From contig JAGAAS010000053.1 in the NCBI GenBank assembly GCA_017615125.1, positions 1 through 47,288 on the forward strand: a stretch of 47,288 bases of DNA. The letters run 5' to 3'. This document shows, one piece after another, positions 1 to 47,288 of this stretch (its first letter is position 1; every line of letters begins with the position of its first letter). The notes under the pieces are model-generated. The model worked only from the letters and a program-made list of their open reading frames with translations, ran no database searches and had not been told where the DNA came from. Both the position numbers and the translations under genes were made by a program. The DNA comes from Bacteroidaceae bacterium. GTDB lineage: Bacteria > Bacteroidota > Bacteroidia > Bacteroidales > Bacteroidaceae.

Positions 1-210
1 AGACAAAAAAGTATACCGAGGGGGATAGACAACTGCTTACAATCCGTAACTTGTCCCCCCCCAAAAAAAAAAGCCAACTTCGGCCTGCACAAAACCCCGT
101 TCTTGCCCTTCGTATTCCCCACCCTCCAGTCACAAAAAGGCCCTCTTCGCAACCAAAAACGCAGACTTCCCAATCCTTTTTTCACCACTTACATCTTAAC
201 ACATAAATTA

Positions 211-302
211 TTCTTTCTACATACGGCGAGATTCCTTCTTCAAAAAATTTTTTTCCTTCTCGAAAAATGTTTTTTCTTTCTTCATATCGCGTGACGGAGA
301 AG
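211..302 (-). repeat. Dispersed A/T-rich repeat, copy 1
   Basis: Read on the minus strand this copy carries TTTTTCGAGAAGGAAAAAAA, then GAAGAAGGAATCTCGCCGTA and a TGTAGAAAGAA end. The same modules recur near 7163, 16807, 30672 and 34136. It lies beyond the terminator of the DUF4332 gene. Function is unknown. Confidence 0.65.
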
Positions 303-309
303 GGGAAAA

Positions 310-368
310 GGACCTTTGGGTCTTTAAGAACATTAAGGACCTTAAAAACTTTAAAGACCTTGAGGTCT
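310..368. repeat. GACCTT-type short repeats
   Basis: A run of degenerate 9-10 bp units related to GGACCTT/AAGGTCT, including AAGGACCTTAA and AAAGACCTTGAGG. A similar run occurs at about 952-990 on the other side of the DUF4332 gene. The units are partly self-complementary. Confidence 0.5.
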
Positions 369-386
369 GCCTCTTGAAAACAGAAA

Positions 387-407
387 AGAGAGCCTTTTGG
401 GCTCTCT
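387..407 (-). terminator. Intrinsic terminator of the DUF4332 gene
   Basis: On the minus strand the sequence is AGAGAGCC, a five-base loop, then GGCTCTCT followed by TTTCTGTTTTC. It is 30 bp past the stop codon of the upstream minus-strand gene. Confidence 0.8.
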
Positions 408-437
408 CTTCGTGTTTTGCGGATGAAACCGACGGCA

Positions 438-845
438 TCAATAGGTGATCAGCGGCTCCAGTTCCTTGGCCTGAGCAATCATCTTCTCCAGCTCCGTAAC
501 GGAGGGAACGCGGTTGCAGAGGTTCTTCTCGTCGTTAACGGCTACCAGCTTGGGCTGGAGGTTGGCCGGTACGCGATGACGGAACTCCTTGACGGTGTCA
601 ACGCCAGCAGCTTCGAGCAGCTCGGCAAACTGGCCGGCGATGCCCTTGATGCGGAACAGGTCGGCATGGTTCGTCCACTTCAGGATCAGCTTCTCGCTGA
701 TGCCAGTGGCTTCTGCCAGTGCTACGCGGCCTTTCTTGGCTGCACATTTCTCAAGTAAATCCTCGGTGGTCTTAATGCCTGCTGCCTGCAGTTTCTCTGC
801 ATAAACAGGGCCGATGCCCTCTACGTCGATAATTTTGTAACCCAT
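438..845 (-). CDS. DUF4332-type helix-hairpin-helix protein
   Basis: A 135-residue soluble protein with no signal peptide. It opens with a helix-hairpin-helix-like motif (IDVEGIGPVYAEKLQAAGI, about residues 6-24) and has a second one near residues 65-82 (LFRIKGIAGQFAELLEAAGV). This is the pattern of DUF4332 proteins, which resemble the DNA-binding HhH units of polymerases and ligases. DNA or nucleic-acid contact is an inference from the fold and no enzymatic motif is visible. The gene is monocistronic: it has its own promoter (886-917) and terminator (387-407). The ATG at 845 fits the predicted transcription start about 35 nt upstream. Confidence 0.8.
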   Translation of the reverse strand: MGYKIIDVEGIGPVYAEKLQAAGIKTTEDLLEKCAAKKGRVALAEATGISEKLILKWTNHADLFRIKGIAGQFAELLEAAGVDTVKEFRHRVPANLQPKLVAVNDEKNLCNRVPSVTELEKMIAQAKELEPLITY

Positions 846-885
846 AATAATTAGATCTAAAAAGTTGTGAAAATATTTTCGCGGG

Positions 886-917
886 TAAAAGTAGGTTTTC
901 TTTTTTGTACTTCCAAA
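886..917 (-). promoter_or_regulatory. Promoter of the DUF4332 gene
   Basis: Minus strand: -33 TTTG (914-917), a 20-bp spacer, then the -7 box TActTTTa (886-893), one base off the Bacteroidota consensus TAnnTTTG. The start codon follows about 40 bp downstream. Confidence 0.6.
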
Positions 918-951
918 TAAAAAAGCAGGAATTTTTCAAAAAAGTTTAGCC

Positions 952-990
952 GACGGACCTTAACGACCTAAAAGACCTTGAAGACTTCAG
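952..990. repeat. GACCTT-type short repeats, second run
   Basis: Consecutive degenerate units GGACCTTAACG, ACCTAAAAG, ACCTTGAAG and ACTTCAGG, resembling the run at 310-368. It lies between the 3' end of the lysozyme-fold gene and the promoter of the DUF4332 gene, just before the former's stop codon. Confidence 0.45.
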
Positions 991-994
991 GGGG

Positions 995-1753
995 CTATCG
1001 CCTCCACCAGGGGAACCGCCGCCGGGGTTTGGGGACGGGGGCTGGACGTACGCTGAGGTAGCGGGCAAGGGCCATGTCGGCATAGGAGTAATAGACGGTG
1101 GTCTCGTGCGCCACGAAGTCGGTATGATAGCGTGGGATGGTGCTCTCGCGCATCACCTTCTCGGCTGGTGCCGTAAAGGAATAGTTGTAGGCTGTGGCAA
1201 GGAAACGCACGCGCGTCGTGTCGTCCATTTCCTTGAGTTCCGGGTACTGGCGGGGCACCACATGCAGGAACATGGCAAGGTAGACGCATTGCTGCTCGGT
1301 GGAACAGAGCCGTTCGAGACGGCGCTTGCGGTTGAACTTGTCATCGGAAAGGTCGAACGTTAGCCCGTACTTCTTGGGTAGCTCCGATTCCATCCAGAGC
1401 TTTTCGAGCCCCTCGGCAAAGGTAGCCTTCATCTGGAAGACGCCGATGGAGAAATTGCCTTTCTCGGAGCCTCCGTGAGCATAGAGACGGCGCATGGTGG
1501 CCTTCTCGATGCGGTCGCGGAAAAAGGAGTATCGCACCAGCTCGGGGAAGACAATGGACTCGGCCAGCAGAGGGTCAACCTCGTAACGGGCGAAGATGGA
1601 GTCCCAGACGGCACGGTTCTCCTGAAGATAAGCCTCTGCCCCACTCCAGTTCTCACCGAAAATCTCGGCATACTCGGCATCGGTGAGCGCGTGCAACGCT
1701 CCCGGCATACCCAACAGAAAGGAAAGGAGAAGGTACAGGGCTCGTTTCTTCAT
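995..1753 (-). CDS. Secreted lysozyme-fold (transglycosylase-like) protein
   Basis: A 252-residue protein with an N-terminal signal peptide (MKKRALYLLLSFLLGMPGALHA). The order of motifs is that of the lysozyme/SLT superfamily: a Glu in FPELVRY (Glu71, the likely catalytic acid), then GNFSIGVFQMK (99-109), corresponding to GLMQI, and TAYNYS (187-192), corresponding to AYNAG. Peptidoglycan cleavage in the periplasm is therefore plausible, but overall similarity to classical lytic transglycosylases is weak and activity is an inference. It starts 12 bp after the GH125 stop and is almost certainly co-transcribed with it. The C-terminus is rich in Pro and Arg. Confidence 0.65.
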   Translation of the reverse strand: MKKRALYLLLSFLLGMPGALHALTDAEYAEIFGENWSGAEAYLQENRAVWDSIFARYEVDPLLAESIVFPELVRYSFFRDRIEKATMRRLYAHGGSEKGNFSIGVFQMKATFAEGLEKLWMESELPKKYGLTFDLSDDKFNRKRRLERLCSTEQQCVYLAMFLHVVPRQYPELKEMDDTTRVRFLATAYNYSFTAPAEKVMRESTIPRYHTDFVAHETTVYYSYADMALARYLSVRPAPVPKPRRRFPWWRR

Positions 1754-1765
1754 CGGACGGAGAGG

Positions 1766-3259
1766 TTACTGCAGGCTGTTCAGGAGGTCTACCTTCCCTT
1801 CGTCAACCAACTTGATGATCAGCTCGCCAAAAAGCGTGTTGGCCCAAGCAAACCACGAGCGTGTGAAGTTCTGGGGATCGTTGACATGGAAGGTCTCGTG
1901 CATGAATCCTGTGCCGGCATCGGTATCGAGGAGAGTCTGCAAGCACCAGCGGACCTCCTCGTCACCCTTCGCATTATTCTCAGCGGTAAAGGCACGCATG
2001 ATGATGCTCATGGGCCAAATCATGTCAAATCCCACGTGAGGACCGCCGATGCCCTCGCCAGCCGTACCGCTGAAGAAGTAGGGATTGTCGTGACTCCAGA
2101 CGAAACGACGCGTGTTGCGGTAAACAGGGTCTTTGAAGTCAACACCGCCCAGGTAAGCCATAGCGAGGAGCGAGGGCACGTTGGCGTCGTCCATAAGATA
2201 CTGATTTCCAAATCCGTCAACCTCAAAGGCATAGATTTTTCCATACTTCGGATGCTTGTAGACGGCATATTTCTTGAGAGCCTTGCTCACCTCCTTCGAG
2301 AGCTCACGGCACTCCTTCGCCAGATCCTTGCTGTTGCCATACTTCACAGAAGAGAGTATCTCGGCCGTCTTGTCGAGGACGCTTACTGCAAAGAAGTTGG
2401 AGGGGATGAGGAAGGGGAAGGTCGTAGCATCGTCGCTGGGACGGAAGGAGCTGGCAATGAGCCCGACAGGGTTGATAGGTTGCCCCCACCCGCTGTTGTA
2501 CTGCGTATCGGAGGCACGCTCGGTGCGACGCTGGAAGTTGTAGGAACCGTGTCCCTCCTTGCGCTGCTGGTCGCGGAAGGTGGCAAGGATGAGGGCTACG
2601 GCATTCGTCCAGTCGTCGGTGCGGAAGATGCTGTCGTCGCCCGTAGCCTTCCAGTAAGCATAAGCCAGGCGGAGGGGATAGCACAACGAGTCAATCTCCC
2701 ACTTGCGCTCGTGAAGCTCAGGCTTCATGGCCGTACGGTCGCTCATCCACTCGCTGCCGGTAGCACCCATGTTGAAGGCGTTGGCATAGGGGTCGATGAG
2801 GATGCACTTGAGCTGGCGGAGTATCACGCCGCGAATGAGTTTCTGCAGCTCAGGGTCGGAAGCACAGAGCTGCACGTAAGGATAGACCTGTGCCCCGCTG
2901 TCGCGCAGCCACATGGCATGAATGTCGCCGGTATAGACGAACGTATCGTCGGCCCCATCGAAGTGAACGGTCGTGTCAAGGGTGTTGGGGAAGCAGTTCT
3001 CGAACATCCACACGAGCTTGTGATTGGTAAGCAGATGCTTGATTGCCTGAATCTTGGCTTCAACGGCATGCGACGTGAACAGCCGCTGCTCAGGAGCCGG
3101 CCGGTTGGAAACAAACGTGGAGACGGTCACCTCCTCACGCGGTGTATCGGAAGCTAACGACTGCGCAGGCATGTCGATAACATTTTTTTTGCCCCCATTA
3201 CAAGCTGCGAGGATAAGCAGCAGAGCAAAACCCAAAACTTTGGATAAGTTGTTTTTCAT
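1766..3259 (-). CDS. Glycoside hydrolase family 125 lipoprotein (exo-alpha-1,6-mannosidase)
   Basis: A 497-residue protein of the GH125 (DUF1237) family, whose characterised members remove terminal non-reducing alpha-1,6-mannose from mannan or N-glycans. The N-terminus is a lipoprotein signal (LLLILAAC, lipid Cys at about residue 20), so it is probably anchored to a membrane. Family-typical stretches are GDIHAMWLRDSGAQVYPY (about 112-129), TGSEWMSDR (about 167-175) and SGTAGEGIGGPHVGFDMIWP near residue 405. Length matches the family. It is the first gene of a two-gene operon with the lysozyme-fold protein and diverges from pgk. The natural substrate is not evident because no SusC/D pair is nearby. 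Confidence 0.92.
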   Translation of the reverse strand: MKNNLSKVLGFALLLILAACNGGKKNVIDMPAQSLASDTPREEVTVSTFVSNRPAPEQRLFTSHAVEAKIQAIKHLLTNHKLVWMFENCFPNTLDTTVHFDGADDTFVYTGDIHAMWLRDSGAQVYPYVQLCASDPELQKLIRGVILRQLKCILIDPYANAFNMGATGSEWMSDRTAMKPELHERKWEIDSLCYPLRLAYAYWKATGDDSIFRTDDWTNAVALILATFRDQQRKEGHGSYNFQRRTERASDTQYNSGWGQPINPVGLIASSFRPSDDATTFPFLIPSNFFAVSVLDKTAEILSSVKYGNSKDLAKECRELSKEVSKALKKYAVYKHPKYGKIYAFEVDGFGNQYLMDDANVPSLLAMAYLGGVDFKDPVYRNTRRFVWSHDNPYFFSGTAGEGIGGPHVGFDMIWPMSIIMRAFTAENNAKGDEEVRWCLQTLLDTDAGTGFMHETFHVNDPQNFTRSWFAWANTLFGELIIKLVDEGKVDLLNSLQ

Positions 3260-3305
3260 AATAGCTATTTAAAAAGGTATAATACATGCTTCTTGGTCGA
3301 TGGCA

Positions 3306-3313
3306 CAAAATTA
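3306..3313 (-). promoter_or_regulatory. -7 box of the GH125 operon
   Basis: Minus strand TAatTTTG, a match to TAnnTTTG, 46 bp upstream of the start codon. No clear -33 element was seen. Confidence 0.6.
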
Positions 3314-3450
3314 GTGAAAAATTGAAGAATTTGTCACATGTACCTTGCATTTTTTTGAACTTTTTCTTTACCCACGAACAAAAAGAAAGCATTGGCGCAG
3401 GATATGCTTACTTTTTTCAGAAAAAATTTCGTCGGTTTCTTTGTTTTTCC

Positions 3451-3458
3451 TATCTTTG
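3451..3458 (+). promoter_or_regulatory. -7 box of pgk
   Basis: TAtcTTTG, an exact match to the Bacteroidota -7 consensus, 44 bp upstream of the ATG at 3503. Its position shows that an open frame extending upstream to 3392 is not the real start. Confidence 0.75.
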
Positions 3459-3502
3459 CGGTGCCTATAGAAACAAAGTTTTTCAACCATAATTTTTGTA
3501 AT

Positions 3503-4756
3503 ATGACTATTGATCAATTTAACTTCAAAAGCAAAAAAGCTTTTGTACGAGTAGACTTCAACGTTCCCTTGAACGAAGAGTTCGCCATTACCGACGACAC
3601 CCGCATCCGCGCAGCCCTTCCCACCCTGAAGAAGATCCTCGCCGACGGCGGACGTCTCATCATCGCCTCACATCTTGGCCGTCCCAAGAAAAATCCCGAC
3701 CCCAAATATAGTCTGAAGCATGTTGTAAGTCATGTCAGCGAGCTTCTCGGCGTAGACGTCAAGTTTGCCGACGACTGCCAGAAGGCTCAGGAAATGGTTG
3801 CTGCCCTCAAGGACGGCGAAGCCCTGCTGCTTGAGAACCTCCGCTTCTATGCCGAAGAGGAAGGCAAGCCCAGAGGACTGGCCGAAGATGCCACCGAAGA
3901 AGAGACCAAGGCTGCCAAGAAAGCCGTCAAGGAGAGCCAGAAGGCCTTCACGAAGGTTCTTGCCGACTATGCCGACTGCTATGTGAACGATGCCTTCGGT
4001 ACGGCACACCGCGCACATGCCAGCACAGCCCTCATCGCCGACTACTTCGACAAAGACCACAAGATGTTCGGCTACCTGATGGAAAAAGAGGTGAAAGCCG
4101 TCAACAAAGTCATGAACGACATCCATCGTCCTTTCGTTGCCATCATGGGCGGCTCGAAGGTGAGCACCAAGATAGAAATCATTGAGAACCTGCTCGGCAA
4201 GGTCGACACCCTCATCCTCGCCGGAGGTATGACCTACACCTTCATGAAGGCACAGGGCGGTACCGTGGGCAACTCCATCTGCGAGCTCGACAAGCTGGAC
4301 CTCGCCCTTGACATCATGAAGGAAGCCAAGGACAAAGGCGTTAAGCTGGTTCTTGCCACCGACTCGAAGGTTGCAGACGCTTTCAGCAACGATGCCAATA
4401 CGATGATTACAAGTTCGATGGAAATTCCCGACGGATGGGAAGGACTGGACATCGGCCCCAAGTCGATGGAACTGTTTGCCAACGCTATCAAGGGCGCCAA
4501 GACCATTCTCTGGAACGGCCCTACCGGCGTGTTCGAGATGGACAACTTCGCATTCGGAAGCAAGGCTGTGGCCGAGGCTATCGTCGAAGCCACCAAGAAC
4601 GGTGCCTTCTCACTCATCGGCGGAGGTGACTCAGTAGCCTGCATCAACAAGTTCGGACTTGCCGACAAGGTGAGCTACGTCAGCACAGGCGGAGGCGCAC
4701 TCCTCGAAGCTATCGAAGGCAAGGTGCTTCCCGGCATCGCCGCCATCGAGAAGTAA
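3503..4756 (+). CDS. pgk: Phosphoglycerate kinase
   Basis: Converts 1,3-bisphosphoglycerate and ADP to 3-phosphoglycerate and ATP in glycolysis (cytosolic). The 417-residue protein has the N-terminal substrate-domain signature VRVDFNVPL, the [12 protein letters not shown] arginine loop and LLLENLRF. In the C-terminal nucleotide domain it has [20 protein letters not shown] and the end motif [14 protein letters not shown]. Length and motifs are those of a complete, active enzyme. The start at 3503 was chosen over an in-frame start at 3392 because the extension would cover the promoter and encodes a non-conserved Phe-rich stretch. The TPR gene follows after 66 bp. Confidence 0.98.
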
Positions 4757-4782
4757 TAAAATAAGGAAAAGAAAGAAAAATA

Positions 4783-4805
4783 GCTTTTCCCTTCTCGGGA
4801 AAGGC
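4783..4805 (+). other. Stem-loop between pgk and the TPR gene
   Basis: GCTTTTCCC, loop TTCTC, GGGAAAGGC: nine pairs including one G-U. No T-run follows, so it is a weak terminator candidate at best; it may stabilise or process the transcript. The CCCTTCTCG piece resembles the dispersed A/T-rich repeat. Confidence 0.5.
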
Positions 4806-4822
4806 ACAATAAAGCCTGTTGC

Positions 4823-6814
4823 ATGAACGTCAACGACATCGTACAACTGCTCATTAAGAACCGACTGCAGGAAGCATTAAATGCCCTGCAGCCGTTCTTT
4901 CTGGACGGATCTCAATGGGAACTCTCAAAGGAATATTCAGACATTTGCAACACGTATGCCACCCTACTTGACTATTTCAAGAGAGGCGTTGACGACAGCG
5001 AACGGCAGCGCGTACACAAGGACCTTGTCGGGCGGACGCTGCTGCTGACCGACCGGCTCCGGATAAAAGACCTTCCAATTCAGAGGAACGAATTCGGAGT
5101 CCCCTCGCTTTGGAATGCAAGCGATCTGTCCTCGGCACGCACGCTCCTTTTCTCCTCGCATACAAGCGATACCCAGGCATGCCTCCTTATCAGCAGCATG
5201 ACGCTCAGCCTCATGCGTGTCTTCGACCCCCTCAAGGTCATTCTTCTGAGCGAAGCATCTCTTTCTGAAAAGGACAGCATAGCCATCCGCGCCGTTACGT
5301 CCCTATTCATCTGTGTACGTCTGCACAGCGCCCGCCTACCCTTCTATCCCGACCTGCAGACACGCCTTCAGCTGCTCAGCGAGGACTCGGCGTTTACCGA
5401 GATGCTGTCCGACGTGGAGCTGCAGTTCATTCGCAGCCTCGACACAGAGCGTATCGAGCGGAAAATGAAGGAAGAGATCATCCCCTCGATGCTGCGCAAT
5501 CCCAAGCTCAAAGGCAAGCCCTTTATCACCAACGAAGACCTGACCGAAGACTCAGATCCCGACTGGGAAAAGTGGCTGCAGGAATCGGGCGTAGAGGAAA
5601 GCATCCAGGAACTTACCGAGATGCAGATGAACGGTGCCGATGTCTACATGGCCACCTTCTCGCAGCTCAAGGGCTACCCGTTCTTCCAAAAGATGGAGAA
5701 CTGGTTCCGTCCCTTCGACATCCACGACTCGGAGATAACCGATCTTTTCCCCGACGACGAGGACAGCTCTACCCTTCGCCAGCTGATTCTCCACTCGGGA
5801 ATCTTCTGCAACTCAGACAAGTACTCCTTCTGCCTCACCCTGAAGCAACTACCCAAGGAGCAGCTCAAAATGCTTCGCACGCAGATGAAAGAGCAGGAAG
5901 ACGCTATGCGCGAGGAGCATGCCGAGACGCTTGCCTCGCTGGAGGAGAAGAAAGGACAGCAGCTTTCGTCACGCACCCTTATCCGTCAGTATATTCAAGA
6001 TCTCTACCGGTTCTTCCATCTCCACTACACGCGCTCCCAATACGTCAATCCCTTCGAGGCATCCTGGCTGCAGCATACGGAAAAAGCGCTCTACGACATC
6101 TTCCAGATACAGCAGAAGAGCCTCCTCGCCATCATCGAGATGAACGCACGACGGAAAGACTATGCCTACGCGCTTGTTGTTTTCGACTTGCTGTTGAGCC
6201 GGTATCCTTCAGCTATGGATGCAACTCTCTGGCAAAAGCTTGGGCTCTGCCGGCAGCAGTCGGGAGACTTGCAAGGTGCTTTGGAAGCATTACGAACAGC
6301 CGATGCGTTAAGGCCTGATAATTACTGGACTACGCTTCACACGGCTCAATGCTACCGCGACTTGGGGAACTATTCCCGCGCCCTTGAGCACTATCGCCGA
6401 GCCGAAGGGATGAAGCCCGACAACCTGCAGCTCACGTACCAAACGGCACGTTGCCTGATGGAACAGGATATGTTCAACGAGGCTTTGCCCGTCCTCTACA
6501 AACTTGCCTACCACGAGCCCGACTCAATGAAGGTGATGCGTTCTTTACTTCACGCTTTACTTATGACGCACAAGCCTCAGAATGCAGAAAAATACGTCGA
6601 GACGATGCTCAAAGAACACTTTCACGACATCCAGCCGACAGATTGGTTCACCATCGGCTGCCAACTTTGGCTGACGGAAAAGCGAGAAGAAGCCGTCAAT
6701 TGCTGGAAACAAATGAAAATGCAGGATTTCGACGTCAAGCAAATGCTTCGATATGGATTCGATGAGTCGGACCTCATCTATATCAGAGACTTATGCGCCA
6801 TGAAGATCCAATAA
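4823..6814 (+). CDS. Tetratricopeptide-repeat protein
   Basis: A 663-residue protein without a signal peptide. The C-terminal part contains tandem TPR helices: LWQKLGLCRQQSGDLQGALE, YWTTLHTAQCYRDLGNYSRA and LTYQTARCLMEQDMFNEALP (about residues 470-590), each with the usual small/large residue pattern. The N-terminal 430 residues are helical, rich in acidic and Leu residues, and have a charged segment near 350-380 that could form a coiled coil. No enzymatic motif is seen. TPR arrays mediate protein-protein contact, so a scaffold role is the safest reading. It lies 66 bp downstream of pgk and may be read through from it. Confidence 0.8.
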   Translation: MNVNDIVQLLIKNRLQEALNALQPFFLDGSQWELSKEYSDICNTYATLLDYFKRGVDDSERQRVHKDLVGRTLLLTDRLRIKDLPIQRNEFGVPSLWNASDLSSARTLLFSSHTSDTQACLLISSMTLSLMRVFDPLKVILLSEASLSEKDSIAIRAVTSLFICVRLHSARLPFYPDLQTRLQLLSEDSAFTEMLSDVELQFIRSLDTERIERKMKEEIIPSMLRNPKLKGKPFITNEDLTEDSDPDWEKWLQESGVEESIQELTEMQMNGADVYMATFSQLKGYPFFQKMENWFRPFDIHDSEITDLFPDDEDSSTLRQLILHSGIFCNSDKYSFCLTLKQLPKEQLKMLRTQMKEQEDAMREEHAETLASLEEKKGQQLSSRTLIRQYIQDLYRFFHLHYTRSQYVNPFEASWLQHTEKALYDIFQIQQKSLLAIIEMNARRKDYAYALVVFDLLLSRYPSAMDATLWQKLGLCRQQSGDLQGALEALRTADALRPDNYWTTLHTAQCYRDLGNYSRALEHYRRAEGMKPDNLQLTYQTARCLMEQDMFNEALPVLYKLAYHEPDSMKVMRSLLHALLMTHKPQNAEKYVETMLKEHFHDIQPTDWFTIGCQLWLTEKREEAVNCWKQMKMQDFDVKQMLRYGFDESDLIYIRDLCAMKIQ

Positions 6815-6903
6815 CAAGACTTCGTCACCCAAAGCAAAACTCCTCAGTCAGCACCAACATTTACCCGCAAAGGAAAAACAGATAATACTGAAGGAATAGG
6901 CAT

Positions 6904-6969
6904 AAAAAAAGAAGGCCGTCCTCTCGACGACCAATCTTTCAACTTTAAAAATCTAATACCATGAAAAAC
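6904..6969 (-). ncRNA. Candidate small RNA with its own promoter and terminator
   Basis: On the minus strand a near-perfect promoter (-33 CTTG, 19 bp, -7 TAccTTTG) is followed after about 40 nt by an intrinsic terminator: GGTCGTC, loop GAGAG, GACGGCC (seven pairs including one G-U), then TTCTTTTTTT. The predicted transcript is about 66 nt. It contains only a five-codon frame (ATG GTA TTA GAT TTT TAA). The unit points opposite to both neighbours, so it is neither a leader nor a 3' UTR product. Bacteroidales-specific small RNA families with this promoter-RNA-terminator layout are known (for example Bacteroidales-1), but I cannot assign it to one from memory. Confidence 0.6.
6914..6932 (-). terminator. 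Terminator of the small RNA candidate
   Basis: Minus strand GGTCGTC / GACGGCC stem with a GAGAG loop, directly followed by TTC and seven T. A textbook intrinsic terminator. Confidence 0.8.
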
Positions 6970-6975
6970 ACGTTG

Positions 6976-7005
6976 CAAAGGTACGCACTTTTTTCGTATC
7001 TGCAA
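6976..7005 (-). promoter_or_regulatory. Promoter of the small RNA candidate
   Basis: Minus strand: TTG core of the -33 element at 7003-7005, a 19-bp spacer, then TAccTTTG at 6976-6983. Transcription should begin near 6969. Confidence 0.7.
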
Positions 7006-7061
7006 GCAAAATGGCAAAAAAATATGTTCTTTAACATTATTTTACGTTAAAAGCGCTTTTT

Positions 7062-7094
7062 TTTGCAATAATTCCCACAAAAATGTTACCTTTG
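7062..7094 (+). promoter_or_regulatory. Promoter of the oxidoreductase-DUF1080 operon
   Basis: -33 TTTG (7062-7065), a 21-bp spacer, -7 TAccTTTG (7087-7094). The start codon is 154 bp further on, giving an unusually long leader that includes a copy of the dispersed repeat. Confidence 0.75.
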
Positions 7095-7162
7095 TGGAAA
7101 ATGAACGCCAGCAAGCAACGATTTTTCTTTAATGAACCAAAGATATGGATTAATCATCAAAA

Positions 7163-7240
7163 TTTTTTCTTTCTACATCTCGCCGTATGAAGAAAGAAAA
7201 AAAATTTTCCCTTCTCGAAAAAAATTTATTCTTTCTAAAT
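7163..7240 (+). repeat. Dispersed A/T-rich repeat, copy 2
   Basis: Contains ATCTCGCCGTATGAAGAAAG, then a run of A and T and CCCTTCTCGAAAAAAATTTA. It is flanked by TTCTTTCTA at both ends, and is inside the predicted 5' UTR of the oxidoreductase gene. Confidence 0.65.
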
Positions 7241-7248
7241 AATTCAAC

Positions 7249-8709
7249 ATGGAGAACATTTCAAGAAGAGGTTTCCTGAAAACAATGGGAACAGCCACAG
7301 CAGGTGTCCTGCTCACAGGAACGGCAGCCAACGCTGCAGAACAAATGGCAGGACTTGCCGACAAGAAAAAGAAGAAAAAGGAAGTCGTAGCAGACAACCC
7401 CAAGGTCAAACTCGCCTGTGTAGGCATCGCCAACCGCGGACGACAGATTATCAACGACTTTATGCGTACGGGACTGTGCGAAATAGTCGCCCTGTGCGAT
7501 GTAGATCTGCAGAGCAAGGAGTCCCAGCAGACGATTGCCGAACATCCTGACGCAAAAGTATTTACGGACTTCCGCGAGATGTTCGACAAAGCAGGAAACA
7601 CGTTCGAAGCCGTCACCGTAGCTATTCCGGACTTTTCGCACTTCCCCGTTTGCATGCTCGCCATTTCCGAGGGCAAGCACGTCTATGTGGAGAAGCCGAT
7701 GGCCCGCACATTCCTCGAAATAGAGCTGATGATGGACATTGCCCGCCGACATCCCGAGGTTGTCACCCAAGTGGGCAATCAAGGACATTCCGAAGCTAAC
7801 TATTTCCAATTCAAGGCTTGGAAGGAAGCTGGCATCATCAAGGACGTCTATGCCATCGACGCGCATTTCAACGACTGGCGCCGCTGGTATCCATACGACA
7901 CCAACATCCAGCGCTACCCCGAAGCCGAGCCTCTTCCCGCAGGAATGGACTGGGACAAATGGCTGACGACAGCCCGCTATCACGACTACAACGGGAAATA
8001 TCATCCGGGCAACTGGCGCGGCTGGTACGACTTCGGTCTTGGCGTACTCGGCGACTGGGGAGCTCATATTCTTGACACGTGTCACGAATTCCTGGAGCTG
8101 GGTCTCCCCTATCAGATTGAGCCGCTGAAGCTTACGGGCTACAACGATTTCTTCTTCCCCAAAGAGACAACCCTCCGCTTCAAATTCCCAAGTCGCGGCA
8201 ACATGCCTCCCGTCGATGTCACTTGGTACGACGGAGAGCAGAACCTGCCGCCCCTTCCGGAAGGATTCGGAGAGCACAGCGTTGTCAACAACGACGTTCC
8301 CGCAACCAACCAGACAGGACAGCACGCCCCTGCAAAGCTGAGCCCGGGAAAGGTTATCTACAGCCGCGAGCTTACATTCAAGGGCGGAACGCACGGAGCC
8401 ACGCTGGAAATCATTCCAAAGGAGAAAGCGGAAGAAATGGCCGACAAGCTGCCCGAAGTACCCAAGAGTCCCTCCAACCATTTTGCCAACTTCCTTCTTG
8501 CTTGTCAAGGAAAAGAGAAGACACGCTCCCCGTTCCATATCTTCGGACCTATGGCGCAGATGTTTTCGCTGGGAATCATCGCCATACGCACCCAGAGCAC
8601 TATTACATTCGACAGTGTAAAGAAAGAAATTGTCGGAAATCCATTCGGTAACGCCCTTCTGGCAGGAGAACTGCCCCGAAAAGGATGGGAAGAATTCTAT
8701 AAACTCTAA
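7249..8709 (+). CDS. Gfo/Idh/MocA-family oxidoreductase, Tat-exported
   Basis: A 486-residue NAD(P)-dependent sugar oxidoreductase. It begins with a twin-arginine signal (SRRGFLK, residues 5-11, then a hydrophobic Ala/Gly/Thr stretch), so it is likely exported folded with its cofactor. The Rossmann part starts at about residue 55 ([15 protein letters not shown]), followed by the family motif VEKPMA near residue 148 and the substrate domain ([20 protein letters not shown]). Secreted members often oxidise sugar C3 or act on glycoside substrates. The DUF1080 gene follows after 17 bp, and this pairing suggests oxidation to a 3-keto sugar followed by cleavage of the keto-glycoside. The exact substrate is unknown. 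Confidence 0.92.
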
Positions 8710-8726
8710 ACAACTCACACCAGTCT

Positions 8727-10073
8727 ATGAAAAAGATACTATTTCTATTATGTTTCGCCTTTGCTTTCTTGTCCCTACAAGCACAAGAATGGCAACAACT
8801 TTTCAACGGGAAAAACCTTCAGGGCTGGAAACAGCTGAGCGGAACAGCAACCTATACGGTACGCGACAAAACAATCGTCGGAATAGCCGCAACAGGGAAA
8901 GAGAATTCGTTCCTCGCTACGAAAAAGAATTATTCCGACTTCATCCTGGAGTTTGAATTCAAGACCGAAGGCATTAACTCAGGCGTGCAGCTCCGCAGTC
9001 ACCAGAACAAGAAACTCTATGGAGGACACGTCTACGGCTACCAGTTCGAAATAGACCCGGCGCCAAGGGCCTGGACAGGAGGTATTTACGACGAAGCAAG
9101 GCGTATGTGGCTTTATCGGATGACATCTAACGAGCCTGCACGGACAGCTTATCACGATGGATGGAATTCAGCGCGCGTAGAAGCCTTCGGCCCACGCATC
9201 CGCACTTGGGTTAATGGCATCGAATGCGCAAACCTCATAGACGATGCCGACAAAGAGGGATTCATTGCCTTGCAAGTACATCTTGTCGGGAAAGCCGATG
9301 AAGGAAAGCAGATTTGCTGGCGCAACATTCGCATCCTTACAAAGGATGTTGAAAAGTATCTCACCCCCGATACGCACGCAGCACCTGAAGTAAACAACAT
9401 TCCAAACACCCTGACCGACTACGAGAAAGAACAAGGATGGATGCTGCTTTGGGACGGAAAGACAACCGAAGGTTGGCGCAGCGCCCGAAGCGAATCATTC
9501 CCGGAAAAGGGCTGGAACATCCACGACGGAATCCTTACCGTTGAACCTGCCGACGGAGGAGAATCGACAAACGGAGGCGATATCATCACGCGCAAGACAT
9601 ACAAGAACTTTATCCTCAAGGTGGACTTCAAAATCACCAAAGGCGCGAATAGCGGCATAAAGTATTTTGTTGATCCTGAAATGAATAAAGGCGCAGGCTC
9701 TGCTATCGGCTGCGAGTTTCAGATTCTTGACGACCAAAATCATCCCGACGCCAAGTTAGGAGTGAAAGGCAACAGGACTCAAGGCTCCCTTTACGATCTT
9801 ATCCCTTCGAAAAACGGCGTTTGGGATACATATAACATCGAGGGCTTTAACACAGCTATGATTGTTGTGAAAGACAACCACGTAGAACATTGGCTCAATG
9901 GAACAAAGATTCTTGAATACGAGCGAAACAACCAGATGTGGAATGCTTTGGTTGCCTACAGCAAGTATCGCGACTGGCCTAATTTCGGCAATGCCAAAGA
10001 AGGCTACATTCTTCTCCAAGATCATGGGAATGAAGTTTCGTTCCGCAACATCAAGATAAAAGAATTGGAATAA
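8727..10073 (+). CDS. Secreted tandem DUF1080 protein (3-keto-disaccharide hydrolase family)
   Basis: A 448-residue protein with a signal peptide ([20 protein letters not shown]) and two DUF1080 domains. Domain 1 is at about 21-205 ([18 protein letters not shown], then SGVQLRSH) and domain 2 at about 235-446 ([18 protein letters not shown], then SGIKYFVD). DUF1080 proteins have a concanavalin-like jelly-roll fold, and some act on 3-keto-glycosides made by Gfo/Idh/MocA enzymes. The domains share the opening W..L(F/W)(N/D)GK pattern but are otherwise diverged, so one may bind and the other catalyse; this is inference. It shares an operon with the oxidoreductase upstream and is followed by a bidirectional terminator. 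Confidence 0.88.
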
Positions 10074-10097
10074 TGAATCATACGTTTTTATAACAAG

Positions 10098-10125
10098 AAG
10101 AGCAATGCTATTTGGCATTGCTCTT
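10098..10125. terminator. Bidirectional terminator between convergent genes
   Basis: AAGAGCAATGC, loop TATTTG, GCATTGCTCTT: 11 perfect pairs. CCTTATTTATTT follows on the plus strand. It serves the DUF1080 gene on the plus strand and the methyltransferase on the minus strand. Confidence 0.85.
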
Positions 10126-10145
10126 CCTTATTTATTTAAAATGCA

Positions 10146-11348
10146 TCATTCCACATAAAGCACCAATCCCTTTAGATATTCCCCTTCAGGATGGTATATA
10201 TTAATAGGATGATCGGCTGGCTGGTGCAACTGATGAAGGATACGAACCTTTCGCCCAGAAATAGCGGCTGCCGTAAAAACAGACGTGCGGAACTGATCCT
10301 TATTAACTGCTTGAGAACAGGAAAATGTAAACAGGATACCGCCAGGCTTTATCTTTTGCAAAGCCTTAGCATTTAACTTGCGATAGCCTTGCAACGCATT
10401 GTGAAGGGCATCACGATGTTTTGCAAAAGCTGGAGGATCAAGCACTATTAAGTCATAAGCATCTTCTGCATCACAAGACGGCATTTTATCGAGAAACTCA
10501 AAAGCATCAGTAGCAAATGCCTGATGACGCTCATCTCCTGGGAAGTTCAATTCCACATTAGCACGCGTGATATCGATAGCCCGAGCCGAGCTGTCGACAC
10601 TATGCACGAGCCTTGCTCCTCCTCGCATGGCATAGAACGAGAACCCACCCGTATAACAGAACATATTCAAAACGCGCCTGTCAAGAGAATACTTCTCCAA
10701 GAGTGCACGATTTTCTCTTTGGTCGACAAAAAAACCCGTCTTCTGACCTCCCATCCAATCTACATGAAAACGAAGACCATTTTCTATTGCCACATCATCT
10801 GCGTTTCCTCCTAACAGATAGCCATTTGAGTCAGTTAAGTTGGCTTTATACGGAAGCGTTGTCTCAGACTTATAGTAGATATTCTCAATGGTTCCCGAAA
10901 GGACATCAGCCAAAGCCTCTGCAATATCGTGCCGACAAACATGCATGCCGACAGAATGCGCCTGCATAACAGCCGTACTTCCATACACATCAATAATCAA
11001 GCCTGGAAGTCCATCCCCCTCTCCGTGAACGAGACGGAACGAATTGGTCTGCGGATTTCCGAAAAGCCCTATCGCGCGTCGGACTTCCAACGCTACTTGC
11101 AGACGATGCTGCCAAAAAGATGCGTCAACAGGCTCTTTCTCATCAAACGAAAGTACGCGAACTGCAATGCTCCCAATCTGAATATGCCCTTTGGCAAGAA
11201 ATGCGCCGTCAGCCGATACCACATCCACCAGATCACCCTCATCGGGTTTTCCTTCAATGTGATGAATAGCACCGCTGTACACCCAGGGATGAAACCTCCG
11301 AAGAGAGTCCTCCTTCCCTTTTTTCAGAACAACAACTTTATTATTCAT
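10146..11348 (-). CDS. Class I SAM-dependent rRNA methyltransferase, RlmI type
   Basis: A 400-residue cytosolic enzyme. An N-terminal PUA RNA-binding domain (about 1-75, RRFHPWVYSGAI) is followed by a Rossmann methyltransferase domain. It contains VLNMFCYTGGFSFYAMRGGA (SAM site), the acceptor-base motif VLDPPAFAKH and the FTFSCSQ motif with the Cys of m5C methyltransferases. In characterised relatives the product is 5-methylcytosine in 23S rRNA (C1962 in Escherichia coli); the target base here is inferred. It is the last gene of a three-gene minus-strand operon, 33 bp after the exonuclease gene. Confidence 0.92.
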   Translation of the reverse strand: MNNKVVVLKKGKEDSLRRFHPWVYSGAIHHIEGKPDEGDLVDVVSADGAFLAKGHIQIGSIAVRVLSFDEKEPVDASFWQHRLQVALEVRRAIGLFGNPQTNSFRLVHGEGDGLPGLIIDVYGSTAVMQAHSVGMHVCRHDIAEALADVLSGTIENIYYKSETTLPYKANLTDSNGYLLGGNADDVAIENGLRFHVDWMGGQKTGFFVDQRENRALLEKYSLDRRVLNMFCYTGGFSFYAMRGGARLVHSVDSSARAIDITRANVELNFPGDERHQAFATDAFEFLDKMPSCDAEDAYDLIVLDPPAFAKHRDALHNALQGYRKLNAKALQKIKPGGILFTFSCSQAVNKDQFRTSVFTAAAISGRKVRILHQLHQPADHPINIYHPEGEYLKGLVLYVE

Positions 11349-11381
11349 TGATTCTCACTTTTCTCCATACAATACTGCGAG

Positions 11382-12017
11382 CTATTCTTCCTCGCATTCA
11401 TAAATCTCCGTATCCTCTATCTCATAGTCTCCACTCTGACGTAAGCTTTCCAGCTTCTCATAGATTCTGAGGCACGCCCAAGCATCCGTTGCGGCATAGG
11501 CTTTTTGCGCATCTGTAAGGACATCTGCTTCCCAGTTGGAAAGACGCTGGGATTTCGATATCTTCTGCCCAAACAGCAACGCATATATCTTCTGAAGGCT
11601 CATTGCCTCGACCCCCATCTGTGAAACATACTGCTGCAGTTCAAGAAATCCTGCAGGAGTAAAATCGCCTTTCTGCTTTAGCCGGCTAATGTCATCCTTC
11701 AGGGAAAGCCCTATTTTCAACGGTTTCTCGGACTGTAAGAAATGAACGAGAGGCTGCGTTAAGCCTGTCATATTCAGACGGAACAAAAAGCAAGTGTCAA
11801 GAGTAGAAACCTGCAGCAAAGCCACCTTGTTCACATGTCCTTTCGCGAAAGAAGGTCTTGTCTCGGTATCTATTCCTACCCTTTCCTGCCTTTCAAGGAA
11901 AGCAACAGCCCTCTCTGCTTCTGAAGGAGAGAGAACTGTTATGATTCGTCCTTCAAACAGGACGGGGTCAAATTGAGCAACAGTTTTCTTGTCTATATCC
12001 TTTTTTAAAATGAACAT
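11382..12017 (-). CDS. 3'-5' exonuclease domain protein (RNase D-like)
   Basis: A 211-residue single-domain DEDDy exonuclease. The metal-binding motifs are visible: VGIDTETRP (DxE), GLSLKDDISRL (second Asp) and YAATDAW (Y-x3-D), in the family order and spacing. There is no HRDC domain, so it is the short form common in Bacteroidota. The substrate is probably RNA or single-stranded DNA ends and cannot be decided here. The frame also has a GTG at 12020 overlapping the upstream stop as TAGTG, but the ATG at 12017 is the likelier start. Coupling to the DUF5063 gene looks translational. Confidence 0.88.
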   Translation of the reverse strand: MFILKKDIDKKTVAQFDPVLFEGRIITVLSPSEAERAVAFLERQERVGIDTETRPSFAKGHVNKVALLQVSTLDTCFLFRLNMTGLTQPLVHFLQSEKPLKIGLSLKDDISRLKQKGDFTPAGFLELQQYVSQMGVEAMSLQKIYALLFGQKISKSQRLSNWEADVLTDAQKAYAATDAWACLRIYEKLESLRQSGDYEIEDTEIYECEEE

Positions 12018-12019
12018 CA

Positions 12020-12562
12020 CTATTCTTCCTTTTCGGCATCGTCCGAGCCAGCATACTTCAATTCATGCATAGCCCGCATAGTATTAACTAGCGTCTGTCC
12101 CCAATAATGGGCAAAGTTTTCTTTACATTCCACCAAAGCATCGTTCATCGTCTCATTCATACCTGTCTGGAAAAGGCAAATAAAGTTCTTCAAATCCTGA
12201 TAGATATCTGCCAAATCTTCCGACATCGTCTTGCGGATAGGCACATCGCTGTACTTCATCTCTTCAACAAACACATCGAGGTAATCGTCATACCCAGACA
12301 GCACTTCGGCTACTGTCAGCCGTATCACCTCATAGTCGTCTTCTGTGACGAAATGTTCCAGATCCTCTTCCTCTCCGATACGCTGACACTCGGGCAACAT
12401 AGAAGCCTTAATATACAGCAGAGGCAAGACCTTGAGCAGGGTGTCAACGAAAGACTTTCGTTGCATGCCCTCACTTCGCTCGATAAACGCGCAATATTCT
12501 GCCGCTACGGTAACAAACTCGACTGTATTCTTATCAAAGACAGCTTGTGATTTCTCTCCCAT
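12020..12562 (-). CDS. DUF5063-family protein
   Basis: A 180-residue acidic, helical protein with no signal peptide, similar to DUF5063 proteins found throughout Bacteroidales beside an RNase D-like exonuclease and an RlmI-type methyltransferase. No catalytic motif is visible. The conserved neighbourhood suggests a role in RNA handling, but this is only context. The start at ATG 12562 is preferred to an in-frame TTG at 12583, because that TTG lies inside the -7 promoter box (12581-12588). It is the first gene of the operon. Confidence 0.8.
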   Translation of the reverse strand: MGEKSQAVFDKNTVEFVTVAAEYCAFIERSEGMQRKSFVDTLLKVLPLLYIKASMLPECQRIGEEEDLEHFVTEDDYEVIRLTVAEVLSGYDDYLDVFVEEMKYSDVPIRKTMSEDLADIYQDLKNFICLFQTGMNETMNDALVECKENFAHYWGQTLVNTMRAMHELKYAGSDDAEKEE

Positions 12563-12580
12563 TTTTCCGTATTGTTTCTG

Positions 12581-12588
12581 CAAAAATA
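12581..12588 (-). promoter_or_regulatory. -7 box of the DUF5063-exonuclease-methyltransferase operon
   Basis: Minus strand TAttTTTG, an exact match to the -7 consensus, 18 bp before the ATG at 12562. The -33 element is not clear. Confidence 0.65.
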
Positions 12589-12692
12589 CGCTTTCCTTTT
12601 CGATTTAGGAAACGGAATAATTAAAAAAACTTATTTTCTTCGTCAGAACAAACAAAAAAACAAAAGGCTTTTTCGCTTTCGACAAAAATATG

Positions 12693-12700
12693 TACCTTTG
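12693..12700 (+). promoter_or_regulatory. -7 box of ftsK
   Basis: TAccTTTG, an exact consensus match, 22 bp before the ATG. It diverges from the DUF5063 operon promoter about 110 bp away. Confidence 0.7.
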
Positions 12701-12722
12701 TTCCCAAATGCACCATTGAATC

Positions 12723-15140
12723 ATGGCAAACAAAAAGAATAACAAAAAAACAGACAATAAAGTCAAAAAGGCCAACATCTTCACACGTACTGCTGCCTTT
12801 TTCAAGGACGATAAGTTTCAGTTCATTACAGGATTGTTGCTTGTCGTTGCCGCCATTTACCTGTTAATAGCTTTCACTTCATACATCGTACTGAATGGAG
12901 CAGACCAAAGTGCGATAGAAACAGGAGCAAGTGTCGGGATAAAGAATGCCGGAGGAGTACGGGGAGCCAGCATCGCCGAGCTTCTCATAAATCAGACTTT
13001 CGGCGTTTCAGCATATTTCTTGGCTATACTCTTGGGGATTTATGGCTTGCAGCTGATGCATATCAGCAAGCAGCGCTATCCACTCATCAGATGGACCATT
13101 ATCTGCCTGACGATGCTGATATGGATATCTGTTTTCACAAACTTCATGTTTGGCGGACTTGATAACCGAATGAGCTTTTATCTGGGAGGCTATCACGGTA
13201 AATTTGTCACCGATTGGCTCACAGCGCAGATAGGCAAGCCTGGATTGTTTATTGTGCTCCTTGTTACAGCCATTCTCTTCTGCATGTACCTCACCTCCGA
13301 CACTATCGTATTCATTCGCAAGCTCTTCCATCCCAGCACCCTGCTGCCCGGTAAGGACGAAGTGGAGGAAACGCCGGAAAACCTTCAAGGAAACAATGTA
13401 CCTGAGACAAGCAGCTACTCCTATACCATTAATAACGAGTTGACGAACGACGACAACGCGTTTGAAGAACAAATCATAGACTCCGATGCCGACAATTCCG
13501 ACGACGAAGAGGAAGAAATGGTAGAGGGGAAACGGAATAAAGCTGAAAAAGAAGAAGCTGGCGTTATCTCCGTAGAAGTTCATGCAGCGAATGAAGATGA
13601 GAAAGCCGAGAAGATATTGCAACCCTATGACCCCAAGCTTGATCTTTCGCGTTATAAATACCCCACCTTTGACTTGCTGAACCAAAGCACGGCGGAAACC
13701 ATTTCCGTTGATCAAGAAGAACAAGACGCTAATTCACGGCGTATCATTGAAGTTCTTCGCTCGTTTGGCATTGACATCAGCAGCATTAACGGCACCGTAG
13801 GCCCCACCATCACTCTTTATGAAATCACCCCAGCGCCGGGAGTGAAGATTTCGAAGATCAAAAATCTGGAAGAGGATATTGCCCTTAACCTGAAGGCTTT
13901 GGGAATCCGCATCATTGCTCCTATGCCCGGGCGCGGCACCATAGGCATTGAAGTCCCGAACAAGAAGCCTCAAACCGTATCCATCAACTCCGTCATCACC
14001 AGCAAGAAGTTCCAGGAATGCGAATACGACCTTCCCGTAGCTATCGGCAAGACAATCACGAATGAAGTCTTCACCTTCGATCTGGCGAAAGCACCTCACC
14101 TGCTCGTTGCAGGAGCTACAGGACAAGGAAAATCGGTTGGCTTGAATGCTATCATCACTTCCCTCCTGTTCAAGAAGCATCCTGCTGAGTTAAAGTTGGT
14201 TATGGTCGACCCGAAGAAAGTCGAGCTGAGCATCTACAACTCTATCGATCATCATTTCCTTGCAAAGCTGGAAGACGAAGAAGATGCTATCATTACCGAA
14301 GTCGACAAGGTTGTACGCACGCTGAAGTCTCTCTGCAAAGAGATGGATGAGCGCTACGACCTGCTCCGAATGGCTGGGGTTCGTGCCATCAAGGACTACA
14401 ACACCAAGTTCCGCAATAGGGAACTCAATCCGAAGGCAGGACATCGCTTCCTTCCGTATATCGTTGTCATCATTGATGAATACGGAGATCTCATTATGAC
14501 AGCAGGCAAGGATGTAGAACTCCCCATCTGCCGCATTGCCCAACTGGCACGCGCCGTAGGCATACATATGATTATTGCCACTCAGCGTCCTACTGCCAAC
14601 ATTATCACGGGAACCATCAAGGCAAACTTCCCGACACGTATTGCCTTCAAGGTAATGTCGCCGATAGACTCACGCGTCATCCTCGAGCGCACGGGAGCCA
14701 ACAGCCTTGTGGGACGAGGCGATATGCTTTATCTGGGTGCAGGAGATCCTGTCCGTATCCAATGCGCCTTTGTCGATACGCCCGAGGTGGAGCGCATCTG
14801 CGAGTTTATCAGCAAGCAGCAGGGTTTCCCACAGGTATTCCCTCTGCCCGAAGTGGAAGAAGAGAGCGAAGGAGGAGCAAGCGAAGCCATCAATCCCAAC
14901 AAGCTCGACCCGCTCTTTGAGGAAGCCGCCCAATTGGTTGTCTCGCGCCAGATGGGCTCAACGAGCACCATTCAGCGACAGTACGCCATTGGCTACAACC
15001 GAGCAGGGCGCATCATGGACCAGCTTGAGCAGGCAGGCATCGTAGGTCCCGCACAAGGCAGCAAGCCTCGTCAGGTGCTCTGCATGGACTTAATTGAACT
15101 AGACAAGAAAATACAAGACCTAAAAAACAGACAACAATGA
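12723..15140 (+). CDS. ftsK: DNA translocase FtsK/SpoIIIE
   Basis: A membrane-anchored, ATP-driven DNA pump that clears chromosome ends from the division septum. The 805-residue protein has about four N-terminal transmembrane helices (about 30-210), a short acidic linker (about 215-300, EDEEEEM-type), and the alpha/beta motor domain. The motor has Walker A GATGQGKSV (about 463-471) and Walker B VVIIDEYGDL. The C-terminal winged-helix gamma domain (about 735-795, SRQMGSTSTIQRQYAIGYNR) reads polar DNA motifs. All parts are present. The lolA-like gene begins within its stop codon (ATGA overlap). Confidence 0.97.
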   Translation: MANKKNNKKTDNKVKKANIFTRTAAFFKDDKFQFITGLLLVVAAIYLLIAFTSYIVLNGADQSAIETGASVGIKNAGGVRGASIAELLINQTFGVSAYFLAILLGIYGLQLMHISKQRYPLIRWTIICLTMLIWISVFTNFMFGGLDNRMSFYLGGYHGKFVTDWLTAQIGKPGLFIVLLVTAILFCMYLTSDTIVFIRKLFHPSTLLPGKDEVEETPENLQGNNVPETSSYSYTINNELTNDDNAFEEQIIDSDADNSDDEEEEMVEGKRNKAEKEEAGVISVEVHAANEDEKAEKILQPYDPKLDLSRYKYPTFDLLNQSTAETISVDQEEQDANSRRIIEVLRSFGIDISSINGTVGPTITLYEITPAPGVKISKIKNLEEDIALNLKALGIRIIAPMPGRGTIGIEVPNKKPQTVSINSVITSKKFQECEYDLPVAIGKTITNEVFTFDLAKAPHLLVAGATGQGKSVGLNAIITSLLFKKHPAELKLVMVDPKKVELSIYNSIDHHFLAKLEDEEDAIITEVDKVVRTLKSLCKEMDERYDLLRMAGVRAIKDYNTKFRNRELNPKAGHRFLPYIVVIIDEYGDLIMTAGKDVELPICRIAQLARAVGIHMIIATQRPTANIITGTIKANFPTRIAFKVMSPIDSRVILERTGANSLVGRGDMLYLGAGDPVRIQCAFVDTPEVERICEFISKQQGFPQVFPLPEVEEESEGGASEAINPNKLDPLFEEAAQLVVSRQMGSTSTIQRQYAIGYNRAGRIMDQLEQAGIVGPAQGSKPRQVLCMDLIELDKKIQDLKNRQQ

Positions 15141-15766
15141 GAAGACAATTCTTTTTCGCAATAACCCTCTGCATGCTGCTCTCGGCAAGCTTTGGGAAAC
15201 TGTATGCACAAGAATCTGTCGCCGACAAGCTTCTTGCGCAAGCAGCCTCTCTTTTCACCGACAAAGGGGCGGAAGCACATTTCCTTATCGATGAGGAAGG
15301 AGTCAACATCAACGGCAAACTGCTGATGGAGGGGAACAAGTTCTACTTCGACACCAACGAAATGCAAGTCTGGTTCGACGGAAAAACCCAATGGACGGCA
15401 CAGAACTCCTCCGGCGTCAGCGAAATATACATCTCGGAACCCACTCCTGCCGAGCAGCAGAGCGTAAATCCCTACCTGCTACTCAGCAACTACAAAAAGG
15501 CCTTCTCAGCACATCTCGGGCTGAAGCAGAAAGGCCTGCAGGAAGTCGTTCTCGATGCACTTAACGACAAGCAGGAACTGAAAGGCGCAAGCCTCACCAT
15601 CAAGGACAACGGAGAACTGAAGCAGCTGACGCTCATCTTCCCCGACATGAGGGAGTACCACATCTACATCCTCTCGTTCCGCAACGGGCTGACCTTCCAG
15701 AAGGGCACCTTCACTATTCCCGAAAAGAAGCTGAAGGAAGCCAGCGACGTCATCGACATGAGATAG
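15137..15766 (+). CDS. LolA-like outer-membrane lipoprotein carrier
   Basis: A 209-residue periplasmic protein with a signal peptide (about 1-25, ending KLYAQ) and the half-barrel pattern of LolA-type carriers: GKLLMEGNKFYFDTNEMQVW and FDGKTQWTAQNSSGVSEIYI (about 55-97). Such proteins ferry lipoproteins across the periplasm between the inner and outer membranes. The start overlaps the ftsK stop by four bases, implying translational coupling. The order ftsK-lolA-trxB recurs in Bacteroidales and supports the call. Sequence identity to enterobacterial LolA is low, so the name is by family. Confidence 0.85.
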   Translation: MRRQFFFAITLCMLLSASFGKLYAQESVADKLLAQAASLFTDKGAEAHFLIDEEGVNINGKLLMEGNKFYFDTNEMQVWFDGKTQWTAQNSSGVSEIYISEPTPAEQQSVNPYLLLSNYKKAFSAHLGLKQKGLQEVVLDALNDKQELKGASLTIKDNGELKQLTLIFPDMREYHIYILSFRNGLTFQKGTFTIPEKKLKEASDVIDMR

Positions 15767-15807
15767 AATAAACGAAACAGACAAACGAAACAGCATATAT
15801 AATAAAT

Positions 15808-16749
15808 ATGGAGAAAACCAAATGCCTCATCATCGGCTCAGGCCCTGCTGGATACACAGCAGCCATCTACACGGGAAGAGCCAACATCCCCACGCTCCTT
15901 TACGAAGGACTTCAGCCAGGAGGACAACTGACAACAACGACAGAAGTAGAGAACTTTCCCGGATACCCCGAAGGAGTGACAGGCACCCAAATGATGGACG
16001 ACATGCGTCAGCAAGCCACACGCTTCGGTGCCGAGATGCGCAGCGGGATGATTATGAAGGCCGATTTCTCAAAAAGGCCCTATCACGTATGGGTTGACGA
16101 CGGAACCGAAGTGGAAACCGACACCATCATCATCGCTACGGGAGCCACAGCCAAATACCTGGGGCTGGAAGACGAAAAGAAATATGCCGGAATGGGAGTG
16201 AGCGCATGCGCTACGTGCGACGGATTCTTCTATCGCAGAAAGGTCGTCGCAGTAGTAGGAGGCGGAGACACCGCCTGCGAAGAAGCCTCGTATCTGGCAG
16301 GACTTGCTGCGAAAGTATACCTGATAGTAAGGAAAAACTACCTGCGCGCAAGCGAAATCATGCAGAAGCGCGTTGCCGACAACCCGAAGATTGAAATCCT
16401 CTTCGAGCATAACGTTGAGGGGCTCTTCGGCTCCGACGGCGTAGAAGGCGCACACCTCGTGAAACGCCTCGGGCAGCCCGACGAGAGCCGCTACGACCTT
16501 CCCATCGACGGATTGTTCCTCGCCATCGGGCATCGCCCAAACTCCGACATCGTGAAAGGCTTCATCCCTACCGACGAGGCAGGATATATCATCACCGAAG
16601 CAGGCACCCCGCGCACGACGCTTCCCGGCGTTTTCGCAGCAGGAGATGTCTGTGACCCGCATTACCGTCAAGCCGTCATAGCCGCAGGAAGCGGGGCAAA
16701 GGCAGGCCTTGAAGCCGATCGTTACCTTTCGGCAAACGGATTGAAATAA
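15808..16749 (+). CDS. trxB: Thioredoxin-disulfide reductase
   Basis: A 313-residue FAD/NADPH enzyme that keeps thioredoxin reduced. It shows the FAD-binding GSGPAGYTAAIYTGRA (about 10-25), the redox-active Cys134-Ala-Thr-Cys137 (SACATCDGFF), the NADPH-binding VVGGGDTACEEA and the C-terminal FAD motif GVFAAGDVCD. Length and all motifs are those of low-molecular-weight TrxB. It is the third gene of the ftsK operon, 41 bp after the lolA-like gene. Confidence 0.97.
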   Translation: MEKTKCLIIGSGPAGYTAAIYTGRANIPTLLYEGLQPGGQLTTTTEVENFPGYPEGVTGTQMMDDMRQQATRFGAEMRSGMIMKADFSKRPYHVWVDDGTEVETDTIIIATGATAKYLGLEDEKKYAGMGVSACATCDGFFYRRKVVAVVGGGDTACEEASYLAGLAAKVYLIVRKNYLRASEIMQKRVADNPKIEILFEHNVEGLFGSDGVEGAHLVKRLGQPDESRYDLPIDGLFLAIGHRPNSDIVKGFIPTDEAGYIITEAGTPRTTLPGVFAAGDVCDPHYRQAVIAAGSGAKAGLEADRYLSANGLK

Positions 16750-16806
16750 TATACATTTTAGCAGCACGAAAGACTAGAATATACATTTCCGTAAGGATAC
16801 GAAATT

Positions 16807-16887
16807 TTGGAGAAGGAAAAAAGATTTTTCGAGAAGGGAAAAAATTTTTTCGAGAAGGAATCTCGCCGTATGAAGAAAGAAAAAAAT
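16807..16887 (+). repeat. Dispersed A/T-rich repeat, copy 3
   Basis: Two tandem TTTTTCGAGAAGG modules separated by A/T runs, then AATCTCGCCGTATGAAGAAA and a run of A. It is almost identical over about 35 bp to copy 4 (near 30711). It lies between trxB and the M16 peptidase gene. Confidence 0.7.
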
Positions 16888-16903
16888 GGCAACAGCAAAA
16901 CCC

Positions 16904-16933
16904 GCCCCATAAGGGGTTAGAAAGCCTTTTTTC
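16904..16933 (+). terminator. Possible terminator after trxB
   Basis: A small CCCC-ATAA-GGGG stem-loop (16905-16916) followed by TTAGAAAGCC and a T-run. The spacing to the T-run is long, so this is weak. Confidence 0.35.
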
Positions 16934-17020
16934 TTTCCTATTAAAAAAAGTCGCCCTCTCATGCATATTTTTCCGCTTTTTATACGTCTAATGAAAGATA
17001 TTGTTATTTAATTTATAAAA

Positions 17021-19843
17021 ATGAAAAAGAATTTCTTGACACTTGGCCTCCTGTTAGGCCTCGCAATGAGCGTTTCTGCACAGATTCAGATGCCGCCCAT
17101 CCCTATTGACGAACACGTACGTATCGGACATCTCGAAAACGGATTGACTTACTACATCCGCCACAACGAAGAGCCGAAAGACCAAGTCCACTTCTACATT
17201 GCGCAGAAGGTTGGCTCCATCCTCGAGGAGGAAGACCAGCGCGGACTTGCCCACTTCCTTGAGCACATGTGCTTCAACGGCAGCGAGCACTTCGCAGGCA
17301 ACGGCGTTGTGAAATACTGTGAGAAGATTGGTGTGCAGTTCGGCGCAGACCTCAATGCCTACACGAGCATCGACGAGACAGTATATAACATCGACAACGT
17401 TCCCACCACCAATCCGGAGAACATCGACTCGTGCCTCTACATCCTCTACGACTGGGCCAACGGCCTGCTGCTGGCTGGCGAGGACATCGACCACGAGCGC
17501 GGAGTCATCCACGAGGAATGGCGTTCAAGGAATAACGCCCAGATGCGTATGTACGAGCAGCTGCTCCCCCGCATCTATCCGAACAACCGCTACGGCGAGC
17601 GTATGCCGATAGGCCTCATGAGCGTTGTCGACAACTTCCCTTATCAGGCCCTTCGCGACTACTACGAGAAATGGTATCGTCCTGACCAGCAGGGAATTGT
17701 CGTCGTTGGCGACATTGACGTCGACGAGATAGAAGGCAAGATCAAGAAAATCTTCTCAGGCATCGAGATGCCCGAGAATGCTGCCGAGCGCTACTACGTA
17801 ACCGTTGAGGACAACAAGGAGCCCATCGTCGCTATGGCGAAGGACAAGGAGATGCAGATAGCTATGACCTACATCTTCAACAAGCACGAAGCTTTCCCGC
17901 GCGAGATGAAGGGCGACATGAGCTACCTTATCGCCCGATATGCCCTTAATATGGCCGACAATATGATTTCCGATCGTCTGAGCGAGCTCGCCCAGCAGGC
18001 AGAGCCGCCTTTCATGCAGGCACAGATCAGTTTCCACGACGACTTCTTCCTTGCAAAAACGAAAGGTGCAGCAATGGGTGTTGCCGTTACCTCTGAAGAC
18101 GGACTCGTAAAAGGCGTAAGCACCGTCTATCGCGAAATGCTCCGTGCTGCACGCAACGGATTCACAGCAAGCGAATACGAGCGTGCTCGCGCCGACTATC
18201 TCACCCATCTGGAGAGCAGCTACAACGAGCGCGACAAGACGAAGAGCGCATCCTACTGCAGCTCGTATGTACGCCACTTCATTGACAACGAGCCCATCCC
18301 GGGCATCGAGAACCGCTACGCCTTGATGAACCAGCTTGTTCCAAACATCCCTGTCGAAGTTATCAACGGAGTTGTTGCAGAGATGATGTGCGACTCTAAT
18401 CTCGTTGTGGCTTGCATGCTCCCCGACAAGGAGGGCGTCACCTACCCCACCGAGGAAGAACTGGCTAAGATTCTGGCAGATGTGGCAGCCGAAGACATTG
18501 CTCCCTACGAAGACAAAGCCAGCGACGAACCGCTTATCTCTGCTACGCTGAAGCCTGGTAAAGTAAAGAAGGTGAAGGAAGATAAGTTCGGCTACAAGAA
18601 GTACACTCTCTCCAACGGAGCAACTATCTATTTGAAGTCCACAGACTTCAAGGCTGACGAAATCAGTATGCGCGCCTCGAGCAAGGGAGGCCAGTCGCTC
18701 TACGATGAAAATGAGTTCATCACCCTCGGCCAATGCGACGACGTCGTGACACTCGGCGGTGTCGGCAACTTCAGCAACACCGACCTCCAGAAAGCTCTTG
18801 CGGGCAAGAAGGTTTCGCTCAACACCAGCATCGGCACCTACTTTGAAAACATGGCTGGCTATACTACGCCAAAGGACTTCGAGACGCTGCTCCAGCTCAC
18901 CTGGCTCCGTTTCACCTCTCCCCGTCAGGATATGGAGGCTTACCAGTCATATATCAATCGCAGCAAGGCATCCCTGCAGAACCAGGAGCTGAATCCTATG
19001 AGTGCTCTTCAGGACACCATCGCCAGCGTGCTCTACGACAACAAGCCCCGTGCACGTCGCATGAAAGCATGGATGTTGGACGAAATCAACTACGACCGTG
19101 CTATGCAGATATATAAGGAACGTTTTGCTAATGCCTCTGACTTTATCTTCGTCTTCACAGGCAACATCGATGAAGCCACAGCCCTTCCTCTCATCCAGAA
19201 ATATATCGGCAGCCTGCCAAAGGGCAAGAAGAAAGAGAACTGGAAGGACATTCACATGGATATCAAGCCTGGCAAGATCAGCAACATTTTCGACAAGGAA
19301 ATGGAAGTGCCTCAAGCTACATATCTGCAGGTAATAGACGGAGACATCGATTACAACCTGAAGAACAACCTCGCCTTCGACTTCGCAGGGCAGATTCTTG
19401 ATATCATCTACACGGAGGAAATCCGCGAAAAGGAAGGCGGCACCTATGGTGTTAGCGTTGTTGCTCAAACCAACAATGTGCCGAAGAACCGCGCCACTAT
19501 GCAGATTGTCTTCCAATGCGATCCTGACCGTCGTGCCTACCTCGGAGGACGTGTCAAAGAGATTCTTACCCAATTTGCCGAAGAAGGACCTTCGGAAGCC
19601 AACCTTGCCAAAGTGAAAGAATTGGCTTTGAAGCGCTATCAGGAAAACCTGCGCGAGAACAGTTTTTGGAGTAGCGGTATCTTCGACTGGGCATTCTATG
19701 GCGAAGACAACATCAGCACCTACGAGCAGACTCTCAACAGCATCACAGCCAACGATGTTCGCCTCGCTGTGAAGAACCTTCTCTCACAGGGCAACGACAT
19801 CGAAATTGTTATGTCGGGAAAAGCCAAAGAAGGCGCTGAATGA
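17021..19843 (+). CDS. Secreted M16-family zinc metallopeptidase
   Basis: A 940-residue protein with a signal peptide (about 1-20, ending VSAQ). The zinc-binding inverted motif H-x-x-E-H is visible as His78-Phe-Leu-Glu81-His82 (LAHFLEHMCFNG), and a further Glu downstream in HERGVIHEEW completes the site. Two peptidase halves follow: an N-terminal catalytic half (about 30-500) and a C-terminal half without the motif (about 520-935), as in pitrilysin-type clam-shell peptidases. It probably degrades peptides in the periplasm. No recognisable promoter was seen in the 270 bp upstream, which hold repeat copy 3. The next gene is 83 bp downstream. Confidence 0.95.
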   Translation: MKKNFLTLGLLLGLAMSVSAQIQMPPIPIDEHVRIGHLENGLTYYIRHNEEPKDQVHFYIAQKVGSILEEEDQRGLAHFLEHMCFNGSEHFAGNGVVKYCEKIGVQFGADLNAYTSIDETVYNIDNVPTTNPENIDSCLYILYDWANGLLLAGEDIDHERGVIHEEWRSRNNAQMRMYEQLLPRIYPNNRYGERMPIGLMSVVDNFPYQALRDYYEKWYRPDQQGIVVVGDIDVDEIEGKIKKIFSGIEMPENAAERYYVTVEDNKEPIVAMAKDKEMQIAMTYIFNKHEAFPREMKGDMSYLIARYALNMADNMISDRLSELAQQAEPPFMQAQISFHDDFFLAKTKGAAMGVAVTSEDGLVKGVSTVYREMLRAARNGFTASEYERARADYLTHLESSYNERDKTKSASYCSSYVRHFIDNEPIPGIENRYALMNQLVPNIPVEVINGVVAEMMCDSNLVVACMLPDKEGVTYPTEEELAKILADVAAEDIAPYEDKASDEPLISATLKPGKVKKVKEDKFGYKKYTLSNGATIYLKSTDFKADEISMRASSKGGQSLYDENEFITLGQCDDVVTLGGVGNFSNTDLQKALAGKKVSLNTSIGTYFENMAGYTTPKDFETLLQLTWLRFTSPRQDMEAYQSYINRSKASLQNQELNPMSALQDTIASVLYDNKPRARRMKAWMLDEINYDRAMQIYKERFANASDFIFVFTGNIDEATALPLIQKYIGSLPKGKKKENWKDIHMDIKPGKISNIFDKEMEVPQATYLQVIDGDIDYNLKNNLAFDFAGQILDIIYTEEIREKEGGTYGVSVVAQTNNVPKNRATMQIVFQCDPDRRAYLGGRVKEILTQFAEEGPSEANLAKVKELALKRYQENLRENSFWSSGIFDWAFYGEDNISTYEQTLNSITANDVRLAVKNLLSQGNDIEIVMSGKAKEGAE

Positions 19844-19926
19844 AAAGAAGAATCATTTCAATAAGCATTGCTTACTGTGAATAAAGAAAAGCAGACAAAG
19901 AATCCTTAATTCTCTCATTTGCATTA

Positions 19927-21432
19927 ATGAAAACCAGTTTTACCGTCTTGCTTAAGGAAATCCGCCGACAGCGCAATCTGAGTGCGAAAAGGCATCCAAT
20001 GTATCAAAACAACAAATTCGGCAAATACTTCATGTTTGTCTTTGCCGGCATTTGGGTTGCCTACCTTGTGATGTTCGGTTTCCTTCTCCCGACTATCTTC
20101 CGCGAAGAGATGCCCAGCATGGAACCCTATCATATTTTGAATAGAGGAATGTGGTTTATCTTTATGGCTGATTTCGCAATGCGTTTTATGGGGCAGAAGC
20201 TACCTGCCAGCGAAGTGAAGCCCTATGCTCTGCTCCCTGTCAAGAAGCGTGAAGTCATCGACTGCCACCTTCTGCTTAACGGAGTCGACATGTATAACCT
20301 CATCTGGCTCTTCCTGCTGGTGCCTTTTGGCTGCATGACGCTGTGGAAATTCTTTGGTCTAGGAGGACTTATCGGTTTCCTTCTCGGTTACTTGATACTC
20401 ATTGTTGCAAATGGATATTGGAATGCTTTGTGCCGCACACTCATGAACGAGCATATCCTATGGGTTTTACTACCCATAGCGGTATATGGAGGAATTATCG
20501 CCCTTATGGTGACGACGAAACTTCCAAATACCATCGGCATGGAATGGGGCGAGGGCTTCATCCAATGGGAGCCCTTGGCCTTCCTTGCCGCTCTTGCCGT
20601 TTTAGCGTTGATGTTTTGGCTTTGTCGCGTGATGCAATTGCGAATTGTCGACAAGGAGATAGCCCGCACGAAGACAACGAAGCTAAAGCATGTACGTGAG
20701 TACAAGTTCCTTGACCGTTTTGGCGAAATAGGTGAGTTCCTGCGCCTTGAAATCAAACTTCTTACTCGCAATAAAGTGCCTAAGGTCCAATTCCGAATGG
20801 GCCTCATCTTTATGATCATGTTCAGTTTCTTCCTTGCCTTTACAGATATGTACGACAACGACTTCATGCGCTATTTCATCGCCATCTATAATTTCAGCGT
20901 ACTAGGAGTGATGGTGCTCTCGCAGTGCATGATGTTCGAGGGAAACTATTTGGATGGTCTGATGAGCCGCAAGGAGAGCATCCTTACACTACTGAAAGCT
21001 AAGTATTACCTACAGTGTGCTATTTGCGTTGTTCCGCTGCTCATCATGATTGCCCCAGTAGCTAAAGGCAAGCTTGACTTGCTGGATGTTTTTGCAGCAT
21101 TCTTCGTCACTACAGGCTTTGTTTTCTTCATCATGTTCCAATTGGCGGTTTATAACAAGAGCACAATGAACTTAAACGAGAGGGTAATGGGACGAAACTC
21201 CACGAGCAACTGGTTCCAAACGATGCTTATCATGGGAGGTTTCTTCCTTCCTGTGATATTGATTATGACCCTCAACGCTATTTTCCCTAACGGACGAACT
21301 TCTGTATGGGTAACACTTGCCATCGGTCTTGCTTTCACTATAGCTCATCCCCTTTGGCTACGAAACGTTTATCATCGCTTTATGAAGCGTCGCTACGTCA
21401 ATATGGCTGGTTTCAGAGCCTCACGTCCGTAA
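19927..21432 (+). CDS. DUF5687-family ABC exporter membrane protein
   Basis: A 501-residue polytopic protein with about ten hydrophobic segments, for example FMFVFAGIWVAYLVMFGFLL (about 37-56) and others near 110-160, 180-200, 215-240, 285-345, 360-415 and 440-475. It matches the DUF5687 family of ABC-2-like permeases, always found with a cognate ATPase. That ATPase follows 37 bp downstream. Together they should form a half-transporter or exporter in the inner membrane. The substrate is unknown, since neither subunit has a diagnostic feature. Confidence 0.85.
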   Translation: MKTSFTVLLKEIRRQRNLSAKRHPMYQNNKFGKYFMFVFAGIWVAYLVMFGFLLPTIFREEMPSMEPYHILNRGMWFIFMADFAMRFMGQKLPASEVKPYALLPVKKREVIDCHLLLNGVDMYNLIWLFLLVPFGCMTLWKFFGLGGLIGFLLGYLILIVANGYWNALCRTLMNEHILWVLLPIAVYGGIIALMVTTKLPNTIGMEWGEGFIQWEPLAFLAALAVLALMFWLCRVMQLRIVDKEIARTKTTKLKHVREYKFLDRFGEIGEFLRLEIKLLTRNKVPKVQFRMGLIFMIMFSFFLAFTDMYDNDFMRYFIAIYNFSVLGVMVLSQCMMFEGNYLDGLMSRKESILTLLKAKYYLQCAICVVPLLIMIAPVAKGKLDLLDVFAAFFVTTGFVFFIMFQLAVYNKSTMNLNERVMGRNSTSNWFQTMLIMGGFFLPVILIMTLNAIFPNGRTSVWVTLAIGLAFTIAHPLWLRNVYHRFMKRRYVNMAGFRASRP

Positions 21433-21469
21433 TCTAACTCTTTCAGAACCCTTAATTACCTTTATATAT

Positions 21470-22318
21470 ATGATCATCTCAATCAACAATCTCCACAAGA
21501 AGTTTGGTAATGTCGTTGCTGCAAATATCGACAGCTATTCTATTAGGCACGGCGAAATGGTAGGACTCGTTGGAAACAATGGTGCAGGAAAAACCACACT
21601 CTTCCGACTTATCCTTGACCTACTCAAAGCAGACGAGGGTAACGTCACCCTTACAACGCAAGATGGCACGCTCGTTGATGCCGATGTCACCTCTACCGAG
21701 GACTGGAAGCGCCATACGGGTGCCTTCATTGACGATAGTTTCCTTATCGACTACCTCACTCCCGATGAATATTTCCATTTCCTAGGACGTATCTATGGGC
21801 TCAAGAAAGAAGATGTTGACGCTCGGCTTGAAAAATTCCGCGCATTCTTCAACGGAGAGATTCTTGGAGAAAAGAAATACATCCGCGACTATTCTATGGG
21901 CAACAAGCAGAAAATCGGTATTGTCAGCGCAATGCTCCATACACCCGAGCTGCTCATCCTTGACGAGCCCTTCAACTTCCTCGACCCTTCGTCGCAGGCA
22001 CACATCAAGCATCTGCTTGAAGAATACAATAAAGAGACACACGCCACCGTGCTCATCTCTTCGCATAACCTGAACCACACAGTTGAGGTATGTCCGCGTA
22101 TTGCCTTGCTCGAACACGGAGTCATCATTCGCGACATTGACAACACTAACCATACTGCAGAGTCAGAACTCGAGTCATACTTTGACGTATCGTCCAATGT
22201 GCAACCGACTGAGGAAGAAACGGTATTGGAAGAAGCATCATCTGAAGAAACAATACCACAAGAGCCTTCTGATGAGAAACCATTGGAAACGACAGACACT
22301 TCTGAGACAAATGAATAA
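21470..22318 (+). CDS. ABC transporter ATP-binding protein
   Basis: A 282-residue ATPase subunit. It has Walker A GNNGAGKT (about 37-44), signature YSMGNKQKIGI, Walker B LLILDEPFNFLDP, and the H-loop SSHNLNH. It drives the DUF5687 membrane protein encoded just upstream. After the nucleotide-binding domain (ending near residue 225) it carries a tail of about 50 residues dominated by Glu, Ser and Thr (EEETVLEEASSEE and similar), which is unusual for this class and probably disordered. malQ follows after 23 bp. Confidence 0.93.
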   Translation: MIISINNLHKKFGNVVAANIDSYSIRHGEMVGLVGNNGAGKTTLFRLILDLLKADEGNVTLTTQDGTLVDADVTSTEDWKRHTGAFIDDSFLIDYLTPDEYFHFLGRIYGLKKEDVDARLEKFRAFFNGEILGEKKYIRDYSMGNKQKIGIVSAMLHTPELLILDEPFNFLDPSSQAHIKHLLEEYNKETHATVLISSHNLNHTVEVCPRIALLEHGVIIRDIDNTNHTAESELESYFDVSSNVQPTEEETVLEEASSEETIPQEPSDEKPLETTDTSETNE

Positions 22319-22341
22319 AAGGAAACTTTAAAAAATATACC

Positions 22342-24489
22342 ATGTTAACATTTCGACTTCAATATTTCACCCATTGGGGGGAGAATCTCGTTATTCGCAT
22401 AGCAGGTAACGAATACATCATGGACAACGATGGACAAGGGAACTGGTACATCACGCTGCCTGTTCCCTCTAAAAGCAAAACCATCACTTACAGCTATGCT
22501 GTCATTGAGAATGGCAAAGAAACCCGGCACGAGTGGCATGAGCACAAACAAGAAATCCCTTCAGGAGCAGAAGCGATGATTTTCAACGATAGCTGGAAAG
22601 ACAGGCCAGGTGCTCCATTCTACGCCGAAGAGTTTTCCAGCATTGTGGGTGCTGATAAGGTAAGGCGCTGGAGAGGCGCTGGCGTAGCCATTCCTGTTTT
22701 CTCACTACGCAGTAAGAAAAGCTTTGGCATCGGAGAGTTTGCCGACATTCCACTTCTTGTAGATTGGGCAAACAAGACAGGCATGAGCATCATTCAACTA
22801 TTGCCCATCAACGATACCACGATGACCAAGACGTGGAAAGACTCTTATCCGTACAATGCGAACTCCACGTTTGCCCTTCATCCAGCTTATATCAGACTAG
22901 AAACGGTAGGACATCTTTCCGACAAAGGTAAGATGAAAGAGTTTTCTTACCTGCAAAAGGAGCTGAATGCCCTTCCTCAAGTAGATTATGAGCGTGTCAC
23001 ACATGCTAAATGGGAGTACCTGAAGCTCATCTATACCGAGAAAGGCGAAAAGACGTTGGCTTCTCCCTCTTTCCTTGCTTTCTTTGAAACCAACGAATAC
23101 TGGCTTCGTCCATATGCTGTCTTCTGCTATTTGCGCGACAAATTCGGGACGCCCGACTTTTCCAAATGGAAAGGTGTTAAGTATAGCGACAAATTAATAA
23201 AGGAGAAAGCCCCCTCGAAAAGCGATTTCAAGAAGCCCCTTTCCGAAGAAAAAGCCTCTGTCGGCTTTTATATGTACATCCAGTTCCACCTGCATACACA
23301 GCTCAAAAAAGCTGTCGACTACGCCCACGCTCATGGAGTGGTGCTCAAGGGCGACATCCCCATTGGAATCAGCCGTACTAGTGTAGATGCATGGACCTAC
23401 CCGCATCTTTTCCATCTGAATGGACAAGCAGGAGCTCCCCCTGATGCCTTTGCTGCCGATGGGCAGAACTGGGGTTTTCCCACCTACGATTGGGAGGCGA
23501 TGGAACGCGAAAACTTCCAATGGTTCCGAAACCGGTTCCAAAAGATGAGCGATTATTTCGATGCATACCGAATTGACCATCTTCTCGGCTTCTTCCGTAT
23601 CTGGGAGATTCCTACACGCTACAAGTCGGGTTTGCTTGGGCATTTCAATCCAGCTCTTCCCTACTCAGCCGACGAAATCTGTCAACGTCTTGAGATGAGC
23701 CAAGAGCAGCTAGAAAAGTTTTCGACACTAAATAGCACTCATAAGCCAGAGACGGACGTTCTTTTCGTTCAAGACGAGTATAAAAAAGGATACTTCCATC
23801 CTCGTATCTCCGGATTCCAGGCACCTTGCTTCGAACAACTGAGCGAACGACAGAAAGATTTATATCGTCAACTGCATGAGGAGTTCTTCTACCATCGCCA
23901 CAATGAATTCTGGGAGCAGAAAGCAATGGACAAGCTGCCTTCTCTGATTGATGCTACCGACATGCTTGTCTGCGGAGAAGATCTTGGTATGATTCCAGCA
24001 TGCGTACCTTCCGTCATGCAGCGGCTTAGCATCCTAAGTCTTGAGATACAGCAGATGCCCAAAGAGCTGGGAGTCGTCTTCGGCGATCCTTCACACTATC
24101 CTTATAATAGTGTATGTACAACTTCGTCGCACGATATGTCCAACATCCGTGCTTGGTGGGAAGAAGATCGTACTCTCACGCAGCAGTATTGGGAGCAGAT
24201 GTTACATCGGCAGGGAGAAGCACCCACTACTTGTGAGCCCTGGATTTGCGAAGAGATTATCCGCATGCACATGAAATGTCCATCGATGCTTGCCATCCTT
24301 CCTTTACAAGATTGGTTAGGTATTGACATAACCCTTCGCTACAAGAATCCAGCTGAAGAACGAATCAACGTTCCTGCCAATCCTGATAATTATTGGCGCT
24401 ATCGTATGCACCTGACGCTTGAAGAGCTTCTGTCTGCCGATGATTTCAATGCCCACGTTAAGGAACTAGCGAAACGTCCTCAAGAATAA
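22342..24489 (+). CDS. malQ: 4-alpha-glucanotransferase (GH77) with one CBM20-like domain
   Basis: A 715-residue disproportionating enzyme (amylomaltase) that transfers alpha-1,4-glucan segments in maltodextrin or glycogen metabolism, probably in the cytoplasm. An N-terminal starch-binding CBM20-like domain (about 1-95, FRLQYFTHWGENLVIRIAG) precedes the GH77 barrel. Catalytic residues are visible: nucleophile Asp412 in YRIDH, acid/base Glu546 in CGEDLGMIP and Asp598 in SSHDMS. Many Bacteroidota homologues are near 890 residues with two CBM20 domains, and this one appears to have only one. It lies in a plus-strand gene run and starts 23 bp after the ABC ATPase. Confidence 0.95.
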   Translation: MLTFRLQYFTHWGENLVIRIAGNEYIMDNDGQGNWYITLPVPSKSKTITYSYAVIENGKETRHEWHEHKQEIPSGAEAMIFNDSWKDRPGAPFYAEEFSSIVGADKVRRWRGAGVAIPVFSLRSKKSFGIGEFADIPLLVDWANKTGMSIIQLLPINDTTMTKTWKDSYPYNANSTFALHPAYIRLETVGHLSDKGKMKEFSYLQKELNALPQVDYERVTHAKWEYLKLIYTEKGEKTLASPSFLAFFETNEYWLRPYAVFCYLRDKFGTPDFSKWKGVKYSDKLIKEKAPSKSDFKKPLSEEKASVGFYMYIQFHLHTQLKKAVDYAHAHGVVLKGDIPIGISRTSVDAWTYPHLFHLNGQAGAPPDAFAADGQNWGFPTYDWEAMERENFQWFRNRFQKMSDYFDAYRIDHLLGFFRIWEIPTRYKSGLLGHFNPALPYSADEICQRLEMSQEQLEKFSTLNSTHKPETDVLFVQDEYKKGYFHPRISGFQAPCFEQLSERQKDLYRQLHEEFFYHRHNEFWEQKAMDKLPSLIDATDMLVCGEDLGMIPACVPSVMQRLSILSLEIQQMPKELGVVFGDPSHYPYNSVCTTSSHDMSNIRAWWEEDRTLTQQYWEQMLHRQGEAPTTCEPWICEEIIRMHMKCPSMLAILPLQDWLGIDITLRYKNPAEERINVPANPDNYWRYRMHLTLEELLSADDFNAHVKELAKRPQE

Positions 24490-24518
24490 CTTCTGCGACA
24501 TTTCTTCTAAGAAACAAA

Positions 24519-26210
24519 ATGAGAAACACCGCCATAATTCCCGTTATAACGGGAGTGACTGCTCTTGCTACACTTTCCGGATGTGCCGACAAAGCAAAAC
24601 AGGAAAAGAAGGAAGCGCCCATGAATATTCTTTATATCATGTGCGACGATCATTCCTACCAAACAATAAGTGCCTACGATCAACGCTTTATTCAGACGCC
24701 CAATATCAATCGTATTGCAGCTGATGGCGTGCGTTTTACAAATAGTTTCGTCGCCAATTCTCTCAGCGGGCCCAGCCGAGCCTGCATGCTCACGGGGAAA
24801 CATAGTCATGCCAACGGCTTCACAGACAATACAGTCACTTTTGACGGAAGCCAGCAGACTTTCCCAAAGCTACTTCAGCAGGCAGGCTACGAGACAGCTA
24901 TGATTGGAAAATGGCATCTTGTCAGCCAGCCCACGGGCTTTGATTATTGGGACATCCTCATCGGGCAAGGAATGTACTACAATCCGGAATTCATCTGTAA
25001 TGGGGAAAAAGTCCAACGTGAGGGATATGCGACAGAGATTACTACAGATTTAGCTCTCGACTGGTTGGCAAACAAGCACGACAAGAGCAAGCCTTTCTGC
25101 CTCTTGTTGCATCACAAAGCACCCCATCGAACCTGGATGCCTGACAGCTGCGATATGGAACTTTTCAGCGGTGTCGAGTTTCCGCTCCCCGATACTTTTT
25201 GGGACGACTACGACGGACGTCCTGCTGCTGCAGCGCAAGAGATGCACATCCTGCAGGATATGGACCTTGTCTACGACCTGAAACTTGCCGACAAAGAGAA
25301 GGAAATCCATTCAGGAGGACTTGAGGACTGGGGACGTACGATGTACAGCACGCTCCTTACTCCCCATCAGAAAGCAACGTGGGACAGTCACTACGATTCC
25401 GTCATTGAAGCCTTCAAAGACAGTTTCCTCCGCAACGAGCCCAGCGGGCAGGAAACCATCATGTCAAAAGCAAACGGAGGCATGAGTGCCGACGCCAAGC
25501 GCCTGGCTCAATGGAAGTTCAATCAGTATATGCGCGACTACCTGCGCGTCATTACCTCCATAGACCGTAATGTAGGGCGTGTGCTCGACTACCTCGAAGC
25601 AAACAACCTGATGGACAACACGCTCATCGTCTACACTTCAGATCAAGGATTCTATATGGGCGAGCACGGATGGTTCGACAAGCGCTTCATGTACGAGGAA
25701 TCGTTCCGCACTCCCTTGCTCATGCATTTGCCAGGAGGAAAGAAGGGAGACATCTCACAGTTGGTGCAGAATATCGACTATGCGCCTACGTTCCTCGAGC
25801 TGGCTGGCGTTCCTGTCCCCGACGACATTCAGGGAGAATCGTTGCTCCCTTTGCTCAAAGGACATCAGCCCAAGCATTGGCGCAAGGCTCTTTACTATCA
25901 CTATTACGAGTATCCTGCCGAGCATGCTGTCCGACGTCACTACGGAGTACGCGACAAGCGATACAAGCTCATTCACTTCTATCCCGCTACGCATGACGGC
26001 ATAAAGGAAAACAAGCAGCAAGCTCTGGCAGACAGCATTGACTGCTGGGAACTCTACGACTTGAAAAACGATCCGGAGGAGCTCCACAACATCTACGGAA
26101 CAGCAGGCAGCAGGCGCATCACAAATCGCCTGCAGAAGATGCTTCATGAGCTCCAGTTGCAGTACGATGCTCCTGAGCTAAAGTACCCCGACAAAGAAAC
26201 AAACCCGTAA
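24519..26210 (+). CDS. Serine-type S1-family sulfatase lipoprotein
   Basis: A 563-residue sulfatase that removes sulfate esters from carbohydrates. A lipoprotein signal is present (TLSGC, lipid Cys22). The active-site signature is Ser83-Gly-Pro-Ser-Arg87 followed by ACMLTGKH. Ser83 is the residue converted to formylglycine, which in anaerobes requires a radical-SAM maturase, and such a gene follows 16 bp later. Other motifs are CDDHSYQ (metal-binding Asp pair), GKWHL and YTSDQGFYMGEHGWFDKR. The overall sequence resembles N-acetylglucosamine-6-sulfatases, but the substrate is inferred only from resemblance. Confidence 0.93.
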   Translation: MRNTAIIPVITGVTALATLSGCADKAKQEKKEAPMNILYIMCDDHSYQTISAYDQRFIQTPNINRIAADGVRFTNSFVANSLSGPSRACMLTGKHSHANGFTDNTVTFDGSQQTFPKLLQQAGYETAMIGKWHLVSQPTGFDYWDILIGQGMYYNPEFICNGEKVQREGYATEITTDLALDWLANKHDKSKPFCLLLHHKAPHRTWMPDSCDMELFSGVEFPLPDTFWDDYDGRPAAAAQEMHILQDMDLVYDLKLADKEKEIHSGGLEDWGRTMYSTLLTPHQKATWDSHYDSVIEAFKDSFLRNEPSGQETIMSKANGGMSADAKRLAQWKFNQYMRDYLRVITSIDRNVGRVLDYLEANNLMDNTLIVYTSDQGFYMGEHGWFDKRFMYEESFRTPLLMHLPGGKKGDISQLVQNIDYAPTFLELAGVPVPDDIQGESLLPLLKGHQPKHWRKALYYHYYEYPAEHAVRRHYGVRDKRYKLIHFYPATHDGIKENKQQALADSIDCWELYDLKNDPEELHNIYGTAGSRRITNRLQKMLHELQLQYDAPELKYPDKETNP

Positions 26211-26226
26211 CTCCTCCCCTACAGCC

Positions 26227-27453
26227 TTGTCTTCCGACATCCCCTTTTCAGCTGCGCGGAAACTTATCCGCCCGAAAAACTTCAGCACACTTGTGAAGCC
26301 TGTCGGCTCTGCTTGTAACCTGAAGTGTGCCTACTGCTACTATCTGGATAAGGCAAACCTCTACGCCGACAACATGCCGCGCATGAGCGAAGAACTTCTC
26401 GAAGAGTACATCCGACAATACATCCAGGCTGTCGATGCGCCTGTCGTCACGTTCTGCTGGCACGGAGGCGAGCCCTTGCTTGCAGGACTTCCCTTCTTCC
26501 AGAAAGCGATGGAATTGCAGGAACGCTACAAGGGCGACAAGCAAATCGAAAACACCCTCCAGACAAACGGCACGCTCGTCAACGCTGAGTGGTGCACGTT
26601 TTTTCGCGAAAACCATTTTCTCGTAGGACTCTCCCTTGATGGCCCTCGGGAGATACACGACGCTTTCCGACAAGACAAGGGAGGGCATGCTACTTTCAAC
26701 AAAGTGCTTCATGCTGCCCAGATGATGGCTTCGCTCGGCGTTGAATTCAACATTCTTTGCACCGTCAATGCCCGCTCTGCAGGACACGCCGTTGAAATCT
26801 ACCGCTTCCTGCGTGCCCTCTCCCCCTTCATACAGTTTCTTCCCGTTCTTGAATATACCGATTCTAGAGGACAAATCGTTCCCCCGGGCACCGAAGGAGC
26901 TACACTTATGCCCTATTCCGTCAGCGCGGAAGAATGGGGCACTTTCATCTGCAGCGTCTACGACGAATGGGTGCGGAATGATGTAGGGCGCATTTTCGTC
27001 CAACTTTTCGACGTCACCTTAGCCCAATGGTGCGGGATGCCGTCAACCCTTTGCGCCTTCTGCGAGACATGCGGCGACGGACTTGTTGTCGAGCATAACG
27101 GTGACGTATACAGCTGTGACCATTTTGTCTATCCCGAGTATTGGCTGGGAAACATCACGGAGACGCCCCTTTCCCAGCTCTGGCGCGACAAGCGGCAGTT
27201 CCTTTTCGGCACAGCCAAGTTCGAGCAGCTGCCTCGCGTCTGCAAGCGCTGTCGCTATCTTTTCCTCTGTCACGGAGAATGCCCCAAGCACCGTTTTTCC
27301 CTTTCCACCGAACGCAACGAGAAAGGGCTCAACAGCCTCTGCAAGGGCTACAAGATGTTTTTCAGCCACACAGAAGCCGACATGAAAACGATGCGTCACC
27401 TGCTTGAGAAAGGCCTTGCTCCCGCACTTATCATGCAATCCCACAAGCCCTAA
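26227..27453 (+). CDS. Anaerobic sulfatase-maturating enzyme (radical SAM/SPASM)
   Basis: A 408-residue radical-SAM enzyme that oxidises the sulfatase active-site Ser or Cys to formylglycine in the cytoplasm before export. Cys30-x3-Cys34-x2-Cys37 (GSACNLKCAYC) binds the SAM cluster. The C-terminal SPASM region has its Cys sets near residues 263-300 (LCAFCETCGDG, YSCDHF) and 338-355 (VCKRCRYLFLCHGEC). No ATG exists in frame between the preceding in-frame stop (26179) and the CxxxCxxC motif, so translation probably begins at TTG 26227. Its natural partner is the serine-type sulfatase immediately upstream, in the same operon. Confidence 0.93.
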   Translation: MSSDIPFSAARKLIRPKNFSTLVKPVGSACNLKCAYCYYLDKANLYADNMPRMSEELLEEYIRQYIQAVDAPVVTFCWHGGEPLLAGLPFFQKAMELQERYKGDKQIENTLQTNGTLVNAEWCTFFRENHFLVGLSLDGPREIHDAFRQDKGGHATFNKVLHAAQMMASLGVEFNILCTVNARSAGHAVEIYRFLRALSPFIQFLPVLEYTDSRGQIVPPGTEGATLMPYSVSAEEWGTFICSVYDEWVRNDVGRIFVQLFDVTLAQWCGMPSTLCAFCETCGDGLVVEHNGDVYSCDHFVYPEYWLGNITETPLSQLWRDKRQFLFGTAKFEQLPRVCKRCRYLFLCHGECPKHRFSLSTERNEKGLNSLCKGYKMFFSHTEADMKTMRHLLEKGLAPALIMQSHKP

Positions 27454-27481
27454 CGTCCCCTTCCTTTCCGTTATTTTCTGT

Positions 27482-27519
27482 CTGGAGAGAATGAGTTGCA
27501 AATCTCATTCCTTCTCCAG
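27482..27519 (+). terminator. Stem-loop after the maturase gene
   Basis: CTGGAGAGAATGAG pairs with CTCATTCCTTCTCCAG with a two-base bulge and an eight-base loop. It is a strong hairpin 28 bp past the stop codon. The T-run is poor, so it may act as an mRNA 3' end rather than a classical terminator. Confidence 0.55.
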
Positions 27520-27530
27520 TCATATTGTAT

Positions 27531-27650
27531 CTTTGACTTCGGAGGTTGCTCAACGCGTTGGGTAACCTTGCTCAACGCGTTGGGTAACCTTGCTCAACGC
27601 GTTGAGCAATCCCCAATCAAAAGGAAGCTGCAGCAAATGCAGTTTCCCTT
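27531..27650. repeat. Triple-palindrome element, copy A
   Basis: After CTTTGACTTC come three exact copies of the 10-bp palindrome CAACGCGTTG at 27551, 27573 and 27595, each exactly 22 bp apart. The last is part of the 16-bp palindrome GCTCAACGCGTTGAGC. Outer arms GGTTGCTCAACGCGTTG and CAACGCGTTGAGCAATCC are complementary at all but one position. A second stem-loop follows (27623-27647, GGAAGCTGCA / TGCAGTTTCC). It lies between convergent gene ends. Confidence 0.85.
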
Positions 27651-27746
27651 CATTTAGACAATAGATTTCCCGCCTGGTTTCGCAAAGTGTGAAGAAGGGT
27701 CTCTGCTGGGCTTAACAACGAGTTGAAGCACGATACTAGAAGGGTT

Positions 27747-29273
27747 TCAGCGAATGAAAACTTTCCTGCTTTTATTACCTGTACGCTGTATGTAGATGCC
27801 CGACTGAAGGTCTGTCACTCTGTTGCCTAACAAATTATAGTAAATGGCATTTCCTTGCTCTTCTTCTACCGAAGAAACGCGTGAAACATTCTCTTCTACA
27901 ATATTTCCAAAGTCCTTCCAAACTTCAGCATTTGAATATAAGTCACCCGACCCTATGGGAACATACAAAGAGCAGCTATTGATATCTGTATCTCTAAAAG
28001 TTTCCTCCAAAGCAGTAGGAGGTGTAATGTTATGACAATGTATTTCTCGCAAAGAAGAACAGCCATTGAAAGAGAGATCCCCGATACTTGTAACCGATGC
28101 AGGAATTGTGATACTGGTAAGAGAAGAACACCCGAGGAAAGCACCATCCCCTATATCCGTCAGACTCTTTGGGAGAATGACGCTAGTAAGGGAAGAACAA
28201 CTGCAAAAAACTCTTTCCTCAATACTGATAACACCTTCGGGAATGGAAAAGGTGGTGAGTTTTCCACACCCCCAGAAAGCACACCTTTCTATGTTTTTTA
28301 CACTCGCAGGAATGGTGATATTTGAAAGAGAAAAACAGCCATAAAAAGCTTCATATCCGATAGAGACGACACTCTCGGGAAGGGATATGCTTGCGAGAGA
28401 TTGACAATCAGCAAACGCCCAGCTTCCAATAATTCTTGTGCCCTCTTTTAAAGAATACGAAGAAAGCGTTCTGTCGGTTACTTCAACGACATACGTATCG
28501 GCATAGCGTATGTTATCTACAACAGGAAGACTATAGCACTTGTTGAAAGCACCGATACCGATGCTGATGACACTTTCGGGAATTGTGATGCTTGAGAGAG
28601 AGGAAGACTCGAAAGCCTCTGAACCTACGAACCTTGTTCCATCTTTTAATGCGTATGTAGAAAGAGTTTTATCTATCGCTTCAACCGCATAGGTGTCAGC
28701 ATAACGTATGTTATCGACAACAGGAAGAGAGGAACAACCTCCAAAAGCTCTAAATCCAATACTGACAACACTTTCGGGAATAATGATATTAACAAGTGAA
28801 GAACAACCCCAGAAAGCAAGTTCTCCGATTTTAACGACACTACTTGGAATGGGGATGCTGCTGAGTGAGGAACAGCCATAGAAAGCCCAATCACCGATGG
28901 TAGTAATCCCTCTGGGAATGGCGATGCTTGTAAGGGAAGTACAATTATAGAAAGAATTATCTCCAATACTGGTAACTCCTGATTCGATGACAACTGTAGA
29001 GATATTATCCTTGATTTCATTCCAAGGGGTATCTGAATATGACTCCGAATCACTATAGCCTTCAGAGGCAGAACCACTATTTTCATACCCCGTTGATACA
29101 GGATAATAAAAATGGGAATAATCCGTCATCTTTCCCGAGCCTGAAATTACGAGCGAACCATTATCGTATAGTTTCCAAGTGACATTATCACCGCACTTAC
29201 CGCTGTCGACAACCGACTGCGCATAAGAAGTCATACCAACAAGCAGCAAAAGAGAAAGCAGTATCTTTTTCAT
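27747..29273 (-). CDS. BspA-like leucine-rich-repeat surface protein with sorting-type tail
   Basis: A 508-residue secreted protein: signal peptide (about 1-19, ending SYAQ), then about eleven LRR_5-type repeats of roughly 23 residues (pattern LTSIxIPxSVxSIGxxAFxGCSS). BspA-type proteins are surface adhesins that bind host proteins or other bacteria; that role is inferred. Two copies of a roughly 60-residue module (SLPVVDNIRYADTY, then GTRFVGSEAF or GTRIIGSWAF) interrupt the regular repeats. The last 30 residues (LLGNRVTDLQSGIYIQRTG, then basic residues) look like a type IX secretion C-terminal sorting signal. It has its own promoter (29318-29348). Confidence 0.88.
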   Translation of the reverse strand: MKKILLSLLLLVGMTSYAQSVVDSGKCGDNVTWKLYDNGSLVISGSGKMTDYSHFYYPVSTGYENSGSASEGYSDSESYSDTPWNEIKDNISTVVIESGVTSIGDNSFYNCTSLTSIAIPRGITTIGDWAFYGCSSLSSIPIPSSVVKIGELAFWGCSSLVNIIIPESVVSIGFRAFGGCSSLPVVDNIRYADTYAVEAIDKTLSTYALKDGTRFVGSEAFESSSLSSITIPESVISIGIGAFNKCYSLPVVDNIRYADTYVVEVTDRTLSSYSLKEGTRIIGSWAFADCQSLASISLPESVVSIGYEAFYGCFSLSNITIPASVKNIERCAFWGCGKLTTFSIPEGVISIEERVFCSCSSLTSVILPKSLTDIGDGAFLGCSSLTSITIPASVTSIGDLSFNGCSSLREIHCHNITPPTALEETFRDTDINSCSLYVPIGSGDLYSNAEVWKDFGNIVEENVSRVSSVEEEQGNAIYYNLLGNRVTDLQSGIYIQRTGNKSRKVFIR

Positions 29274-29317
29274 AGATAGGATTTATTGTATTTTTCCGAT
29301 TAGCGTAATTGTCTTTG

Positions 29318-29347
29318 CAAAGTTACTCCTTTTTAAATAATATGCAA
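29318..29347 (-). promoter_or_regulatory. Promoter of the BspA-like gene
   Basis: Minus strand: TTG (29345-29347), a 19-bp spacer, TAacTTTG (29318-29325). The start codon is 45 bp downstream. Confidence 0.75.
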
Positions 29348-29420
29348 GCGTTGAAGTGCAGAATTGCCGAAAACGGAAAAACAATTCATCAGGAAGTAGA
29401 GAGATACGGAGAACTTTTTG

Positions 29421-29428
29421 TAAATTTG
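29421..29428 (+). promoter_or_regulatory. -7 box of the acyltransferase gene
   Basis: TAaaTTTG, an exact -7 match, with the ATG at 29437 only 8 bp beyond it. The transcript would start within a few bases of the start codon. Confidence 0.6.
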
Positions 29429-29436
29429 TCCCCAAT

Positions 29437-30612
29437 ATGACAAAGGACAACAATACCTATCTCGCATCGAAGCCCCGATATGAGATTCTCGACGGACTGC
29501 GCGGAGTGGCTGCCTTGCTGGTGGTAGCCTATCACTTGTTTGAGACCTATTACAGCGGAAAGCCGAACCAGCCGATTAATCACGGCTACCTGGCTGTCGA
29601 TTTCTTCTTCGTCCTTTCAGGCTTTGTGATTGGCTATGCCTACGACGACCGTTGGGACAAGATGTCAACGTGGGCTTTTTTCAAGCGCCGACTGATACGC
29701 TTGCATCCGATGGTTATCTTCGGCACCCTGTTCGGAGCCTTGATGTTCTACTTCGGCAGCAGTCCTTCGTTCCCGCTTATCGGGCAGACCCCCTGGTGGA
29801 TGGTGCTGGTAGTGATGCTCTGGTGCTTCACGCTCATCCCGCTGCCTCACACGATGGACATCCGAGGCTGGGCGGAAACAAATCCGTTAAACGGCCCTGC
29901 CTGGTCGTTGCAATGGGAATATCTGGCAAACATCCTCTATGCGCTTGTTTTCCGCAAGCTGTCAAAGAGGGCATTAGGTATCTGCGTAGCCTTCTTTGCC
30001 GTATTGACTATCATGCTTTGCCTGAACATCGACTTGTTTGGACTCCTTGAGGAGCGCAATTGGGCTTCCTACACCGTTGTTGGCGGCTGGAGCACCACAC
30101 CAGGCCAGTTGCAGGTAGGCCTCACCCGTCTGCTCTATCCCTTCTTCTGCGGATTGCTTGTCTCGCGTGTGGGTAAGCTGATTAAGGTGAAGGGGGGCTT
30201 CTGGTGGTGCTCGCTGATGATAGTCGTCCTTCTTTGCATGCCTTGGATGGGACTTGGCACCGAGGGCGAGAGCCGTTGGACGAACGGACTCTACGAGGCT
30301 TTCTGCATCCTCGTCTGCTTCCCCCTCATCGTAGCGATGGGTGCCGGCAGCAGCGTGAAGGGCGGCAAGTCGGAAGCTATCAACCGTTTCCTCGGCGAGA
30401 TTTCATTTCCTCTTTATATTACGCATTATCCGCTCATCTACATGCAGATGGCGTGGGTGGAAAGTCACAAGGATGCGCCGTTGAGTATGCACATCTTCGT
30501 AGCTGTCAGCATCTTCCTGCTTTCCATCTTCGTGGCATACGGAGCCTACAAGCTCTACGACCTGCCCGTTCGCGAGTGGCTGAAGAAGAAATTGTTCAAA
30601 CAACGGAATTAG
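29437..30612 (+). CDS. Acyltransferase 3 family membrane protein (OafA-like)
   Basis: A 391-residue integral membrane enzyme that transfers an acetyl or other acyl group to sugars of surface glycans. The N-terminal signature YEILDGLRGVAALLVVAYHL contains the DGLRG motif and the conserved His. It is followed by HGYLAVDFFFVLSGFVIGYA and the RRLIRLHPM arginine segment; about ten transmembrane helices follow. The start at 29437 is preferred to a GTG at 29356 because the latter is upstream of the -7 box. No glycan-synthesis gene is adjacent, so the acceptor is unknown. The family call is firm. Confidence 0.92.
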   Translation: MTKDNNTYLASKPRYEILDGLRGVAALLVVAYHLFETYYSGKPNQPINHGYLAVDFFFVLSGFVIGYAYDDRWDKMSTWAFFKRRLIRLHPMVIFGTLFGALMFYFGSSPSFPLIGQTPWWMVLVVMLWCFTLIPLPHTMDIRGWAETNPLNGPAWSLQWEYLANILYALVFRKLSKRALGICVAFFAVLTIMLCLNIDLFGLLEERNWASYTVVGGWSTTPGQLQVGLTRLLYPFFCGLLVSRVGKLIKVKGGFWWCSLMIVVLLCMPWMGLGTEGESRWTNGLYEAFCILVCFPLIVAMGAGSSVKGGKSEAINRFLGEISFPLYITHYPLIYMQMAWVESHKDAPLSMHIFVAVSIFLLSIFVAYGAYKLYDLPVREWLKKKLFKQRN

Positions 30613-30671
30613 GAATACAATCCTATAGCGCCATCTCTTCTAAGATTGGGAGAAATGATGGTGAATTATTC

Positions 30672-30775
30672 CTTTTGGGGAGAAACGATATTCTTTTTCG
30701 AAAAAAGTTTTTCGAGAAGGAATCTCGCCGTATGAAGAAAGAATCTCGCGAGATGAAGAAAGAAAAAATTTTTGC
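30672..30775 (+). repeat. Dispersed A/T-rich repeat, copy 4
   Basis: Contains TTTTTCGAGAAGGAATCTCG, then CCGTATGAAGAAAGAATCTC, and a second, variant unit GCGAGATGAAGAAAGAAAAA. The same core occurs in copy 3. The lead-in (TTATTCCTTTTGGGGAGAA) resembles that of copy 5. Confidence 0.7.
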
Positions 30776-30845
30776 TTAACTTTCGCTCGTTAGAGTTTAA
30801 CTTCGTCGCGTTAGAGTTTAACTTTAGCGCGCTAGAGTTAAACTA
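30776..30845. repeat. Triple 21-bp unit element
   Basis: Three head-to-tail 21-bp units, each starting TTAACTT and ending TTAGAGT or CTAGAGT, at 30776, 30797 and 30818, followed by TAAACTA. The middle bases differ but keep a GCG/CGC-rich core. The third is nearly palindromic (AACTTTAGCGCGCTAGAGTT). The plan matches the triple-palindrome copies A-C, with different sequence. Confidence 0.75.
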
Positions 30846-30910
30846 TTTTCACCCACAATTTTTTTAGTGAAAAAAATATCAAACAACTTTCTTCTTTCAC
30901 AGAAAGTGAT

Positions 30911-30918
30911 TATCTTCG
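30911..30918 (+). promoter_or_regulatory. -7 box of the NagB-like gene
   Basis: TAtcTTcG, one base from TAnnTTTG, 37 bp before the start codon. Confidence 0.5.
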
Positions 30919-30954
30919 CGAATTAAAACTAACTATCATCATTTCTACATATCT

Positions 30955-32889
30955 ATGAAAAGCAAGTACAAACTTCCGCAAGAGGGCGGGCTGATTACTG
31001 CAGGTGTGCCAAGTGACATTATCTGCCGGTACGAAAAAGTTCCCACACAGATTTTTGCCGACGAATACGACGGCGTGACATACGTTGCCAACAAGATTGT
31101 CGAGGCTATCAAAGAACATGAGTCGGAGCAGCCCGACAAGCTGTTTGTCCTGGGATTGGCTACAGGACGTACTCCTCTGGGGCTCTACAGCGAGCTGGCT
31201 GCCCGCTATAAAAGAGGCGAAGTAAGCTTCCGCCACGTAGAAGTTTACACGCTTGACGAATTCTACCCCATCTCGCCGGGACATCATCAGAGCCGTTGCT
31301 ACCGTCTGCACGAGGATTTCCTTAATATGGTCGACATCGACCCGAAGAACGTGCACATCCCCGACGGCACAATTCCCATTGAGAAAGTCTCGGAATACTG
31401 CCGCGAATACGGACACGAAGCCAAGAGCAAGATGGACCTCATGATTATGGGCGTTGGCGAGCAAGGACAGCTGGGATTCAACGAGCCGGGCTCGTATGCC
31501 AAGTCGAAGACACGCCTTGTGCAGCTCAGCTACCACTCGGTGAAGACACAGATGAAGTTCTTCTCCTCCGTCAAGGAAGTGCCAAAGATGGCCATCACGA
31601 TGGGTATCGACACCATTATGCGAGCAAAGCGCATCATCCTCATGGCCTGGGGCGAGGACAAGGCTCCCGTCGTGAAACAGATTGTTGAGGGGGAAGTCAG
31701 CGAGAACATCCCTGCTACCATCCTTCAGGAGCATCCCGACATAGAAGTCATTGTCGACGACTTCGCGGCAAGCGAGCTGGCTCGCATGCAGACCCCCTGG
31801 CTGGTAGGCCCTTGCGACTGGAGTCGCAAGCTCATCCGCAAGGCTGTCATCTGGCTCAGCGACACCGTACAGAAGCCAATCCTCAAGCTCACGCTTCAGG
31901 ACTACCTGCAGCATTCGCTCATCGAGATGCTCGACAAACTCGGCAAGACCTTCGACCAAGTGAACATCGAAGTCTTCAACGACCTTCAGCACACCATCAG
32001 CGGATGGCCCGGAGGGAAGCCTAATGCCGACGACTCCACGCGTCCTGTCAGTTCAACGCCCTATCCCAAGCGCGTGCTTATCTTCTCGCCCCACCCCGAC
32101 GACGATGTCATCTCGATGGGAGGAACCTTCTGCCGTCTTATCGAGCAAAAGCACGACGTGCACGTAGCCTATGAAACGAGCGGCAACGTGGCTGTCTACG
32201 ACGACGTTGTCATACAAAATCTCGACACAGCCCGCGAAATGGGATTGGGCGACAGAGTAGAAGAAATCCGTGCTATCATCGACAGCAAGGTGGAGGGACA
32301 GCCCGAGCCACGCGAGCTTCTCAACATCAAGGGAGCTATCCGTCGCGCCGAGGCTCGCGCTGCAGACCGTAGCATCGGGCTGAACGACAGGACAAATGTG
32401 CACTTCCTAAACTTGCCGTTTTATGAAAGCGGTACAATTAAAAAAGGAGAGCTGGGTGAACGCGACATCCGCATCATCGTCGACCTGCTCCACAGCATCA
32501 AGCCTCATCAAATTTATGCTGCAGGAGACCTTTCCGACCCGCACGGCACACACCGCGTATGCATCGAGGCAGTACTCGGAGCGATGGATGAGGTGAAAGA
32601 CGAAGACTGGGCGAAGGAATGCCACATCTGGCTCTATCGCGGTGCTTGGCAGGAATGGGAGCTCGGGATGGTTGATATGGCTGTTCCGCTTAGCCCCGAT
32701 GAACTCGTCAAGAAACGTCATGCTATCTTCCGCCACCTTTCGCAGAAAGACATCGTTCCTTTCCCGGGTGAAGACCAGCGCGAATTCTGGCAACGTGCCG
32801 AAGAGCGTACCCAGCATACGGCTAAGCATTACGACGAGCTCGGACTGCCTGAATACCAGGCTATTGAAGTCTTTGTCCGTATGAAATAA
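30955..32889 (+). CDS. NagB-like/PIG-L fusion protein
   Basis: A 644-residue protein: N-terminal glucosamine-6-phosphate deaminase-like domain (about 1-290), linker, then a PIG-L/LmbE-like deacetylase domain (about 370-640) with SPHPDDDVISMGG and SDPHGTHR as zinc-site motifs. In the NagB half the substrate loop ATGRTPLGLY and Asp101 (TLDEFY, the Asp72 equivalent) are kept. The usual G-N-D-G-H-I-A-F-N-E-P stretch reads GEQGQLGFNEP, so the equivalents of Escherichia coli Asp141 and His143 are Gln170 and Gln172, while Glu177 is retained. Ordinary deaminase activity is therefore doubtful. Long fused forms are common in Bacteroidetes and usually annotated nagB. A LOG-family gene follows 46 bp later. 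Confidence 0.9.
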   Translation: MKSKYKLPQEGGLITAGVPSDIICRYEKVPTQIFADEYDGVTYVANKIVEAIKEHESEQPDKLFVLGLATGRTPLGLYSELAARYKRGEVSFRHVEVYTLDEFYPISPGHHQSRCYRLHEDFLNMVDIDPKNVHIPDGTIPIEKVSEYCREYGHEAKSKMDLMIMGVGEQGQLGFNEPGSYAKSKTRLVQLSYHSVKTQMKFFSSVKEVPKMAITMGIDTIMRAKRIILMAWGEDKAPVVKQIVEGEVSENIPATILQEHPDIEVIVDDFAASELARMQTPWLVGPCDWSRKLIRKAVIWLSDTVQKPILKLTLQDYLQHSLIEMLDKLGKTFDQVNIEVFNDLQHTISGWPGGKPNADDSTRPVSSTPYPKRVLIFSPHPDDDVISMGGTFCRLIEQKHDVHVAYETSGNVAVYDDVVIQNLDTAREMGLGDRVEEIRAIIDSKVEGQPEPRELLNIKGAIRRAEARAADRSIGLNDRTNVHFLNLPFYESGTIKKGELGERDIRIIVDLLHSIKPHQIYAAGDLSDPHGTHRVCIEAVLGAMDEVKDEDWAKECHIWLYRGAWQEWELGMVDMAVPLSPDELVKKRHAIFRHLSQKDIVPFPGEDQREFWQRAEERTQHTAKHYDELGLPEYQAIEVFVRMK

Positions 32890-32935
32890 GCGTGACTCAA
32901 CAATAACTTTCATTCAACTCTTTGAACACTAGCCA

Positions 32936-34048
32936 ATGAAACGCTACCCATACCGAGAAGTCAACACTATCGAGTCTCTTCCCGAGCCAGCTACGGGCAC
33001 CAACATGATTGTCCACTATGTATTCCAATACATCGACTTCAATGAGGTTCCCTGGTATGCCGAAGAAAACTCCTTCATCGACTGTTGCTTCCTCGGGTGC
33101 ACACTTGTGCCGGGAATGGACCGACGCTTTGAGTCGTGCCTCGTCCTTCCTCGGATGAACATGCTCTACCGCGCCTTTGTCAACGAACTTTATAGCGGAG
33201 ACACGCTTTATCAAGGCTTTGACCCTGAGCACGAAGAGACGTTCGACAACTGTTTCGATACCCGCGTCTATACTCAGTACCTCGACCAAGGGAAGCGCTG
33301 CGACGACATTCGCGTCACCCTTGGGCGCGCGCTGCACGATCACTCTATCAGCGATGCGATGAACGACTTCCTTGAGCATTACAATCCGCGCGATGTCGTT
33401 GCCATTATGGGAGGACACAACCTTCACCGTACCGATAAGTTCTTCGAGAATATCGTGCGCATCAGCAAAGCCCTCACGGAAAAGGGGAAGCTGATGGTTT
33501 CGGGCGGAGGGCCAGGCGCTATGGAGGCAACTCATCTTGGCGCGTGGCTTGCGGGGAAACCCGACGAAGTCGTTGACGATGCTCTTCAGATGCTTTCAGT
33601 AGCTCCAACGTTCCGCGATAGTCATTGGCTGCAAAGCGCCTTCCAAGTACGCGCCAAGTATCCGCAGACGCGATACCATAGTCTCGGCGTGCCTACCTGG
33701 CTCTACGGACACGAGCCCTCCACGCCCTTTGCTACCGAAATTGCCAAATATTTCGAGAACGCTATCCGCGAAGACAACCTCCTTGCTATTGGAGCAGGAG
33801 GCATTATCTATACGCCTGGGGCAGCAGGAACTCTGCAAGAAGTGTTCCAGGATGCAGCCCAGAATCATTATGAAACAGTAGGCGACCCAAGTCCGATGGT
33901 CTTTTTCGGCATTGACTACTATACGCACGAAGTACCCATCTATCCCCTGCTTCAAGATCTTCTGCAGCGTGGGAAATACCAGAACCTCATGCTCTCCATT
34001 ACCGACAGCCCGCAGGAAGTCATCGACATCCTAATGGCTGAAAACTGA
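32936..34048 (+). CDS. LOG-family nucleotide-binding (Rossmann) protein
   Basis: A 370-residue protein whose second half is a Rossmann-fold LOG domain: VVAIMGGHN, then SGGGPGAMEATHLGAWLAG (about 187-205) and TPGAAGTLQEVFQ, equivalent to the PGGxGTxxE active-site motif of nucleotide monophosphate phosphoribohydrolases. Such enzymes split AMP-type nucleotides into base and ribose phosphate. This larger form with an extra 150-residue N-terminal region is not characterised as far as I know. It follows the NagB-like gene closely and is probably in its operon. Cytosolic. Confidence 0.85.
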   Translation: MKRYPYREVNTIESLPEPATGTNMIVHYVFQYIDFNEVPWYAEENSFIDCCFLGCTLVPGMDRRFESCLVLPRMNMLYRAFVNELYSGDTLYQGFDPEHEETFDNCFDTRVYTQYLDQGKRCDDIRVTLGRALHDHSISDAMNDFLEHYNPRDVVAIMGGHNLHRTDKFFENIVRISKALTEKGKLMVSGGGPGAMEATHLGAWLAGKPDEVVDDALQMLSVAPTFRDSHWLQSAFQVRAKYPQTRYHSLGVPTWLYGHEPSTPFATEIAKYFENAIREDNLLAIGAGGIIYTPGAAGTLQEVFQDAAQNHYETVGDPSPMVFFGIDYYTHEVPIYPLLQDLLQRGKYQNLMLSITDSPQEVIDILMAEN

Positions 34049-34135
34049 CTTTTCAGAGGATCTTCTCAGAAGGAAAGACTAATCCGGCATTCGGTAAGGC
34101 AGGTTTTCGGAACGAGTACAAGAACAAGAATAATT

Positions 34136-34214
34136 TTGAAGAAAGAATAATTCTTTTGGGAGAAGGGAAAAATAATTATGGAGAAGGGAAAAAAATTTTT
34201 CCCTTCTCCATAAT
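34136..34214 (+). repeat. Dispersed A/T-rich repeat, copy 5, ending in a 40-bp palindrome
   Basis: Begins GAAGAAAGAATAATTC, then GGGAGAAGGGAAAAATAATT. It ends in ATTATGGAGAAGGGAAAAA, two A, and the exact reverse complement (34175-34214). It lies between the 3' ends of convergent genes and may act as a bidirectional terminator. Confidence 0.7.
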
Positions 34215-34281
34215 TTCATATCACAAAAGAACGGCTAAATAAGCCTAGCAATAATGATTTCGTCTTTTGAGAGCCAGAGAA

Positions 34282-36960
34282 TCAAAGTACGGGAGTTCCT
34301 GCGCTCGTCAAGCCTTCGGCAGAGATGACGGGATGCGTGGGAGTGCCGTTGTTATAGAAAAGAAGATGTGCCTGGCCTTGAGCGTCTGTTTCAACCGAAG
34401 GATTCCAATAAAGTGTACGACGATAATCCTTGTCTCCGGGAATAGGCCCGTCGGGATACTCGGGAGCATAGAACTCAGTTACTTCGCTATATCCGCGGAA
34501 GGTAGTCTGTCGCGTACCTTTTGTACGTGTCTTCCGCTCGGTAAGAGGATACATGCTGATGTCTATAACATAAAGTCCAGCGGGAACGGGCGTTCCATCA
34601 GATAGTGTTTTCCTCTTTCGGAGTTCTTCCAACTGCTCGACGGTAAGCGTCTCGCGCACGATGGGCATACTCTCAAAAATGGTAGGACTATCATAAACAA
34701 TGATGCTCTTAATATCCTCCATATCCATATCAAAGCCGGGAATGTAGGCTGTTGTAGCAAGATTGCGGTGCTCATCGTGAAGATACCAGAGAACTCGATG
34801 ATTATTGAGAAGGCACTGATCTAACGTCCAGGAAATGAATTCATCGCGAGTCGTAATGGAAGAATCAACCACACCATCGTAACGGCTCACGTCCAGATCG
34901 TATCCTTTCTCCTTCAGATAGTCGGCAACCTTATAAGTAAAACGCCCGCAGTCGAGCTGGTACTCGGTATCCTCTTCGGCATCAAACGCCTTGAATGTCA
35001 TATAGTCAATATACTTGCGATTGCCTTCCACTTCCACTTCATCGAGATGAAATACCAAATCGGTATTGGCCTGCTGCATCCACTCGGGTACTGGTTTCTG
35101 GGGTGCATCATCGTCAAGCGAGAGCGTAGCATATTCAGGAAGGAAAAGCTCGGTAGGCACGTAGGCACGCGGCGCAGGACGATCGGCACGATCGAGACGC
35201 AAACGAACATCAACGGGTTCGTTCTTATGCTTGGCAGTAAGGAACATATCCCAAATGCTGTCGAAGTCTTCTACCGCAAAGCCGAAGCGTCCCTCAGCGT
35301 CGGTAACAACCGTGCTTTGCTGCGAGAACTGTCTGTCGCGCGAATAGAGCTTCATCGTGAGCGAAGCGCCAGCAAGAGGTTTGCCCGTACGTCTCGTCAG
35401 CATCACGCCGTCAAGCACGAGGCCGTTTTCCACATAATGCTTTATGGTGAATGGCTCCACCATACTCATCTGACGCCAGTTGTAGCGTGTCCACCCTTGC
35501 GTCATCATAAGGAGATCAAGGGATTGCCTATGGAGACGGTCCTTACTCTCAAAATACCATTCAGGCTGGTTGATGAACCCTTTCAGCTCCGACGAGAGGA
35601 GCAGGTTAGTCAGCATATTGTCTTGATAAGCTGTGCCTAAGTTCTGTCCATCCCGTACGGCAACGGAAAGATTTGTCTGCAAAGGCTTTCCATAGACATC
35701 GGTTGCAGAAAGCTGCAGATTGATTGGATCAAAGGGCTGATAGACTCGTTTGTCGGAGGTGACGTCTACATGCGCCGAAGAGATTCCGTTGTTTATGAAA
35801 GCCATCCGCTGAGCCAACACCTCCCCTTCTTCCGTAAAGAGGGTAAGCTGATGAACTCCTGTCGGGAGATCATCACTTGGAATAGCAAATGTTGTCTGAA
35901 GCAAGGAAGCATCCTCGACGGAAGGCACCAACCGGAGAGAATCGAAATAGCAGGCAATGCCCCTGCACATAAGCGAGACTCCAATGAGCGGAGTCGTTTG
36001 CTTTCGCGATGCCTTCATCGAAAGCCTTCCGCGCAGCGAGAGGGAGTCGGAGGCGTCAACGAGGAGCGTGCTTCCTGTGCTGAGCGCTTCCGGCAAGCGG
36101 AAGGAATAGGTTTTCCCTTCGTATACGATATTGACTACGTGGCGCTTGCGCGTCGGGGTGAACGAAAAATATCCCATTCCGTCGTGCAGAGTTGTAAGCA
36201 ACGCCAAGTCGTCTCCTTCTCCTTTCTCATCTTTTACTGTGCCCAGAACGGGGATTCCCTGCCCTTTCTCATCAACCGCCTTGAAGGCAACGCGACAAGA
36301 CAACCCCTGCACGAGGTTTCCCCCCTCGGGATAGAAGGTTACATTTACCTTTTGTTCCTTTTCCTGCTTGGGGCGATTGGTTGTCACCCAAGGAGCGATG
36401 CTTGCATTGAGCACAGGATTCTCGTAGTTGCCCTCCTCCTTCGGAGCCTCGTAGACGGGGAACACGCGCGAGAAGATACCCTGCTCGCCAAAGTTGAGCA
36501 TATTCATCGTGTAGGCCCTCACTTCGTAGTATCCGCTCGGATAGCTGAGCACTCCGCGCAACTCGCGTGCCTCCTGCGTGGAACGGTCGACAAGGGGGAA
36601 GGAGCCGTGACATCTTCCGTCAACAACCTTGAGCTTCAATTGATTCAGGAGAACTCCCGTCGGAGACATCAAGTCAACATAGAGCACTCGGCTTGGTGCC
36701 GGCTGCCCAGTAGAAGCATTGATGACCCAAGCAGAAAACCAAATGACATCGCCCTGAAAATAGGCCGTGTTGTCGAAATGAAGGTACACCTTTTCCTGGG
36801 GGCACTTCTGGTTGAAGACAGAAGTCTTATATACATAGGAATAGAGCTTCTTGAAGGTGTCTTTATCACTCTGCGCAAAGGCAGAAGCGACTGCTGTCAT
36901 CAGACATAGAAGCGTGATGAGACAACGACGGACAGTTGTGTTGGAATGCATATTCATCAT
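34282..36960 (-). CDS. Large secreted MG2/carboxypeptidase-regulatory-like protein
   Basis: About 892 residues with a signal peptide (hydrophobic LITLLCLMTAVASAFAQ). The N-terminal region has an MG2-type macroglobulin domain (EKVYLHFDNTAYFQGDVIWF, about 55-75 of the mature numbering) and further beta-rich domains. Near residue 530 lies a carboxypeptidase-regulatory-like domain (GVMLTRRTGKPLAGASLTMK, then TDAEGRFGF). The C-terminal 250 residues are a domain common to these Bacteroidota cell-envelope proteins. Function is unknown; an extracellular or outer-membrane place is likely. A start at 37014 was rejected because a -7-like box (37006-37013) lies there. Its promoter sits at the 3' end of tadA. 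Confidence 0.75.
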   Translation of the reverse strand: MMNMHSNTTVRRCLITLLCLMTAVASAFAQSDKDTFKKLYSYVYKTSVFNQKCPQEKVYLHFDNTAYFQGDVIWFSAWVINASTGQPAPSRVLYVDLMSPTGVLLNQLKLKVVDGRCHGSFPLVDRSTQEARELRGVLSYPSGYYEVRAYTMNMLNFGEQGIFSRVFPVYEAPKEEGNYENPVLNASIAPWVTTNRPKQEKEQKVNVTFYPEGGNLVQGLSCRVAFKAVDEKGQGIPVLGTVKDEKGEGDDLALLTTLHDGMGYFSFTPTRKRHVVNIVYEGKTYSFRLPEALSTGSTLLVDASDSLSLRGRLSMKASRKQTTPLIGVSLMCRGIACYFDSLRLVPSVEDASLLQTTFAIPSDDLPTGVHQLTLFTEEGEVLAQRMAFINNGISSAHVDVTSDKRVYQPFDPINLQLSATDVYGKPLQTNLSVAVRDGQNLGTAYQDNMLTNLLLSSELKGFINQPEWYFESKDRLHRQSLDLLMMTQGWTRYNWRQMSMVEPFTIKHYVENGLVLDGVMLTRRTGKPLAGASLTMKLYSRDRQFSQQSTVVTDAEGRFGFAVEDFDSIWDMFLTAKHKNEPVDVRLRLDRADRPAPRAYVPTELFLPEYATLSLDDDAPQKPVPEWMQQANTDLVFHLDEVEVEGNRKYIDYMTFKAFDAEEDTEYQLDCGRFTYKVADYLKEKGYDLDVSRYDGVVDSSITTRDEFISWTLDQCLLNNHRVLWYLHDEHRNLATTAYIPGFDMDMEDIKSIIVYDSPTIFESMPIVRETLTVEQLEELRKRKTLSDGTPVPAGLYVIDISMYPLTERKTRTKGTRQTTFRGYSEVTEFYAPEYPDGPIPGDKDYRRTLYWNPSVETDAQGQAHLLFYNNGTPTHPVISAEGLTSAGTPVL

Positions 36961-37005
36961 ATCGGAATAATCAGTTAAGTTTTTGTTTGTCAAAAAGGCT
37001 TGCCG

Positions 37006-37013
37006 CAAAGACA
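37006..37013 (-). promoter_or_regulatory. Weak -7 box of the MG2-like gene
   Basis: Minus strand TGtcTTTG, one base from the consensus, about 46 bp before the ATG at 36960 and just past the tadA stop codon. Confidence 0.4.
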
Positions 37014-37017
37014 CTTC

Positions 37018-37449
37018 TCAACGACGCAATTGAAAGAACTCCTTCATCAGAGCTGCACATTCGTCAGCCAGAACTCCCGCAACGACATCGGTTTTCGGAT
37101 GAAGCGCGGCGGGTGCAAAGCGTTGGAATCCGCGTTTCTCGTCCTCAGCACCGTATACTATACGGGAAATCTGCGACCATCCAAGCGCGCCGGCGCACAT
37201 CACGCAAGGCTCGACGGTAACATAAAGCGTGCACTCCGTCAGATACTTCCCGCCCAGATAGTTCGAAGCAGACGTGAGCGCGAGCATTTCGGCGTGAGCC
37301 GTAACATCCGTCAGCCGCTCCGTCTGGTTATGTGCACGCGCTATGATACGTTCCTGACAGACGACAACCGCCCCCACAGGAACCTCGCCCTCACTATAAG
37401 CCACACGGGCCTCCTGAAGGGCTTGGCGCATGTAATACTCATCGTTCAT
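37018..37449 (-). CDS. tadA: tRNA adenosine deaminase-type nucleoside deaminase
   Basis: A 143-residue cytidine-deaminase-fold enzyme. His52-Ala-Glu54 and Pro81-Cys82-x-x-Cys85 (VEPCVMCAGAL) form the zinc site and proton-shuttle Glu, as in TadA, which makes inosine at the wobble position of tRNA-Arg(ACG). Length fits TadA. A guanine or cytosine deaminase function is less likely but not excluded by motifs alone. The start overlaps the end of the upstream ribbon-helix-helix gene by four bases (ATGA type), so the two are coupled. Confidence 0.88.
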   Translation of the reverse strand: MNDEYYMRQALQEARVAYSEGEVPVGAVVVCQERIIARAHNQTERLTDVTAHAEMLALTSASNYLGGKYLTECTLYVTVEPCVMCAGALGWSQISRIVYGAEDEKRGFQRFAPAALHPKTDVVAGVLADECAALMKEFFQLRR

Positions 37450-37679
37450 CGGCGCATATCATGCTCATCGAAAAGCGTGGGATAGTCAATCTCCAGGTTT
37501 CGAAGGATGAACTGAAGTAATGTCTCGCGCATCCAGCGGCTCTTGTTCGTGATGTGGTACTTACGAAGGTAGTGATCTACCATCTGCACCTCCTCCTCAC
37601 TCATGAGCGTGATGAGCCGATGCGAACGTGCCGACTTCGGATGCCGTTCAAACGGAATCTTTTCTTTCTTCTTTGCCAT
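37446..37679 (-). CDS. Small ribbon-helix-helix-like DNA-binding protein
   Basis: A 77-residue basic protein. A basic N-terminus (MAKKKEKIPFERHPKSARS) precedes the RHH pattern: beta strand HRLITLMS, helix EEEVQMVDHYLRKYHI and helix TNKSRWMRETLLQFILRNLE. Such proteins bind DNA as dimers. The start at ATG 37679 is preferred to a GTG at 37688 because that GTG lies within the -7 promoter box. tadA overlaps its 3' end. An inverted repeat surrounds its own -7 box, which suggests autoregulation, but this is untested. The fold is inferred from pattern only. Confidence 0.7.
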   Translation of the reverse strand: MAKKKEKIPFERHPKSARSHRLITLMSEEEVQMVDHYLRKYHITNKSRWMRETLLQFILRNLEIDYPTLFDEHDMRR

Positions 37680-37681
37680 AA

Positions 37682-37702
37682 TTGTCACAAAAATAGTGAC
37701 AA
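37682..37702. promoter_or_regulatory. Inverted repeat enclosing the -7 box (candidate operator)
   Basis: TTGTCAC (37682-37688) and GTGACAA (37696-37702), perfect 7-bp arms separated by seven bases. The -7 box of the RHH-tadA promoter occupies the spacer. It is a good candidate binding site for a dimeric repressor, perhaps the RHH protein itself. Confidence 0.6.
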
Positions 37703-37718
37703 CAAAGAAGAAAACAAA
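37688..37718 (-). promoter_or_regulatory. Promoter of the RHH-tadA operon
   Basis: Minus strand: -33 TTTG (37715-37718), a 19-bp spacer, -7 TAttTTTG (37688-37695), an exact match at both elements. The ATG is 8 bp after the -7 box, so the transcript is nearly leaderless. Confidence 0.8.
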
Positions 37719-37810
37719 ATATTATGCAACAAAAAAACAGGAAACAGCCTTTTTTAGACAATTATACAGAATGTGTTGCAAAGGGTATACTTTTCCCTTG
37801 CTGTTTTTTT

Positions 37811-37946
37811 CTTTAACTTCGGGGGTCGATCAACGCGTTGTCACACCTCGATCAACGCGTTGGTAGACCTCGATCAACGCGTTGATCGACCCCCCTTGTA
37901 AAACAACCCTCCAGGAGCATTTGCTGAGAATGCTCCAACTTCGCTT
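37811..37946. repeat. Triple-palindrome element, copy B
   Basis: CTTTAACTTC, then CAACGCGTTG at 37831, 37853 and 37875 (22-bp period). Outer arms GGGGGTCGATCAACGCGTTG (37821-37840) and its exact reverse complement (37875-37894) form a 20-bp perfect inverted repeat around the middle unit. A stem-loop follows (GGAGCATT / AATGCTCC, 37914-37936), then AACTTCGCTTG. It lies upstream of the RHH-tadA operon and after the permease gene. Confidence 0.9.
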
Positions 37947-37966
37947 GATGTCAAATCGTTGACTCT

Positions 37967-39211
37967 TTATTCAAACTGGAGAACGCGGGAGGGATATATC
38001 TTCGAAACCAACTGCGAAGGGATGATAAGCATCGCTACCGAAGCCACAAGCATCCCCACGTTAAGCAGAATGAGCAAGGGCCAGTTGAACTCGATGGGCA
38101 CGCAGTCGAGGTAGTAGTTCTTCGGATCGAGGGGGATAAGTCCCGTGAACTTCTGGATGGCGCACAGCCCCAAGCCGATGATATTTCCCCAGAGCATTCC
38201 TCGCCCGATAATGTAGGCCGAGAGCCAAAGGAACACTTTGCGGATAGACACATTGGGAGAGCCGAGAGCCTTCAGGACTCCGATGAACTGAGTCTTTTCA
38301 AGGATAAGTATCAGCAAGCCAGAGATGACCGTAAAGCCCGCTACGCCCAGCATAAGCAGAAGAATGACCCAGACATTGACGTTAAGGACATCGAGCCACG
38401 CAAAAAGGTTAGGATTCTGTTCCTCAATGGTCTGAACGAAGTACGAAGTGCTATGAGCATTTCCATACTCGTCCAACATCCTGCCGATTTCGTAAGAACG
38501 GAGCGAGAGTTCGTCATAATCGTCTATCCCTATCTCAACGCCAGCCACTTCGGTACTATCCCATCGGTTGAGTGACTGAACAGCCCCCAAGTCGGTAAGA
38601 GCAAACAGCTCGTCGAAGTCACCGAATCCTGTATCGTAGATTCCGCATACCGTCAGGCGACGAGCGCGAATCGTATTCTCAATAAAATAGGTTTCCAACC
38701 TGTCGCCCACATGGATGTCGAGCTTGTCAGCCATTATGCGCGAGACTAACACCTGATTGCCTTTTTGTGCATGCAGCACGCTATCGACAGAGCCTTCTTT
38801 CAGATAGTCAGCAAAGAAAGAAAAGTCGTATTCCTCTCCCACTCCTTTCAGCACGAAGCCCAAGAATTCGTCTCCTACCCTGAAAAGGCCGGGCTTGGTT
38901 GCATAACGCTGCACTCGCTCCACGCCTTCCATAGCAGAAAGGAGAGAGCAAAGCGAATCGTCGGCGACTATAGGAGTCGACTCATACGATGTAGCCGATT
39001 CAAAGCTGCTCACGTGAATATGGCTGTTGAAACCGATAACCTTTGAGCGTATTTGATGCTTGAAGCCCAGCGAAACGCAAATGGTAATAATCATAACGCA
39101 CAAGCCCAGCGCGACGCCTGCCTCAGCAATGATGACAGCAGGGCGCGACACACGACGATTGTTCTTCTCGCTTTTGTGAAGTCGCCGGGCTAAGAAGCGT
39201 TCAAGGTTCAT
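37967..39211 (-). CDS. FtsX/LolC-E-like ABC transporter permease
   Basis: A 414-residue inner-membrane protein: one N-terminal transmembrane helix (VIIAEAGVALGLCVMIITIC, about 26-45), a large periplasmic domain (about 55-270) and three C-terminal helices (WVILLLMLGVAGFTVISGLL and two near the end). This is the MacB/FtsX-type layout of lipoprotein-release permeases. No ATPase is adjacent, so the partner must be encoded elsewhere. The aminotransferase gene lies 32 bp upstream, probably in the same transcript. LolE-like lipoprotein release is the best guess. Confidence 0.85.
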   Translation of the reverse strand: MNLERFLARRLHKSEKNNRRVSRPAVIIAEAGVALGLCVMIITICVSLGFKHQIRSKVIGFNSHIHVSSFESATSYESTPIVADDSLCSLLSAMEGVERVQRYATKPGLFRVGDEFLGFVLKGVGEEYDFSFFADYLKEGSVDSVLHAQKGNQVLVSRIMADKLDIHVGDRLETYFIENTIRARRLTVCGIYDTGFGDFDELFALTDLGAVQSLNRWDSTEVAGVEIGIDDYDELSLRSYEIGRMLDEYGNAHSTSYFVQTIEEQNPNLFAWLDVLNVNVWVILLLMLGVAGFTVISGLLILILEKTQFIGVLKALGSPNVSIRKVFLWLSAYIIGRGMLWGNIIGLGLCAIQKFTGLIPLDPKNYYLDCVPIEFNWPLLILLNVGMLVASVAMLIIPSQLVSKIYPSRVLQFE

Positions 39212-39243
39212 ACAAACGTCAGACGGAAGAATTCAGACGAATA

Positions 39244-40443
39244 CTACTCCACGCGCCCAGGATAAGCCTCAAGCGCTTTCCCGAGCACAAACAATGCTCG
39301 CTGGAGGTCTTCCTTCTTCAGCACATAAGCCATACGGACTTCGTTCTTCCCCAGTTCCGGAGTCGTGTAGAAGCCCGAAGCAGGAGCCATCATTACCGTC
39401 TCGCCTTCATAGTTAAAGTCCTTCAAGCACCAGGCACAAAACTTTTCGGCATCGTCAACCGGCAACTTGGCTACAGTATAGAAAGCGCCCATCGGGATAG
39501 GACTATAAACTCCGGGAATACGATTAAGCCCGTCGATAAGGCACTTACGACGCTCTACATACTCGTCGTAATTCTCGCGTTCGTACTCTTCGCCCGCATC
39601 GAGAGAAGCTTCCGCAGCTATCTGTCCTATCAGAGGAGGGCTCAGACGAGCCTGACAGAATTTCATCACAGCCTGCCGAACGGCTTCGTTCTTTGTGATA
39701 AGCGCGCCTATACGAATACCGCATTCGCTATAACGCTTCGATACGGAATCAATCAGCACAACATTATTCTCGATGCCCTCCAGATGACAAGCACTAATAT
39801 AAGGAGAACCCGTATAGATAAACTCCCGGTATACTTCGTCCGAGAAAAGATACAAGTCGTATTTCTTTACCAAATCCCGAATCCGGTTCATCTCTTTGCG
39901 AGTGTAGAGATAGCCCGTAGGATTGTTGGGATTGCAAATAAGAATGGCTTTGGTACGCTCGTTGATTAATTCCTCAAATTTCTCAACCTTCGGTAGGCAG
40001 AAGCCTTCGTCAATCGTCGTCGTAACGGTGCGGATGATAGCTCCAGCCGAAATAGCGAATGCCATATAGTTGGCATAGGCTGGTTCGGGAGCGATAATCT
40101 CATCGCCTGGATTCAAGCAAGCGAGGAAAGCGAACAAAACAGCTTCCGAACCTCCCGTCGTAACGATGATATCGTCGGCTGTGACAAAGATGTTGTACTT
40201 TGCATAATACTTGACGAGCTTCTCCCTATAGCTACGATAGCCTTGCGAAGGACTATACTCAAGGACTTGCCTGTCGATATTACGAATAGCATCGAGAGCC
40301 GCCTGAGGCGTCGGAAGGTCAGGCTGACCGATATTCAATCTATAGACTTTAACACCGCGTTCTTCGGCAGCATAAGCCAAAGGGGCAAGCTTGCGGATAG
40401 GTGATGCGGGCATCAAGGTACCTCGTTCTGATATCTGGGGCAT
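39244..40443 (-). CDS. PLP-dependent class I/II aminotransferase
   Basis: A 399-residue fold-type I aminotransferase. The N-terminal MPQISERGTLMPASPIRKLA is typical of Bacteroidota members. YRLNIGQPDLPTP, the cofactor pocket VTTGGSEAVLFAF, ICNPNNPTGYLYT and the PLP-Lys motif SVSKRYSECGIRIG are all present. It probably transfers an amino group between an amino acid (aspartate or a branched or aromatic one) and 2-oxoglutarate; the substrate cannot be read from the sequence. It is the first gene of a two-gene unit with the permease and has its own promoter. Confidence 0.92.
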   Translation of the reverse strand: MPQISERGTLMPASPIRKLAPLAYAAEERGVKVYRLNIGQPDLPTPQAALDAIRNIDRQVLEYSPSQGYRSYREKLVKYYAKYNIFVTADDIIVTTGGSEAVLFAFLACLNPGDEIIAPEPAYANYMAFAISAGAIIRTVTTTIDEGFCLPKVEKFEELINERTKAILICNPNNPTGYLYTRKEMNRIRDLVKKYDLYLFSDEVYREFIYTGSPYISACHLEGIENNVVLIDSVSKRYSECGIRIGALITKNEAVRQAVMKFCQARLSPPLIGQIAAEASLDAGEEYERENYDEYVERRKCLIDGLNRIPGVYSPIPMGAFYTVAKLPVDDAEKFCAWCLKDFNYEGETVMMAPASGFYTTPELGKNEVRMAYVLKKEDLQRALFVLGKALEAYPGRVE

Positions 40444-40496
40444 AAAGGAATGTTGTTAGATACTTCTAAACAATTAAAATAAACTCTCTCTCGTTG

Positions 40497-40504
40497 CAAA
40501 AATA
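40497..40504 (-). promoter_or_regulatory. -7 box of the aminotransferase gene
   Basis: Minus strand TAttTTTG, an exact match, 53 bp before the start codon. Confidence 0.6.
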
Positions 40505-40609
40505 CAACAAAAAAACCATATCTAAAACGAACAACCTCACATTTTACAGATATTTGTCATAGCAGGCAGATTATTATTCAACTTTGCAAAAAAATAGAAG
40601 GAGTTACGT

Positions 40610-40640
40610 TTTGTTCTGCAAACGGAATAGTGTATCTTTG
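40610..40640 (+). promoter_or_regulatory. Promoter of the DUF4494 gene
   Basis: -33 TTTG (40610-40613), a 19-bp spacer, -7 TAtcTTTG (40633-40640), exact at both elements. The ATG at 40668 is 27 bp further on. Confidence 0.8.
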
Positions 40641-40667
40641 CACCTAGAAAACAATAAAGAAACATCT

Positions 40668-41099
40668 ATGCAAAACGAATGGTTTGAGTCGAAGATTGAA
40701 TACGACAAATTGACAGAAGACGGCACCCCAAAACGGGTAAAAGGCGAAAGCTATCTGGTGAACGGCATCAGCTGTTCCGAAGTGGAGAGAAGGATGACGC
40801 ACGAGATGAAGTCGTACATAAGTGGCGAATTCATGGTAACCGACATCAAGCGTGTCAAATACGGAGAGTTGGTGTTTACAGATGATGAGCTAGCCGATCG
40901 ATACTTCAAGATAAAGCTTGTCTTCATCACTCTTGACGAAAAGACGGCAGCCGAAAAGAAAACACGCCAAGATGTACTCGTGCAGGCATCGGACTTGCGC
41001 AATGCGGTAGTCAGACTTGAAGAGTTCATGAAGGGCTCTATGATGGATTACACGATTGCTTCCGTACGAGAAGCACCCTATATGGATGTTTTCAAATAA
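40668..41099 (+). CDS. DUF4494-family protein
   Basis: A 143-residue soluble protein typical of Bacteroidales (DUF4494): starts MQNEWFESKIEYDKL and contains YLVNGISCSEVERRM and the C-terminal YTIASVREAPYMDVFK. There is no signal peptide or known catalytic motif. The start at ATG 40668 was chosen over an upstream in-frame start because a perfect promoter lies inside the extension. The YggS-type gene follows after 57 bp and may be co-transcribed. Function unknown. Confidence 0.85.
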   Translation: MQNEWFESKIEYDKLTEDGTPKRVKGESYLVNGISCSEVERRMTHEMKSYISGEFMVTDIKRVKYGELVFTDDELADRYFKIKLVFITLDEKTAAEKKTRQDVLVQASDLRNAVVRLEEFMKGSMMDYTIASVREAPYMDVFK

Positions 41100-41156
41100 T
41101 ACCTTTTTCCAACAATAGTGTTCTCAGAGTCGTAACTCTACTATCGTCTGCGCGAA

Positions 41157-41825
41157 ATGTCTGTTACAGAAAATCTGCTTTCCATTCGCTCTACCTTACC
41201 TCCCGAAGTCGAGCTGGTAGCAATCTCGAAGTACCATCCTGCCGAGATGATTGCCGAAGCCTACGCTGCAGGACAGCGCTGCTTTGGCGAGAACCATATT
41301 CTTGAAATGGCGGCAAAGGCAGAGGTTCTTCCCAAAGACATCAAATGGCACTTCACAGGACATGTTCAGACAAACAAGATAAAATACATGGCCTCTTTTG
41401 TCGACACCGTGCAAAGCGTTGATTCCATGCGCGTTTTGCAACAACTCGACAAGCACGCAGCCCGCTACGACAGAGTTATCAACTGCCTGCTTCAGCTACA
41501 TGTAGCGCAGGAGGAGTCAAAGTTCGGATTGACGCCCGATGAGTGCTTTTCTCTATTGAGCACAGAACCTTGGAAAGAGCTGAAGCACATCCGCATCACA
41601 GGCCTTATGGCTATGGCGAGCAACACGGAAGACGAAAAGCAGATACGCAAAGAATTCCGAACCGTTTACTCGCTATTCCTCAAAATCAAGGAAACATTCT
41701 TTGCCGACGACCCTCACTTCCGTATTTTATCCGAAGGAATGACACAGGACTATCCGATTGCCGTTAGCGAAGGAGCCAATATGGTACGCATCGGAAGCGC
41801 AATATTCGGAGAAAGAAGCTACTGA
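41157..41825 (+). CDS. YggS/PLPBP-family pyridoxal-phosphate-binding protein
   Basis: A 222-residue cytosolic protein that binds pyridoxal phosphate on a single-domain barrel and helps keep PLP and amino acid pools balanced. The PLP Lys is in LVAISKYHP. GENHILEMAAKAE, WHFTGHVQTNKIKYM, SKFGLTPDE and the C-terminal SEGMTQDYPIAVSEGANMVRIGSAIFG are diagnostic. No enzymatic reaction is known for the family. It follows the DUF4494 gene, and triple-palindrome copy C lies 53 bp after its stop. Confidence 0.95.
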   Translation: MSVTENLLSIRSTLPPEVELVAISKYHPAEMIAEAYAAGQRCFGENHILEMAAKAEVLPKDIKWHFTGHVQTNKIKYMASFVDTVQSVDSMRVLQQLDKHAARYDRVINCLLQLHVAQEESKFGLTPDECFSLLSTEPWKELKHIRITGLMAMASNTEDEKQIRKEFRTVYSLFLKIKETFFADDPHFRILSEGMTQDYPIAVSEGANMVRIGSAIFGERSY

Positions 41826-41876
41826 CAGAGCCGCAACACTTCATCTCAAAAAGCAGGATCTCTCCTTATCATTTTT

Positions 41877-42016
41877 TCTTTGACTTCATGGGTTACCCAA
41901 CGCGTTGGGTAAGGTTGCTCAACGCGTTGGGTAACCTTGCTCAACGCGTTGAGCAACCCCCATTGAAAAACACTCGCTCAGAAGTGTCAGCAAAAGAGTT
42001 GCTTTGACTTCGCTTG
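41877..42016. repeat. Triple-palindrome element, copy C
   Basis: CAACGCGTTG at 41898, 41920 and 41942, again 22 bp apart; the last is GCTCAACGCGTTGAGC. CTTTGACTTC occurs both just before (about 41878) and after (42002-42011) the element. Short stems (ACACT/AGTGT, GCAA/TTGC) follow the palindromes. It lies between convergent gene ends. Confidence 0.88.
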
Positions 42017-42034
42017 GAGCCAGAGAGTATTAAA

Positions 42035-43678
42035 TCAATTATACAGGAATCGCTTGATACTCTTCTTTGGAGTCTTCTCAAATTCTTCTGCCTGAATAAC
42101 GAACTCCGATATCTGCGAATAAGAAGGAAGTGCGTCGTTGAGCTTCTTGCGATTCTCTTCCATCAAGGCAGGAAGGTCTTTTTCTGTGTATTCTGTATTT
42201 GTAAACTGGTCAAAATCAGGGAATACCAATGCAACGAGTTTTCCATTCCTGTCGATAACAAGCGACTCGGAAACGAATGGATAGTTGTTCAGTTTATCTT
42301 CAATCTCCTCGGGGTAAATGTTCTGCCCGTTGGCGCTAAGCAGCATATTCTTGCTACGTCCTTTGATATACAGTCGCCCATCGGCGTCCATAATGCCAAG
42401 ATCTCCCGTATGGAACCAGCCATCAGCGTCGATAGACTCCCGCGTTAGTTCTTCATTCTTGTAGTAGCCCAGCATAACATTCTTTCCTCGGCATAGTATC
42501 TCTCCCACTACTTGGGAAGGATCGGGGCTGTCGATTCGTACCTCCATATTGATTACAGGTTTTCCGCAACTTCCAGGAACGGTACTCTTCCAATCTTCAT
42601 AACAGATGATCGGAGCACACTCGGTAGCTCCATATCCTACCGTATAAGGGAAACGAATAGAATGGAGGAACTGATCGATCTCCTGATTAAAGGCAGCTCC
42701 GCCAATGATTACCTCGTAGAATTCTCCTCCAAACGAACGCATCATTTGATCGCGCACATTCTTGCGTACTGCATCGTTCACGATAGGCATACGGAGAAGC
42801 ATTTTCATAGGAAGAGTTTCAAGCTTTGGAAGAACCATCTTCTTGATTACCTTCTCAATGATAAGAGGAACAGCAACAATGATATTTGGTTTTACGTCGT
42901 TGAAGGCATTAAAGATGATTTTCGGGCTGGGAGTGCGCGTCAGGAGAAAGACGTGAGCTCCTACCGTCATCTCGTAAAGAAACTCGAAAGCCATTCCGTA
43001 CATATGCGCCATAGGAAGCATCGACACAACCTTGTCGCCTGCATTCAAGAGTACTACTCCATAGGCAAACTCCACATTTGACGAAAGAGCGCGATAAGGA
43101 ATCATTACCCCTTTGGAAAATCCCGTTGAGCCCGACGTATAATTGATAATTGCCAAATCTTCTTCATCGGGTGTCGGATAATGAATGTCTTCCGGAGTGA
43201 ATCTGGATGGATATTTCTGTCCGAAAAGCTCGTTCAGATGAGCACGAGCATAATCCAGACGCTCATCGCGCGACTCAAGGATAGAGAAATCATTGATCTG
43301 AACAACACCAAGCACTCCCGGAATAGCATCAGGAAGAAGGCCTTCCCAGATTTGGTCACTTACGAAGACAAGTTTCGGATCTGAATGGTTGATAATGTTG
43401 TGTATGTTATCGGGCTTAAACTCGTGAAGAATGGGTACAGCAACGGCTCCGTAGGTAATCGTAGCAAGGAACGCTACTCCCCAGTTGGAACTGTTACGTC
43501 CACAAAGCGCTATCTTATCGCCCCTCTCGATGCCTATCTGCTCGAACATGATATGCAGTTTCTCTATCTTGCGGGCAACATCCTTATATTGAAGAGTAGT
43601 GCCTTTATAGTCAGTAAGTGCATCCAAAGTCCAGTTACGACGAAGACTCACTTCCAACATTTGAATAATCCCTTCCAT
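42035..43678 (-). CDS. AMP-binding acyl-CoA ligase
   Basis: A 547-residue ANL-superfamily enzyme that activates a fatty acid with ATP and joins it to CoA. It has the P-loop INYTSGSTGFSKGVMIPY (about 174-191), GYGATECAPI, the WFHTGDLG motif and GRSKNMLLSANGQNIYPEE (A8/A10 region with the hinge). Length fits long-chain fatty acid-CoA ligases, but chain length cannot be read. No membrane segment is obvious. The start ATG is preceded by a rare SD-like AAAGGAG about 6 bp upstream, plus a -7 box (43708-43715). Confidence 0.93.
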   Translation of the reverse strand: MEGIIQMLEVSLRRNWTLDALTDYKGTTLQYKDVARKIEKLHIMFEQIGIERGDKIALCGRNSSNWGVAFLATITYGAVAVPILHEFKPDNIHNIINHSDPKLVFVSDQIWEGLLPDAIPGVLGVVQINDFSILESRDERLDYARAHLNELFGQKYPSRFTPEDIHYPTPDEEDLAIINYTSGSTGFSKGVMIPYRALSSNVEFAYGVVLLNAGDKVVSMLPMAHMYGMAFEFLYEMTVGAHVFLLTRTPSPKIIFNAFNDVKPNIIVAVPLIIEKVIKKMVLPKLETLPMKMLLRMPIVNDAVRKNVRDQMMRSFGGEFYEVIIGGAAFNQEIDQFLHSIRFPYTVGYGATECAPIICYEDWKSTVPGSCGKPVINMEVRIDSPDPSQVVGEILCRGKNVMLGYYKNEELTRESIDADGWFHTGDLGIMDADGRLYIKGRSKNMLLSANGQNIYPEEIEDKLNNYPFVSESLVIDRNGKLVALVFPDFDQFTNTEYTEKDLPALMEENRKKLNDALPSYSQISEFVIQAEEFEKTPKKSIKRFLYN

Positions 43679-43707
43679 ATATTTTTCTCCTTTATATTAT
43701 TGCGCTG

Positions 43708-43715
43708 CAAAGTTA
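43708..43715 (-). promoter_or_regulatory. -7 box of the acyl-CoA ligase gene
   Basis: Minus strand TAacTTTG, an exact match, 29 bp before the ATG. The leader contains AAAGGAG, unusual in this group of organisms. Confidence 0.6.
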
Positions 43716-43805
43716 CTGGCATAACACAAAACTCACATTAAGAAATGTAGTAAAAATATCGATTTTTGCGCATACCGATTCAAAAAGTGCTAAAAGATAG
43801 CCTTT

Positions 43806-46502
43806 CTACTTTACATAGTATTTCTTTCCGCACATAATATAGATTCCTTTCTTCACTGCAGAAATGCGGCGTCCCATTAAATCATACAACAATCCGTCAC
43901 TCTCATTCAACGAATTATCACCCATAGTTTCCCATTTCACTTCAGATACATCTGTGTCGTTCATGACATCGCTCAATTCTGCTGCAGAAAGCGAATAGTT
44001 ATAGATACGTACATCATCTACGTATGCTTTAAGAAATGGATCAGCATTGCTTTGGCTTCGCCCGATGTTACAAATAACAGGAGCTATATCAAGAGGGGAA
44101 AGCGATATTTCATCTGACGAAGCTACTTCTTCTCCGTCAATCCAAACAGATACTTTTTCTGCCGAGAAAGTAACGGCAATGTGTCTCCAATTCGTCCCCG
44201 TCAATTTCTTTGATGTTATGCTCTCTTCTTGACCTTCTTTCTTTAGCATCAGACACATTTCGCTACCATTATTTGGCGTAAGGTACATACAGTCATCCTC
44301 CCCACTTCCAAAGTCAAAAAGCCTCATTCGAGCAGAAGGCGTTGCCTCCTTCATCTTAAACCATCCACAGATTGTCATCTCTGACATCTGAGCAACCGCA
44401 TACGGAACTTGGATGTATTTGGTTCCATCAAGATTGATTGACGTAGTCCCTGAAGCATGCAACGTAGCCAAGGCTGCATTTGCATAGGCGGGTTTATCAC
44501 AGCAAGAAGCATCGAACAAGTTTCCCGATGTATCACTCAAATCTGAATCAAACTGCCATTGTGCCACCAATCCCTTTTCACCGCTTGTGATAGCAACAAC
44601 TGGCTCGCATGATTCCGAGCTGTTCACTGAGTAATCTATTGCCTTTATTTTATATAAATAGGTATGCCCAGGGACACAAGTATTATCGACAAAGATAGTG
44701 TCCTTAATTCTCCTTCCTATTGTATTCCATTCCATATCTTCTGAGTCGGCACGTAGCACAGTATATCCATCCAAATCCGTTTCTTTGTTTGCTTGCCAAC
44801 AAAGCCGAATTCCCGCAATCAAGCCTTGGGCTTCAAGACCAACGGGCGTTTCAGGAGCATTCAATTCACAACGTGCATCTATAGGAATCAGACGCCAACG
44901 CTGTTTATCTTCACCTGTACGAATATCCTGATAGATATTTGCGCCGTTTGCTTTACTTCCTCCTGCAACTTCCAACACAAGATTGCTGTGCTTATTATGA
45001 ATGATATAGTCACCATCTCCCACATATTCGAACCACCAAAGTTCATTATCGCCAAAGGAGCCATTGAATAGTTTCACGTCTCCCCACTTGTCCAAGGACC
45101 AGTTCCATACATCAGGAGTAAGGCCATTAGCCACACTAGTAATCTTATAATAGCTTAGATCCCCGTATGTGTCTGGGCCGCAAGGAACAATATTCCATTG
45201 TAAGTATTTCTTTCCACCTGTTCCGTATGAATATTGCCCTATCTTCGTGCCATCCGAAGACGAGCCATTCTCAATGCCCATCACATAACGGCTATTCTTA
45301 TTCATGATCACATAAGTACCGTCAATGGGAGCAGGAGGCACGTCTTCTCCCCATGTAATCATAACCACACGTTCAGCATTGGTTTGTCCATTTTGATAGC
45401 TTCCTGTTTTTCCGCCTGGCATCTGAACGACGAATTCGCGCTGAGGGCCATAACCATCATAATAGACATCCCTATCCTTTGAAACAAATCGATATGATGA
45501 CGGATTTGCCTGTCGCTCACTTGTTCCTATAAAGGCCTCTATTCTATCATCCAGCGTATTACGATAAACACTAGCAGCAGTCCAATGAGCACGATCTTCA
45601 GCATAAGCAAGCCTGTCGCCGAAACTGGCTCGGCAGAATTCTCCACGCGCAAGTCCGTCAAAGCCCCACCAAATACCGTTTTGCATTCCATACTCCACGC
45701 CAACCATCGCTTCCATCACGTTATGCAATTCATCGGCAGTAGCACAGTTTCCATCGGCTCGCACCTCAGCAAAGAAATCCGCATAGTTCTTGAACGAACC
45801 AGCCAACTGGTGAGTATTTCCCTCATTTACGTATGGCTTCATATAATTGTACCAATACGAAGCCTTATCACAGTTAAGCGTATTTCCAGCGCTTATACGC
45901 ACCGTATCAAGCAGCGGATAATTACCACCACGCAACTCTTTACAGATAGCATAAAAGTCATCAATGCTTCCCTGTCCCCAACCAAAGTCTGGTTCGTTAA
46001 AAGGTGATACTGTACAAACATTAAACCCCTTAGCACGTGTATAAAGATAGGTTTTATATATAAGCTGCGCCCACATTGCCGCACTATTCTTATACATAGT
46101 CTTTACATCAGAACCATCGCCTGGGTCGCTATTTAGTACAATCTGAATATGTTTACCAATGTGCTCAAGATGTTTCAATCGACTTTCTAATGCTTTTTTC
46201 TGATCTTGGCACAATTCTCCTTCAGATGTTAATTCATAATTACTCTGAAATGAGGCACGCCCAAGCCCTATCTGATCACTACCAATATAGGCGACTCCCC
46301 GTCGCACATTCGTCTCGCTATCCCAAGCCACGTCCATTCCCCAAACAATAGGCTTGCTTTCTCCCTCGGCCATTACGTCATATACCAAAGTGCCATCTGT
46401 CTTAATATTTGCCTTGAAAAAGTCACCTGCCGTATAGACCTGTGCTTTGCACGGCATAATAAAAAGCAGTATCACAAGTACAGCATTTTCTAACTTACTC
46501 AT
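43806..46502 (-). CDS. Secreted multidomain glycosidase-like protein (ricin, FN3, LamG, sorting tail)
   Basis: An 898-residue secreted protein with a signal peptide (about 1-20, ending CKAQ). Residues 25-390 look like a TIM-barrel glycosidase of the GH5/GH30 type: VSPFNEPDFGWGQGS (Asn-Glu-Pro, likely acid/base Glu) and later ELHNVMEAMVGVEYG, whose Glu could be the nucleophile; the family is not certain. Then come a ricin-type lectin domain (about 395-555, NKHSNLVLEVAGGSKANGA), a fibronectin III-like domain (about 562-650), a LamG/concanavalin-like domain (about 655-840) and a C-terminal tail (YDLMGRRISAVKKGIYIMCG, then Lys-rich) like type IX sorting signals. It has its own promoter. The substrate is unknown. 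Confidence 0.8.
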   Translation of the reverse strand: MSKLENAVLVILLFIMPCKAQVYTAGDFFKANIKTDGTLVYDVMAEGESKPIVWGMDVAWDSETNVRRGVAYIGSDQIGLGRASFQSNYELTSEGELCQDQKKALESRLKHLEHIGKHIQIVLNSDPGDGSDVKTMYKNSAAMWAQLIYKTYLYTRAKGFNVCTVSPFNEPDFGWGQGSIDDFYAICKELRGGNYPLLDTVRISAGNTLNCDKASYWYNYMKPYVNEGNTHQLAGSFKNYADFFAEVRADGNCATADELHNVMEAMVGVEYGMQNGIWWGFDGLARGEFCRASFGDRLAYAEDRAHWTAASVYRNTLDDRIEAFIGTSERQANPSSYRFVSKDRDVYYDGYGPQREFVVQMPGGKTGSYQNGQTNAERVVMITWGEDVPPAPIDGTYVIMNKNSRYVMGIENGSSSDGTKIGQYSYGTGGKKYLQWNIVPCGPDTYGDLSYYKITSVANGLTPDVWNWSLDKWGDVKLFNGSFGDNELWWFEYVGDGDYIIHNKHSNLVLEVAGGSKANGANIYQDIRTGEDKQRWRLIPIDARCELNAPETPVGLEAQGLIAGIRLCWQANKETDLDGYTVLRADSEDMEWNTIGRRIKDTIFVDNTCVPGHTYLYKIKAIDYSVNSSESCEPVVAITSGEKGLVAQWQFDSDLSDTSGNLFDASCCDKPAYANAALATLHASGTTSINLDGTKYIQVPYAVAQMSEMTICGWFKMKEATPSARMRLFDFGSGEDDCMYLTPNNGSEMCLMLKKEGQEESITSKKLTGTNWRHIAVTFSAEKVSVWIDGEEVASSDEISLSPLDIAPVICNIGRSQSNADPFLKAYVDDVRIYNYSLSAAELSDVMNDTDVSEVKWETMGDNSLNESDGLLYDLMGRRISAVKKGIYIMCGKKYYVK

Positions 46503-46526
46503 AGTGTCTATTTATCAAAGACAATG

Positions 46527-46557
46527 CAAAGAAAGCAAAAGAAACGGAATAATCAAA
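46527..46557 (-). promoter_or_regulatory. Promoter of the multidomain glycosidase-like gene
   Basis: Minus strand: TTTG (46554-46557), a 19-bp spacer, TTtcTTTG (46527-46534), one base from TAnnTTTG. The ATG is 24 bp downstream. Confidence 0.5.
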
Positions 46558-46749
46558 ATAAAGGGAACCAAAATCAGAAGAATCTAACAATAGCTCATTA
46601 TCAAAAGAGCAACGTCTGTTGAACGAAAATAAGAAAAAAGATATTTTTATAGATTCATGATTCTGCCCACGCGCCCCAAAAGGGAGACAGTTTTGCAAGG
46701 CAAGCCGACGACACCTTTATATTAGGAAGCGAACCTCCCTGCGGGGAAA

Positions 46750-46784
46750 AAGAAAGCCCCCGCCGTCCTTGAGGACAACGGGGA
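46750..46784 (-). terminator. Terminator of the rRNA operon
   Basis: Minus strand CCCCGTTGTCC, loop TCAA, GGACGGCGGGG, then CTTTCTTTTTC. It directly follows the 5S gene. Confidence 0.8.
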
Positions 46785-46794
46785 CCCGAAAAAG

Positions 46795-46900
46795 CGGCGG
46801 CTACCTACTCTCCCACTTGCGCAGTACCATCGGCGCGGCCGGGCTTAACTTCTCTGTTCGGGATGGGAAGAGGTGGAACCCCGGCACCATTGCCACCTGA
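46795..46900 (-). rRNA. rrf: 5S ribosomal RNA
   Basis: On the minus strand the gene has the typical 5S core GGGGTTCCACCTCTTCCCAT, CCGAACAGAGAAGTTAAGCC and the 3' GTGGGAGAGTAGGTAGCCGC. The first and last bases (GGTGGC and GCCGCC) pair as helix I. Boundaries are good to a few bases. It follows the 23S gene after about 110 bp that contain no tRNA. Confidence 0.93.
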
Positions 46901-47010
46901 ATGGGCTTCCCAAAAGGTATTCTATTCAATGTACCGACATACACACAGACCAGTCCGGCAGCAAACGAGCGCGCTCCGCAAACCGAACGTATACTCCGCC
47001 CACAGAGGCG

Positions 47011-47288
47011 GAAGTCTCGGGCAATTAGTACTGCTCGGCTGTGACGTCGCCGTCTATACACCTGCAGCCTATCAACGTCATCGTCTATGACGACCCTCAA
47101 GGGAAATCTAATCTTGCGGCCGGCTTCGCACTTAGATGCTTTCAGCGCTTATCCGATCCCGACGTGGCTACCCGGCGGTGCTCCTGGCGGAACAGCCGGC
47201 AGGCCAGAGGTCGGTCCAACACGGTCCTCTCGTACTAGTGTCAGAGCCACGCAAATTTCCTGCGCCCACGATAGATAGAGACCGAACT
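47011..47288 (-). rRNA. rrl: 23S ribosomal RNA, 3' part (cut by the window end)
   Basis: The last ~278 nt of 23S rRNA on the minus strand. The sarcin-ricin loop sequence AGTACGAGAGGACC (rc at 47222-47235) and GTTGGACCGACCTCTGGCC downstream of it are diagnostic. The 3' end near 47011 (TTGCCCGAGACTTCC) is placed by resemblance. The rest of the gene is beyond the window. Confidence 0.95.

Follow-up and report, generated by a model that had tools for sequence, protein, structure and literature searches.

Copy B and its place in the window

The DNA analysed, hereafter the window, is a stretch of 47,288 nucleotides that constitutes contig 11 of a Bacteroidaceae genome (3.03 Mb in 107 contigs, 87% complete). 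It aligns with a contig of the rumen MAG 'Paludibacteraceae bacterium RGIG7568' at 97.1% identity over 8 kb. Three copies of a repeat element, A, B and C, are found in the window. A BspA-type LRR gene (LRR_5, E 6e-114) with codon usage unlike that of its neighbours adjoins copy A at 27747-29273 on the reverse strand. Elsewhere, also on the reverse strand, positions 6901-6971 match the Bacteroidetes paralogous sRNA family FopS in Rfam (65.9 bits), a long, terminator-like palindrome with GAGAAGGGAAAAATTTTTTTCCCTTCTC lies at 34174-34215, and the contig ends at 46792-47288 with a 5S rRNA and the 3' end of a 23S rRNA gene. The parts of the three copies are as follows.

37755..37962, forward strand: copy B, whole element of about 208 bp, the segment without counterpart in the orthologous gap of the related genome G005 (own gap 208 bp, G005 gap -5 bp, flanks aligned)
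37804..37820, forward strand: copy B leader, a T-tract plus TTTAACTTC (consensus TTTTTTTCTTTGACTTC), from leader scoring across 38 arrays
37821..37840, forward strand: copy B left 20-bp arm, consisting of GGGGGT, the 4-base arm CGAT and core 1; from the sequence, complementary to 37875-37894
37831..37840, no strand assigned: copy B core 1, CAACGCGTTG, from the sequence and a shuffle test
37853..37862, no strand assigned: copy B core 2, CAACGCGTTG, on the same basis
37875..37884, no strand assigned: copy B core 3, CAACGCGTTG, on the same basis
37875..37894, forward strand: copy B right 20-bp arm, consisting of core 3, ATCG and ACCCCC, from the sequence
37895..37962, forward strand: copy B tail, an A-rich start followed by a segment common to other copies, from tail alignment and pairwise extents
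27530..27540, forward strand: copy A leader, TCTTTGACTTC, from the sequence and the leader motif
27551..27604, forward strand: copy A array of three cores at 22 bp with alpha spacers, from the sequence and spacer typing
41872..41887, forward strand: copy C leader, TTTTTTCTTTGACTTC, from the sequence and the leader motif
41898..41951, forward strand: copy C array of three cores at 22 bp with alpha spacers and non-complementary outermost arms, from the sequence and spacer typing

A first-pass annotation of this DNA had described copy B as three palindromes at an exact 22-bp period with 20-bp perfect arms, and it was right on both points. The core CAACGCGTTG starts at 37831, 37853 and 37875, a period of exactly 22 bp, and the arms GGGGGTCGATCAACGCGTTG (37821-37840) and CAACGCGTTGATCGACCCCC (37875-37894) are complementary at 20/20 bp. 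With up to one mismatch, CAACGCGTTG occurs 14 times in the window; 100 shuffles give 1.61 occurrences on average and never more than 6.

The plan of copy B is repeated in copies A (27551) and C (41898). In copy A the left flank is TTGCT and the right flank AGCAA, and there is a mismatch further out. The left flank of copy C is TTACC, against AGCAA on the other side, which leaves its outermost arms unmatched. The GCTC/GAGC reading previously given for both copies thus holds for A and not for C. In the predicted fold of copy C, core 1 pairs with itself and cores 2 and 3 pair together. The RNA folds predicted for the three copies are very stable: z is -7.18 and -6.67 for copy B (one value per strand), -8.10 for copy A and -8.34 for copy C; the DNA fold of copy B has a z of -6.63. 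Over 111 bp, copy C of strain RGIG7568 shows no difference. Copy B, which lies beside a contig end there, differs at 5/114 positions, and 3 of its 38 array positions are changed (two in the middle core, one in a spacer).

A family dispersed between genes

Are the three loci alone in the genome? The first-pass annotation had let its claim of a family depend on this. The whole genome contains 72 exact pairs of CAACGCGTTG at 22 bp, which make up 38 arrays with at least one exact pair, and a reversed control pattern gives no match in the same genome. Three units are present in 31 arrays, two in 6 and five in 1; half of the two-unit arrays (3/6) are within 25 bp of a contig end. A search with the leader motif (TTTTTCTTTGACTTCNNGGGT, up to two mismatches) gives 38 matches, 31 at the 38 arrays and 7 elsewhere. 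Five of these 7 bear at least part of a core: at L196, L217 and L218 a core, complete or truncated, stands at a contig end, L203 has one unit and complementary arms, and L212 has three cores with the variants CAACGTGTTG and CAACACGTTG. At L197 and L202 the sequence stops at a contig end before any core, so that every leader match with readable neighbouring sequence has a core. The total is about 45 copies between genes (38 arrays and the 7 further leader matches). Three loci was thus too low a number, and the existence of a family is strongly supported. At ten contig ends an array or leader match lies no more than about 35 bp away, and therefore copies are probably undercounted.

The elements are built in a constant order of T-rich leader, array of 22-bp units and tail. 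The leader consensus is ...ATTC.TTTTCCAT.C..TTTTTTTCTTTGACTTC, followed by GGGGGT and the 4-base arm. The tail consists of a 4-base arm, ACCCCC, TTGAAAAA and then a stretch that includes CTCAGAAGT.TCTG and CTTCGCTTG.CGTCAAA. At 33 of the 38 arrays the leader motif reaches 11/13 or more, and at 20 of them 13/13; similarity between copies is gone by about 105 bp to the left and 100 bp to the right of the array. Spacers fall into three vocabularies, termed alpha (GGTAACSTTGCT), beta (e.g. TTAGACCTCGAT) and gamma (GGACACCTTTAT).

None of the 38 arrays lies inside a called open reading frame; three overlap a gene edge, by 2, 2 and 36 bp. By an approximate count, the array gaps are co-directional in 17 cases, divergent in 8 and convergent in 5, with 8 at a contig edge; background gaps of at least 100 bp at the same loci, array gaps included, number 30 co-directional, 16 divergent and 11 convergent. 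Genes were called with a simple codon-usage caller that misses real genes, such as the LRR gene at 27747-29273. Because this gene was dropped, copy A is counted as co-directional, although it really lies between convergent genes. There is no sign of a strong preference for the 3' ends of genes and no convergent bias, and placement is tied to no single class of promoter or gene.

What might such stable predicted folds do? A transcribed hairpin could act at mRNA ends, as terminator or stabiliser, or in 5' leaders. The fold z values and the pairing of outer arms are what this RNA role would call for, and two arrays in sister genomes, L228 (G016) and L233 (G009), come after TATCTTTGCA and before an ATG. 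We take TATCTTTGCA to resemble the Bacteroidota -7 promoter box, and the two arrays are possibly in 5' leaders. Other evidence points away from RNA. No T-tract follows the stem on either strand, and both strands of copy B are A-rich there. A search limited to short loops gives 17 terminator-like sites in 27300-42300, of which none overlaps an array and two are just to the right of that of copy A. Divergent gaps hold 8 of the 30 placed arrays, G-U pairs are rare in the arms (3.4%), and Rfam 15 at gathering scores has 3 matches in the window, none on an array. We consider an RNA element unlikely. An intrinsic terminator was rejected on the stem without a T run, the lack of overlap with predicted short-loop terminators and, by the approximate count of gaps, the lack of preference for sites downstream of genes.

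Paired arms and array orientation

The first-pass annotation had proposed that both sides of the element changed together and that such paired change implies selection on the folded form or on binding by a symmetric protein. Of the 38 arrays, 37 were compared, the other having a truncated arm. In these 37 the outermost 4-base arms form Watson-Crick pairs at 83.1% and G-U pairs at 3.4% of positions, and 24/37 are perfect. Permuted partners give 57% Watson-Crick (maximum 74%) and 8.4 perfect pairs, and 0/5000 permutations reach the observed values. Unit by unit, pairing of the arms is 74% for the first, 62% for the last and 46% for the middle (0/34 perfect). Co-variation is therefore a property of the array ends and not of every unit, and, as arms of middle cores are unpaired, symmetry is confined there to the 10-bp core. 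Most perfect pairs are of three inherited types, TGCT/AGCA (10), TTAT/ATAA (7) and CGAT/ATCG (5); these are sub-families that inherited matched arms, and independent events of paired change are thus few. A looser test over 14 bases is significant in this genome (35 arrays, 0/2000 permutations). Seventeen non-redundant arrays of G003, G009, G012, G016 and G017 give no significant result (run length p = 0.135, pairs p = 0.47), and neither do 16 arrays of G005 (p = 0.98 and 0.93), where nearly uniform arms give little power. The joint change of both sides can be upheld for the genome at hand, but it does not reach significance in its sisters or in G005.

Does paired change imply that a fold is selected? 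This does not follow. Arm changes are block-like, with few G-U pairs, and mismatched arms include chimeras of sub-families. Array direction relative to the leader is one way in 14 and the other in 17 of the 33 leader-bearing elements, with 2 mixed, and alpha, beta and gamma spacers each occur in both orientations. Some arrays are themselves chimeric, e.g. L095 (gamma then alpha) and L096 (opposed beta spacers). Replication template switching, in the available parts of two papers on it, homogenises the arms of inverted repeats and inverts the spacer, in steps of several bases (PMC8604942, PMC8794818). Since arm homogenisation together with spacer inversion is its mark, the arm co-variation can be explained by mutation, without selection on folding. 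By analogy, template switching may be the cause of both the matched arms and the flips, and block changes, chimeras and flipped arrays all fit it. The family would then be a bacterial example of compensatory changes that should not be taken to prove a functional fold, given that homogenised arms and inverted spacers of the template-switching kind occur at these very loci.

An invertible regulatory switch, in which a site-specific recombinase acts on the inverted arms, would also produce arrays that face either way from the leader at random, as observed for each of the three spacer vocabularies. The flipped segment is the array only, with no promoter shown within it, and spacer inversion is already predicted by template switching as the available parts of the same sources describe it (PMC8604942, PMC8794818). 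A switch is, to our mind, very improbable.

Phase, cores and known systems

Does a relative have arrays at the same places? G005, of which 800 kb were used, is the closest member of the genus by the single gene compared (75% identity). Ten of the 38 loci are matched there on both sides. Nine of the ten gaps, that of copy B included, contain no core, nor is there one within 60 bp of them; at about 75% identity such empty gaps fit gain or loss alike, and a target-site duplication is unreadable at this distance. At the tenth, L096, G005 carries a four-unit array with different cores (C23:74859-74934). This is the sole matched gap with arrays in both genomes, and cores and arms differ between them, as would result from either an independent insertion or the replacement of an ancestral array. 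Several of the G005 gaps matched to loci L070-L106 also contain GAAGAAGGGAAAAA...TTTTTCCCTTCTTC palindromes that resemble the window palindrome at 34174-34215, and some of these adjoin TATCGCGAGA repeats at 21 bp. The window palindrome and its G005 relatives look like another dispersed palindrome family.

Closer comparisons come from 6 loci common to G016, G009 and G003, which give 7 orthologue pairs. Changes amount to 0/240 positions in cores, 1/204 in spacers and 95/2032 in flanks (Fisher p against flanks 4e-5 for cores, 0.002 for spacers); the 4-base arms, with 4/56 changed, do not differ from the flanks. The count is biased toward conservation, as loci were found via the core and one locus is in two pairs, and it leaves aside five same-place comparisons (L220/L239, L226/L229, L228/L233, L232/L242 and L239/L245). 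Conservation of the core between orthologues is accordingly supported but biased by ascertainment. In those five comparisons the arrays differ in their entire content, and the flanks resemble each other poorly on one side or both; these arrays have, to judge from the alignments, been replaced or gained anew. At same-place loci of the three genomes, unit number also goes from 3 to 4 and outer arms are altered in two-base clusters.

Other relatives carry other cores. In the 16 G005 arrays read, the cores are CAACACGTTG or CAACGTGTTG save for 4/57 with an altered end base, and all 57 have AC or GT at the centre, which makes them imperfect dyads. Stretches of genus members were also scanned, blind to the core, for repeated 10-bp near-palindromes at any period of 14-40. 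This finds ACCTRYAGGT in G007, at 22-23 bp and flanked by a leader and tail of its own, ATCCRYGGAT in G007 and G013, an ATTAC type at 21 bp in G007 whose centres are different again, CACCGCGGTG in G013 and G011, and GTTCGCGAAC in G013. In the G007 loci L263, L267, L269 and L270, three ACCTRYAGGT units at 22-23 bp stand between a constant leader CTACAGGTCTTGTTTCGAAAG and a tail GCCTAAATTTGCCACCT.YAGGAGG. Arrays of at least three units number 49 (32 of them from this genome, in loci chosen for their arrays), and their cores are CAACGCGTTG, CAACRYGTTG, ACCTRYAGGT, ATCCRYGGAT, CACCGCGGTG, GTTCGCGAAC and the ATTAC type. The mean period is 21-23 in all 49, i.e. near a whole number of helical turns, as in a phased array. 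Shuffled sequences, at one shuffle per set, give no array, and there is none in 191 kb of G001 or in 50 kb of E. coli.

Core types differ between sets of genomes. CAAC-type pairs, with up to one mismatch, are present in 7/19 genus members, and an exact CAACGCGTTG pair in 5/301 family genomes, all of the same genus; in a class-wide sample of 395 genomes that held no other genus member, the CAAC-type unit is found in this genome only. The ACCT family is in 1/19 genus members, with 27 forward matches. CACCGCGGTG pairs occur in 10/399 family genomes and 5/30 genera, with 56 pairs in one genome outside the genus and 1 or 2 in the other three. Among the 19 genus members, no genome falls into more than one of three groups, CAAC (7), CACC (6) and ACCT (1), and 5/19 have none of these cores, by searches that allowed different mismatches and with single genomes holding further cores. 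CAACGCGTTG and CACCGCGGTG, whose genomes do not overlap in the genus, differ by one paired change per half. Viral contigs have no exact pair of CAACGCGTTG or of CACCGCGGTG. Plasmid matches to copy B, two of 27 bp inside rbsC of Azospirillum (E 0.3), were taken as chance. Sequence, unit number and arms appear, across these genomes, free to change, and dyad symmetry and a spacing of about two helical turns do not.

Might the element be purely selfish? It would be a miniature transposable element of the BrickBuilt or BOX sort that encloses a minisatellite; the array would have no host function, its symmetry coming from template switching, its unit number from slippage and its movement from a putative transposase. 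The dispersed build of leader, array and tail, the G005 gaps without the element and the neutral-looking placement are in keeping with this, as are the change in unit number from 3 to 4 between orthologues and the replacement of arrays at the same place. A published parallel exists in BrickBuilt, going by the available part of its description (PMC4596501). Two G013 arrays with different cores, furthermore, have common inverted end motifs (14 and 12 of 15). The 15-bp motif concerned, CAGGGAANACGCATT, bounds as an inverted pair one CACC and one GTTC array of G013; it is found at L284 and L288 of G013 and at L254, L261 and L306 of G001, near arrays that have, between them, three different cores, and the motif also occurs alone, with no array nearby. 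The elements of the present genome, however, yield no terminal inverted repeats: in 33 of them the best inverted flank 15-mer has a mean of 11.06/15 against 10.83 when permuted, in a test of ungapped 15-mers that short or gapped repeats could escape. A purely selfish origin also leaves unexplained why unrelated cores have a 21-23 bp period, and why cores and spacers are fixed while flanks change. We hold it to be possible, if doubtful.

The explanation that we prefer, though it stays somewhat short of probable, is that of phased dyad arrays bound by a protein and carried on dispersed elements. A non-coding, intergenic element, with its leader, array of 22-bp units and tail, would have spread within the genome in the manner of a miniature transposable element, through some putative mobilising enzyme. 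Its array would offer 10-bp dyads at intervals of about two helical turns, and hence all on the same face of the DNA, to a symmetric, presumably dimeric DNA-binding protein that may occupy it cooperatively. Local silencing or anchoring are candidate roles of the occupied array, and so is its recognition by the machinery, whatever it may be, that spreads the element. Complementary outer arms, like random array orientation, would come mainly from replication template switching at a near-palindrome, and not necessarily from selection on folded RNA. As dyad symmetry and the spacing of about two turns persist, a symmetric protein along one face of the DNA is the easiest explanation. Such a protein was the alternative offered in the first-pass annotation, and it gains from the near-fixed 22-bp phase of unrelated dyads and from the 0/240 core changes, biased as that count is. 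Several observations speak against it: cores are not always perfect dyads (the AC or GT centres of G005, the ATTAC type), placement shows no link to promoter or gene class, arrays are swapped at the five same-place loci, the middle core of copy B is changed at two positions in RGIG7568, and 191 kb of G001 are without an array.

One can go further, with distinctly more doubt. The arrays may represent an undescribed class of elements in this Bacteroidales family in which only the geometry (10-bp dyads, a phase of about 22 bp, mostly 3-4 units) is conserved, and in which the dyads change in pairs by lineage and the dispersed copies of a genome follow, as sites that co-diversify with a fast-evolving symmetric binder. 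If so, dozens of intergenic sites per genome would be bound by a protein whose recognition sequence turns over from one related species to another while the spacing does not. This would provide a natural series for the study of co-evolution between a DNA-binding protein and its dispersed targets.

By title among the matches listed, the open-licence literature describes neither a repeat with CAACGCGTTG nor arrays of palindromes in phase whose cores differ by lineage. BOX elements of Streptococcus pneumoniae are modular, with boxA, a variable number of boxB and boxC. They share this modular build with the present elements and differ in host and sequence, and to our knowledge phased dyads are no part of BOX; they were set apart by description. 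Plasmid iterons and operator arrays have repeats of about 17-22 bp in helical phase that bind protein cooperatively. Short repeats in helical phase are the likeness; the elements described here, in contrast, occupy at least 38 scattered chromosomal sites, and a Pfam scan of 10 proteins around the window copies annotated 9, none of them a replication or partition protein.

REP/BIME sequences with their RAYT proteins are likewise many-copy intergenic palindromes with species-specific sequences, as given in the available part of the source, whereas the present elements are fixed-period tandem arrays with leader and tail (PMC3733652). Membership was rejected on the RAYT domain Y1_Tnp (PF01797), which has no match in this genome (87% complete) and is absent from 5/6 other CAAC-array genomes, with G012 the exception; it is present in 4/6 CACC-type genomes (G001, G002, G008, G011, G013, G015).

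BrickBuilt of Porphyromonas gingivalis is, in the available part of its description, a MITE/minisatellite with 19 dispersed intergenic copies, 23-nt tandem units, IS5-like terminal inverted repeats and up to 22.8 repeats (PMC4596501). On that description the likeness is broad: a Bacteroidales host, dispersed intergenic copies, a leader, tandem array and tail, a similar unit length (23 nt), a unit number that varies between strains, a narrow host range and long predicted stem-loops. By eye, its repeat AGAYCATARTATCCTCTCRTRTG is unrelated and has no 10-bp palindrome, whereas the units here are built on CAACGCGTTG, mostly three to an array at a 22-bp phase, with unrelated cores in relatives. The elements were not assigned to BrickBuilt: they have its modular build, without the 23-nt repeat AGAYCATARTATCCTCTCRTRTG as compared by eye or, in the test of ungapped 15-mers, the IS5-like terminal inverted repeats of that partial description. 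It is the closest published kind that we found, with build and approximate unit length in common, but not sequence, dyad or terminal repeats.
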